From a virus: DNA of 43,504 bases. The stretch covers positions 1 to 43,504 of the IMG/VR virus record IMGVR_UViG_3300025112_000038; one strand, 5' to 3'. The notes beneath the pieces were generated by a model. It saw only the letters and a program-made list of their open reading frames with translations, was not told where the DNA came from and did not search any database. Shown piece after piece: positions 1-43,504 of the stretch; positions within the stretch are counted from its first letter, which is position 1, and each line of letters opens with the position of its first letter. The translations under genes were made by a program, and so were the position numbers.

Positions 1-3
1 AGG

Positions 4-105
4 ATGGCAAAAGCAGAATCAACAGATAGGATGAGGCAAAGCAGAAAGAGACACGAAGACAAGAACTCCAGAATGGGGTCTGGTAATCACGGAATTGATA
101 ACTAA
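4..105 (+). CDS. small basic protein, possibly 5'-truncated (33 aa)
   Basis: A reading frame open from ATG at 4 gives 33 residues rich in Arg, Lys, Asp and Ser (RMRQSRKRHEDKNSR near residues 9-23). Its TAA shares a base with a downstream ATG (TAATG at 103-107), a junction style used repeatedly in this genome. The window starts 3 bases upstream, so neither its ribosome binding site nor a longer N-terminus can be checked. The function is unknown; it may be the tail of a longer structural gene. Confidence 0.4.
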   Translation: MAKAESTDRMRQSRKRHEDKNSRMGSGNHGIDN

Positions 106-158
106 TGTATCATTTCCAAATACAAGAATACCGTAAAGGTAAAAAAGGAGGAACAAGT

Positions 159-623
159 ATGGGGTATTGGGTCGGGATGACTAAGGCAAATGGTAGTGAA
201 GCTAATTTCTATGTAGAAGATGACAATGGAATTAAAAGATTCTACAATGGTAAAGATAAAAAGCATGAGTATAGAAATGAAGAACCATACGACCTAATCA
301 AAGACCATACTAAAAAAGATATTAGAACTGGAGATACAGCAATCAAACCTGAACAATTACCGCAACCAGTTATAACCGTTAAACCAGAGATAAAAAAAGA
401 AAATGCTGAAAGATTTAAAGAACTCAAAACACCAGCAGGAGAAAAAGCAAAAGAACTTCTTTCTAATAAAGGTTTAAACCATGCTTCGTTTATTAGAGCA
501 ATAGGGATGGTAGTTACACCTAAATCAAGAAGAACTACAAAAGACCAGTATTATGCTATACTAAATGAATTAAAAGAAAACGACTTAGTGAAACAAGATG
601 GACATAATTTGTTTTACAAATAA
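159..623 (+). CDS. hypothetical protein, possible C-terminal winged helix (154 aa)
   Basis: I place the start at ATG 159 because AAAGGAGG lies a few bases upstream; an in-frame ATG at 105 has no such site. The protein is Lys/Glu-rich and soluble, without signal or membrane segments. The last ~55 residues (AKELLSNKGLNHASFIRAIG, then TTKDQYYAILNELKENDLV) read like helix-helix-wing, suggesting a winged-helix fold. I do not recognise the family. It lies just before the head-tail connector genes, so it may be a virion or assembly protein, but a DNA-binding role is equally possible. Confidence 0.65.
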   Translation: MGYWVGMTKANGSEANFYVEDDNGIKRFYNGKDKKHEYRNEEPYDLIKDHTKKDIRTGDTAIKPEQLPQPVITVKPEIKKENAERFKELKTPAGEKAKELLSNKGLNHASFIRAIGMVVTPKSRRTTKDQYYAILNELKENDLVKQDGHNLFYK

Positions 624-671
624 GTAATTATATGATATACGTAGTTAGTTTAGACATCAGGAGACGACATC

Positions 672-1562
672 ATGGCTGCTCCAACCGCACCAACATTAAC
701 TATAATTACGACAGAGGGTATCAAGAAAGCAGGGTATGCTAATGTCCTTGCCTCACTCCTTACTCGTTCTCAAGACGAGTGGATGGAAGAAATTAAAAAT
801 GATATATGGACTTTAGCTAAAAAGATAAAGTCTTTATATACCACTTCTTTTGCCGTTACCACAAACGGTGTAGAAAAATATTCCTACCCAACAGATTACT
901 CATCTGAATTAGCTTTAGTATTAATGACAGGTAACACTACTGGTACGGCTCAAGCTGGTTCTACAACTACAATCACACTTGCCTCTGGTAATACCGCTAC
1001 TGACCTTATAGGAAAAGAAATAATGATTCTGTCTGGTACTGGTAGCGCCCAGATAAACCAGATAACTCTTTATAATTCGACAACCAAAGTTGCTACAGTG
1101 AATGATACTTGGACAGCTCCAAGCACGGACTCTGTCTATATGATTGTAGATAAATATATTGACTTAGAACAAACACCTGTATGGATGCACGACTCAGGCA
1201 GGACATCTCCTGAACGTGGTGAACCTACTCATTTCTTTCCTATAGGAGATGAAGACAATGGAGAGTTCATACTATTTCCTACTCCCTTCCGTTCCTCCTC
1301 TGACACTAATGGTTACGGTCTTAGGCATAAGTATTATGCTGACCTTACTCGTATTGATTTGGCTTCTACGTTAATGACTACTGTTTACAGAAGATGGAGA
1401 AGTTTATTTATTCAGGGTGTAAAGGCAAAATGCTTAGAAGATTTAGATGATAACAGGGCAGCGCAAGAGCAACAGAAATATGCTGCTGATATAAGAGCCA
1501 TGATTGTACGTGAAGCATATGGTATGGATTTAAGTAACCTTAATATTTCTGTGGAGAGATAA
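672..1562 (+). CDS. head-to-tail adaptor (connector) protein
   Basis: This 296-aa protein fits phage head-tail adaptor proteins (SU10 adaptor / T7 gp11-like role), which dock under the portal and join head to short tail. The N-terminal helical part (residues ~12-65, with WMEEIKNDIWTLAKKIKSLY) is followed by a Thr/Gly-rich beta insert (~90-150) and a C-terminal helical part with RRWRSLFIQGVKAKCLEDLDD. The ribosome binding site is AGGAG before ATG 672. Its stop overlaps the next start (TAATG at 1560-1564), coupling it to the nozzle-like gene. The assignment rests on length, helix pattern and gene order rather than on a catalytic motif. Confidence 0.65.
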   Translation: MAAPTAPTLTIITTEGIKKAGYANVLASLLTRSQDEWMEEIKNDIWTLAKKIKSLYTTSFAVTTNGVEKYSYPTDYSSELALVLMTGNTTGTAQAGSTTTITLASGNTATDLIGKEIMILSGTGSAQINQITLYNSTTKVATVNDTWTAPSTDSVYMIVDKYIDLEQTPVWMHDSGRTSPERGEPTHFFPIGDEDNGEFILFPTPFRSSSDTNGYGLRHKYYADLTRIDLASTLMTTVYRRWRSLFIQGVKAKCLEDLDDNRAAQEQQKYAADIRAMIVREAYGMDLSNLNISVER

Positions 1563-3178
1563 TGGGATACATAGGTGAATCAGTAGAAATTGATTTAAAT
1601 GTTGGTGGGTTTAATAACAACCCTAATTTTGATTCTCTTCCTCCAAGTGCTATGCGTGACGGTTCTATTAATATTACGTTACAAGATGGTGGAAGGAGAA
1701 AACGTGGAGGTACTGCTCATGTCAATTCTTCTGCTGTGTCTGGTACTCCACAGTTAATGCGGTTATATGACTACATTTTAACTACTGGCACTCAATTCCT
1801 TATGATGGCTGGCAATGATGGGAAACTATACAAGAATTTCACGGATACAATCAAGACAGGATTATCAACAACTAATTATTGGGATATTTCTGCTATGAAT
1901 GATTTGCTTATATTCACAGATGGAGCAAGCACTCTGCAAACATGGGATGGTGCTGCTGGTAGTTCATCTGATGTCTCTACGTTAGCTCCTGATTGGGCAG
2001 CAGATTCATTATTTCCACAACAATTAGTTTTGCATGGTAGAGGATTGTCTCAAAGAATGTGGACTTGGACAACTAACAACAAGATATTTGGCAGCGCTAT
2101 ATTTGACGCTGATGATTGGGGTGCTACTAATGGGTTTATTTCTGACACAAGTCAAGTGTTTGCTACAAGAGAGGGTGGTAGTCTTACTGCTATGTACGAG
2201 TTTGGTGATTCTCTTTTCATTACTACTGCTCGTAACACTTACATCCTCCAAGATTCTAATTCTGATAAATCAACTTGGGGATTTACTTTAGCACAATTTA
2301 ATGCTGGCGCTGCTCATTGGAGAGTGTTGGCAAGAACTCCTAATGATATGTTGGTAATGATGGATGATGGCGAGATTTATTCTTTAGTAACTGTCAATGC
2401 TAAAGGAGATTACAAAGCATCAAGTATAACTAAACCAGCATTTATAGATAGATGGATAAGAGATAATATTGATTTAACTCAGATAGCAAAGTTCCATATG
2501 AATTATGACCCTAAGATTAGGGCGGTTCTTGTCTTTATGGTTAAATCTGGTTCTACAGCAGTAGATGTTTGTTTACCTTATTTTATAGATAGACCCGTAG
2601 ACCAAGCATGGGGAGCGCCATTCGAGAATGGAGATTCTGATTGTGGTTATGATGCTTCGGTCTCAACCTTAGTAAGGGTAGCAGTAGGAGATTATAGATT
2701 ACGTACAGGCTCTAACTCAACAGGGTTTGTGTGGGATTTAAACCAAACAACTTATGGTGACAATAGTAATGCCTATACTGGAAGATTTACAATGCCTACT
2801 TCTGGTCTTGGTGATAATATAAAACTTAAAATGTTTAAAAGAATCGTTTTTACTGGTTTTACTTCTTCTGCTGATGATGACGAGACTTTAACATTAGCAT
2901 GGAATACTGATGGCATTACTAAGGCTTCTCAGAGTGTAACCTTTATAGCTTTAGGATTAAAGGTTAATGACCCTGCTGCTATAGTTGACCAGTTTACAGT
3001 TGGTGGAAGCAACTATCACATGGAAGCTATATTATCTTTAGGTCAACCAGCAAGAAGGTTAGGTATAAGTGTTTCTAACAATACCGTTGGAGACGATTTT
3101 TATTTAACTTCATTACAGGTAGACGCTAAACCTCTTGGGAGGAGACCGACACCAAGTATAACATCACAGGCTCAATAG
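1562..3178 (+). CDS. tail nozzle / tail tubular protein B-like
   Basis: This is a 538-aa beta-rich protein without signal or membrane segments. It opens with an acidic stretch and the basic segment DGGRRKRGG. It then alternates short beta strands with aromatic loops (MRLYDYILTTGTQFLMMAGN; LVLHGRGLSQRMWTWTTNN), the texture of phage nozzle/gp12-like tail tube proteins that form the end of a short tail. It overlaps the adaptor gene by one base, as expected for adjoining connector parts. Alternative: a stopper-type protein. The call is from family resemblance and context. Confidence 0.6.
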   Translation: MGYIGESVEIDLNVGGFNNNPNFDSLPPSAMRDGSINITLQDGGRRKRGGTAHVNSSAVSGTPQLMRLYDYILTTGTQFLMMAGNDGKLYKNFTDTIKTGLSTTNYWDISAMNDLLIFTDGASTLQTWDGAAGSSSDVSTLAPDWAADSLFPQQLVLHGRGLSQRMWTWTTNNKIFGSAIFDADDWGATNGFISDTSQVFATREGGSLTAMYEFGDSLFITTARNTYILQDSNSDKSTWGFTLAQFNAGAAHWRVLARTPNDMLVMMDDGEIYSLVTVNAKGDYKASSITKPAFIDRWIRDNIDLTQIAKFHMNYDPKIRAVLVFMVKSGSTAVDVCLPYFIDRPVDQAWGAPFENGDSDCGYDASVSTLVRVAVGDYRLRTGSNSTGFVWDLNQTTYGDNSNAYTGRFTMPTSGLGDNIKLKMFKRIVFTGFTSSADDDETLTLAWNTDGITKASQSVTFIALGLKVNDPAAIVDQFTVGGSNYHMEAILSLGQPARRLGISVSNNTVGDDFYLTSLQVDAKPLGRRPTPSITSQAQ

Positions 3179-3187
3179 GAGGAGAGA

Positions 3188-4456
3188 ATGGTAACTTATA
3201 TAAGCAACACAGCAGCCAATACAACTTGGGTAGCCGATACCACAGTTGTAACTGCTGCCAGATTAAACACAGAGAATACCAATCTATATGCAAATGATGT
3301 TGCTATAGATACAGCTTTAGCATTGTCACATGATGCCACTGGTTATTTTAACCCGACAGTGGGTAGTGATGTTGCATCTGCCAATGCTTTAACATTAGGT
3401 ACTGGAAATATATTTGATATCACAGGAACGACTGCTATTACGAGCATAGGAACTAAGGGTACTGGTTACATGATATGGCTTCAGTTTGATGATGCTCTTA
3501 CTTTAACTCATCATGCTACAGATTTACAGTTACCAGACGCTACCAACATAACAACGGCTACTGGTGATGTAGCGTGTTTATATGAATATGCATCTGCTGA
3601 TTGGAGATTGATTTCTTATAGTAGAGCAGATGCAGCTTCAGGAGTGTTATCAGTTGCTAATGGTGGTACAGGAGCATCCACATTAACAGACGGTGGACTA
3701 CTGTTAGGTTCAGGAACGGGTGCTATTACTGCCCTTGCTGTATTAGCTGATAGTGAGATGATAGTAGGAGATGGTACTACCGACCCTGTAGCAGAAAGCG
3801 GTGCGACATTAAGAACAAGTATAGGTGTAGGTACTGGTGATTCTCCTCAGTTTACAGGGGTTGAATTAAGTGATGCATCAGCCAATACATTAACAGGTTC
3901 ATCTGGTGATGCTTTAATAGAAGGAGTTATATTAAAAAAGGTAGGTTTAGAAACTATTTGGGTTCCTGCCTCTTCTATGACACCTGCTACCACAAATGGA
4001 GCTGCTGCTTTAACAACTACAGAATTAACTGCTGGTACTCCTGAATTAATCACACTTGCTTTTGATACAACTACAGCAGAGTTTGCATTGTTCACTGTTG
4101 CCTTTCCTAAAAGTTGGGATGAAGGAACTGTTACATTTGAAACTTACTGGTCTGCATCTGCTACCGATACTGGAACAGGTGGATTTACATTAGCAGGAGT
4201 TTCTATAGCAAGTGATGTTGATGTTGATACTGCATTTGGAACGGCTGTAGCAAATACAGCATTAGCTGCATCTGGTACTCAGGATGATTTAATGAAAAAT
4301 GTTGTAAGTGGAAATGTAACTATAGCTTCTGCTGCTGTTGATACAACTACTTGGTTTAGAATAGCAAGAGATGTTGCCACTGATACTAATACAGGTGATT
4401 TAAGATTAATTGGGGTTAAAATATTCTTTACTACTGATGCCTCAAATGACACATAG
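3188..4456 (+). CDS. fibre-like virion structural protein with GGTGAST-type motif
   Basis: This 422-aa protein is Thr/Ala/Gly-rich with almost no Cys, typical of extended phage fibre proteins. Around residues 153-180 it carries VANGGTGASTLTDGGLLLGS, a linker seen in tail-fibre proteins. The last ~165 residues (WVPASSMTPATTNGAA..., FPKSWDEGTVTFETYWSAS, VKIFFTTDAS) resemble a C-terminal domain that I recall from many phage structural proteins. It sits 9 bases after the nozzle gene behind AGGAGG. It is probably an appendage protein; which appendage cannot be read from sequence alone. Confidence 0.6.
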   Translation: MVTYISNTAANTTWVADTTVVTAARLNTENTNLYANDVAIDTALALSHDATGYFNPTVGSDVASANALTLGTGNIFDITGTTAITSIGTKGTGYMIWLQFDDALTLTHHATDLQLPDATNITTATGDVACLYEYASADWRLISYSRADAASGVLSVANGGTGASTLTDGGLLLGSGTGAITALAVLADSEMIVGDGTTDPVAESGATLRTSIGVGTGDSPQFTGVELSDASANTLTGSSGDALIEGVILKKVGLETIWVPASSMTPATTNGAAALTTTELTAGTPELITLAFDTTTAEFALFTVAFPKSWDEGTVTFETYWSASATDTGTGGFTLAGVSIASDVDVDTAFGTAVANTALAASGTQDDLMKNVVSGNVTIASAAVDTTTWFRIARDVATDTNTGDLRLIGVKIFFTTDASNDT

Positions 4457-4466
4457 GAGATAAATT

Positions 4467-4967
4467 ATGGCTAAAGGTTTTAAAGTATTTGATACTGATA
4501 TGCAAACAGATGTTATTCGTTTTCCTGATGGCGAGGAGATGCCTACAAACTGGAGTGTTGTTGCAGAGAATAAATTATACGGAGGCAAACTTGCTTGGAG
4601 ACCAACTACTCTAATTAAACCAACATTTGATAATGAAATAGAAACAAGAACATTTACCTCAAGGGTTATTGCAGATGATGATGTTACCGTTACTTATACT
4701 GTTACTGATAAAGATTTAGCGACAGTAAAATCTACCAAGAAAAGTTTAGCGAAACAGACAGGTAAAGGTATTATTTTAGCAAAACATGGTGCCGAACAAC
4801 AGCGTGATGCTTCTTTATCTTTGTTGACAGCAGGTGAAATAACAGCCATTAAAGATGATATAACTACAATTCGGAATTACTACAAAAATACATTTAAACC
4901 TGCTGTTAATGCTGCTACGACAGTACAAGAAGTAAAAGCAGTTGCTATTAACTTTCCCCCAATATAG
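4467..4967 (+). CDS. hypothetical tail-associated protein (166 aa)
   Basis: The protein starts at ATG 4467 behind AGGAGA. The N-terminal half contains short beta-rich segments (FKVFDTDMQTDVIRFPDGEE), including VTVTYTVTDKDL. The C-terminal half is helical (EITAIKDDITTIRNYYKNTF). Position between two fibre-like genes suggests a small virion or fibre-assembly protein. I do not recognise a defined family. Confidence 0.55.
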   Translation: MAKGFKVFDTDMQTDVIRFPDGEEMPTNWSVVAENKLYGGKLAWRPTTLIKPTFDNEIETRTFTSRVIADDDVTVTYTVTDKDLATVKSTKKSLAKQTGKGIILAKHGAEQQRDASLSLLTAGEITAIKDDITTIRNYYKNTFKPAVNAATTVQEVKAVAINFPPI

Positions 4968-4973
4968 GATATT

Positions 4974-5705
4974 ATGTTTGGATATAGAAATTTAGGTTTT
5001 GGTGGTTATACAAGTAGGAGTCCTAATGATGGAGTGAGTTATAGAATAGATGGTGTAGGTGACCATTTGACAATGCCAGATTCTAATGATTGGGATTGGG
5101 CAAGTGATTTTTCTATAGATTGTTGGATATATCCAGATGCCAGTACAGCCACAGATGATGCTATTTTTAGTCATGCTGCTGACGGGGATAATAGATTCCA
5201 TTGTATTTTTAAATCGAATGTTTCTACAAACTGGAATATTGGAGTAAGAGCAACGACTTCTGCTACAGGTCATTTTGAAAACAATACAACAGGTGAACCA
5301 GTTGCAGAGGGAGTATGGTCTCATATAGAAGTTACAAGAACTGGTACAACTATAAAGATTTTTGTTAATGGTGTGGAAGAAGTATCTGCTTCTATAACTG
5401 GAACGATTGGGAATATAGCTGCTTTGTTTGAAGTTGGTGAAGGTTCTAATTCAGGAGCATTTCCTTTGTCTGGTTACATAGATGAATTTAGAATTTCAGA
5501 TACAGCAAGACATACCTCTGGTTTTACACCTGAGACTGAGCAATATGCTGATGATGGGAATACTCTTGCATTAATACATTGTGGTGAAGCTATTGTTTCA
5601 GGAACTACAGGAAGTGGAGCTACATTTGTTGAATCTTCATCAAACGGAAGAACCGTAACAGAGGTTGCTGGTGCTATAAGAGAATCAACGATTGTTAAAT
5701 TTTAA
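4974..5705 (+). CDS. LamG/concanavalin-like jelly-roll virion protein
   Basis: This 243-aa protein carries the signature of LamG-like carbohydrate-binding jelly rolls: FSIDCWIYPD (~46-55), GVWSHIEVTRTG...IKIFVNGVEE (~110-137) and GYIDEFRISDTARH (~165-178). Such domains occur in phage receptor-binding or capsid-decorating proteins, where they bind glycans. It follows the fibre-like genes within the tail block. The likely role is adhesion to host surface polysaccharide or another glycan; the ligand is not deducible. The start ATG follows TAGGA. Confidence 0.7.
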   Translation: MFGYRNLGFGGYTSRSPNDGVSYRIDGVGDHLTMPDSNDWDWASDFSIDCWIYPDASTATDDAIFSHAADGDNRFHCIFKSNVSTNWNIGVRATTSATGHFENNTTGEPVAEGVWSHIEVTRTGTTIKIFVNGVEEVSASITGTIGNIAALFEVGEGSNSGAFPLSGYIDEFRISDTARHTSGFTPETEQYADDGNTLALIHCGEAIVSGTTGSGATFVESSSNGRTVTEVAGAIRESTIVKF

Positions 5706-5721
5706 ATAAAGGAGGTATAAA

Positions 5722-6003
5722 ATGGATAAAATATTTATGCAGTACCCTATGATATGGGCTATGTTAGGTGGAGTTATGGGAATGATGGCTCATATACTAA
5801 AGAAAAAAGTAAAGGGAGAAACAGCAGAGGCTATAGTAGATTACTTTACCGACAACATGAGATATACCATTACAGCTTTGATAGGCATGGTGGTTGCTGT
5901 GCTTATGGTTTATGACCCTAATATAGTATGGTATAAATCAATGCTGGTTGGTGCTATGGCTGGTATGACTTGTGACTCTGCTTTTAATAAAGGGAAAAAG
6001 TAA
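5722..6003 (+). CDS. small membrane protein, holin-like
   Basis: This 93-aa protein has three hydrophobic segments at about residues 8-26 (IWAMLGGVMGMMAHI), 49-66 (ITALIGMVVAVLMVY) and 73-88 (SMLVGAMAGMTCDS), with a basic tail GKKK. Size and topology suit a class I holin or a related phage membrane protein. AAAGGAGG precedes the start, and its TAA shares a base with the next ATG. The endolysin is far away (30719-31078), so lysis genes would be split; a non-lytic membrane role cannot be excluded. Confidence 0.55.
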   Translation: MDKIFMQYPMIWAMLGGVMGMMAHILKKKVKGETAEAIVDYFTDNMRYTITALIGMVVAVLMVYDPNIVWYKSMLVGAMAGMTCDSAFNKGKK

Positions 6004-6302
6004 TGGCTAATGAAAATGGTAGATTAGGTACACCAGTATTCTATAAGTTTATAGTTGGGGTTTTTACTATGCTGTTTGTTGGTGGTGTAGCAGGTATATG
6101 GAATACTAACTCAAGGCTTGTACGCATAGAAACAAAATTAGAGAATATTGAAAAGAATATGTTAGATAGATTTACTGGTAAAGAAGGTAAAGACTTAATT
6201 AAAAAGGTAGATAAAAATTCAAATAATACACAAATATTAGCTGAGAAACTTAATGACCATTTAATATGGGCAGCTCAACAAGAACAATGGATGAGTAAAT
6301 GA
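6003..6302 (+). CDS. single-pass membrane protein with coiled coil (99 aa)
   Basis: One hydrophobic span lies at about residues 14-32 (FYKFIVGVFTMLFVGGVAGIW), followed by a heptad-like helix (LVRIETKLENIEKNMLDRF) and a second short helix near the C-terminus. This N-terminal anchor plus coiled coil resembles inner-membrane spanins, holin-accessory proteins or hemolysin XhlA-like proteins. It is coupled to the holin-like gene upstream and, by ATGA overlap, to the small gene downstream. Confidence 0.5.
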   Translation: MANENGRLGTPVFYKFIVGVFTMLFVGGVAGIWNTNSRLVRIETKLENIEKNMLDRFTGKEGKDLIKKVDKNSNNTQILAEKLNDHLIWAAQQEQWMSK

Positions 6303-6442
6303 AGAAAGAGAATTTGTATAAATTGATAGTAGTTATAGTTATGGGCATTATAGGTTATTATGTTAATGCTCAAGACAACATGGATAAGGCTCAGTGGGCA
6401 GCTATTGGTAAATTAAGAACATTACATGAGACACCAAGATGA
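6299..6442 (+). CDS. small exported or membrane protein (47 aa)
   Basis: The ATG at 6299 overlaps the previous TGA (ATGA). The N-terminus KKENLYKLIVVIVMGIIGYY is a basic-hydrophobic signal or anchor, ending in VNAQ, which fits signal peptidase I cleavage after NA. The remainder is a short soluble helix (DKAQWAAIGKLRTLHETPR). With its neighbours it makes a run of three small membrane/exported genes, consistent with a lysis or envelope-crossing function. The function is not known. Confidence 0.55.
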   Translation: MKKENLYKLIVVIVMGIIGYYVNAQDNMDKAQWAAIGKLRTLHETPR

Positions 6443-6540
6443 CTATGACTTGTAAGAAATGCGGTACTGTAGCCGAAATAACTGAAGAGAAAACATTTTG
6501 TCCTATGTGCGGCAGTAGGGAGATTCTTATACACGGATGA
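6439..6540 (+). CDS. zinc-ribbon microprotein (33 aa)
   Basis: The complete sequence is two Cys knuckles, CKKCG at residues 5-9 and CPMCG at 21-25, separated by 11 residues: a minimal zinc ribbon. It overlaps the upstream stop (ATGA at 6439) and the downstream start (ATGA at 6537), so it is embedded in a translationally coupled chain. Tight packing and intact Cys pairs argue that it is real despite its size. Its partner is unknown. Confidence 0.6.
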   Translation: MTMTCKKCGTVAEITEEKTFCPMCGSREILIHG

Positions 6541-6929
6541 GAAGATTTGAATTTAACGACAGACATGAACTATCTGATATGCTTATAGCAGAAGGAATAC
6601 CGCCTTTGGAACATAGCTTTGCAAAGGGCATTACTCATGTATTAGTGGAGGATGATACTATAAAAGGGTTCTTTACTTTTGACGGTAAGGTACACTCAGG
6701 GCATCCTTACCTTAGACATTTTTGTACTAAAAAGAAATACAGGACACCTAAACTTGCGAGAACATTAACTTCCGCTATGGTAGAGGCTGTACGAGCATTG
6801 GGAGCTAAAAAGTTTATTATTAATTGTCCTTTAGAGAAGAATTATCTTAAACGGGTTATAAAGTATTACTTTAAAACAAAACCTTACGGGAATAGAAGCA
6901 ACCATGAATTTACATTAGTGGAGGTTTAA
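6537..6929 (+). CDS. GNAT-fold protein, T7 gp13-like position
   Basis: This 130-aa protein has GNAT-like topology: an N-terminal helix pair, strands VLVEDDTIKGFFTF (~35-48), the stretch HPYLRHFCTKKKYRTPKLAR (~56-75) where the CoA-binding region would be, then FIINCPLEKNYLKRVIKYY. In T7-like phages the equivalent position before the internal virion proteins is held by gp13, a small virion assembly protein that I recall as having a GNAT-like fold. The order here (this gene, then 331-, 555- and 1813-aa proteins) matches gp13-gp16. An active acetyltransferase is possible, but the acetyl-CoA signature is weak. Confidence 0.55.
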   Translation: MRRFEFNDRHELSDMLIAEGIPPLEHSFAKGITHVLVEDDTIKGFFTFDGKVHSGHPYLRHFCTKKKYRTPKLARTLTSAMVEAVRALGAKKFIINCPLEKNYLKRVIKYYFKTKPYGNRSNHEFTLVEV

Positions 6930-6930
6930 G

Positions 6931-7926
6931 ATGGGTGGAGCGCCAAGTGTACCAGAAGCTACACAAGAAGAAAAAGACTTACAGAGAGCGCAGACAGAAG
7001 CGATAACGGTTCAAAATGCTTTGTTGATGGAGCAGCTTGAGGCTTCTAAACAAGCACGTGCTGATTTGCAAAGTATTGTTGCTACAACTGAAGCTGAAAA
7101 AGCCTCTATTCGTGCTTTACAGACTGACCAGATTTCACTTGCAAGAGAGAGTTTAGCATTACAACGTAGTCAAATAGAGAGAGCCGAGCTATTAGAACCT
7201 GCACAGTTTGCCCTGTTACAACAGCAAGTGGAGATAGCAGGAGCACAGTTTGATTTGCTTCAGTCACAGATAGAAAGAGAACCTACTGAGCTTGAACAGA
7301 AACAAGAAGATATAGCATTACTTCAGGCAGAGAGAGTTGAGAAAGCATTGAAGGGTGAATTACCAATCGGTCCTCAAACTTTACAGGCTGAAAAAGATGA
7401 GTTTATCAAACTAAAAGAACAGTTAGCAAGGGCTGGTATAGATGTACAGGGTGATGATTTAGCTTCAGCTACCTCAACATCTACTGCTGGTATTCAAGCT
7501 CTTGACAGTTTAAAGAAAAGATTTGATGCTATAAAATTTGCGGAACAGCAAGGTGCTATTACTCAAGGACAATCGTTATTGTTGCAAGGTGCTGGTGCTA
7601 TAGCAGATATAGAACAACGTAGATTAGGTACAGCATTTGGACAGTCAGGAGCATTGTTGCCACAGCAACAGCAGTTTGGTTTGTTTGACCCGACAGCTAA
7701 TAGGCTTAATCAGATAGGTGCTGCTTCTCAGTTAGGTTTTGGAACATCCTTTCAGGGATTTGGTCAGTTATCTAATAGCACAGCACAGGCTTTACAACCT
7801 TTTCAGTTCCAAAGAGGGTTACAATTTCAAGCTAATCAGATTGGTTCTCAAAATCAAGCTGCTTTATTTGGCGCTGGTATTGGTGCTGCTGGCAGCATAC
7901 TTGGTGGTGGATTAGCAGGTCGTTAA
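6931..7926 (+). CDS. internal virion protein, T7 gp14-like
   Basis: This 331-aa protein is Gln/Ala-rich with a long coiled-coil N-terminal half (residues ~10-165, repeated LQ.Q..EL patterns). The Gln/Phe-rich C-terminal half has QSGALLPQQQQFGLF, and the protein ends in a Gly/Ala hydrophobic segment (ALFGAGIGAAGSILGGGLAG). That composition and the terminal membrane-compatible segment fit ejection proteins such as T7 gp14, which enter the outer membrane during genome delivery. Gene order supports this. Confidence 0.6.
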   Translation: MGGAPSVPEATQEEKDLQRAQTEAITVQNALLMEQLEASKQARADLQSIVATTEAEKASIRALQTDQISLARESLALQRSQIERAELLEPAQFALLQQQVEIAGAQFDLLQSQIEREPTELEQKQEDIALLQAERVEKALKGELPIGPQTLQAEKDEFIKLKEQLARAGIDVQGDDLASATSTSTAGIQALDSLKKRFDAIKFAEQQGAITQGQSLLLQGAGAIADIEQRRLGTAFGQSGALLPQQQQFGLFDPTANRLNQIGAASQLGFGTSFQGFGQLSNSTAQALQPFQFQRGLQFQANQIGSQNQAALFGAGIGAAGSILGGGLAGR

Positions 7927-7938
7927 TAGGAGGAAACA

Positions 7939-9606
7939 ATGGTACAAAATGCAATAACACAAGGAGTACAGTTAGGAACAAATAATGCTCTTAATTTCTT
8001 AGCTATAGGTAGGCAGAAAAAAGAAAGAGAAAGAAGGGAAGCATATGCTGATGTTGCGTTGTTTTCTGAAACAATTAAAAGTATAAAAAATCCAGTAGAG
8101 CAAAAGAAACAAATTGATGAATATACTAAAACAAATCCTATATTTGAAAATAAAGAATTTGCAGGTTTAAAATTAATATTAGATGATATGGCTGTTGCTG
8201 CTGATGATAGGGTAAAAGGTATAAATGAAAATACTCAATTAATGGGTAGTGTTGTTAATCTTATAGACCAAATAACGTCACTCCAAACTACGAGAGCAGG
8301 GAGTTTACCATCTGAAGGTTCTGCACAAAGTCGTGGAGAATTTGACCCAAGCATATTAGAAGTTAATGCAGATGATACATTAAAGGAAGTTCCAGAAGGT
8401 TCTTTTTTAGGTGCTGGATTAACGAGACCAGAAAAAACTTCTAAGTTAAATGCCTTAGAAAAAGAATTGTTAAATGTAGGAACAAAGTATGCTGCAAGCT
8501 CTGACAAATATAGTAAAGAAGGTTCTACACTTGTTATGGCTCAAATAAGAAAGGTTCTTAATAGGTCAACTGATGAAGATACTAAATTGTTTGCTCAGAT
8601 TGAAGGAGAAGAAAGAGCAAAAGTATCAGCTCAAAATACTACAAACTCTATTGGGTTATTTCAAAATAACTATGATATGAGAATGAAGAAACTTGAAAAG
8701 ATAACTGACCCTGCTGAACGTAGTAAAGTTCGTGACCAAATAGTGTTAGATGCTTTTAATCTTATACAAAGACAGCCAGATGAAGCAAGTAAGAAAAGAG
8801 TAAGAACTGCTGTACAAGCAAAGGATAAAGACATATTTGCTGACATAGAAGACTCAAGTGTAAAACTTGGCTTTATGAATAAGTTTAGAAATAAGAATAC
8901 AGCTCTTAATACAGATAATATATCAAGAAAAGATATGCTTAAATTCTACACTGAAGAGATGTTTAATGTAATGGTAACTCCCATTGGTGGAGAGAATGGG
9001 TTTGGCAACAAACAAGAAGCACAGGACACTCTTACATTTATAGGTAAAATGATGGGAGACTTTAAGCCAGATAAAAGGGTTCAAGCTGCAAAAGATTTTA
9101 CAGAAGATTTCGAAGAAAGGTTTAAAGGCTCTAAAGTAACTAAAGAACAGTATCTACAGTTTATGCAGATTGTAGCTAAAGACCCAAGTAAAGCTACACA
9201 AAAATTAACATCAAGTAAATTCTTATTTGATACAGAAAGTAAATTAGTAACACAGAAAAAATCATTGATAGGAGAACTAAGAAGAATAATACAAGGTGAT
9301 TCTGATGCTGATACTCTTATGAAATTTATGAGAGCGAAGGGTTTGACAGTTCCAAAACAAGCAGATGCTCAAACAGTAACTAATCTTAAACAAGGTTTAA
9401 AGGATGAACTTAATAGGGTTGAAGAACAGTTACAAACTATTCGTACCAAGCAATCAAGTATCACAATAGACCCTGAGAATCCAGAAGCTCAAAAGATTAA
9501 AGCTGATATAACTGAAAGATTAGCTAATGCAAAATCAGACGAAGAGCGAGAGAAAATAAGACAAGAAGGAAGAGACCGTATAAATAAATTATTTAGTACA
9601 AAGTAA
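7939..9606 (+). CDS. internal virion protein, T7 gp15-like position
   Basis: This 555-aa protein is soluble, Lys/Glu/Gln-rich and almost entirely helical by composition, with no signal peptide. The C-terminal ~90 residues are coiled coil (LNRVEEQLQTIRTKQSS; then ERLANAKSDEEREKIRQEGR). It sits between the gp14-like gene and the giant 1813-aa gene, the place of the T7 ejectosome tube protein gp15. No sequence motif fixes the function; the call is positional. Confidence 0.5.
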   Translation: MVQNAITQGVQLGTNNALNFLAIGRQKKERERREAYADVALFSETIKSIKNPVEQKKQIDEYTKTNPIFENKEFAGLKLILDDMAVAADDRVKGINENTQLMGSVVNLIDQITSLQTTRAGSLPSEGSAQSRGEFDPSILEVNADDTLKEVPEGSFLGAGLTRPEKTSKLNALEKELLNVGTKYAASSDKYSKEGSTLVMAQIRKVLNRSTDEDTKLFAQIEGEERAKVSAQNTTNSIGLFQNNYDMRMKKLEKITDPAERSKVRDQIVLDAFNLIQRQPDEASKKRVRTAVQAKDKDIFADIEDSSVKLGFMNKFRNKNTALNTDNISRKDMLKFYTEEMFNVMVTPIGGENGFGNKQEAQDTLTFIGKMMGDFKPDKRVQAAKDFTEDFEERFKGSKVTKEQYLQFMQIVAKDPSKATQKLTSSKFLFDTESKLVTQKKSLIGELRRIIQGDSDADTLMKFMRAKGLTVPKQADAQTVTNLKQGLKDELNRVEEQLQTIRTKQSSITIDPENPEAQKIKADITERLANAKSDEEREKIRQEGRDRINKLFSTK

Positions 9607-12600
9607 ATGCCTCTATCAGTTGCAGACATAGACGCTTTCTTGTTTGATAAGAAAGCAAGAGACCCTATAGATGCTTTTCTTTTCGGTGATATTAAAAAAG
9701 AAGAAGAAGAAAAAACTGAAGAGGAAAAATCTATTGATGACTTTCTTGGCTTCCAGCCTGAGTCTATAGCTGAACCTGTACCTATTCCTGATGACCAAAA
9801 TGTATTACCTATCCCAACATCTTCTGGTGTAGCCACACAGAACGTAAGTACCTCTGAATCTGTAACACCTTTACCTGATGAAGATGAAGTTTCTTTTACT
9901 AAAGATGTAATAGAACCAACAGCAAAAGATTTTGCTGCAACAGTTGCTAAAGCTGGAGCAGGATTCGTAAAGGGAGCTACTATAGGAGCTATTGATTTAG
10001 AGACAGGTGAAGTTGGCGTTCCATTTGGTGATGTTATTTTTCAAACAGATAATAATTTACGTGAGTTACTTACTGAAGTAGGAGCAAGTGATGAGATAGT
10101 AAATAATGAATGGATTGGTATGCCAATGGAAATGCTTGGCACAATAGCTCCTTGGTCAGTCGTATCTAAAGCTATCTCATTTCTTGTTGGTGCTCCTAAA
10201 TCTTTAAGAGCAGCTAATGGTTTAAAAGAAATAATGAAAGGAGTAGGAAAGAGGGCTGGAATAGAAGCTACTGCTGGTGGTGTTGTTGGTGGAGCAAAAC
10301 CTATAGACACACCAGAGAAAACCACTCCCGATATACTTGAAGGTATTGTTGATTTAGATGAAGTTAAACAAGAGAGTAGGTTAGAAAACATATTAACTAC
10401 CGCTGCTGTAGGTGCTGGTTTTAGTCTGATTGCTGATTCTATCCATGCTATTGTTGTTAAGTCTGGTATAAGCAAAACAGGACAGTTTGATAAATTAAGA
10501 AAAGAACTTTCAGAATTATTCTTTGGTAGTGGTAAAGTTAGTAAACAAGCTGCTGATGATTTAGCTGATACAGCTATTAATAATGTTGTTAATAAAGCTG
10601 GTGGATTTGAGAATCTCAGTAAAGGTGTTATCAAAAATGCAAGAACTATTGTCAAAGAAGCTAAAGCTGGCAAGAGAACCCAACCTAAATTAGAAGGTAA
10701 AGCTGAAGAGCCTACTCCAGAGGGAGATTTCCTTGTATTAAAGAAGCTAAAAGAAGAAAGTGCTATTGCTAAAAAGATTAAAGCAGAAGCCAAGCCAACA
10801 CTTACTGAAAGTAAAACAGAAGTTACTATTGATGATGAGACAACTATAACTGAAGTTAAATCGACAAAAAGTCCAGATTTAAAAATAGTGAAAAAAGCAC
10901 ACATACAAGAACTAAAACAAAAAGAGATAGAAACTTTATCTAAAAAACATAATGTATCCCAAGCAGAAGTCATTCATTTAGGGAAAGAACATATTGAAGC
11001 AATAGAAGAATCAGATTTAGGATTGCCTGATGAAGCCTTTCAAACTACTTTTGACTCTGTTGATACCATTCTTGATATAAAAGGTAAACCTTTATCTGAA
11101 TTAACACCAAAAGAAAAAATTCAATTTGAACAAGAACAAAAAGAAAATGTTCAACTATTTAAACAAGCAGAAAAAGAAGCTGCAGAAATAGGCATAGTAT
11201 TTGAAGGTGATAAATTAATAGTTGGGAAAAAAGAAATAGCTAAGATTATTCCTTTTAAAAAAGATATTAGAAGTAAAACATTAACAGACGTTCAAAAGAA
11301 AGCTGGAATCTTAAAAGCTACTTCTCATTTCAAAAACTTAACTAACAAGCTCAAAGGAAAGAAAACCAAAGTTGTAAGGAATGATGGGATAAAATCTTTA
11401 GCCAAAACCAACAAAGGAGTTATCTCATTAAACATTAAAGCTATTGTTGACGATTTTCACAATGATATGGCGTACCTTGATGGCAAAGGTAAAGGTCTCC
11501 TTGAAGCAACATCAGCACAAAAGAAAGAGGTATTTAAAAATATTGATATACCTGCATTAAAAAAACAAATAGGTACTGTTGAGAAATATGAAGAGTTTAT
11601 TTTTTGGCATGAAGCAGCACATATTGCAAACAAAGATGCTACAAAGTATCCCCGTAAAAAGGGTAAGATTGATTTGAGCCATCCAGATGCTATAACCATT
11701 GAAAGAATTGCTAATAAGTTTGCAGCTCAAAAGATGGGATTTGAGTTACCAGAAAGAGATTTAACTCCAGAAGAACTCAAAGCAGCAGAAAAAAAAGCAC
11801 GAGAACTTGTAGCCAATGAAAGACAAGGAACTCCTGCGATTGATAGAGAACCTCCTATAGTTACTAATCCTGATGGTAGTGTCCAGCTTAATTCATTAGC
11901 AAGCGGTATAACTTCTCTTAATCCTAAAAAAATTATTCTACCAGTAGGTAATGTTTTTCATAATTTCTTTGCTAAAGGGCAACCAAGAATAGGTTCACGG
12001 GAATATGATATATCTCGTATAGCAGCAGAAAATTATGTTAAGGATGGTCATATAGGAGCTTTCTTTGCAAAACAAACTGCTGAAACTATAGATAAAGGGA
12101 TGCCTGATAAAGAGAAAAGAACAAATGCTTCTTCTATGTTTGACAATCGGTTAGAAGTTATAACGGATGGCAAGGTATATAACAAGAAACAAGCAGAGAT
12201 AACTCCTAAGAAAGAAGACTACAAGACAAAAGAAGAACATCTTAATGCTATTCGTCTATGGGCTTCTGCTGTATCTACTCATACAAAAGGAACATTAAGG
12301 AGAGCTTTTAACCAAGATAAACTAACTCTTGGTACAAAGAAAATTAAAGTAAGAGGCAAGGAAAAGGTAATTCCTAAACCTATACCTGCCAAGTTATTTA
12401 AACAAATAGAAGAAATGATTGATTTGAAAAATAGTTTCTATTCGGAAGCTGAAGCTAAATTTATAGAAGAAATGAGAACAATAACAGAAGCATATAGAGA
12501 AAGATTTAAGGAAGCTAATATCGAAGGATTCAAGTTTGAAGAGGCATACTTTAGTCACATAATTATACATACTAAATCTCCTAAAGGAGATACTGTTCGT

Positions 12601-15048
12601 GTTGGATTTGATGAAGGTGCTGACCTGAGAACTGGTGGAGAAACTATAATTAAAGAACGTAAGAGAAACAAGTTTGGCAACACTCTATCCCTTGATGGGT
12701 TAGAGGCACAAGGTTATACAGTTATGCGTGATGTAAGAGATGTCTTTGCACAATATGTATATCAAGCTGAAGAAGTATTAGCGGCTAAAGCATTTGGTGA
12801 CTCATTGTTAAATGCTAAAATCAGCCCTACAGCAAAGCAGCGAGAAAAGATATTCAATGAAAATAAGCTAAGAAAAAAACAAGGTAAAAAAGAATTAACT
12901 GAAGAAGAAATTCGTAAGGATTTTTCAGACCCTCTTGTTGTAACTGCTGAATTTCTGGAAGCTAAAAATATAGAGACAACTGAAAGTTCTTTAAAGATAC
13001 ATCAGCTAAGAGCTATTCATGATATGGAAATGCTTAATTGGTCACAAGGAACTGGTCTTAAAAAGTTTAAAGGTAAGATGTATATACATGAAGATGCTTG
13101 GCATAACATAGACAATGTTATAAAGAGAGGTAATCAACAAGCAGATATAATGAATAAGTTGGATACTGCAAGGTTCTTTATTAAACGTATTCTTTTGTTT
13201 AATCCTTTAATACATGGATTCAATGTTGAGTCTGGTGCAATTATGGCTATGGGTCACAGGTGGTTTATAGATAGACTTCCTTCTTTGCTTACAGCTAACC
13301 AGATTAAAGCTCTCAAGAGTCCTTTAGGAAAGATGACTGAACAGGAACTTAATGCTGTTATGTTAGAAATGCTACAGAATAAAATGGTTCTTGAAGGATT
13401 GTATGATTCTAACCAAGCAATAAAGTCTGATACATTTAAAGTCAAACTGATACAAGACAAAGGGTTTAAAGCTGCTATGAATAGGCTTGTTACTAATCCT
13501 ATCAAAGTTGCGGGTCAATTAGGTAATACTATATTATGGGATAAGTGGGTTAAGACAGTTCAGATGCAAATATATATCACACTTCGTAACAGATTTATGA
13601 CTGATGGCTTTCCAATAAGACACATACCTAAACAGTTTAGAGACCATGAAAACGTAAAGAATATAATCAAAAAGTATCCTGTTAGTGCTGTAGTTCTTAA
13701 ACCAATAGATGTATTAGTTCATGGTGAGCTACCAATAGTAGGTGGTAAACTTGGAAGAAGAGCTATGTCAAAAGCAGATGCAGGGTTAGCGGCTGCTGTT
13801 ATGGCAAGTGATATAACAGGTATATTACCTATAACATTTTTCACACGGAAGCAAAGATTTATATTAAATCAGTTGTTACTTGCTCGTAACTGGAACACAG
13901 GTTTGTTTAGAAGTTTAACTGGTGCATTAGGTACTGTACATAATACAGAATATGGAAAGTTTATTCCAAAGCCTTTAAGAATAGAAGGTTTTTCAGATGA
14001 ACAATTAAGAAGTATAGGCAGGGAATATCGTTGGTTCTTATTAAGAGGTCTTGTTTATGCTGTTACGTTTGCTAATGCAGCGCAGTATTTATGGTTAGAT
14101 AAGTACCATCATGCTGAAAGAGAAGAGCTGAATAAACGATTAGATGAATTACAAAAAAGAAAAACTTCTGCTGGTAAAGACCAGTTAGCTAAAGATGTTG
14201 AGATACGTATTATTAAAGCAAGGCTTGAATCTATTACACCACATCCAACATGGAAGAATGAAGCAGGGCATTGGCTTGACATAGATACTGGAATAAAAGA
14301 TTCTAAAGGTGGAAATATATACTTACGTAGTTGGCTCTTTAGAGCTATCCATGACTATGCAAAACTTGCTATGTTTGAACCACTTAATTATATTACTCCT
14401 AAAGCAGAGCCACTTATGAAACTGCTAGGTTCTCTTATATTTAATCACACGCCACAAGGAATGGTTATTATTGCAAAAGGCATGACAGCTCCAGAAAAAG
14501 CAGAAAAATATGCAAGGTTTATTACAGAATCAATTACACCTTTTGATACATTCTTAGGAAGAGAAGACCAAGTAAGAACATGGTTAGAAACATTAATCGT
14601 TTTTACGGGTACGCATACAGTTAGTGGAGCTAAAGTTGGTAGTACAATCCCTGCTGTTAGAAACTTTTTATCTGAGTATGTTAAGGAATATAAGCCAAGA
14701 ATACAACATATGTCAGATGTAGATAGAAAAGCTATGAATTTGAAGTTCCGTCAAGGAGATGTTGAAGGAGCTATTGATGTATTTCTTAATAGTGAAGTAG
14801 TTGGATTAGAGTCATTATTAAACCAAGCAGCAAAAGTTGATAATACTTTAGGTGAAATAGTAAAAACTTCTGCTTTCTTTGAGTATCTGATAGTCAAAGA
14901 TAAAACACATCCAGAAGAAGTAAAAGAATTTCTTAAAGGATTAGGCGTAGAATACTATAAGAACTTAGGAACTCCAGAAGAATTCCGATTCACTAATGAG
15001 AGCGAAGTTAAGGCTCAACGTAATCCTGATGGTACGATTAAATTCTAA
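9607..15048 (+). CDS. giant polyvalent/internal virion protein with HEAAH zinc motif (1813 aa)
   Basis: The longest gene of the window sits where T7 gp16 would, so it is probably packaged and injected with the DNA. Residues 1-50 hold three copies of an (I)D(A/D)FL motif separated by an acidic linker. Residues ~300-560 are Lys/Glu-rich and low complexity. HEAAH at 668-672 (within FWHEAAHIANKD) is an HExxH zinc-peptidase motif. Later parts contain long helical domains and hydrophobic stretches (FIKRILLFNPLIHGFNVESG, ~1187-1206; AGLAAAVMASDITGILPITF, ~1395-1415) like those in large polyvalent phage proteins. I see no lytic transglycosylase motif of the T7 gp16 kind. Its stop overlaps the stop of the convergent primase gene. 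Confidence 0.6.
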   Translation: MPLSVADIDAFLFDKKARDPIDAFLFGDIKKEEEEKTEEEKSIDDFLGFQPESIAEPVPIPDDQNVLPIPTSSGVATQNVSTSESVTPLPDEDEVSFTKDVIEPTAKDFAATVAKAGAGFVKGATIGAIDLETGEVGVPFGDVIFQTDNNLRELLTEVGASDEIVNNEWIGMPMEMLGTIAPWSVVSKAISFLVGAPKSLRAANGLKEIMKGVGKRAGIEATAGGVVGGAKPIDTPEKTTPDILEGIVDLDEVKQESRLENILTTAAVGAGFSLIADSIHAIVVKSGISKTGQFDKLRKELSELFFGSGKVSKQAADDLADTAINNVVNKAGGFENLSKGVIKNARTIVKEAKAGKRTQPKLEGKAEEPTPEGDFLVLKKLKEESAIAKKIKAEAKPTLTESKTEVTIDDETTITEVKSTKSPDLKIVKKAHIQELKQKEIETLSKKHNVSQAEVIHLGKEHIEAIEESDLGLPDEAFQTTFDSVDTILDIKGKPLSELTPKEKIQFEQEQKENVQLFKQAEKEAAEIGIVFEGDKLIVGKKEIAKIIPFKKDIRSKTLTDVQKKAGILKATSHFKNLTNKLKGKKTKVVRNDGIKSLAKTNKGVISLNIKAIVDDFHNDMAYLDGKGKGLLEATSAQKKEVFKNIDIPALKKQIGTVEKYEEFIFWHEAAHIANKDATKYPRKKGKIDLSHPDAITIERIANKFAAQKMGFELPERDLTPEELKAAEKKARELVANERQGTPAIDREPPIVTNPDGSVQLNSLASGITSLNPKKIILPVGNVFHNFFAKGQPRIGSREYDISRIAAENYVKDGHIGAFFAKQTAETIDKGMPDKEKRTNASSMFDNRLEVITDGKVYNKKQAEITPKKEDYKTKEEHLNAIRLWASAVSTHTKGTLRRAFNQDKLTLGTKKIKVRGKEKVIPKPIPAKLFKQIEEMIDLKNSFYSEAEAKFIEEMRTITEAYRERFKEANIEGFKFEEAYFSHIIIHTKSPKGDTVRVGFDEGADLRTGGETIIKERKRNKFGNTLSLDGLEAQGYTVMRDVRDVFAQYVYQAEEVLAAKAFGDSLLNAKISPTAKQREKIFNENKLRKKQGKKELTEEEIRKDFSDPLVVTAEFLEAKNIETTESSLKIHQLRAIHDMEMLNWSQGTGLKKFKGKMYIHEDAWHNIDNVIKRGNQQADIMNKLDTARFFIKRILLFNPLIHGFNVESGAIMAMGHRWFIDRLPSLLTANQIKALKSPLGKMTEQELNAVMLEMLQNKMVLEGLYDSNQAIKSDTFKVKLIQDKGFKAAMNRLVTNPIKVAGQLGNTILWDKWVKTVQMQIYITLRNRFMTDGFPIRHIPKQFRDHENVKNIIKKYPVSAVVLKPIDVLVHGELPIVGGKLGRRAMSKADAGLAAAVMASDITGILPITFFTRKQRFILNQLLLARNWNTGLFRSLTGALGTVHNTEYGKFIPKPLRIEGFSDEQLRSIGREYRWFLLRGLVYAVTFANAAQYLWLDKYHHAEREELNKRLDELQKRKTSAGKDQLAKDVEIRIIKARLESITPHPTWKNEAGHWLDIDTGIKDSKGGNIYLRSWLFRAIHDYAKLAMFEPLNYITPKAEPLMKLLGSLIFNHTPQGMVIIAKGMTAPEKAEKYARFITESITPFDTFLGREDQVRTWLETLIVFTGTHTVSGAKVGSTIPAVRNFLSEYVKEYKPRIQHMSDVDRKAMNLKFRQGDVEGAIDVFLNSEVVGLESLLNQAAKVDNTLGEIVKTSAFFEYLIVKDKTHPEEVKEFLKGLGVEYYKNLGTPEEFRFTNESEVKAQRNPDGTIKF

Positions 15049-16634
15049 TCCTTAGTCCAATCACCTTCTTGAATAAAGTGACATCCGTTAACCAGCTTAA
15101 ACTTGGTCATCATGTCTTTAGGGTTCACACCAGACATAGCCCAATTCTTACATTTCACTATCTCTAATGTTCCATGACTAACATTCAAATAGAGTCTTGG
15201 TTTCTCTAAGGTCGCCAATCCTCCTTTGCCTAATTCATTCCCCTTCTTTCTTTGGATAGCTATAATGGCTATGCCTGTGTCTAATTTATCATACACCTGT
15301 CTTATCCAACCACCTATTTTCCACATCTCATCATGGATTTCCATGTAATCTATAAGGTTAATACCATCTGGTTCTATGACATCAGCGAAGTTTTGTGACC
15401 TGTCTTTGGCTATAAATCCCTGTTTTTTCCACGAATCTAACGGTCTGTTGAAGAAACTGAGTCGCCTTCTAAGCTCCCCCTTGCCCATCTCAGAGGAAAA
15501 GTACATCTTAGGTAGGGGTAAGGGTAGGTTCATTTCAGCTATGTTAAGCATGAGGGCTGTTTTCCCTGCATCTGGTTCTCCTGCGAGGACGATTATGTTC
15601 TTAGGATATGTCTCAAAATACTTCTCTATTCCAAGAGGATATTTGATAGGAAAGGCTTTTTCATCAGCATTTTCATAGTCTATGGTATTACATACCTCCT
15701 CAATCTTCCTGTACGACCCTGTAGACCCTGTATTACGGGCTACAGACCCTTCCTTGACCAGTCTTCCTAACACCACTCTTACAGAGGATTTATCAGAGGT
15801 TGTAGTCGCTCCTAAGTCATTGTAGACATCATTAATTCTGAAGTTACCAGATGCCTGACTCACCCATAATCCTATTTCATCATTCCATTGATGGTCTTTA
15901 CGTGCTGCCCTTTGCAGGGCAGATGTAACCTTTTGTTTTGCTTCATCTAAAGAGAACTTTGGTTGGCAATAATCAGCTAATATATTAACAACTTGTTCCA
16001 CTTTAGTTGACAACATCCCTGCTTTGACAAGACAGTTTGCTACATGAAACAGGTCTTCATCTCTTGTTCCATTTTGGAACATTTTACCTATGACGTTGCT
16101 TATATAATTGTTGACTTGAATCTGCTGGATTAACGTTAGATATGACTGAGGAAATGCTGGTCGTTCTATTATACTTGGTTTAACATCCCATGTATAATCT
16201 CCCCATACTCCTGTGTGCCTATGCGTACCTTTGCTTGGAGGTAAGAGGACATATCCTTTCTCTGCTCTAACATCTGAGCCAGCAACAGCTTTTACTCTAT
16301 TGCCAAGTTTCTGAGGACATTTAAAAAAGTAATGTAGACCTCCACTTGGTGTCTTGGATATGGGGAACTGTAATCCTTGAGGTATAAGTTTGTCTATATT
16401 ATTCTTTTCTTGTATATCATCTACATCTATAACGGCTAAATCCGATACTGCTCCTGTTACTGCTGCTATATTTGCTGTTGGGTACTTTTCCCACCATTCT
16501 AATATCTGGTTTTGTGATGCTCTTTTAGTTTGATATGGTGTCCATTCTACAATAGCTTTTTTATTCTTTGCAACTGGTATTATACTCCAACCCATACGTT
16601 CTGAATAGCTTGCTGCAACTTCTCCAAGTGTCAT
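15045..16634 (-). CDS. primase-polymerase / helicase fusion protein
   Basis: This 529-aa replication protein combines domains. Residues 1-150 are an archaeo-eukaryotic-type prim-pol: D70-x-D72 (AVIDVDD), SGGLHYFF with H101, and SDVRAEKGYVLLPPS with D121. Residues ~177-245 resemble PriCT-1, and ~262-310 look like a winged helix (FRINDVYNDLG...RVVLGRLVKEG). Residues ~340-500 are a RecA-like ATPase with Walker A GEPDAGKT at 352-359, a Walker B-like NLIDYMEI and IAIIAIQRKKG. It would synthesise primers and drive unwinding or a related ATPase step. The start overlaps the upstream gene (ATGA), with GGGGGAG as ribosome binding site. This is the last gene of the leftward block. Confidence 0.85.
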   Translation of the reverse strand: MTLGEVAASYSERMGWSIIPVAKNKKAIVEWTPYQTKRASQNQILEWWEKYPTANIAAVTGAVSDLAVIDVDDIQEKNNIDKLIPQGLQFPISKTPSGGLHYFFKCPQKLGNRVKAVAGSDVRAEKGYVLLPPSKGTHRHTGVWGDYTWDVKPSIIERPAFPQSYLTLIQQIQVNNYISNVIGKMFQNGTRDEDLFHVANCLVKAGMLSTKVEQVVNILADYCQPKFSLDEAKQKVTSALQRAARKDHQWNDEIGLWVSQASGNFRINDVYNDLGATTTSDKSSVRVVLGRLVKEGSVARNTGSTGSYRKIEEVCNTIDYENADEKAFPIKYPLGIEKYFETYPKNIIVLAGEPDAGKTALMLNIAEMNLPLPLPKMYFSSEMGKGELRRRLSFFNRPLDSWKKQGFIAKDRSQNFADVIEPDGINLIDYMEIHDEMWKIGGWIRQVYDKLDTGIAIIAIQRKKGNELGKGGLATLEKPRLYLNVSHGTLEIVKCKNWAMSGVNPKDMMTKFKLVNGCHFIQEGDWTKD

Positions 16635-16870
16635 AGTATCTCCCCCTTTATGTTAGTGTGAACGGTTGCTAACGGTACTTGACAATATGCATAGGTATCT
16701 TTGCTTTTACATGAGTCACATAGCCTATTATGATTTCCTTTAGATATGAATTTCTTATCACACTTTAAGCATTTTCTTTCTCTTATATTCAAGTCACCAT
16801 ATCCTGCCATATTTCTGAACTCATTGACAGATTTTAATTCTATTACTTTTGCTGTTTCTCCTCTTCTCAC
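16631..16870 (-). CDS. zinc-finger protein (79 aa), GTG start
   Basis: The central motif CLKCDKKFISKGNHNRLCDSC (first Cys ~35, last ~54) is a phage-type zinc ribbon of form CxxCxxxFxSxGxxNRxCxxC, which I recall from many phage genomes next to replication genes. The start is GTG at 16870 behind GAGGAGA; an overlapping ATG is followed directly by a stop. It overlaps the prim-pol start by 4 bases. It may be a small DNA- or RNA-binding accessory factor. Confidence 0.65.
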   Translation of the reverse strand: MRRGETAKVIELKSVNEFRNMAGYGDLNIRERKCLKCDKKFISKGNHNRLCDSCKSKDTYAYCQVPLATVHTNIKGEIL

Positions 16871-16877
16871 ATTCTCC

Positions 16878-17081
16878 TCAATTCATATTAGGTAAACTTC
16901 TATAGATTGTCATAAGATGATTTTGTATATACTTCTTACATTCAGGACAGACATCATTTTTAAACACAAACAAAACAGCTTTGATAGTCATTAGTCCTTC
17001 TATCAAATCTTCGTTAGCTATATCAACATAGTCTTCAGGTGAAGTTGCTTCCATTATTTTTACCATTGTTTCTGCTTTCAT
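16878..17081 (-). CDS. small hypothetical protein with one CxxC (67 aa)
   Basis: This is an acidic helical protein (MKAETMVKIMEATSPEDYVD) with CPECKKYIQNH near residues 46-56. There is a single CxxC plus a later His, so zinc binding would need a dimer or a redox role. A strong TAGGAGAT ribosome binding site precedes the ATG. It lies in the leftward replication operon between two other small Cys-containing proteins. No family is recognised. Confidence 0.6.
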   Translation of the reverse strand: MKAETMVKIMEATSPEDYVDIANEDLIEGLMTIKAVLFVFKNDVCPECKKYIQNHLMTIYRSLPNMN

Positions 17082-17088
17082 TTATCTC

Positions 17089-17175
17089 CTATCCACAATT
17101 TACACAAGTGCCGCAATTAGGACACACTCTATTTTCAGTTATTGTATCACAACAATCACACTGTTTCATTCTCAT
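17089..17175 (-). CDS. Cys-rich zinc-ribbon microprotein (28 aa)
   Basis: A 28-residue frame from ATG 17175 contains CDCCD, then CPNCGTCVNCG at the C-terminus: seven cysteines in total. AAGGAGA lies 6-8 bases upstream of the start. It overlaps the 3' end of the HNH gene by 20 bases and ends before the 67-aa gene, so it fills what would otherwise be a gap in a gapless operon. The resemblance to rubredoxin-like or zinc-ribbon tails is clear. Whether it is made as a free peptide is uncertain. Confidence 0.5.
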   Translation of the reverse strand: MRMKQCDCCDTITENRVCPNCGTCVNCG

Positions 17176-17476
17176 TATGTTTCTCCTTATGACATTGAAT
17201 ACAAAGGGGTTGCAGTACTCCAGATAGAAGTCGTTTTCTAATTGTTTCTGCTAAATCTGTCCAATCTATTCCGTCTTTATGATGTACTTCTAATTTAACT
17301 TCTTTACCTTTTGCAGTACTTTGTTTGATACCACATATGGTACAACAGTATTCAGAATCTTTTAATGCTTTAGCTCTTTCTCTGGAGCGTAACCAGAGTT
17401 GACGTAGAACATTTTTAATCTGAGATACGGGTGTTATTGGTTTCTTTCTTGATTTCTTTTTAGAAAGGTTCTTCAT
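17156..17476 (-). CDS. HNH endonuclease (106 aa)
   Basis: This is a compact HNH nuclease with a basic N-terminus (KKKSRKK). It has a Cys pair CTIC (45-48), catalytic LEVHHKDGI (H65/H66) and the second pair CIQC followed by HKEKH (to H100). HNH proteins of this size occur as packaging-associated nicking enzymes, as free-standing homing enzymes or in recombination modules. Here it overlaps the ERF gene by 17 bases, which suggests a recombination-linked role. Confidence 0.8.
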   Translation of the reverse strand: MKNLSKKKSRKKPITPVSQIKNVLRQLWLRSRERAKALKDSEYCCTICGIKQSTAKGKEVKLEVHHKDGIDWTDLAETIRKRLLSGVLQPLCIQCHKEKHNENETV

Positions 17477-18146
17477 ATCCCTTTAATGCTAAAAGTTTAT
17501 CTCTTACTTTAATCATCTGTGGTACTGTAAATCCTACAGGATACGAGTCTTTGGTTACACCTTTTTTGATTGCTGTTATAGCTCCTTTAGTTATTTTCTT
17601 TTCATCTATGATTTGTTCTATCTGATGAAACAATGCTTCTTTGTCTGAAGAGGATACATGAGGAACTACATCTTTAGCTGTATTATCCTTTTTATATTTT
17701 TCTGATGCTGCTCTTATCGCAGGATAATGAGATTTTTCTGTCGGATTAGAAACTGATTCATGGTCAGCATCTTTTGTATCGTCAATACCAAATAAACCAT
17801 TTAGTGCATATTTACGAGCATAAGAAGAGGTTGCTCCAGTAAGCTGTGCTAAATCCATACCCTTTTTAAGCTCTGCTTCTCTTGCAAAAGCTGTAGCAGT
17901 TATTGATTCTTGTTCAACACATATAGATGCTTCAGCTTTAATATAGTGTCTTTCTCCCATGAGAAAGAGTTCATCATTTAACTTTATGTAATACCCATCT
18001 GGTAAAAGTTTTTTTACAGCTTCAACAATATCTTCACATGACCGATACTTGTATCCACCAAATTTATTGGTTTGTCCTTTTGGTGCTTTTAAATTCTTTT
18101 GGATACTATGAAGAACCCTACCTATTGTTGGTTCTTTTATTTCCAT
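17460..18146 (-). CDS. erf: ERF-family single-strand annealing protein
   Basis: This 228-aa protein has the ERF recombinase pattern. KFGGYKYRSCEDIVEAVKKL lies at about 27-46. A central beta region (YYIKLNDELFLMG..HYIKAEASI) follows, then the signature LTGATSSYARKYALNGLFGI with DDTKDAD right after it (~99-126). ERF proteins anneal complementary single strands and serve phage recombination and genome circularisation. AAGGAGA precedes the ATG. The adjacent DnaQ-like exonuclease and HNH gene make a plausible recombination set. The C-terminal ~80 residues are a variable linker and helical tail. Confidence 0.88.
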   Translation of the reverse strand: MEIKEPTIGRVLHSIQKNLKAPKGQTNKFGGYKYRSCEDIVEAVKKLLPDGYYIKLNDELFLMGERHYIKAEASICVEQESITATAFAREAELKKGMDLAQLTGATSSYARKYALNGLFGIDDTKDADHESVSNPTEKSHYPAIRAASEKYKKDNTAKDVVPHVSSSDKEALFHQIEQIIDEKKITKGAITAIKKGVTKDSYPVGFTVPQMIKVRDKLLALKGYEEPF

Positions 18147-18154
18147 AAATCTCC

Positions 18155-18778
18155 TTACATAAAATAATAGTTACATTTGTTATACAGTTCTCTTGCTAAC
18201 CAAGCATCGTGCCTACAATATTCTTCAAGCACATCCCATTCTTCATTAGCAACCATATCTGGAACATCTGTAGCTTTGCCACATTTAACTCCGATACCAA
18301 ATAGGCTTGAGTAGGCTTGTAACGATTTTGCTTTAGCTAAATCTCCACCACAAAGTATATACATCATGTCTGTAATATTGTCTCCATACTTTTTGATAGG
18401 AATTAATCTTGAACTTTTAATACCAAGTTGTATACTTCGTGTAAATATCAATGGCAAATCATAACCTTTGATATTGAAACCACCAATTCTACCTTGTGAT
18501 TCTTCAACTACTCTCCAAAATGTTCTTAGTATTTCTTCTTCATCATTGACTGTGCTAATACTCATATCGCCAATCCAAAATGCTCCACAAACTATACGAG
18601 CATAGAAAGGGTCAACAGTCATTTTGTCTTTTAGTTTTTCGTAGAACTCTATTTCTCTTTTGTCTTGTTTTTCAGAATCTTTAATTCCTGCGTGTGGCTT
18701 GTATTGTGGTAATGCTTCTTTAGGTATGTCTTCACGTGCTACAGCTTCTAAATCAAAGAATGGAATTTCTGTGGTCAT
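18155..18778 (-). CDS. DnaQ-like 3'-5' exonuclease
   Basis: This 207-aa protein shows the three Exo motifs of the DEDDy superfamily: FFDLEAV (D9, E11), GGFNIKGYDLPLIF (N/D motif, ~97-110) and EYCRHDAWLARELY (Tyr-x3-Asp, ~185-198). It resembles predicted PolB-like 3'-5' exonucleases but has no polymerase domain. It may proofread for a host or distant phage polymerase, or produce single strands for the ERF protein encoded 8 bases downstream. Ribosome binding site AAGGAGA. Confidence 0.82.
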   Translation of the reverse strand: MTTEIPFFDLEAVAREDIPKEALPQYKPHAGIKDSEKQDKREIEFYEKLKDKMTVDPFYARIVCGAFWIGDMSISTVNDEEEILRTFWRVVEESQGRIGGFNIKGYDLPLIFTRSIQLGIKSSRLIPIKKYGDNITDMMYILCGGDLAKAKSLQAYSSLFGIGVKCGKATDVPDMVANEEWDVLEEYCRHDAWLARELYNKCNYYFM

Positions 18779-18792
18779 AAATCTCCTTTAGG

Positions 18793-18811
18793 TGAGACAA
18801 ATAGTGTCTCA
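18793..18811. repeat. intergenic hairpin
   Basis: Perfect 6-bp inverted repeat TGAGAC / GTCTCA with a 7-base loop, between the coiled-coil gene stop (it overlaps the TGA) and the exonuclease ribosome binding site. There is no U tract, so it is more likely an RNA stability or processing element than a terminator. Confidence 0.45.
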
Positions 18812-19147
18812 TACAATGTTTTCTAATTCAAGGCTAAAGTCTTCTGCTGAATTAACTAAATCATCTGCATTTGATTTTGTATTTTCTGCTTCATCTTTAG
18901 CGTCTTTACATTTTTCTTCAGCTTCTTCTACATTATAAATTACATCATCAAGTTGGTCTTTAAGGCTGTTTGCTTGGTCTTCTATATCATCAGCGTGTTC
19001 TTTTAACTCACTAAATATTTCTTCAATAAATGTTACAGCTCCACTTGCATTGTGTCTTTCATCCCTTGTAAACGTATCAGACATATCTAATGCTGATTGC
19101 TTTACAAATGCTTTTAACAATTCTAATTGTCTTTTTAACTCTGTCAT
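18809..19147 (-). CDS. coiled-coil protein (112 aa)
   Basis: Almost the whole protein is predicted helix with heptad spacing and strong Asp/Glu content (ELKEHADDIEDQANSLKDQL; VEEAEEKCKDAKDEAEN). There is no signal peptide or membrane span. It follows GGGAGGTG. It heads the exonuclease/ERF/HNH/prim-pol run, right after a terminator-like hairpin at 19164-19199. It could be an oligomerising accessory protein or a DNA mimic; no family is recognised. Confidence 0.6.
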   Translation of the reverse strand: MTELKRQLELLKAFVKQSALDMSDTFTRDERHNASGAVTFIEEIFSELKEHADDIEDQANSLKDQLDDVIYNVEEAEEKCKDAKDEAENTKSNADDLVNSAEDFSLELENIV

Positions 19148-19163
19148 GTTTTCACCTCCCTCT

Positions 19164-19199
19164 AAAAAAGAATATTCCTTGCAAAAAAGAAAGGAATAT
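19164..19199 (-). terminator. terminator-like hairpin, leftward
   Basis: Perfect 9-bp inverted repeat ATATTCCTT (19172-19180) / AAGGAATAT (19191-19199) with a 10-base loop. Read on the minus strand it is followed by TCTTTTTT, giving an intrinsic-terminator layout with a weak AT-rich stem. It would attenuate leftward transcripts just before the 18809-19147 gene. Confidence 0.5.
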
Positions 19200-19202
19200 G
19201 AT

Positions 19203-19231
19203 TTGACTTGTTATCTGTTTTCTGATTAACT
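19203..19231 (+). promoter_or_regulatory. putative sigma-70-like promoter for the HTH gene
   Basis: TTGACT at 19203-19208, a 17-base spacer and TTAACT at 19226-19231. The -35 is near consensus and the -10 is weak. A start about 7 bases downstream would fall on or next to the ATG at 19238, so the transcript could be leaderless; no ribosome binding site is visible before that ATG. Confidence 0.4.
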
Positions 19232-19237
19232 AAGAAC

Positions 19238-19702
19238 ATGGATAAACCCGTCAAGATAAACTTTGCTCCAAAAGAGATACCGATTGAACTATTGATTTCG
19301 TATCAACAGAAGAAACTTAGTGGTACAGACATAGCTAAGATTGTTGGATGCTCAGATTCTAACGTAAGAAAACGTCTTGCTGAAGCTGGATACCCAATCC
19401 AGAAAGCTAAGCATTTTAAAGAGCATGAAGCTACTATAATTGGTCTCAAACGCAAAGAAATACTGGAGAGCATATCAGAAGGAGACAAGAAAAAGGCTTC
19501 TTTAATGCAGAAAGTGACATCTTATGGCATATTATTCGATAAGCAGAGGGTTCTTGAGGATAAATCTACTGAAAACATAGCCTTTTCAGGTCGTCTTGAA
19601 GAAATTCAGGACACTAAGGGCAAAGTGTTAGACATATTAAAGAGGCTCAGAACCCCTGCCTTATCACACAATACCCCTGAGACCTCTGAGGATGCTCTAT
19701 AA
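19238..19702 (+). CDS. HTH DNA-binding protein, candidate small terminase subunit
   Basis: This 154-aa protein is the only rightward gene inside the leftward block. Residues ~20-52 form a helix-turn-helix (SYQQKKLSGTDIAKIVGCSD then VRKRLAEAGY). The C-terminal part includes KASLMQKVTSYGILFDKQRV and DKSTENIAFSG, a pattern I recall from phage HTH proteins annotated as small terminases or related regulators. It lacks a ribosome binding site, and a promoter-like sequence abuts its ATG. Its stop overlaps that of the convergent nucleotide hydrolase gene (19697-19702). Alternatives: a transcriptional repressor, or a recruited mobile-element HTH. Confidence 0.6.
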   Translation: MDKPVKINFAPKEIPIELLISYQQKKLSGTDIAKIVGCSDSNVRKRLAEAGYPIQKAKHFKEHEATIIGLKRKEILESISEGDKKKASLMQKVTSYGILFDKQRVLEDKSTENIAFSGRLEEIQDTKGKVLDILKRLRTPALSHNTPETSEDAL

Positions 19703-20020
19703 TGGTCTATCATCAAATTCCTTCATAGTTCTTGCTTCAAATGTACTTAGAAAGGCTAATTCACAAGCAGCATGATATAAAGGGCTTTTACCTGTTTCTT
19801 CATCTACTTGTTTACCCATCCACCAATCCCATAAGTGACGCATTAAAGCACCAAAACATCTGGAATAGTTAATACCTTTTTCCCAATTTCTATCTGCATA
19901 TTTAGTTGCTCCAAATGTTAGCACATCTGCTGTACCTTGTAAAAACTCTGCTGGCAGTAATTCATATCTTGTTTTGCCAGTATCATATTTGTTGCCTTGT
20001 TCTAATTCACATTTAGCCAT
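19697..20020 (-). CDS. dATP/dGTP diphosphohydrolase-like protein (MazZ/DUF5664-like)
   Basis: The conserved core KYDTGKTRYELLPAEFL, TFGATKYADRNWEKG, YSRCFGALMRHLWDWWMG and ETGKSPLYHAACELAFL matches the all-alpha family earlier called DUF5664, a MazG-related nucleotide hydrolase represented by cyanophage MazZ. It would convert dATP or dGTP to monophosphate. I set the start at ATG 20020 (107 aa) because GAGAGGAG precedes it; an in-frame ATG at 20059 lies inside the upstream gene. It overlaps that gene by 8 bases and converges with the HTH gene. Confidence 0.75.
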   Translation of the reverse strand: MAKCELEQGNKYDTGKTRYELLPAEFLQGTADVLTFGATKYADRNWEKGINYSRCFGALMRHLWDWWMGKQVDEETGKSPLYHAACELAFLSTFEARTMKEFDDRPL

Positions 20021-20258
20021 TTTGATACTCCTCTCCAAGTTCAGGAACAACTGATTCACATTGTTGTTTGATTGAATTTATTAAATTATTCACTAAAGCT
20101 AACTTAACTTCTAAGCTAACATCCCCCGTTGAATATTCTTTAAGATAAGAATGAATCTCCCTCAGAGCAGATTCAAGCTCTTCAGTCTTTAACATAGCAC
20201 TAACTAATAAATAATCATATTTCTTCCTCAATTTTCTTTTCTGTTTATTTGTAACCAT
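20013..20258 (-). CDS. small helical protein, paralogue of the 29430-29759 product (81 aa)
   Basis: Basic N-terminus (NKQKRKLRKKYDY) and two helices, ELESALREIHSYL and LINSIKQQCESVVPELGEEY. The same two blocks occur in the 109-aa protein at 29430-29759 (LEKALREIYKQS and IKSIKEQCESAIPSLKEE), so the two genes are diverged paralogues on opposite strands. The function is unknown. The ribosome binding site is TAGGAGGAGAT. Confidence 0.6.
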   Translation of the reverse strand: MVTNKQKRKLRKKYDYLLVSAMLKTEELESALREIHSYLKEYSTGDVSLEVKLALVNNLINSIKQQCESVVPELGEEYQNG

Positions 20259-20276
20259 ATCTCCTCCTATTAAACA

Positions 20277-20495
20277 GTAGCTGGTGGATGGCAGGTTTGC
20301 TCAGAATCTGCATTGTTCAACAGACTATTAGTGTCTATTTCAACACTTACATATTATTGTACTCACCTATCACACCCACCAAGCTACCTGATGATGCCCT
20401 CTGCTCTATAGACTTTGCTGACGAATATTTCTCAGACTAACAGAGGAAGCTCATGTAAGTCGTTAGCCTTTTAATGACTATCGTTAGAGCCGACT
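20277..20495 (-). ncRNA. candidate structured RNA in a gene gap
   Basis: The 240-base gap 20259-20498 lacks a convincing gene but holds three consecutive stems. Stem A is AGTCG (20458-20462) with CGACT (20491-20495). Stem B is CCTCTG (20398-20403) with CAGAGG (20441-20446), enclosing CTGA/TCAG. Stem C is a 13-bp helix with one bulge, 20277-20289 with 20374-20387, enclosing a smaller AGAC/GTCT hairpin. The strand is inferred from the flanking leftward genes. It could be a processed leader or a trans-acting RNA. No known RNA family is recognised. Confidence 0.4.
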
Positions 20496-20498
20496 GCA

Positions 20499-20900
20499 TC
20501 ACTTTTTCTTTTTAACATGATTAATAATCTTTTCTATTGTCTTACCAAAGAAATACTCAGCAAAACCTATGATATTTGCCTCACTTTTCACGCATATATC
20601 ATATTTTATTGGTTTCTCATCATCTTCCCAATAAGAATCGAAGTGAAAGCAACAGTGAAGAATCTCATGGAGTAGTATTTTATAGAGTTTAACTGAGTCA
20701 CCAATATTATTATGATGTATCCACACTACGGCTTTCCCTTGAAACATATAAGACAGCCCTTCCATATCTTCAGTGTTGTCAGGGAAAGCGTTATCTATTT
20801 TTAGTTTCTTTTTGGCAAAGGTGTTGCAGGTCTTTAATGATGTACCTAAGAAAAAAGTAATTTGACTTTCAGTTCTCTCGTCTTTAACTGTGAACTTCAT
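20499..20900 (-). CDS. small HExxH zinc-metalloprotease-like protein
   Basis: This 133-aa protein contains LYKILLHEILHCCFHFDSYW (HEILH at ~78-82), a zinc-binding gluzincin-type motif like that of SprT-like or ImmA-like domains, and EANIIGFAEYFFG further on as a possible third-ligand helix. It has no signal peptide. Such domains in phages may cleave host regulators or act in DNA-protein crosslink repair; the target is unknown. It overlaps the upstream membrane protein gene by 17 bases. Confidence 0.6.
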   Translation of the reverse strand: MKFTVKDERTESQITFFLGTSLKTCNTFAKKKLKIDNAFPDNTEDMEGLSYMFQGKAVVWIHHNNIGDSVKLYKILLHEILHCCFHFDSYWEDDEKPIKYDICVKSEANIIGFAEYFFGKTIEKIINHVKKKK

Positions 20901-21099
20901 CTTTCCACCATAGCCAGTAATTTTTAATGTTCAAAGTTATTGCAGGGATAACAACTACAAGTAAACCATACATCTCAAAGTGAATAGCTGAGATGACCCA
21001 CAAAGCATTTGCAATAACATTTGTAAGGAATCCACATTTCTTCTTACTACCTATAAGATGTAAGGAGATTAATTCAAGTAACCCTGCTATCCAATCCAT
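20884..21099 (-). CDS. small PnuC-like membrane protein (71 aa)
   Basis: Three hydrophobic helices: WIAGLLELISLHLIG (~3-17), TNVIANALWVISAIHF (~26-41) and YGLLVVVIPAITLNI (~44-58), then WLWWKDE. The pattern of a short basic loop (SKKKCGF) before a Trp-containing helix resembles half of a PnuC nicotinamide riboside transporter; I recall such short proteins from phages. It might import NAD precursors as an oligomer. Similarity is by pattern only. Confidence 0.5.
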   Translation of the reverse strand: MDWIAGLLELISLHLIGSKKKCGFLTNVIANALWVISAIHFEMYGLLVVVIPAITLNIKNYWLWWKDEVHS

Positions 21100-21305
21100 T
21101 ATTCTCCTTTATCCCAAAAGTTTTCACGCCATATATTATGGGTTAGGCAATCTACATCAAGTCTTGAGCCTTGATATGACTTATCTGTAACTGATTCATA
21201 TTTATCTAAATTTGGTATAGAAGCCATTCTACTTCCGTAATTTTCCTCACAATGACACCATTTACCTTTATCTTTATAACATTTAGCACAAACATAATTG
21301 CTCAT
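21099..21305 (-). CDS. Cys-rich small protein (68 aa)
   Basis: Starts [20 protein letters not shown]: two CxC/CxxC knuckles in the first 20 residues form a probable zinc site, followed by a Tyr/Asp-rich tail with no predicted fold. It shares one base with the membrane protein gene downstream and overlaps the acetyltransferase gene upstream by 4. The function is unknown. Confidence 0.55.
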
Positions 21306-21784
21306 CCTTCTCCCTTTTCATTAACCCATCCTATATGTTTTGCAGGATTGCCTACAACAACAGAATAATCTTTTACATCTGTTATCACTACTGCTCCAGC
21401 ACCTACAAAAGCATATTTTCCTATTGTATTACCACAAACTATTGTTGCATTTGCTCCAATGGTTGCTCCTTTTTTAACTAAGGTTGGCAAAAACTCATCT
21501 TTTCTTTCAATAGCTGCTCTTGGGTTATATACATTAGTAAACACACATGATGGCGCACAGAAGACCTTATCTTCTAAAGTAACGCCTGTATATACTGACA
21601 CATTATTCTGTATTTTGCATTTATTACCTATCTTTACTCCAGCACCAATCATTACATTTTGTCCAATTACACAATCATATCCTATCCTTGCTCCTTCTAA
21701 TATATGCGAGAAATGCCATATCTTAGTTCCTTCTCCTATTCCAACATTTTTATCAACAAAAGAGCTTTTATGAATATTTATCAT
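21302..21784 (-). CDS. WbpD/WlbB-like UDP-sugar N-acetyltransferase (left-handed beta helix)
   Basis: This 160-aa protein consists of hexapeptide repeats ([57 protein letters not shown]). It has [18 protein letters not shown], a segment typical of WbpD/WlbB enzymes, and ends [15 protein letters not shown]. WbpD/WlbB acetylates the 3-amino group of UDP-2-acetamido-3-amino-2,3-dideoxyglucuronic acid on the way to di-N-acetylated uronic acids of O antigen. The gene is embedded in the replication block, not with the other glycan genes. A homologue of the preceding dehydrogenase lies at 41381-42208. Confidence 0.82.
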
Positions 21785-21950
21785 TATAAATATGTTCCTT
21801 TTCTACATTAAAACTAAAACTTGAACAATCATTTTCATCAAATCCTGATGTATTCTGATTTTTGATTCTATGTGTAGCTTCTATAATAGCATTTTCTAAA
21901 TCAGTTTCACTTTCTCCGTATGCCTCAATTTTAATAACTTTTTTGAACAT
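21768..21950 (-). CDS. small acidic hypothetical protein (60 aa)
   Basis: The N-terminal strand-helix reads [20 protein letters not shown] then IIEATHRIK, followed by a disordered, Asn/Asp/Ser-rich tail. There is no signal, Cys knuckle or known motif. It overlaps the acetyltransferase start by 17 bases. The function is unknown. Confidence 0.5.
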
Positions 21951-21952
21951 AT

Positions 21953-22804
21953 TTATATCACTACCTTTTCAACATCCGTTATATCATCATCTTTGCCATG
22001 AATAACTAAGTAACCCATTTCAACAGGGTCATACATAGCTGCTTCTGCATAGGTTGTAGCTCCTAACAGATTAGCTTTCATAAAACTACCTGTATTGCCA
22101 TACCACCTGTCATCTTCAGGAACAAATCTTGAACGTGATGGTCTTTTGGAATACATTTGTTCTAATTTCTTTTCATCAGACATGATGTGAAGACGTTGCA
22201 TTGGTTTGGCTATCATTAGTTTATGTGTGTGACCCATAAACATTCCGATACAATCAGCAGATTTGTTCTTTAGCTTACGTTTTATTGCTTCAAGCATATA
22301 TCCTCTTCTTCTGATTATGTCTCCAGCAGATGACCTGATTGCCCCAGCGCCATGAGCAACATATATCTTATACATCATTTTGCTTGGTTTTCCAATAGTT
22401 TTCAAACTAATAACACTTGAGAATGTACCGTATGGTACTGCCAACTTATCACATATTGTTCTAACTTTGTTCCCATAAGTCCTTGATAATGAACGGTCAT
22501 GGTTACCTTCTAATATAGTTATTATCTTGTCCTTGATAGGTTCAATAGACCTTTGAAATGCTTCATATTGATATTCTGGCAATAACATATTCGGGTCTGC
22601 TATATCTAAATCAAAGAACTTATGATTAAGCGGTCGACCTTCAATCAGGTCTCCCATAATTACACAATAAGCATTTTTATCATTCTTTATTAAACTGATT
22701 ACATGGTTAAAACCGTCTTCATTGTGAGCTATAACACCTTTGTGTATATCTCCAATTAAATAAATCTTATGTTCTTTTTGTATTTCTTTACTAATTAATT
22801 GCAT
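21953..22804 (-). CDS. calcineurin-like metallophosphoesterase
   Basis: This 283-aa protein shows all metal-binding blocks of the family: GDIH (D19, H21), MGDLIEG (D52), EGNHDR (N101, H102), VAHG (H151) and MGHTH (H192, H194). Phage members may act as phosphodiesterases or on nucleic acid or nucleotide substrates; the sequence resembles DNA-repair-type predicted phosphoesterases. I set the start at ATG 22804 because AAAAGGA lies 8 bases upstream; a longer frame from 22864 would overlap the neighbouring gene by 70 bases. Confidence 0.82.
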   Translation of the reverse strand: MQLISKEIQKEHKIYLIGDIHKGVIAHNEDGFNHVISLIKNDKNAYCVIMGDLIEGRPLNHKFFDLDIADPNMLLPEYQYEAFQRSIEPIKDKIITILEGNHDRSLSRTYGNKVRTICDKLAVPYGTFSSVISLKTIGKPSKMMYKIYVAHGAGAIRSSAGDIIRRRGYMLEAIKRKLKNKSADCIGMFMGHTHKLMIAKPMQRLHIMSDEKKLEQMYSKRPSRSRFVPEDDRWYGNTGSFMKANLLGATTYAEAAMYDPVEMGYLVIHGKDDDITDVEKVVI

Positions 22805-23193
22805 AATAAATATCCTTTTTTCATATATTGTTTTTCTAACATAATTTCGTGGCATAGTTGGCAAAGTCTGCTGAATGTATCATATTCTGGATTCATTTTT
22901 TTTCTACAACTTTGACATTTACCATCAATTTTCCAAGACTTTTGTTGTTCTTGTGTTGCTTCTTTTGAATGTTTTTCGCAATAATTAACATTAGTTTTTG
23001 TTACTTTTTTAGGACATCTTCTGCATATCCCAAGTAATTTTCGTTTCAATCTCCACTTAAAAAGATAACATCTTGATACTGACCAACCTTTTGTTACTCT
23101 TGATTGAAATTCTGTTTCTACTAATTGTTTAACTATTGGTAGACGTTGTTTTATTTGTTTGGTCATTATCATCTTTGTGTATGGTTTTCCCAT
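22795..23193 (-). CDS. zinc-binding protein with two Cys/His clusters (132 aa)
   Basis: A basic N-terminal half (KWRLKRKLLGICRRC) is followed by CRRCPKKVTKTNVNYCEKH and then CQSCRKKMNPEYDTFSRLC with CHE: two zinc-ribbon-like clusters. Such proteins are common but uncharacterised in phages; nucleic-acid binding is likely. The start at 23193 is supported by AAAGGAGG and implies a 65-base out-of-phase overlap with the end of the ArdC-like gene. Confidence 0.6.
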   Translation of the reverse strand: MGKPYTKMIMTKQIKQRLPIVKQLVETEFQSRVTKGWSVSRCYLFKWRLKRKLLGICRRCPKKVTKTNVNYCEKHSKEATQEQQKSWKIDGKCQSCRKKMNPEYDTFSRLCQLCHEIMLEKQYMKKGYLLCN

Positions 23194-24100
23194 TTTCCTC
23201 CTTTCTATGCAATATATAATCTACGGCTTTAGTTGCTTTACTTGCAGCCCATACAACTAAGTTCTTATCATCTTTAATTGCTTTCATCCAATTCTTAATA
23301 TACGCAACTTGATTATCAAATTCCTTGTCAAATCCAGCTTCAGCACATAAGAATGAATTACCTATTTCAGCTACCAATTCCTCTCGGTGATAATTGTGAC
23401 TTGTATCCTTATCTGTTGTTCTGTTAAGCCTGTCTTTATGCTTAGTAGCATGAACAAACTCATGTGCTAATGTGTCTGCATATCCTGTCAATGCAGGAAA
23501 GTCACCTATCTTTGGCATATTGACATAGTCTTGGACAGGGCTGTAGTAAGCGGCAGAACCTCCGTGTTTTAACGTAGGACATTTAGGCATATCCATGAGC
23601 ATTTCAATTAGTTTCTCAGCAGCTTCATTTTTCTCAATAGATGGCTTTGCTTTAGGCTTTGGGAAATCTATATCTTCAATATCTTCTGAGTTAAATACAT
23701 TTGAATAACGTAGAAATGGTATGTGTTTGTCGTCACCTGTATCTTTATCTTTAATATCTAATATTTTCCAAAATACAATTTGTTCTGCTTTACTACCTTT
23801 CTTTAGTTTACCTCCACGTTGTTTAATCTGAAGAAACGTCATCCAATATGGTGTACTGTAGTTAGACAAACCAAGAAGTAACTGGTTCATGCCATTGTAC
23901 TTTTTGCCAGAATGAAAGTTCTGGTTGTTAAAAGATGTTTCAGAGTTCCACGGTTTTTTCCACGGGATTGTGCTATTTTCGAGAGCATTTACAATCTTGT
24001 CCGTGATGACTTGATGCAAGTCGAAATGCTTTGTCGTAGAGGTTAACTTCGTAGGTGATTCTGTCTCTGAGTTGTTGGTTTTCGTTTCTAAGCTCATCAT
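23129..24100 (-). CDS. ArdC-like antirestriction protein with zincin domain
   Basis: This 323-aa protein has the ArdC plan. The N-terminal ssDNA-binding domain spans ~25-135 (ITDKIVNALENSTIPWKKPW, then YNGMNQLLLG and YWMTFLQIKQRGGKLKKGSK). The C-terminal zincin domain has TLAHEFVHATKH (HEFVH 213-217) and REELVAEIG as the third-ligand helix. Plasmid ArdC protects incoming DNA against restriction. In a phage it could protect the injected genome or process a host protein. AAAGGAGA precedes ATG 24100. Its first 128 bases overlap the small upstream gene in another frame. Confidence 0.85.
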   Translation of the reverse strand: MMSLETKTNNSETESPTKLTSTTKHFDLHQVITDKIVNALENSTIPWKKPWNSETSFNNQNFHSGKKYNGMNQLLLGLSNYSTPYWMTFLQIKQRGGKLKKGSKAEQIVFWKILDIKDKDTGDDKHIPFLRYSNVFNSEDIEDIDFPKPKAKPSIEKNEAAEKLIEMLMDMPKCPTLKHGGSAAYYSPVQDYVNMPKIGDFPALTGYADTLAHEFVHATKHKDRLNRTTDKDTSHNYHREELVAEIGNSFLCAEAGFDKEFDNQVAYIKNWMKAIKDDKNLVVWAASKATKAVDYILHRKEENGKTIHKDDNDQTNKTTSTNS

Positions 24101-24167
24101 TCTCCTTTATATACTTGTTAATAGTTTCTGCTATTTCAACCACAGCTTGTTGACTTTGTTTGTTCAT
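23973..24167 (-). CDS. small coiled-coil protein overlapping ardC-like gene (64 aa)
   Basis: A helix with heptads (INKYIKENDELRNENQQLRD) followed by a His/Cys tail (SSHHGQDCKC). TAGGAGGAAG precedes its ATG, an ideal ribosome binding site, yet two-thirds of the gene lies inside the ArdC-like gene in a different frame. Both genes have good initiation signals, so I keep both. The function is unknown. Confidence 0.5.
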   Translation of the reverse strand: MNKQSQQAVVEIAETINKYIKENDELRNENQQLRDRITYEVNLYDKAFRLASSHHGQDCKCSRK

Positions 24168-24354
24168 ATCTTCCTCCTACATCAATAGTGGTTTCAGCAT
24201 ATTCTATGTCATACCATTCCCTGCCTATTAGATTACAATTAGCACATTCGAATGGATACGTTAGGCTATCTTGGTAATATTCTTCTTGACTATAAACTAA
24301 AACCTCACTTTTGCAATTAGGACATTTACCTTCATTAAATCTCATGCTTTTCAT
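24136..24354 (-). CDS. zinc-ribbon protein (72 aa)
   Basis: CPNCKSEVLVYSQEEY at residues 11-26 and FECANCNLIGREWYDIEY further on make a treble-type ribbon (CxxC-x~24-CxxC) of the sort seen in phage proteins annotated as restriction-alleviation (Lar)-like. The spacing and WYD-like ending support that comparison weakly. It overlaps the coiled-coil gene by 32 bases. If Lar-like, it would pair functionally with the ArdC-like protein. Confidence 0.55.
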   Translation of the reverse strand: MKSMRFNEGKCPNCKSEVLVYSQEEYYQDSLTYPFECANCNLIGREWYDIEYAETTIDVGGRYEQTKSTSCG

Positions 24355-24375
24355 GTTTATCTCCCAATAGATAAT

Positions 24376-24401
24376 AATTCTTTCTGTTAAGAAAAAGAAT
24401 T
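24376..24401. repeat. intergenic hairpin
   Basis: Perfect 8-bp inverted repeat AATTCTTT / AAAGAATT with a 10-base loop in the 52-base gap between two leftward genes. There is no following U tract on the minus strand; it is possibly an RNA processing or stability element. Confidence 0.4.
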
Positions 24402-24406
24402 TTAGC

Positions 24407-24808
24407 TTACTTGTTTTCTTTTTCTATTTTGTCTAACAATTCATTTGCTGTACCTTCAAATAGTATTTCTTTTGGTTTATCTGTTGTTACTTTAATCTTA
24501 ATTTGACCTTTTGGTGATTCTGAAATGATATAGTTATATTCTTCCCAACAATCTTTTGAACCAGCAGGATAACAATAAATTCCTCCAGCTTCTTCTTTAA
24601 AATGTTTAAACATAGAAGCAGCAAGGCAACCCATACCATTAAAAATAGTTCTATTTTCATCCATTCTGATTCCATTTACTATGCTTGCATCAACAAGCCA
24701 TTTAGCTAATTCGTAACCATGTCCATCTAAGTACCCATCAAATTGACGATACATAACTGTTAATTCTTTTTTTCCATCTTTGATTCTTGTTAATGAACGT
24801 GTTCCCAT
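24407..24808 (-). CDS. conserved phage hypothetical protein (MGTRSLT family, 133 aa)
   Basis: Begins MGTRSLTRIKDG and contains LTVMYRQFDGYLDGHGYEL, with a later C-W-Y rich stretch (CYPAGSKDCWEEYNYIIS). I recall this N-terminal pattern from an uncharacterised family of phage and bacterial proteins. It is soluble with no catalytic motif that I can name. Good TTAAAAGGAGA ribosome binding site. Confidence 0.65.
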   Translation of the reverse strand: MGTRSLTRIKDGKKELTVMYRQFDGYLDGHGYELAKWLVDASIVNGIRMDENRTIFNGMGCLAASMFKHFKEEAGGIYCYPAGSKDCWEEYNYIISESPKGQIKIKVTTDKPKEILFEGTANELLDKIEKENK

Positions 24809-24819
24809 ATTATCTCCTT

Positions 24820-24999
24820 TTAATAAGAATTATTTCTTTCTTCATTTTCCAATGCTTCTCTATCGGCATCTTCTTCTATAATATCCCATTGTTTACTTGT
24901 AAAGCCATCCATGTGTGTTATTGGTTGACCGCATACAGGACAAGATGATTCAGATGAACTGACGGGTTCACAGAAGTTACTACAGGTAAATTCACTCAT
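24820..24999 (-). CDS. small zinc-ribbon-like protein (59 aa)
   Basis: From ATG 24999 the protein reads SEFTCSNFCEPVSSSESSCP and contains CPVCGQPI, followed by an acidic helix (EEDADREALENEE). Four Cys in CxxxC and CxxC form a possible zinc site. I chose 24999, which abuts the upstream stop at 25001, over an in-frame ATG at 25068, which would run inside the neighbouring gene. Its ribosome binding site GAGG is about 12 bases upstream. Confidence 0.5.
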   Translation of the reverse strand: MSEFTCSNFCEPVSSSESSCPVCGQPITHMDGFTSKQWDIIEEDADREALENEERNNSY

Positions 25000-25000
25000 A

Positions 25001-25207
25001 TTAGTACCATTCCTCTTTATGCTCTGGTTCAATAGGTTCATCAACATCACATTGATTATAGAAGTCAAGTATCATTGGGTTAAACTGTGCTAATTTTGCA
25101 GACTGACACCGTTGGCATACAAGACATAACGGGATACCACGACCATCATATTCCCACCATGTTGACTGTTCTTCATGTTGACAATGTTGTAGTTCTTTGT
25201 TTATCAT
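25001..25207 (-). CDS. small Cys/His protein of phage type (68 aa)
   Basis: CQHEEQSTWWEYDGRGIPLC followed by LVCQRCQSAKLAQF. The combination of a DG-GIPLC turn and CxxC resembles an uncharacterised zinc-binding protein that I recall from Pseudomonas-type phages. It overlaps the next upstream gene by 4 bases. Its partner and role are unknown. Confidence 0.6.
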   Translation of the reverse strand: MINKELQHCQHEEQSTWWEYDGRGIPLCLVCQRCQSAKLAQFNPMILDFYNQCDVDEPIEPEHKEEWY

Positions 25208-25569
25208 TTGGTCTCCTTTATTGTTGTCATTAATTCCTTAACTACTTTTTCATGCATATCATTTGCTTGGTTGTCGTCATCTATGTTATCTATAGTCCAA
25301 TTTGAATTGAACTGTATTGGTTGTGAAACGTCTGCATCATAATATTTTTTATCTTTTAAATTAGCTTTAAATGCCATTGTTTCATAGTATCTTTTATATC
25401 CAATTTCATCATACTTACCTTCTTCTAATGGGTTTTCCATTAAACCTACTGTTGATACAACAATCTTTTTGTTTTTATATTCAATTAATGTGTTTCGGCG
25501 AAACTTGCATCTCATAGCACAAATGAAATGTCCTGCCCATCCTCTTTCTGTGCGTTTTGCTGGTCTCAT
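25204..25569 (-). CDS. conserved phage protein (RGWAGHF family, 121 aa)
   Basis: The N-terminus carries RGWAGHFICAMRCKFRRNTL and KIVVSTVGLM, a strongly conserved block in an uncharacterised phage protein family; the rest is acidic (IDNIDDDNQANDMHEK). It has no recognised catalytic site. It is the first gene after the terminator at 25708-25751, so it probably opens a new leftward transcription unit. AAAGGAAAAC precedes the ATG. Confidence 0.65.
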   Translation of the reverse strand: MRPAKRTERGWAGHFICAMRCKFRRNTLIEYKNKKIVVSTVGLMENPLEEGKYDEIGYKRYYETMAFKANLKDKKYYDADVSQPIQFNSNWTIDNIDDDNQANDMHEKVVKELMTTIKETK

Positions 25570-25658
25570 TTTTGTTTTCCTTTCGTAAATAAAATTTTGC
25601 AGACTGAATCCATGTGCCTCAACCCACTGTCTGGTTGTCTATTATCTTTGATTAGTTT

Positions 25659-25675
25659 GTGAACAATAGTGAACA
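25659..25675. promoter_or_regulatory. direct repeat pair, possible operator
   Basis: GTGAACA occurs twice, at 25659-25665 and 25669-25675: a 10-base period, one helical turn. It lies in the 188-base gap 25570-25757 upstream of the leftward gene ending at 25204. I see no clear -35/-10 pair, so the operator reading is tentative. Confidence 0.35.
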
Positions 25676-25707
25676 TATAAATTATTCTCTTTACAATGAA
25701 CTAAAAC

Positions 25708-25751
25708 AAAAAAAAGCTCTGATACCAGACATCCCTGTCCGATACCAGAGC
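25708..25751 (-). terminator. rho-independent terminator, leftward
   Basis: On the minus strand the sequence forms a 16-bp stem (all positions pair, a few as G-U) around the loop GGGA (hairpin 25716-25751) and runs into eight U (25708-25715). It closes the early leftward transcript carrying 27213 to 25758. It is the best terminator in the window. Confidence 0.88.
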
Positions 25752-25757
25752 AGATAT

Positions 25758-26123
25758 TTAAATGATGGTTTGTATTACTGAGAATATGCCAGAATCTTTA
25801 GCATACCAGTTAGCATTCCTTGCTTGTTCTATGATGTCGCCTTTGTCCACTTGGTTTTTACCCATCATTTTAACTCTTGTAAATGGTAAAGAAACTCTTG
25901 AGAAACTATCGTCTTTCATTTGACCTGTGCATTTAACCACTTCCCAATATGCGTCACGGTCAACGGTTTCCCATATCTTTTGAAGCTTTAGGTTTGTGAT
26001 TCTTCTAAGGTCTTTATCGTTGTATAAAACTGAGTCGTTACCATCAGCGTCTATCTCATTTACAAAGGTTGAATCGTCAGAAATGTCATTACCAGCTTCA
26101 TCATATGTTTTTACATCTTCCAT
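25758..26123 (-). CDS. hypothetical acidic protein (121 aa)
   Basis: An acidic N-terminus (DVKTYDEAGNDISDDSTFVN) is followed by a compact region (LKLQKIWETVDRDAYWEVVK; FTRVKMMGKNQVDKGDIIEQ). It has no Cys motif, signal or membrane span. AAAGGAGA precedes its ATG. Being the last gene before a strong terminator suggests high early expression. The family is not recognised. Confidence 0.6.
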   Translation of the reverse strand: MEDVKTYDEAGNDISDDSTFVNEIDADGNDSVLYNDKDLRRITNLKLQKIWETVDRDAYWEVVKCTGQMKDDSFSRVSLPFTRVKMMGKNQVDKGDIIEQARNANWYAKDSGIFSVIQTII

Positions 26124-26134
26124 AGTGTTCTCCT

Positions 26135-26503
26135 TTAAATATAGATTTTAGATAGGTTCTTAACGTCATTATATGTGTTGATTCTGTGAAAGACTTTGAT
26201 AGTTTGTTCTTCGTTGCCAACATACATTTCCATTTTGTTACAAACTATCTTGAATATTTCCTTATGGTTACTGTTCGCCTTACCTGTTCCTTTGTCGTAC
26301 TCGTAACCGTCTTCAACCATTAATTGCTTAATCCAACATAGGTGACCATCAACCGATTTATGCCTATGACGTTTATCTTCAAGCTGAAACACTGACATAT
26401 CTTCGGAGTAGTATGTTGACACTTGGTGGTCATCAAAGATGTCAAGACAACTGTTTCTATCAGGGTCATGCCATAACAGTAAACTATTTGTTTCCTTGAA
26501 CAT
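26135..26503 (-). CDS. hypothetical protein (122 aa)
   Basis: This is a soluble protein rich in His, Asp and aromatic residues (LLLWHDPDRNSCLDIFDDHQ; DKRHRHKSVDGHLCWIKQLM). No metal-site spacing convinces me. AAAGGAGA ribosome binding site. It overlaps the small upstream gene by 20 bases. Early leftward unit; possibly a host-takeover protein, by position only. Confidence 0.6.
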   Translation of the reverse strand: MFKETNSLLLWHDPDRNSCLDIFDDHQVSTYYSEDMSVFQLEDKRHRHKSVDGHLCWIKQLMVEDGYEYDKGTGKANSNHKEIFKIVCNKMEMYVGNEEQTIKVFHRINTYNDVKNLSKIYI

Positions 26504-26609
26504 CTGTTTCTCCTTTCTCTATTTGTTTGACTATGTTGTGAAGACTCTTTAGGTCTTCAATTAGGTCTAACCTACGTTGTTCCATGAACATACGAATAAC
26601 ATCAGTCAT
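26484..26609 (-). CDS. small helical protein (41 aa)
   Basis: The frame from ATG 26609 reads TDVIRMFMEQRRLDLIEDLK then SLHNIVKQIEKGE, an amphipathic helix. GGCAGGTG lies ~7 bases upstream. It fills the gap between two larger leftward genes and overlaps the downstream one by 20 bases, consistent with operon coupling. The function is unknown. Confidence 0.5.
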   Translation of the reverse strand: MTDVIRMFMEQRRLDLIEDLKSLHNIVKQIEKGETDVQGNK

Positions 26610-26647
26610 CTTTATCACCTGCCTTTCAGCCAACGTCTTTGGGGTTA

Positions 26648-26677
26648 AAAATACAATTTATAGTTAGATTGTATTTT
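26648..26677. repeat. AT-only hairpin between leftward genes
   Basis: Perfect 10-bp inverted repeat AAAATACAAT / ATTGTATTTT with a 10-base loop, 3 bases from the stop of the 26680-26835 gene. The stem has only two G-C pairs and no separate U tract follows on the minus strand. Confidence 0.45.
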
Positions 26678-26679
26678 GA

Positions 26680-26835
26680 TTAAACAGCACTTTCTATTAT
26701 TTCATCAAACTCGTAGTATTTACATATAGGTATGAAACCGTCATATATCTCACAATAGTTGTCTTTAGCTTCTTGTGTGCCAAGAGCTAAGTATTTGCAG
26801 TAACAACATTGACTGAATGGTTGCTTGTATAACAT
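26680..26835 (-). CDS. Cys-rich small protein (51 aa)
   Basis: MLYKQPFSQCCYCKYLALGT, then YCEIYDGFIPICKYYEF: Cys at 10, 11, 13, 28 and 38 suggest a metal site. I place the start at ATG 26835, which abuts the upstream stop and has GAGGT 6 bases before it; the longer frame to 26937 would overlap the neighbouring gene by 100 bases. Confidence 0.5.
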   Translation of the reverse strand: MLYKQPFSQCCYCKYLALGTQEAKDNYCEIYDGFIPICKYYEFDEIIESAV

Positions 26836-26836
26836 T

Positions 26837-27079
26837 TTATACCTCACTTTCTTTATCAAGATTTTCACAATAATTAGATTGTTTATCATAGCAAGTTTCA
26901 CACATACCAGAGATTGCATATTCGTTGTTACCTTCAAGTGTGAAAATATTAGTTCCTATGATGGCGTCTTTTTTACAATTAATGCAGATGTTAAGCGTAT
27001 GAGCCATTGTTAAACTCATGCCAAATGTTTTACGAGCAAAGTCATCCATTGATGCTTTAAAGCTGAATTTGTTTAGCAT
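26837..27079 (-). CDS. zinc-ribbon protein of common phage type (80 aa)
   Basis: FARKTFGMSLTMAHTLNICI with NCKKDA, then NEYAISGMCETCYDKQ: two CxxC pairs ~30 residues apart with the EY.ISG.CE.C pattern that I recall from many small phage proteins. It is probably a structural zinc ribbon in an early host-interaction protein. AAAGGAGAT ribosome binding site. Confidence 0.65.
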   Translation of the reverse strand: MLNKFSFKASMDDFARKTFGMSLTMAHTLNICINCKKDAIIGTNIFTLEGNNEYAISGMCETCYDKQSNYCENLDKESEV

Positions 27080-27099
27080 ATTATCTCCTTTAATGTAGG

Positions 27100-27213
27100 T
27101 TAGTTGTGTATCTCGTAATCAAGTTCATATATTAGTGCGTCAATCAGTACATCTAATGCCAAAGAACTGTCATGTTGTTGCATATTGATAAACCAATTAA
27201 ATTGCCAATTCAT
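27100..27213 (-). CDS. first leftward gene, small protein (37 aa)
   Basis: The frame from ATG 27213 (NWQFNWFINMQQHDSSLALD then VLIDALIYELDYE) has the strongest ribosome binding site in the region, AAAGGAGGTGATATAG. It is acidic with many aromatic residues. It is the gene nearest the control region on the left, so an immediate-early leftward product. The function is unknown. Confidence 0.55.
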   Translation of the reverse strand: MNWQFNWFINMQQHDSSLALDVLIDALIYELDYEIHN

Positions 27214-27481
27214 CTATATCACCTCCTTTCTTAAAAAATATATAATATTAATAATCATCTCCTGAGTGTAGAGTATTATCAGTGTGTTCTCACTATAAAG
27301 CTCATGTAAAACATCGATGTCGTTCCAATAAGTCAGGTGTTGAGCTATGAAGGAGTTGGAAATGAACGGTAGTGAATGACAGCGCTAATAAATTCATAGC
27401 GATAGATGAGCAGGATGTTTGGTTTGTGGATGAAGAGATATTATTATTATTATCGAAGTTGAAAGAACTATTCACTCCTAT

Positions 27482-27514
27482 ATGTACACTAAATACTTTA
27501 GTATGTGTGTACAT
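27482..27514. repeat. nested hairpin
   Basis: ATGTACAC (27482-27489) pairs perfectly with GTGTACAT (27507-27514), enclosing TAAA/TTTA. This 8-bp plus 4-bp nested structure lies in the non-coding control region. Confidence 0.5.
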
Positions 27515-27792
27515 TAGATGAAGTGGATGAAGATTGTTCCATTAACTTCTGGTATCTATTAGGAGAGTGAGTGCCTGTGATTGTTGCGGATGTTTGGTAA
27601 AACCTATGTTCTTGCTTGTCCGTGCCTAATACTATGCTGTTATTTAATATGCCCGTAGTTAAGCGTAAAGTACGCATTCGAAACTTGAATAGCTCACACT
27701 ATGCATTTGCTCTTGACCTTAGACGTGTGATGTGCGTGAGATGATAGAGGGGAGGGATTAGATTTTTGGGTGCAACATTGTGTTTCAATAAG

Positions 27793-27830
27793 GTGTATGA
27801 TTTTGTATACACTGTATGATAATTCATACA
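27793..27830. repeat. two adjacent hairpins with shared TGTATGA core
   Basis: GTGTAT/ATACAC (27793-27812) is followed directly by TGTATGA-TAAT-TCATACA (27813-27830). TGTATGAT also occurs as a direct repeat at 27794 and 27813. Tandem dyads with the same core look like a repressor operator pair or RNA hairpins. Confidence 0.5.
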
Positions 27831-28120
27831 CTAAATGGTTGGTGTCTCAACAAAAGGAAGCTCTTGACTCTCTGCGTATTTACGTACTCACGAGGGAACG
27901 TAAGCTCTTGATTTACTGTACGAAGAAGGGAGGGGTACGGGGGAGGAGGATTCTGTACTATATAAAACAACACACCCTCAGGATAGTAAAAACAAAAAGA
28001 CCCACTTTAACTAATTGATTCTAATAACATAACTTTAATTTGTAAGCATATACAGCGCCACCTCCAGACACTAAAAACAAAAAGCATCTTTTCTTCAGCA
28101 TTTTCAACACCTTGAGTATC

Positions 28121-28151
28121 TTGTCAATATAACACATAATTATGGTATAAT
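28121..28151 (+). promoter_or_regulatory. putative promoter with extended -10
   Basis: TTGTCA at 28121-28126, a 19-base spacer and TATAAT at 28146-28151 preceded by TGG (extended -10). The spacer is long, but the -10 is perfect. The transcript would start about 28158 and run directly into the GCAACA repeat array. Confidence 0.5.
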
Positions 28152-28217
28152 GTAAACTAATGTAACAAACCCGCAACATTTCTGCAACATTCCGCAACAT
28201 TTGTAACATCTGCAACA
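28152..28217. repeat. GCAACA iteron array
   Basis: G(C/T)AACA units start at 28162, 28173, 28184, 28194, 28203 and 28212, with a GTAAAC relative at 28152. Steps of 9-11 bases keep the units on roughly one face of the helix. The best units read GCAACATT. One isolated GCAACATT lies at 27772. This is consistent with a replication-initiator or repressor binding array. Confidence 0.65.
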
Positions 28218-28236
28218 AGCGTTGTTAAAAAAGGAG

Positions 28237-28373
28237 TTAGAACGAAAAGAACCTAATTATCATATAATTATAGGTGCGCTTAAAATGCGTTTAAGAAGCA
28301 TTTTAAGGTAGCTAATAGTATATATATACTACTATACTGTTTAGTAGTTATAAGCTATACACAATCGTTCTAA
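28237..28373. repeat. multi-hairpin element closed by a 9-bp inverted repeat
   Basis: TTAGAACGA (28237-28245) pairs perfectly with TCGTTCTAA (28365-28373). Inside lie CCT-AATTAT/ATAATT-AGG (28252-28274), CTTAAAATGC/GCATTTTAAG (28279-28288/28298-28307) and TAGCT/AGCTA (28309-28313/28353-28357). The last pair encloses the palindrome AGTATATATATACT (28317-28330) or, alternatively, ACTACTA/TAGTAGT (28328-28348). The region is very AT-rich. It may be an origin unwinding element or a structured RNA. Confidence 0.55.
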
Positions 28374-28391
28374 GGAAAAGCAAAAAAATGC

Positions 28392-28420
28392 TTGACATTT
28401 ATTATGCCACGTGGTATACT
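28392..28420 (+). promoter_or_regulatory. near-consensus sigma-70 promoter with embedded dyad
   Basis: TTGACA at 28392-28397, exactly 17 bases, then TATACT at 28415-28420. The spacer end contains the palindrome CCACGTGG (28407-28414), extended to ATGCCACGTGGTAT with one mismatched pair, so a regulator could block the -10 region. It is the best promoter in the window, driving the rightward gene set from 28452. Confidence 0.88.
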
Positions 28421-28451
28421 GTGCGCATAAATTGGAAAGGAGGTGAAATAA

Positions 28452-28649
28452 ATACCACAGGCTAAGAAAGGAAAGATAACAAAGATAGGCAGGAATCTAA
28501 AGAAACCCTCCTGCCAGAGATACACCATCTCCGAGAGATGGAAAGTCAACAAGAAGAGGAGAGAATGGCAAATAGCTTCAGAGTTGCCGAAATATAAAGG
28601 TATGACAAAATCGGAATATTTTAATAACTCTTTTACACAGGAGAACTAA
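28452..28649 (+). CDS. basic small protein with apparent AUA start codon (65 aa)
   Basis: An open frame begins right after an in-frame TAA (28449-28451) with ATA at 28452, continues PQAKKGKITKIGRNLKKPSC and ends at TAA 28647-28649. AAAGGAGGTG (28436-28445) is spaced ideally for that ATA. No in-frame ATG, GTG or TTG occurs until near the C-terminus. The protein is strongly basic (ERWKVNKKRREWQ), suggesting nucleic-acid binding. It is the first gene behind the strongest promoter. Alternatives: a base error or polymorphism in an ATG, or a dead gene. The intact 65-codon frame argues against decay. Confidence 0.55.
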   Translation: MPQAKKGKITKIGRNLKKPSCQRYTISERWKVNKKRREWQIASELPKYKGMTKSEYFNNSFTQEN

Positions 28650-28650
28650 T

Positions 28651-28911
28651 ATGGAAGTTAAGTATTGGAGGAGCTACGAGAAGAACACGCTTAAAGGATT
28701 TTTTTCAACTCAATTCGACAATGGTCTCATTGTCAAAGATATGACCTACCACATCAAGGGAGACAACAAATGGGTTGGCTTCCCGTCTAAATCCTACGAA
28801 CAAGACAAAGAAACCAAATGGACTAATATCTGTTACTTTCCAGATAAGACCAGAGGTAACAGTTTCCAAGACGCTATAATCCCACTTGTTGAAAAGGCTA
28901 TGAGTGAATAA
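28651..28911 (+). CDS. conserved small protein, KGFFS...GFPSKSY type (86 aa)
   Basis: LKGFFSTQFDNGLIVKDMTY, then NKWVGFPSKSYEQDKETKW, a final FPDK and FQDAIIP: a compact beta-rich domain that I recall from an uncharacterised family near phage and plasmid primase genes. It starts 2 bases after the AUA gene, behind CAGGAG. Possibly an ssDNA- or RNA-binding fold; not established. Confidence 0.65.
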   Translation: MEVKYWRSYEKNTLKGFFSTQFDNGLIVKDMTYHIKGDNKWVGFPSKSYEQDKETKWTNICYFPDKTRGNSFQDAIIPLVEKAMSE

Positions 28912-29164
28912 AGTAATAGCCTTGCTATTCTTTTTGTCTATGTCCTGTAATGCGTATGCTCAAGAATTTATTCGAGAGCATACGTACAGGGCATCAGATG
29001 ATGACTCTAAGAATGATTCAAGAAGCGCTGCATTAAAGCAAATGCAGATTGGTTTATTGTCAGAGATAGGAGTGTATATAGAATCAGAAATGCTGATGAA
29101 GTTTATGAGGAGGTTAAAACGAGATGAAAGTAGGGAGAATAATAAGGATATTCAGATTGTTTGA
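28904..29164 (+). CDS. exported protein with signal peptide (86 aa), GTG start
   Basis: MNKVIALLFFLSMSCNAYAQ is a signal peptide with likely cleavage after AYA. The mature N-terminus REHTYRASDDDSKNDSRSAA, continued by LKQMQIGLLSEIGVYIES, resembles the start of a bacterial envelope domain that I recall from much larger proteins; here it stops after ~25 further residues. It would act in the periplasm. The GTG start at 28904 overlaps the upstream stop. It may be a truncated host-derived gene. Confidence 0.6.
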   Translation: MNKVIALLFFLSMSCNAYAQEFIREHTYRASDDDSKNDSRSAALKQMQIGLLSEIGVYIESEMLMKFMRRLKRDESRENNKDIQIV

Positions 29165-29288
29165 CGAGACAGGGCTTAGAAAATTAGCAAAAGAAATTGG
29201 AATTTCAAGCGCAACATTGAGCCGCGTAGAGAATGGTAAATCTGTAGATGGTAAAACAATGATCAAGTTAATTAAATGGTTATTTTAA
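29124..29288 (+). CDS. XRE-family HTH regulator (54 aa)
   Basis: A minimal Cro-like protein: MKVGRIIRIFRLFDETGLRK, then LAKEIGISSATLSRVENGK is a textbook XRE helix-turn-helix, followed by TMIKLIKWL. AGGAGG lies upstream of ATG 29124. It lies inside the 3' part of the exported-protein gene by 41 bases. As a small regulator close to the control region, it is a candidate binder of the operator-like dyads at 27793-27830 or 28407-28414. Confidence 0.75.
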   Translation: MKVGRIIRIFRLFDETGLRKLAKEIGISSATLSRVENGKSVDGKTMIKLIKWLF

Positions 29289-29325
29289 ATGACTAACCGC
29301 CTAAATAATACCAGTGAACTCAACA

Positions 29326-29433
29326 ATGTTAATTTTAGCGGCATTATTTCTTACGATAACTATTCCTGTTCATATTTCATGGCATAGGGATTTAGAGAGG
29401 TGGCAGGAGGAAAGGGATAGGGAGAGATTATGA
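29326..29433 (+). CDS. single-span membrane microprotein (35 aa)
   Basis: MLILAALFLTITIPVHISW forms one membrane helix, followed by a highly charged helix (HRDLERWQEERDRERL). Its TGA overlaps the next ATG (ATGA at 29430), the junction typical here. No clear ribosome binding site precedes it. A competing frame from ATG 29289, right after the XRE stop, is less protein-like. Confidence 0.42.
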   Translation: MLILAALFLTITIPVHISWHRDLERWQEERDRERL

Positions 29434-29759
29434 AACTTAGTGAAATGAGTGGTGATGATTTAATAAAACTAAGAGAAAAATGTGTAAATAAGATAAATAC
29501 TAACAAAGATAAAAGAATTGAAGAGCTTGAAGAATTATTAGAGGCTGCAGACCTTCGTAATGCTGAAATGGTGGTTGATTTAGAAAAACTTGAGAAGGCT
29601 CTTAGGGAGATTTATAAACAATCAAATGGACACATGAAAAATAAAATGGCAGTTTTTCAAAATACTAAATTTTATAATGAACTTACTGAAACGACAATAA
29701 AATCCATCAAAGAACAATGCGAATCAGCTATACCAAGTTTAAAGGAGGAAATAAAGTGA
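29430..29759 (+). CDS. coiled-coil protein, paralogue of the 20013-20258 product (109 aa)
   Basis: An N-terminal coiled coil (KDKRIEELEELLEAADLRNA) is followed by LEKALREIYKQS and IKSIKEQCESAIPSLKEE. These blocks recur in the 81-aa protein at 20013-20258. It has no signal or membrane segment. It is coupled upstream by ATGA and downstream through an overlapping GTGA. The function is unknown. Confidence 0.6.
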   Translation: MKLSEMSGDDLIKLREKCVNKINTNKDKRIEELEELLEAADLRNAEMVVDLEKLEKALREIYKQSNGHMKNKMAVFQNTKFYNELTETTIKSIKEQCESAIPSLKEEIK

Positions 29760-29902
29760 ATAAAGTTTATATGCTTGTAATTCCTGAAAAATTGCATTAT
29801 AAGTTAAAGATGATTGCGGCAGGGGAAAAGACAACTATGAGAGATTTAATTACAAGGTCGATAGAAAAGTTTGTAGGAGGCAAAGTTAATGGGAACAGGT
29901 GA
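29756..29902 (+). CDS. ribbon-helix-helix-like protein (48 aa), GTG start
   Basis: A GTG at 29756 behind AAAGGAGG gives MNKVYMLVIPEKLHYKLKMI, then AAGEKTTMRDLITRSIEKFV: a beta strand followed by two helices, the Arc/MetJ ribbon-helix-helix layout. It probably dimerises and binds DNA. I prefer GTG 29756 to the ATG at 29717, which lacks a ribosome binding site. Confidence 0.65.
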   Translation: MNKVYMLVIPEKLHYKLKMIAAGEKTTMRDLITRSIEKFVGGKVNGNR

Positions 29903-30104
29903 CTATAATCTGTTTAGCACAGGGAATAAAGTTTTAAAGAATAGGGAGGGTTATGATAGAACTTTTGGAGAACGTACTTCCATACTTTGCATTAACTGTG
30001 GCGTTAGTGGTGCTGACCGTTTTCATTACCATAGTGGCAACTATTACTGCACGCATTGTGCAAGACGTATTGGAATCCAAATAGAGGAGCGCCATGTACC
30101 TTAA
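29889..30104 (+). CDS. zinc-ribbon protein (71 aa)
   Basis: The ATG at 29889 follows GTAGGAGG. The C-terminal half has LCINCGVSGADRFHYHSGNY then YCTHCARRIG: a CxxC pair, a His/Tyr loop and a second CxxC pair, a typical zinc ribbon. A different frame in the same DNA (29953-30084) encodes a hydrophobic peptide with its own ribosome binding site. The function is unknown. Confidence 0.55.
   Translation: MGTGDYNLFSTGNKVLKNREGYDRTFGERTSILCINCGVSGADRFHYHSGNYYCTHCARRIGIQIEERHVP
29953..30084 (+). CDS. possible overprinted membrane peptide (43 aa)
   Basis: In the +1 frame within the zinc-ribbon gene, ATG 29953 preceded by GGGAGGGTT starts MIELLENVLPYFALTVALVV, continues LTVFITIVATITARIVQDVL and ends at TAG 30082-30084. 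This is a clean membrane helix with a charged amphipathic tail, like phage holins or toxin-like peptides. Either this or the zinc-ribbon frame, or both, could be real. Confidence 0.4.
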   Translation: MIELLENVLPYFALTVALVVLTVFITIVATITARIVQDVLESK

Positions 30105-30408
30105 AACATTAGTAATTTTATTCGGTCTTTTATTAGTACCAGTTGAGCATCCTCCTCCAGAGGAGATACTGACTCAAAGTCAGATAGCAAAACAATGCTT
30201 ACATTTAAGAGAGGCATATCAGATAGGTAGAGAACAATATATAGATTTCCTTATTGTTAGAAAGCAGGGAGAACCAGACAGGTATAGACTATATGACCAG
30301 AAAGCTCTTAATAAGTTTCTGTCTACTGTCATGGCAACACATGACTATGTTCAATGCCTTGAAGGTGGTATTATTCAATTTGAAGTAAGAAGAAAGGATG
30401 CTATTTAA
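30094..30408 (+). CDS. exported or membrane-anchored hypothetical protein (104 aa)
   Basis: The N-terminus MYLKTLVILFGLLLVPVEHP is a signal or anchor. The remainder (AKQCLHLREAYQIGREQYID; LNKFLSTVMATHDYVQCLEG) is a soluble alpha/beta part with two Cys that could pair in the periplasm. It shares one base with the next gene (TAATG). It lies just upstream of the endolysin, so a lysis-associated role is possible. Confidence 0.55.
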   Translation: MYLKTLVILFGLLLVPVEHPPPEEILTQSQIAKQCLHLREAYQIGREQYIDFLIVRKQGEPDRYRLYDQKALNKFLSTVMATHDYVQCLEGGIIQFEVRRKDAI

Positions 30409-30719
30409 TGCTGACAAGAAATAGTTTTATTAAGAGTTGTATGGTAGCGGTAGCTGCTATGTTCCTGCCTAAGATTCAAATTAAAAATGTTAGCGACAGA
30501 GCGAAAACTAACTGCGACTTAACTCACGGTAGAGTTGGATTTGCTGAAGAAATACTTAATGCTCCATTAAGAAAACCAGACTATATGCCTTTACGCTTTA
30601 GACAATATGAACAGATTAAAGAAGCATTTGGTCAACCAAGTGAAGCAACAATGGATGCTTTTAAAAAGATAAATGAAAGATGGAATAAAATAGTAGACGC
30701 TGAAAGAAAAGGTAAATAA
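30408..30719 (+). CDS. exported hypothetical protein (103 aa)
   Basis: MLTRNSFIKSCMVAVAAMFL is a basic-hydrophobic signal, and the mature part is basic and helical (LRFRQYEQIKEAFGQPSEAT). The stop overlaps the endolysin start (TAATG), so the two are translationally coupled. It may assist endolysin or be an outer spanin-like partner, although a convincing lipobox is missing. Confidence 0.5.
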   Translation: MLTRNSFIKSCMVAVAAMFLPKIQIKNVSDRAKTNCDLTHGRVGFAEEILNAPLRKPDYMPLRFRQYEQIKEAFGQPSEATMDAFKKINERWNKIVDAERKGK

Positions 30720-31078
30720 TGGGTGACTTAACAAAACATTTCTCAGCACATGAGTTTGCTTGCCGTTGCGGATGTGGTAAGAAAGTGATTGACTCACAGT
30801 TCCTACAGCTCTTGGAAGATTCAAGAGAAGGAACTTTTGTGCCTTTTGTCATCACTTCAGGAGTACGGTGTATGTCACACAATAAGGCTGTTGGTGGAAA
30901 GGAACACTCAGCACACATCTCAGGCAAGGCTGTTGACATAGAGTGTAAGGATAGCATGAGAAGGTTTAATCTGTTAAGAGCCTTGATAAGAGACTTTGAC
31001 CGTATTGGAATTGCAAAAGATTTTATCCATGTGGATAATGATATAACAAAACCAAAAGAAGTTACTTGGCTTTACTAA
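30719..31078 (+). CDS. endolysin, M15-type zinc peptidase
   Basis: This 119-aa single-domain lysin has HFSAHEFACRCGCG at the N-terminus and the peptidase M15_3 signature. Residues include TSGVRC (46-51), SAHISGKAVDI (64-74) with H66 and D73, and FIHVD with H104 as third zinc ligand. Such enzymes cut the peptide cross-links of peptidoglycan. There is no signal peptide, so release would need a holin (candidate at 5722-6003). Spanin-like genes follow at 31516-32314. Confidence 0.85.
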   Translation: MGDLTKHFSAHEFACRCGCGKKVIDSQFLQLLEDSREGTFVPFVITSGVRCMSHNKAVGGKEHSAHISGKAVDIECKDSMRRFNLLRALIRDFDRIGIAKDFIHVDNDITKPKEVTWLY

Positions 31079-31164
31079 TGGCACATCAAAATAGAAAAGG
31101 GAGGAGACGACTTGGAAGTAAAAAAAGAAGAGAAATGCGAATCAGACGCAGAAAAAAGAAGTAG
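31078..31164 (+). CDS. possible Arg/Lys-rich micropeptide (28 aa)
   Basis: The ATG at 31078 shares a base with the endolysin TAA (TAATG). The frame gives MAHQNRKGRRRLGSKKRREM then RIRRRKKK, over half Arg or Lys. It overlaps the next gene's start, and the purine-rich ribosome binding site of that gene partly dictates its composition. Coupled re-initiation is plausible; function, if any, unknown. Confidence 0.35.
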   Translation: MAHQNRKGRRRLGSKKRREMRIRRRKKK

Positions 31165-31519
31165 GTTGACTACTGAACAAATCAAGGCAGATGCGGAAAA
31201 AGATTATAGCATAAGAAACGAAACTAAAGAACAGCATGATGAACGGTTAGGATTAAAGACAGGTGATGTTTCTATTGATATACATTGTATAGCCTTTATT
31301 GTAAAAGTTATCAGGATGTATCACGAACAATGGTTACATTCTGTTCATGGGATTGCTGTATTGCCACCAGCGCAAACTAAAGCCTGTGTTGTCTCAGAGC
31401 AAAGAGTAATGGATATGCTTGTGAAGTTCTTTGAAGAAAACAAAGGTAAGCCTTTCTCTGACTTTACAGTTAAGACTCCGAAAAAAGAAGGAACTTGTGA
31501 TAACATGGTGGTACAATGA
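31112..31519 (+). CDS. hypothetical protein (135 aa), TTG start
   Basis: A TTG at 31112 follows GGGAGGAG at good distance. The protein has a charged N-terminus (EVKKEEKCESDAEKRSRLTT), a central SIDIHCIAFIVKVIRMYHEQ and a C-terminal helix (VVSEQRVMDMLVKFFEENKG). It has no signal peptide. The stop overlaps the next ATG (ATGA). The family is not recognised. Confidence 0.55.
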   Translation: MEVKKEEKCESDAEKRSRLTTEQIKADAEKDYSIRNETKEQHDERLGLKTGDVSIDIHCIAFIVKVIRMYHEQWLHSVHGIAVLPPAQTKACVVSEQRVMDMLVKFFEENKGKPFSDFTVKTPKKEGTCDNMVVQ

Positions 31520-31863
31520 ACATTAAGTATTGGGGGTTGGTAGTATGTCTGATAATTCTATTTATTATTGGTTTAAAAAATTCTTTCCTGAAAAAACGGA
31601 TAGCTCATCTTCTGGCAAAGGAGGAGAAGGAAGAGACAAGGAAAAAGAAGGAAGTGTTGACGGTAGCACTAAGCCCAATAAAAGAAGAAATAAAAAAGTC
31701 AAAACAGGAAAAGCACATAACAAAAAAAGAATATCGTCTGTTGCAACTTCAAGAAGAAGAAATAAAAGAAAGACTAAAGGAAGCAAGCGAGTTGTACGCA
31801 GAAGCGGTAAAAGAGGAAACTAAATTAGCAGGGAGTATAGCTTATGCAAAATCGAGAAAATAA
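31516..31863 (+). CDS. inner-membrane spanin-like protein (115 aa)
   Basis: The N-terminal membrane span YWGLVVCLIILFIIGL is followed by a long Lys/Glu coiled coil (KKEYRLLQLQEEEIKERLKE). That topology is typical of Rz-type i-spanins, which bridge to the outer membrane at lysis, and the endolysin lies ~440 bases upstream. A frame at 31530-31823 in the same DNA is a low-complexity shadow. No o-spanin lipoprotein is evident. Confidence 0.55.
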   Translation: MNIKYWGLVVCLIILFIIGLKNSFLKKRIAHLLAKEEKEETRKKKEVLTVALSPIKEEIKKSKQEKHITKKEYRLLQLQEEEIKERLKEASELYAEAVKEETKLAGSIAYAKSRK

Positions 31864-32314
31864 AGATTTTTGGTTTAATATTTTTTGGTCGTTCATTATT
31901 GTAACGATAATTATTTGTGTACTAAAAACATCAGTATTCGCAGAAGAAAAAGAATATCCGAAGATGATGGAAAACGGGAATGTAGAAATGGATGCAAAGT
32001 CATTTAATAAGTTTATGAACGACCTACAGGCTTATGACCAGTTAAGAAAAGTAGATGCTGAAAAGAATATCTACATAGATAACTTAAAGGGTCAGGCAAA
32101 CAAACTTCACAAGATGAACCAGAATAACGAAGAGATTATTAGGAATAACGAGAAGATAGTTAAGCGCCAAGAGAAGTTTATAGAGCTTCAACACAAAGAC
32201 ATAAACAGATTAATTGAAGAGAAAGAAAAAGTAGGTGAAGGTGGAATAGTGGATGATGTAAAGAAACAAGCTGCTATTCCTATGTTCATCTGGATATTAT
32301 TGAGCTTGATATAG
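31844..32314 (+). CDS. membrane protein with long coiled coil and C-terminal span (156 aa)
   Basis: A first hydrophobic segment (FWFNIFWSFIIVTIIICVLK, ~9-28) ends in VFAEE, a possible signal cleavage site. It is followed by ~90 residues of coiled coil (NNEEIIRNNEKIVKRQEKFI) and a terminal hydrophobic helix (PMFIWILLSLI). Signal or anchor plus coil plus tail anchor resembles a unimolecular spanin or a lysis-cassette membrane protein. Confidence 0.52.
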   Translation: MQNRENKDFWFNIFWSFIIVTIIICVLKTSVFAEEKEYPKMMENGNVEMDAKSFNKFMNDLQAYDQLRKVDAEKNIYIDNLKGQANKLHKMNQNNEEIIRNNEKIVKRQEKFIELQHKDINRLIEEKEKVGEGGIVDDVKKQAAIPMFIWILLSLI

Positions 32315-32322
32315 GAGGAACT

Positions 32323-32391
32323 ATGTTTAAGAAAAAAAAGAAAAAGAAGAACACTAAGAAGTCAGGAAGCGGAGGACAGTATGGCTCATAA
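32323..32391 (+). CDS. polylysine microprotein (22 aa)
   Basis: The ATG at 32323 has TAGGAGGA upstream. The product is MFKKKKKKKNTKKSGSGGQY plus GS, with nine Lys in the first 13 residues. Its end overlaps the next gene's start (ATG 32381) by 11 bases. The strong initiation signal suggests that it is translated. It may bind nucleic acid or mainly serve to couple translation of the next gene. Confidence 0.42.
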   Translation: MFKKKKKKKNTKKSGSGGQYGS

Positions 32392-32539
32392 TACTAAATC
32401 TAAAAAGCTACAATACAACCTTACGGAACACTTCAAGAAACATTCTCAGTCACACAACAGAGTAATGCGTAGAGAAATAGTTAAAGGCAAATCTGCTGAT
32501 GATGCTCATATAGAGGCAAGGAAAAAAGTTAAAGAATGA
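32381..32539 (+). CDS. small basic protein before terminase (52 aa)
   Basis: MAHNTKSKKLQYNLTEHFKK, then HSQSHNRVMRREIVKGKSAD with DAHIEARKKVKE: basic and helical, with GGAGGA before the ATG. It overlaps the terminase start by 4 bases (ATGA at 32536). Its position directly before the large terminase raises the possibility of a packaging accessory role, but it is too short for a typical small terminase. Confidence 0.55.
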   Translation: MAHNTKSKKLQYNLTEHFKKHSQSHNRVMRREIVKGKSADDAHIEARKKVKE

Positions 32540-34137
32540 ATCCAGACACTATTGACGTAGATGTATTAGATTCAAAAGAAAGAGAACAGCTTGAGCAACA
32601 ACTAACTCAGTATATGCATGAGTTAGATGCTGAAGAAGATTTTATAAAAGAAGAAAACAAATATGAGCATTTTGTACCTTCTGATGGTACAGTGACTCCA
32701 GCAGGGTTAGCTTTGCTACAGAAGTATCTCCAACCAGAAGACATACCTCAATCATTTGATTCACAGATAGATGCTGTTAAAGCTCTTGAGAACTACAACA
32801 TACTTGGTGTCCTTGGTGCTACACAATCTGGTAAAACTAACTGTTGTGCTATTATCGGATATTGCTTAGCTACAGGCGACCCTCCTCCATCCATGAAAGA
32901 TATCTTCCCGAAGAAACTATTGCCAACTAAATTTCCAGTTAAAGGCAGAGTGGTTGGCGTAGATAACCAGCAACTCCATGCAGCTGTTATCAGCGAATGG
33001 AAAAAGTTTGCTCCAAAAAAGTATTTAAAGAACGGTAAATGGGAAGACAGTTTTAATGCTGAAAAAAAGATACTTAGGCTTTACAGATATAACAAACTTC
33101 TTATAGCTGAAATTCAGTTTAATACTAATGAACAAAACGTAGACTCATTTCAAGGGATACAGTTACACTTTGTTATTTATGATGAAGAACCTAAAGAAAA
33201 GATTAGGAAGGAAAACCTTGCTCGTTTTACAACTTCCGATAGAGTTATAGAGATATTCGGATTTACTCCTACACATGGTATCTCATGGAGTAGCGAGATA
33301 TTCTTTAATGAACAGACAAGTAAAAACGTAAAGATGATTAAATTAGCTTCTATAACAAACAAGAAAGCTAATCTTAAAACATTAGATGAAATATGTTCTC
33401 AAGAGACAGATTATAATAAACTCAAAATGCGTTTACTTGGAGACTTTGTTTCTCTTTCTGGATTTGTTTATTCTAATTTATTCAGTGAAAAGGTTCACGT
33501 AATTAAACCATTTGAAATTAATCAGGAAGACTTTATAGTATACAGAGGGCTTGACCCTCATATGACTAAGCCTACTGTAGCTGTAGAAGTAGCTGTAGAT
33601 AGGGAGGGTTTTAAATATGTTGTGGGAACGTACAAAAGTAATCATGGAGACGACACAGAAATCATTAAAGCAGAATTGGCTAAAAGAGCTATGGAAAGAA
33701 ATTACAGACTTGGGTGGACAAATTGTGACAAGTCTGCTGATAGCACTATACGTATTATTGGTGATTATAATGCTTATGTATTACTTGGTCGTGGTAAAAA
33801 CGCTATACCCGCTTTGTTCAAAAGTGAAAAGTTTGTTGGGAGTAAAATAGCAGGAGTAGATTTAATAAGACAGAATCTTAAAGTTGATGATAGAATTAAC
33901 TTGCCAAGACTTGTTTTTTTTGATATACCAGAGAATAAAGAAATTATCCATTCTATGAAGACTTTAGAACGAGATACATTTGCTAACGAGGACACTAAAG
34001 TTAAAGACGATATAAAAGAAGGTAGACATGATGCTCATGCAGCATTACGTTATGCACATCAGAGAGTAATGAATTGGATGCCTTTAAACCAAATAATACC
34101 AGAACCAGACGAGATTAGTGATAACATAGGATATTAG
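32536..34137 (+). CDS. terL: terminase large subunit
   Basis: The 533-aa packaging motor has Walker A GATQSGKT at 94-101, Walker B HFVIYDEEP with D216-E217 and a coupling-type SITNKKANLK region. The C-terminal RNase H-like nuclease has YRGLDPH (D340) and GRHDAHAALRYAHQRV near the end. It cuts concatemers and drives DNA into the prohead. It is followed 9 bases later by the portal gene. No small subunit gene stands next to it; the HTH protein at 19238-19702 is a candidate. Confidence 0.92.
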   Translation: MNPDTIDVDVLDSKEREQLEQQLTQYMHELDAEEDFIKEENKYEHFVPSDGTVTPAGLALLQKYLQPEDIPQSFDSQIDAVKALENYNILGVLGATQSGKTNCCAIIGYCLATGDPPPSMKDIFPKKLLPTKFPVKGRVVGVDNQQLHAAVISEWKKFAPKKYLKNGKWEDSFNAEKKILRLYRYNKLLIAEIQFNTNEQNVDSFQGIQLHFVIYDEEPKEKIRKENLARFTTSDRVIEIFGFTPTHGISWSSEIFFNEQTSKNVKMIKLASITNKKANLKTLDEICSQETDYNKLKMRLLGDFVSLSGFVYSNLFSEKVHVIKPFEINQEDFIVYRGLDPHMTKPTVAVEVAVDREGFKYVVGTYKSNHGDDTEIIKAELAKRAMERNYRLGWTNCDKSADSTIRIIGDYNAYVLLGRGKNAIPALFKSEKFVGSKIAGVDLIRQNLKVDDRINLPRLVFFDIPENKEIIHSMKTLERDTFANEDTKVKDDIKEGRHDAHAALRYAHQRVMNWMPLNQIIPEPDEISDNIGY

Positions 34138-34146
34138 GAGGACACC

Positions 34147-35913
34147 ATGCCAATAGACGACTTCATAGTGACAGCTAAACGGTGGAAACATGAAGCACAG
34201 GAATTAAGGAGAGAATATGACGACCAATGGAGCAAAAACATTAGAAATATTAGAGGAGTGTTTGACGCAGGAGAAGTTAGCAAATCAAAAGTCAGAGGGA
34301 GGTCAAAGTTATTCTATAGGAAAATTTGGGCTATCTCTTGGAGGATTCTCGCTTCATTCTACCAGATATTCCTCAGAGACCCTGATAACTTTAAAATTGT
34401 CGGGAGGGATGCAGACAAAGACAATGTACGTTCCAAGATTCTCCACTTCATAGTGAAATGGCGTTATGACATGATGATGCGTGTTGACAGTTTGTTTATT
34501 CAATTCATGTGGGCTTTTCAAGATATTATAAATCTTGGATTTTGTGTTGGTAAATTCAGATGGGTGTTGAACGAACATGAAGATAAGCCAGAGTTTATTC
34601 TCTATCCACCCGAACAGGTTTACCACGATATGACCACAGCTATCAAAGAGAAGAAGAAATATATTATGTTTGAGAACTGGTCAACTAAGGATGAACTCAT
34701 GCAATTAGGTTATGAAGAATCTCTTATAGATGACCTTGAACCAATGACTCCTGAAACAAACTTAGTAAGGCAGACAAGGTTTCAGAATGAGAAAGACCCG
34801 TTACAGAATCCACAGGAGAACGAGTATCCTCAAGCTGGAAAGTTTACAGGAGCAGATAAGAACGAAATAGTAAAACCAGAGGATAGATATGTGTGGTATG
34901 AAGTATTCTATAAAGAAGATGGCAAATGCTTCTTTGCTTCGTATTCAAATGAAAAGATAATGCGAGAACCAGAGGAATCTGTGTATGGGAGGCGTTATCC
35001 AGTAGTGTTAGGTCAATGTCTCACTTTAGCGCACAAGGCTATGGGAGAAGGGTTTCCCGAACCACTTGAAGGTGTTCAGGAATCTATGAACGCTCATCTC
35101 AACCAGAGGAAGGATAATGTCTCCCTTGCATTAAACGGAAGAACTATTGTCTCAAGGTTTGCTAATGTAGACTTACAATCTTTAACACGGTCAAGGGCTG
35201 GTGGAGTTACGTTAGCAGATGATGTAGCAGGAGTAGTTGACAGACCTTTTAATAATGTTACACAAACAGCATATGCTGAAGCTGCTGCTGATGATGTTAT
35301 GATGCAGGAAATGTCAGGGGTAACACCCTCAAAGGAAGGTAGAGGAGAGGAAACTAAAGCCACAGTGGCGCAGATAAACTTAGCAGAGTCCAATGCGAAG
35401 ATAGATTTATTTGCAGCTATGGTAAAAGAGACGTTTCTTATGGACTTCTTCTCTACTTTAGCGAATCTTATTCAACAGTTTGAGACTAACGAAACAATAC
35501 TAAGAGTTGCTAATGAAAACTTTAGAGACGTAAATCCAACAGGAATAGATATGTTTGATTTAGGGAATGAAGTTGACTTAGAACTTAATGTTGGGTTAGG
35601 TGCTGTTGGAAGACAAATGGAAATACAGCAAGCCATGTTAGCTATGGATAGAGCCAATATGTCTAATCAAGCTATGGCTGGTTTATTACAGTCTGGTGCT
35701 GTACCTCAACAGGATGTACGTATGATAGATACAACTAAGTTTATGGAAGAGATATTGCCTAAACTTGGATTTAAAGATGTACAGAACTTTTTCTTTGCCG
35801 TAGCACCGCCTCCTCCTCAACAAGAGGCAGGTGGACTTAATCCTGCCCTTGCTGGTGCAGGTCAACCAAATATAGGATTAGAGGGTGGAAGACAAGCAGG
35901 GCAACTCCAATAA
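34147..35913 (+). CDS. portal protein
   Basis: This 588-aa protein directly follows terL and has portal features. The N-terminal helices (RRWKHEAQELRREYDDQWSK-type region) are followed by a beta-rich wing (FILYPPEQVYHDMTTAIKEK). A central segment reads LGQCLTLAHKAMGEGFPEPL, then EGVQESMNAHLNQRKDN. A long helical crown ends in a Pro/Gln-rich tail (APPPPQQEAGG). It forms the dodecameric ring through which DNA enters. Ribosome binding site TAGGAGGA. The next gene starts inside its 3' end. Confidence 0.85.
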   Translation: MPIDDFIVTAKRWKHEAQELRREYDDQWSKNIRNIRGVFDAGEVSKSKVRGRSKLFYRKIWAISWRILASFYQIFLRDPDNFKIVGRDADKDNVRSKILHFIVKWRYDMMMRVDSLFIQFMWAFQDIINLGFCVGKFRWVLNEHEDKPEFILYPPEQVYHDMTTAIKEKKKYIMFENWSTKDELMQLGYEESLIDDLEPMTPETNLVRQTRFQNEKDPLQNPQENEYPQAGKFTGADKNEIVKPEDRYVWYEVFYKEDGKCFFASYSNEKIMREPEESVYGRRYPVVLGQCLTLAHKAMGEGFPEPLEGVQESMNAHLNQRKDNVSLALNGRTIVSRFANVDLQSLTRSRAGGVTLADDVAGVVDRPFNNVTQTAYAEAAADDVMMQEMSGVTPSKEGRGEETKATVAQINLAESNAKIDLFAAMVKETFLMDFFSTLANLIQQFETNETILRVANENFRDVNPTGIDMFDLGNEVDLELNVGLGAVGRQMEIQQAMLAMDRANMSNQAMAGLLQSGAVPQQDVRMIDTTKFMEEILPKLGFKDVQNFFFAVAPPPPQQEAGGLNPALAGAGQPNIGLEGGRQAGQLQ

Positions 35914-36208
35914 ATCACCAGACCAAGAGTTCTTACAACGAAGGGCTGGTAGAATAGAAGACCTTGATAGGCTTCAACACATGGGAGAGTTTAAGTCTCT
36001 CAAGTGGTATTTTGAAATGGTAGCTGAAAAAGCCATCATGGAATTAGTTACAGTTAAAAACTTAACTATGAAACAAGAAGAAAGGTTAAAAGCAAAGATA
36101 GAAATATGCAAGTTTGAATTTGCAAACATAGGTTCATGGTTAAAGAATGAAGATGACGCAGCAAGAGAAATGTTTGAAGATTTAGAAGAAATTAAAAATT
36201 TAACTTGA
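35885..36208 (+). CDS. hypothetical helical protein between portal and scaffold (107 aa), GTG start
   Basis: A GTG at 35885 inside the portal 3' end starts EDKQGNSNKSPDQEFLQRRA. The rest is helical (RIEDLDRLQHMGEFKSLKWY; KQEERLKAKIEICKFEFANI) and acidic at the end. It overlaps the portal gene by 29 bases. The position suggests a head-assembly accessory role. Its stop overlaps a -35-like TTGACA. Confidence 0.55.
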   Translation: MEDKQGNSNKSPDQEFLQRRAGRIEDLDRLQHMGEFKSLKWYFEMVAEKAIMELVTVKNLTMKQEERLKAKIEICKFEFANIGSWLKNEDDAAREMFEDLEEIKNLT

Positions 36209-36232
36209 CAATATGTATACAGTCGGTAGAAT
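36205..36232 (+). promoter_or_regulatory. putative promoter for scaffold and capsid genes
   Basis: A perfect TTGACA at 36205-36210, a 16-base spacer and TAGAAT (5 of 6) at 36227-36232. A 6-bp hairpin (TCCTGA/TCAGGA, 36248-36266) lies in the implied leader before the scaffold ribosome binding site. It would boost expression of scaffold, capsid and the 38272-38754 gene. Confidence 0.6.
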
Positions 36233-36365
36233 AACTTTTAATCGGTATCCTGAACCGTTATCAGGAACATCAAGCGAAACACTTGAAAAACTATTGGAGG
36301 TTTTATGCCCAAAAAGAAAGAAGCAGCGCCAACGGAAGTCTCTTCCGAAAAAGAGGCAGAAGTAG
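36213..36365 (+). CDS. possible small ORF upstream of scaffold (50 aa)
   Basis: The frame from ATG 36213 (MYTVGRITFNRYPEPLSGTS, then SETLEKLLEVL) ends in a basic tail that overlaps the scaffold gene by 61 bases. No ribosome binding site precedes it, and the promoter at 36205-36232 would start transcripts downstream of its ATG. The N-terminal part does look protein-like. Confidence 0.22.
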   Translation: MYTVGRITFNRYPEPLSGTSSETLEKLLEVLCPKRKKQRQRKSLPKKRQK

Positions 36366-37258
36366 TAGAAGAAGCAAAAACGGAGACTCCTGACGTAAGT
36401 GGAGATACGGACAATTTATCTGAAAGAGAAAAGATGTATGCTCGACACGCAGAAACAGAACGTGCAGAGACTACAGAAGAGTCTAAGGAGGATGAAAAGT
36501 CTGAAGAAGTAAAAGAAGAAGATAAACCAAAAACAGAGGAGTTTAAAAAGGAAGAAGAAGCTCCTAAAGAAACTAAACAAGAAGAGAAGACTGTACCTCT
36601 CCCTGCTTTGCATGAAGAAAGAAGCAAACGTAAAGAGGCTCAAGCGAAAGTTATTGATTTAGAGTCACGGCTTAAAGAAGCATTAGAAGCCAAGAAAGAA
36701 AAAAGTGATTCTAATGATGAGGAGTATATAGAAGATTATGATGTTGCCCTAAAGAAAGAAAGACAACGTGGTGATGCACTTGAGGCAAGATTAAAAGTGA
36801 TTGAAGATGGAAACGCTCAATCAACTGCTGAGAAAAATCAAGCAGTAGTTAATCAAAAAGCTAAGAAAGTCCATGACGAATTAAAAGACGAAGGATTTGA
36901 TGGGTTTGAAGCATTTACACCACAGGTTAAGCAACATATCTATGACCTTATACTACAGCAACCAGATGCACAGGAATATTTAGACGGGAAGAAAGTTCTT
37001 GATGTAGATAATCCTGAGGGTTGGAAAAATATTTATAAGGAACATATATACCCAAAGATACGACAGGTATTCGATACCAAAGATAAGAAAGACCTTTTGA
37101 AAGAAAGGAATGAGCGAAAGCTCAAAGCTGGCTTGTCTGGTAACTCTGGTGGAAAACCAAAGATGCCTGAAGTAAAAGATGTGAATAGTTTGAGTCAAAA
37201 AGAAATGAACGACCAGTATATGCAAATGCGAAGAAAGCAGGGAGCTGCAACGGTCTAA
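36305..37258 (+). CDS. scaffolding protein
   Basis: This 317-aa protein is highly charged. Residues 1-95 are Glu/Lys low complexity (EVVEEAKTETPDVSGD, KEEEEAPKETKQEEK). Residues ~100-190 form a coiled coil (KVIDLESRLKEALEAKKEK; RQRGDALEARLKVIEDG), and the basic C-terminal helix region ends MNDQYMQMRRKQG. The acidic coiled coil with a basic C-terminal capsid-binding region and a position directly before the capsid gene are the usual scaffold marks. TTGGAGG precedes the ATG. Confidence 0.78.
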   Translation: MPKKKEAAPTEVSSEKEAEVVEEAKTETPDVSGDTDNLSEREKMYARHAETERAETTEESKEDEKSEEVKEEDKPKTEEFKKEEEAPKETKQEEKTVPLPALHEERSKRKEAQAKVIDLESRLKEALEAKKEKSDSNDEEYIEDYDVALKKERQRGDALEARLKVIEDGNAQSTAEKNQAVVNQKAKKVHDELKDEGFDGFEAFTPQVKQHIYDLILQQPDAQEYLDGKKVLDVDNPEGWKNIYKEHIYPKIRQVFDTKDKKDLLKERNERKLKAGLSGNSGGKPKMPEVKDVNSLSQKEMNDQYMQMRRKQGAATV

Positions 37259-37285
37259 TCTTCCGATAAAGGGAGGAATTAGACA

Positions 37286-38248
37286 ATGGCTAACGAGATG
37301 TTATGGACAAATCACTCAGGTGTTTTGACCAACAACAAATTGAATCAGTTCTTTCAGCGTTCTGCACAACCGTTATTTAAGTTCAGGCAGTTTGTTGATG
37401 TAAAAGAATCATTTGGGAAACAGAGAGGTCAGTCAGTAAACTGGCTTAAAGTTGCAAACGTAGCTACTATTGGTGGGAACTTAACTGAAACCAATACTAT
37501 GCACGAAACGACTCAGGCTTTAACATGGGGAACTCTTACGGTAAACGAAGTAGGAAACTCCATGCCTTTTACTTTTAAGGCAGAAGCGCTTTCTGAGTTT
37601 GACGTACAGGAAATTGTAAGAGGTGGATTACTTGATGACGCTGCAAAGGTACTTGATGGGAAAGTGGAAAGAAGGTATAACGAAACTAAGTTGCGCTTTG
37701 TCGGTACTTCTACTACTGCTCATACTCTTACTACTGATGGCACAGCTACAGTCACCAATACCTCTATACTTAATTCTCGCCATGTACGGAAGATGAGACT
37801 TGAGTTAGAGAAGAGAAACGTACCTGCATACGAGGGTGACTCTTATGTATGTATTGCTTCATTGGAAGCCATAGAATCTCTTGAAGGTGCTATGGAGTCC
37901 ATAAATCAGTATACCGAAACTGGTGTTCATAAAATTTACAATGGTGAGGTTGGAAGACTTCACGGTGTAAGGTTTGTTAAAGACTTTTATGCCTCTCGGT
38001 TTACTGTAGATGCTGCTGCTCGAACAGCTACAGCAAAATCTTGGACTACAGGCAATTCACTTGATGCCTATATGTTTGGAAAAGGTGTCGTAAGAGAAGC
38101 CGTTGTTGTACCAGAGGAAGTTCGTATGAAAGTAGTTACTGATTACGGAAGGTCTAAAGGTATCGCATGGTATTTCTTAGGTGGATGGGCGCTTGAGTGG
38201 GATACTGAATCAGACTCACGAATAATCAAATGGGATTCTGGTGCTTAA
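37286..38248 (+). CDS. major capsid protein (N4 gp56-like family)
   Basis: This 320-aa protein resembles the N4-gp56 capsid group of HK97-fold proteins. It has an N-terminal arm (LTNNKLNQFFQRSAQPLFKF), the stretch WLKVANVATIGGNLTETNTM and the spine helix and P-domain region RHVRKMRLELEKRNVPAYEG then DSYVCIASLEAIESL. The signature GEVGRLHGVRFVKDFYAS and C-terminal GIAWYFLGGWALEW follow. It forms the head shell around the scaffold. AGGGAGGA lies before the ATG. Confidence 0.85.
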   Translation: MANEMLWTNHSGVLTNNKLNQFFQRSAQPLFKFRQFVDVKESFGKQRGQSVNWLKVANVATIGGNLTETNTMHETTQALTWGTLTVNEVGNSMPFTFKAEALSEFDVQEIVRGGLLDDAAKVLDGKVERRYNETKLRFVGTSTTAHTLTTDGTATVTNTSILNSRHVRKMRLELEKRNVPAYEGDSYVCIASLEAIESLEGAMESINQYTETGVHKIYNGEVGRLHGVRFVKDFYASRFTVDAAARTATAKSWTTGNSLDAYMFGKGVVREAVVVPEEVRMKVVTDYGRSKGIAWYFLGGWALEWDTESDSRIIKWDSGA

Positions 38249-38271
38249 TAAACTTTTTTTAAGGAGATACA

Positions 38272-38754
38272 ATGGCAACTTATGATGCAGCAGTTTATGG
38301 TGGAATAACAAGAAAGTGGTTCGGTCTTACCGTTAAACTCGGTGGAGATGCGGCTGCTGGATATACTTTTGGTACGACTGATGCTACAACTCAGTCGCAA
38401 CTTGCAAGGTGGTATCCACGTGGGCCGATTAGACTTTTGAAAGCAGGGTCTTTTACAATGGCAACCTTAAATGGTTCTGGAGTCGATAAGATTGATTGTA
38501 GAGTGAAAACAAGAGGAGCATCTGCTTCTATAGCAGCTTCTTTTAATTGTTTTTCATCTGCACTTTTCTCTTTCGCTTCAGACATTACAATGGGTGTTGC
38601 TCAGTGTAAGGCTGGAGAGTATATCAGTATTACTACTGGTACTCCTGAGACCGATAAAGGAACAGCACAGAACACAAGTACCACAACTGGTACTGTAGCG
38701 TTCTTTGTTGATTACGTTCCTAAGCTCGATTCTAATTGGGATGTAAATACTTAG
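38272..38754 (+). CDS. head-associated protein, possible decoration or fibre (160 aa)
   Basis: This protein is Thr/Ala/Gly/Ser-rich and beta-like (ATYDAAVYGGITRKWFGLTV; GEYISITTGTPETDKG) with two Cys, no signal and no membrane span. Its place immediately after the capsid gene and before a terminator suggests a capsid decoration or head fibre protein expressed at high level. AAGGAGAT ribosome binding site. Confidence 0.55.
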   Translation: MATYDAAVYGGITRKWFGLTVKLGGDAAAGYTFGTTDATTQSQLARWYPRGPIRLLKAGSFTMATLNGSGVDKIDCRVKTRGASASIAASFNCFSSALFSFASDITMGVAQCKAGEYISITTGTPETDKGTAQNTSTTTGTVAFFVDYVPKLDSNWDVNT

Positions 38755-38774
38755 CTGGTTGACAGTCCAGTATA

Positions 38775-38826
38775 GGGGGGATGCGGCAGTGGTGTCATTA
38801 CTAAGTTAATCTCCCCCCTCTTTTTT
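38775..38826 (+). terminator. rho-independent terminator after the capsid genes
   Basis: GGGGGG (38775-38780) pairs with CCCCCC (38813-38818), followed by TC and TTTTTT (38821-38826). The long loop can fold AGTGGT/ATTACT. It ends the structural transcript 12 bases before the first glycan gene. Confidence 0.78.
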
Positions 38827-38837
38827 AAGGAGATTAT

Positions 38838-39896
38838 TTGAAGGTAGTTATGGTAGCAAACCATTCTTGTGTGAGAGTTCACAAGATGGGGTTGCCTCTC
38901 ATAGAGGGAGGTCAGCATAAGGTTCACTTAGTAGCTCACAGACACGCCTCATTTTCAGAAGCCTATTCAACATTCGGTCATTGGTTCGACTTAGGCAATT
39001 TAGCTTCGTTCATAAAACTCCATGCTCCAAATACAGATGTGTTTCATTGTCACAATGAACCATCATTCTTCGTCACATTAATAAAAGAGATGTGTGACGT
39101 TCCTGTAATATTAGATGTCCACGATTCTTTTCTCGCCAGAGTTACACCAGAAGAAAAAGACGAAAATCCTGAAGTTGTACGCATTAGCATAGAGGAAAGA
39201 AATAACTTTCAGCTTGCAGATGCCTTGGTATTCCCTTCTCGTTCATTTGCTGATTTAATAATAGATGAGTTCAAATTAACTCAACCTCATATTATTTTAC
39301 CTTCTTATCTACCAAGAAGATTATATAGGTATAATGCTGCTGATTGGATGGGAGGATTAGTCTATGAAGGAAAGATACAGATGGATGTAACTTCTAAAGC
39401 CAGCTTTGGATTTAGATATTGTGACTATAAAGATTTTGCAAAGAAAGCAGATGAGATTGGCATTAAGTTTCATTTATATGCTGGCAGGAACAATGAAGAT
39501 AAAGAATTTATGAAGGTCTATAATGATATATCATTTGTTCATCCTCCTTATGTCTATGATGAATTGCTAAAGAATATTGGTAGACATGATTGGGGTTTGG
39601 TTGGCAACCTTAACTATACAAGAGAATGGGAAGTTGCTATGCCAAACAAACTTTTTGACTATATAGCAGCAGGAGTTCCTATTGTCGCTATAAATGCAAA
39701 AGAGTGTGGCAAGTTAGTTAAAGAACATGGCATAGGAATAGAAGTCAATAGTCTTGAAGAGTTATTTGAAAGATGGGAAGAACATACTGAAATAAGAAAA
39801 GTGTTACTTAAAAAGCGCCAACAGTTTACTATGAATAATAATATACAACCATTAAAAGATTTATATATTTCAGTAAAGGAGGGTAATGGAACATAG
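38838..39896 (+). CDS. GT-B glycosyltransferase (352 aa), TTG start
   Basis: The N-terminal Rossmann domain begins KVVMVANHSCVRVHKMGLPL and has DVFHCHNEPSFFV and VPVILDVHDSF, typical of GT4-type donors. The C-terminal domain has the acceptor/donor segment MPNKLFDYIAAGVPIVAINA, the conserved loop that contacts the nucleotide sugar. It would transfer a sugar from an NDP donor to a glycan or protein. The start is TTG 38838 behind AAGGAG; an in-frame ATG follows four codons later. It opens the six-gene glycan module. Confidence 0.78.
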   Translation: MKVVMVANHSCVRVHKMGLPLIEGGQHKVHLVAHRHASFSEAYSTFGHWFDLGNLASFIKLHAPNTDVFHCHNEPSFFVTLIKEMCDVPVILDVHDSFLARVTPEEKDENPEVVRISIEERNNFQLADALVFPSRSFADLIIDEFKLTQPHIILPSYLPRRLYRYNAADWMGGLVYEGKIQMDVTSKASFGFRYCDYKDFAKKADEIGIKFHLYAGRNNEDKEFMKVYNDISFVHPPYVYDELLKNIGRHDWGLVGNLNYTREWEVAMPNKLFDYIAAGVPIVAINAKECGKLVKEHGIGIEVNSLEELFERWEEHTEIRKVLLKKRQQFTMNNNIQPLKDLYISVKEGNGT

Positions 39897-40518
39897 AAAT
39901 TTAGAAGAAGAAAAATATTGGGATGACCAAGTAGATGTTAGGATTAAAGTCAAGAATAAACAACTATCTTATAACGATAACTTTTTTAAACGTAGTGAGA
40001 TATTAAGAAAATTATTAGCCTACCATTTTGACAAAGCTGATGTATTGGAAATAGGTTGTGCGTTACCTACTTTATATATAGCGCTCAAATCATGTGCTAA
40101 TTTAAAAAGTTATAAAGGAACTGATGTTAGTGGAAAATATTGTGCAGCAGCAAAAGAGATTTGTGGAGTGGATGCAAGGAAAGCGAAAGCAAACTGTTTA
40201 CCTTTTGAGAGCGATAGTTTTAACACTCTCTTCGCTTTTGACGTACTTGAACACATACATCCTGATGAGAGGCATAGCTCTTATAAGGAGATTGATAGAG
40301 TTTTAAAAAAAGATGCGATAGTTTTTATAAATAATCCTTTGGCAGAAACTCAACATGACCTTAACTTTGACCATGAATTAGATGATGCAGATATTGTTGA
40401 TTTCAGTATATCATTAGGAATGAGCATAGATGTAATTGAAAAATACACTATCCCCTTATTACAAGGAGATAAACCAATATCTTATCAATGGATAGTAATG
40501 AGTAGAGGTGAGATATGA
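39886..40518 (+). CDS. class I SAM-dependent methyltransferase (210 aa)
   Basis: Motif I VLEIGCALPTLYIALKSC, a motif II-like YKGTDVSGKYC and the methyltransferase-11-type block ANCLPFESDSFNTLFAFDVL with EHIHPDE following, all in the middle of the chain, define a Rossmann methyltransferase. EIDRVLKKDAIVFINNPL continues the fold. In this module it probably O-methylates a sugar. It overlaps the upstream gene by 11 bases, behind GGAGGGTA. Confidence 0.82.
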   Translation: MEHRNLEEEKYWDDQVDVRIKVKNKQLSYNDNFFKRSEILRKLLAYHFDKADVLEIGCALPTLYIALKSCANLKSYKGTDVSGKYCAAAKEICGVDARKAKANCLPFESDSFNTLFAFDVLEHIHPDERHSSYKEIDRVLKKDAIVFINNPLAETQHDLNFDHELDDADIVDFSISLGMSIDVIEKYTIPLLQGDKPISYQWIVMSRGEI

Positions 40519-41384
40519 AAGTCAAGATGGTATCTCCATTTAAAATGCAGTGGTCATCAGGGTATAAAAAAGTTTTTGAAGATAACGGATGGGATGTTAT
40601 TCTTTCATCTACTCCGAACCATTATCCTTTTTCTGATTTAATAATATTTCATTGGTGTAATGAAGATACTGTTAAATTTATTAATGGCAATACTAAGAAC
40701 TCACGTTATGTAGTTTTCGTAAGAAGATATGAATATTATACACAAGCCATAGAAGCCCTTAATTGGGATAAAGTAGATGCAGTGATTATGGTTAATGATT
40801 ACCTTGCTAAAGGGTTTGAGGAACGCACAGGTGTTAAACCAACTGTTATTTATAATGGTGTGAATATAGAGGAATGGACATTTCAAGGAAAGACTCATGG
40901 TGAAAAGATAGCCGTTGTTGGTTATATAAACCAAAAGAAAAACCTACCACTTGCTATACAAATTATGCAAAACCTACCTACTAATTATTCATTACATCTG
41001 GCTGGTAGAATACAATGTGGTGCTACCGTTGATTACCTAAATAATATTTGTAAATCAATGAAACGTAGATTCTACTTTGAAGGTGAAATAGGAAACATGG
41101 ACTTTTGGTTAAAAGATAAAAGTTATATTATGTCTACGGCAATAAGTGAAGGAAGCCCTAACAACGTAATAGAGGCTATGGCTAAAGGTATTAAACCTGT
41201 AGTCCATAATTGGGCTGGAGCAAGAGAACAGTTTGGAGAGTTTGTATTTGATACAGTAGATGAAGCAGTTGACATGATATTGCATTCTCCATACCATTCA
41301 GGGTTTTATAGGAATATAGTAATGCAGAAGTTTGGGTGGAATAATTACGAAAGAGTTTATGCACTTGCAACGGAGGGTTTATGA
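40515..41384 (+). CDS. GT4-like glycosyltransferase (289 aa)
   Basis: The N-terminal half includes FSDLIIFHWCNEDTVKFING. PTVIYNGVNIEEW is the interdomain GT4 mark, GYINQKKNLPLAIQIMQNLP follows, and ISEGSPNNVIEAMAKGIKPV is the C-terminal donor-binding E-x7-E motif. It is shorter than usual GT4 enzymes (~350-400 aa), with a compact N-domain. ATGA overlaps join it to both neighbours. Confidence 0.78.
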   Translation: MKVKMVSPFKMQWSSGYKKVFEDNGWDVILSSTPNHYPFSDLIIFHWCNEDTVKFINGNTKNSRYVVFVRRYEYYTQAIEALNWDKVDAVIMVNDYLAKGFEERTGVKPTVIYNGVNIEEWTFQGKTHGEKIAVVGYINQKKNLPLAIQIMQNLPTNYSLHLAGRIQCGATVDYLNNICKSMKRRFYFEGEIGNMDFWLKDKSYIMSTAISEGSPNNVIEAMAKGIKPVVHNWAGAREQFGEFVFDTVDEAVDMILHSPYHSGFYRNIVMQKFGWNNYERVYALATEGL

Positions 41385-42208
41385 AAGAAAGATGGGGAAT
41401 AATCGGATTAGGTTTTATAGCACAACGCCACATGGATGCTATTGAAGATATTGGTGACGAGCTTATCATGGCTTGTGATAACGACTTACGTAAGTTCAGT
41501 AAAATATCTGGTAATATTTTCTGTACTAATAACTGGATTACAATGATAAATGTTCCAGAGTTTAAGTTAGTGGATAACGTGGCTATTTGTACGCCTAACC
41601 ATTTACATCCTCCAATGATTGCTGAGTGTGAGAAACGTGGGAAGAGGGTTCTTTGTGAAAAACCATTGGCAATAGATAGCAAACATCTTGGCATAATGAA
41701 CGGAACGAGAACCGTTTTACAGCTACGGTATAATCCTGAAATGATTGAGTTAAAGAAAAAAGTTACAGCAGGGCATAAGGTTAAATTACAACTGTTAATT
41801 AATCGTGGAGATTTTTATTGGAAATGCTGGAAAGGAGACAAGAAAAAGTCTGGTGGTCTTTTGTTTAATATTGGTATCCATTATTTTGATTTACTTCAAT
41901 GGTTATTTGGTGATGTATCATGTCCTCACCATATCTATGCAGATAGCGATACACACAGTATAGGTAATGTTGGTTTACAGAAAGCATTTGTTACTTGGGA
42001 AATATTCTTAAAGCAACCAATGGATACACAAATAAGAACTTTAGTTGTAGATGGTAAAGTATATAATCTTGCTAAACGGTTTGAGAATTTACATTTAAAA
42101 GTATATGAAGATTTCAAAGATGGTAAAGGAATCACTAAACATGAAGCTGCAAAGTCAATTAAATTAGTAGAGAGACTAACTGGTGGGGTTGGCAGTACGA
42201 CACCTTGA
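41381..42208 (+). CDS. Gfo/Idh/MocA oxidoreductase, WlbA/WbpB-like
   Basis: GIIGLGFIAQRHMDAIED is the NAD-binding loop (6-23). CTPNHLHPPMI (70-80) and LCEKPLAIDS (EKP 93-95) are family marks. NRGDFYWKCWKGDKKKSGG then LLFNIGIHYFDLLQWLFGD (141-178, with H167 and D170) follows the WlbA/WbpB pattern. Those enzymes oxidise C3 of UDP-N-acetylglucosaminuronic acid before transamination. At 275 aa it is shorter than typical (~315-350). It is a functional partner candidate for the WbpD/WlbB-like enzyme at 21302-21784. Confidence 0.75.
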   Translation: MKERWGIIGLGFIAQRHMDAIEDIGDELIMACDNDLRKFSKISGNIFCTNNWITMINVPEFKLVDNVAICTPNHLHPPMIAECEKRGKRVLCEKPLAIDSKHLGIMNGTRTVLQLRYNPEMIELKKKVTAGHKVKLQLLINRGDFYWKCWKGDKKKSGGLLFNIGIHYFDLLQWLFGDVSCPHHIYADSDTHSIGNVGLQKAFVTWEIFLKQPMDTQIRTLVVDGKVYNLAKRFENLHLKVYEDFKDGKGITKHEAAKSIKLVERLTGGVGSTTP

Positions 42209-42876
42209 ATGAGCTACAGTTCCAACCTCACGCATTAAATATGAAACTCATAATAGTTAATTCACATGAACGTAGTGGAACTCATTTTTTAATGAACTCG
42301 TTAGCGTTAAACTTTGGGTATGTCAGTTCTCCTTATGTTAATTTTGACTATCCAGATATGACTCCTTATGCTCCAGAGAATATCTTACGTTTATTGCAGC
42401 GATTACATAAACCACATTTCATAGTTAAGTCTCATTATGATGCTAACTTCTTTAGAAGTATAATGGGAGAAATACAAAAGTTTGCTCATGTATTTTATAT
42501 CTATAGAGAAGAAGATGGTGTATTTAAAAGTTGCCTTAAACATTGGAATGACATACAATGGCAAGAAGCACCAAAGTGTGAGAACATTGAGGAATTAAAA
42601 GTAGCTCCTCCTTCTGGTGGTGTGTTACGGTATCAGATGAAACAGCATCCTTCTATGTTGGCAAGATGGCAACATCACAAAGCATCTTGGATGTATAGCA
42701 TGGCAGGTTTTAATATTATATATGTAAGATATGAAGACTTGGAAAATAGGTTTGACAAAACAATACGCATTATATCTAAAAGAATAGATACTCCCATAGT
42801 GGGAGGGATAGCAAGAAAACCAGACAGAAAGAACACAGTACAAAATGGACAATTCCAAGAAAAAGAAATCAAATGA
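42205..42876 (+). CDS. sulfotransferase-like protein
   Basis: NSHERSGTHFLMNSLAL is the 5'-phosphosulfate (PAPS) binding loop, and FYIYREEDGVFKSCLKHW is the 3'-phosphate binding motif. YVRYEDLENRFDKTIRIISK matches the later conserved sulfotransferase helix. It would move sulfate from host PAPS to a sugar or other acceptor. The start is uncertain: TTG 42205 overlaps the upstream stop, whereas ATG 42241 gives a typical short lead before the P-loop. Sulfotransferases are uncommon in phages. Confidence 0.72.
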   Translation: MNELQFQPHALNMKLIIVNSHERSGTHFLMNSLALNFGYVSSPYVNFDYPDMTPYAPENILRLLQRLHKPHFIVKSHYDANFFRSIMGEIQKFAHVFYIYREEDGVFKSCLKHWNDIQWQEAPKCENIEELKVAPPSGGVLRYQMKQHPSMLARWQHHKASWMYSMAGFNIIYVRYEDLENRFDKTIRIISKRIDTPIVGGIARKPDRKNTVQNGQFQEKEIK

Positions 42877-43504
42877 ACTTACCAGAGAAACATTGGAAAG
42901 AACAATGGCAGTTCTTGAAGCCAATGGAAGGGAAAACAGCTTGTGTAGTCAGATACGGGGCTTTCGGAGATGTAATTATGCTTACGGGTTTATTGAGTCA
43001 CTTAAAGCAGTTGGGTTACCATGTGACGATGAATATGACTCCGAGAGCGCAGAGTGTTCTGAGGCACAACCCGAACATTGATGAATATTTAATACAGGAA
43101 GATGATGAGATACCTAATGAAGAGCTTGGGGAGTATTGGGAGAATCTGGCTAAAGGTTACGACAAGTTCATTAATCTATCTGGTTCAGTTGAAGGTGGCT
43201 TACTCAAGATTGAGGGCAAGCCTTCCTTTAATTGGGATAAGGAAGTAAGACATGAGAAGTGTAATAGAAACTACTATGACGAGCAATTCAAGGTTGCAGG
43301 ATACCCTGAGATTACGGGCAAAAACGGGGAACTCTTTTTCACAAACCTTGAAGAAAGTCTCGCAAAAGCATACCGTAGGAAGTTACGAGGTAAGTTTGTC
43401 GTCATGTGGTCACTCGCTGGCAGTTCGTTCCATAAAAATTACCCATACACACAAATAGTTTGTGATTGGCTTTTAAAGGATTATAATGATATAGTTTTCG
43501 TATT
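42873..43504 (+). CDS. GT9 / heptosyltransferase-like protein, truncated by window end
   Basis: An ATG at 42873 overlaps the previous TGA, and the frame is open to the last base (210 codons seen). CVVRYGAFGDVIMLTGLLSH, then LKQLGYHVTMN and VLRHNPNIDEYL match the N-terminal Rossmann domain of ADP-heptose:LPS heptosyltransferases (R-x-GAxGDV-x-x-T-P-x-L and the later PNID). VVMWSLAGSSFHKNYPY would be the interdomain start. It probably adds a sugar to LPS core or another glycan. The C-terminal half lies outside the window. Confidence 0.75.
   Translation, partial: MNLPEKHWKEQWQFLKPMEGKTACVVRYGAFGDVIMLTGLLSHLKQLGYHVTMNMTPRAQSVLRHNPNIDEYLIQEDDEIPNEELGEYWENLAKGYDKFINLSGSVEGGLLKIEGKPSFNWDKEVRHEKCNRNYYDEQFKVAGYPEITGKNGELFFTNLEESLAKAYRRKLRGKFVVMWSLAGSSFHKNYPYTQIVCDWLLKDYNDIVFV

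Follow-up and report, generated by a model that had tools for sequence, protein, structure and literature searches.

A probable AUA-started gene behind an extended Shine-Dalgarno sequence

The window, the whole 43,504-nucleotide stretch of viral DNA analysed here, carries a reading frame, ORF1, which is probably a real gene for a small basic phage protein; it lies first in a rightward operon and would be translated with AUA as its start codon. The phage is uncultured and podovirus-like, its portal being similar to those of SU10 and P22. The features of the site are as follows:

28392-28420, plus strand: sigma-70-type promoter, TTGACA-17 nt-TATACT with TG before the -10, a consensus match only (11/12)
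28436-28445, plus strand: extended Shine-Dalgarno (SD) sequence AAAGGAGGTG, second strongest among 60 gene starts
28452-28454, plus strand: ATA, proposed start codon, 8 nt past GGAGG and abutting an in-frame TAA
28452-28649, plus strand: ORF1, 65 codons, basic protein (pI about 10.3) with distant likeness to two ATG-started phage proteins
28651-28911, plus strand: gene 2, 86 residues, perhaps SpoVG-like (Pfam SpoVG below gathering score), conserved in the related contig L023

An in-frame TAA at 28449-28451 stands immediately 5' of the ATA at 28452, and from there 65 codons are open up to a TAA stop at 28647-28649. The initial annotation had described an SD 8 bases before this ATA, an intact and basic frame, a stop abutting the ATA and an N-terminus devoid of ATG, GTG or TTG, all of which can be read directly from the sequence, the earliest in-frame standard starts within ORF1 being a TTG at codon 45 and then an ATG at codon 51. 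Given that these are the only ones, there is no plausible standard-start version of the ORF1 protein; starting at either codon, most of the protein would be lost. Two upstream candidates were discarded: the in-frame GTG at 28443 overlaps the SD and reads GTG-AAA-TAA, and the TTG at 28432 reads TTG GAA AGG AGG TGA. A search for an upstream ATG on the predicted transcript found none. Another ATA, at 28448 (4 nt from GGAGG), opens a frame that closes after five codons. There was no sign of an altered genetic code, and the window is without tRNA genes. Analysis of the ORF1 leader revealed nothing unusual in its RNA structure (z about -1.0 and -1.8). ORF1 thus combines a near-cognate start, in the absence of any usable standard start, with an extended SD at fitting spacing, two features of genes of the ccpN and cvfC1 type. 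That it is a real gene with AUA as its only plausible start appears fairly well supported.

From 28392 the sequence reads TTGACA, 17 nt, TATACT and next GTGCGCATAAATTGGAAAGGAGGTGAAATAAATA, with the transcript start predicted at about 28427. In a comparison across the whole window the hexamer score of this promoter was equalled at 25178 and 36205, and the 28392 promoter was the only one of the three tied sites to combine a 17-nt spacer with TG. It was therefore fair to call ORF1 the first gene behind the strongest promoter of the window, as had been claimed; window-wide, the number of promoter-like matches is not above chance.

Strength of the SD and chance expectation

The 60 genes of the window, compiled by hand from the list of open reading frames, start with ATG (52), TTG (4), GTG (3) and ATA (1). 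Ranking their SD sequences by pairing energy placed ORF1 second (-22.1 kcal/mol), behind the gene at 27213 on the minus strand (-23.2 kcal/mol) and ahead of a third at -18.2 kcal/mol. AAAGGAGGTG occurs twice in the window, against an expected 0.09, and its second copy provides a natural comparison site:

27220-27229, minus strand: second copy of AAAGGAGGTG, with ATG 27213 at the same 8-nt spacing
27213-27100, minus strand: acidic ORF of 37 codons, ranked first in SD strength, opening the divergent leftward operon

The ribosome binding site cassette of the 27213 gene, GGAGGTGATATAGATG, also precedes unrelated genes in contigs L023 and L024.

To the ORF1 pattern we applied a simulation of 300 genomes with the trinucleotide make-up of the window, counting strong SDs without a standard start at 3-12 nt, with ATA at 5-9 nt and at least 60 open codons. 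The pattern did not occur with the full AAAGGAGGTG in any of the 300 simulated genomes, and with AGGAGGT it occurred 0.003 times per genome. Across the terminase clade, gathered from viral contigs, a standard start with an open frame follows 26 of 34 strong SDs; in only two of the remaining 8, the window site and a site in L023, does a near-cognate codon lead into a long open frame.

ORF1 and gene 2 as coding sequences

Comparison of ORF1 with P0003 (77 residues) of MW202512, the Manatee Spring podovirus, gave a score of 75 (shuffles 25.8 +/- 4.7, 0 of 20,000 as high), and comparison with P0002 (56 residues) of the clade relatives L008 and L017 gave 67 (shuffles 29.4 +/- 5.4, 2 of 20,000 as high); these statistics are per pair and carry no correction for the search by which the pairs were picked. 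Both are distant homologues rich in lysine and arginine, both genes start with ATG, and all three proteins have K[IL]GRN, a Y and N..RR in common. Read from the ATA, ORF1 carries GRN at residues 13-15, compared with 14-16 in P0003, so that its N-terminal length is about that of the Manatee Spring protein. A database-wide tblastn search with ORF1 yielded no significant match (phage-wide E-value about 4), and PHROGs and Pfam searches assigned it to no accepted family. The structure model is of low confidence (pLDDT 69, pTM 0.40) and contains one 18-residue helix; nucleic-acid binding would be a guess at the function of the protein.

The codon-usage score of ORF1 was -0.06 bits per codon, compared with 0.30 for long genes; since the conserved gene 2 itself scored just 0.01, codon usage is not decisive for ORF1. 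At the junction, TAATATG, the stop of ORF1 is separated by one base from the ATG of gene 2, whose SD (28639-28643) lies inside the last codons of ORF1, an arrangement suggesting that gene 2 is probably translationally coupled to ORF1. Gene 2 shares 45% identity with its homologue in L023, and the two matched Pfam SpoVG with E-values of 1e-4 and 5e-5, both below the gathering score; its structure model is poor (pLDDT 53), and it is perhaps a phage SpoVG-like protein. With its likeness to two ATG-started phage proteins and a stop 1 nt before the next ATG, the ORF1 frame looks genuine.

Relatives of the site

Searches of viral contigs, phages, plasmids and bacterial genomes for relatives of ORF1 returned a near-identical contig, the only other carrier found, and the two distant proteins; a terminase search of bacterial genomes for the host gave no match. 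In the comparison of related loci for ATG or ATA at this site, as called for by the initial annotation, no relative with ATG was found, and ATA was seen only in the near-identical contig. With no ATG at the site in any relative found, three histories may be considered: loss of an ATG, an AUA start of long standing, or a junction made by recombination.

In L023 (43.5 kb) the gene preceding the gene 2 homologue encodes a helix-turn-helix protein and not ORF1; its homologue in the window lies at 19238-19702. The surroundings of the SD nevertheless find an aligning counterpart at the syntenic position in L023 (score 39 versus 23.9 +/- 3.4, with 0.08% of shuffles as high, the SD being held fixed in the shuffles), and the similarity ends downstream of the SD stretch. 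The L023 stretch sits inside this different gene (4954-5484), which has a good SD of its own before ATG 4954; AAAGGAGGTG falls at codons 10-13, codes for KKKGGV and is followed by no ATG. An in-frame ATA lies 4 nt past it, a possible second, internal start of the helix-turn-helix protein. The usual strong leader of the clade, AAAGGAGGTGATATAGATG, is found at 27229 (minus strand) in the window and at 3175 (minus strand) in L023, and a nearly identical one at 1197 in L024.

Two further features of the window are:

20381-20282, minus strand: conserved leader hairpin GUAGUUGGUGGGUGU ... CAUCCACCAGCUAC, present also in L023 (4854-4932), L009 (235-316) and L024 (799-875)
23129-24100, minus strand: ArdC-type anti-restriction protein with a zincin-like metallopeptidase domain

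In the window, L023 and L009 the hairpin ends a short way upstream of an SD and ATG; in L024 it has the opposite orientation. An Rfam search with it gave no match, and it may act as RNA, in a leader, or be an inverted repeat of the DNA. In contigs L013 and L014, homologues of the right end of the window are followed by homologues of its left end (window ends 1 and 43504), indicating that the window probably represents an almost entire genome with an arbitrary cut point.

Alternative explanations for the ATA

A consensus base error or decay had been put forward as the dull alternative. An error, in which the true base at 28454 is G, is very improbable: IMG/VR contig 3300002484_000061, from a differently numbered data set and covering 24053-43297 of the window (19.2 kb), differs from it by 6 bases and has 7 Ns, all of them away from the site; it keeps the identical ATA, which makes an error private to one assembly unlikely. 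The phage is present in one further data set, where its contig starts at 29671. Decay stays under consideration, as a gene weakened in the population by a single G-to-A change of an ancestral ATG, its weak start tolerated and not selected. AAAGGAGGTGATATAGATG and AAAGGAGGTGAAATAAATA differ by three bases, one of them the start, and ATG-to-ATA changes do occur (rpoS, PMC12864459; citZ, PMC13009471). No relative with ATG at the site was found, however, and frame, SD and promoter are intact, although the two contigs differ too little to reveal decay; we regard this history as rather unlikely. A recombination junction, at which an SD leader became fused to a gene body lacking its own start, would leave the frame perhaps barely translated and the site without purpose as a start. 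The alignment of the leader within a different L023 gene at the same synteny, with no ATG after it and the similarity ending downstream, is what such an event could produce, but ORF1 has its own promoter directly upstream, the spacing from SD to AUA is ideal, and the N-terminal length counted from the AUA fits the Manatee Spring homologue, so that we hold a junction to be improbable. A drifted start, a recombination junction and an error jointly take up about one third of the probability.

The remaining readings give the AUA a role of its own. IF3 is established as the controlling factor at AUU-type starts in E. coli, and infC of Staphylococcus aureus starts with AUA (PMC13009471), from which one might picture an infC-like switch tying ORF1 output to host IF3. 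Any near-cognate start responds to IF3, so that a switch does not follow from the codon by itself; ORF1, without a Pfam match, is not IF3, in contrast to the autoregulated infC, and we give such a switch hardly any credence. It is also decidedly doubtful that the leader before gene 2 keeps, throughout the lineage, an extended SD without AUG, the weak start setting the first gene of the operon to a fixed low, or an IF3-dependent, dose. This reading draws on the AUA in the window and on the L023 AUA, which lies 4 nt from the SD and in the helix-turn-helix frame.

Proposed translation from AUA and its precedents

At AUA the initiator tRNA meets a third-position mismatch and is mostly rejected, IF3 being the usual discriminator. 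Under the preferred reading, translation of ORF1 from AUA, the promoter and the 10-base SD would load the start of the rightward operon, at its 5' end, with many 30S subunits. We infer that the long SD would retain the 30S subunit so that the near-cognate AUA accepts fMet-tRNA at a fraction of the AUG rate; strong recruitment would then be offset by a weak start codon, resulting in low output, and the weak start may be either selected or just tolerated. Phage T4 gene 26 also uses a near-cognate start; there it is a second start internal to the gene, and AUU instead of AUA.

In S. aureus, extended SDs precede the non-AUG starts of infC (AUA), ccpN (AUA) and cvfC1 (AUU). Initiation there was demonstrated with ribosome profiling and reporters, and other species share the starts of ccpN and cvfC1 (PMC13009471). 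Reporters of ccpN, citZ (AUA) and cvfC1 (AUU) reached about 10% of AUG, and that of ccpN up to 30% in rich medium (PMC13009471). ORF1 resembles infC, ccpN and cvfC1 in its AUA/AUU-type start behind an extended SD, and cvfC1 also in being a small protein (61 residues in cvfC1) encoded first in its operon; unlike ccpN and cvfC1, whose starts were measured and are conserved between species, ORF1 is known from sequence, and no divergent homologue sharing its start was found. A single-base change to ATA, with the product reduced but present, is the origin of the start in an E. coli O104:H4 rpoS isolate, in which RpoS was still made, lowered by up to 5-fold (PMC12864459), and in citZ, whose AUA start is reported for the NCTC 8325 lineage (PMC13009471); the ancestral ATG is known in those cases, whereas for ORF1 it is inferred. 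Translation of ORF1 from AUA has against it the level at AUA in E. coli, up to about 1% of AUG (Hecht et al., as quoted in PMC12864459), together with the weak codon-usage score and the distance of the homologues.

By analogy with these genes, ORF1 protein output is probably low at AUA, a behaviour for which a few bacterial genes provide known cases; in a host that reads extended SDs well, modest production would be likely. The proposal of the initial annotation that AUA may cap expression is plausible through the direct S. aureus precedent (PMC13009471). Neither IF3 sensing nor selection of AUA found support here, no divergent homologue with this start site having turned up. A near-cognate start behind an extended SD is of a known kind, of which ORF1 is a new example. 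Gene callers usually consider only ATG, GTG and TTG, so that genes such as ORF1 are left unannotated, and a phage case with an almost perfect SD would extend the recent finding that extended SDs enable the use of AUA and AUU.
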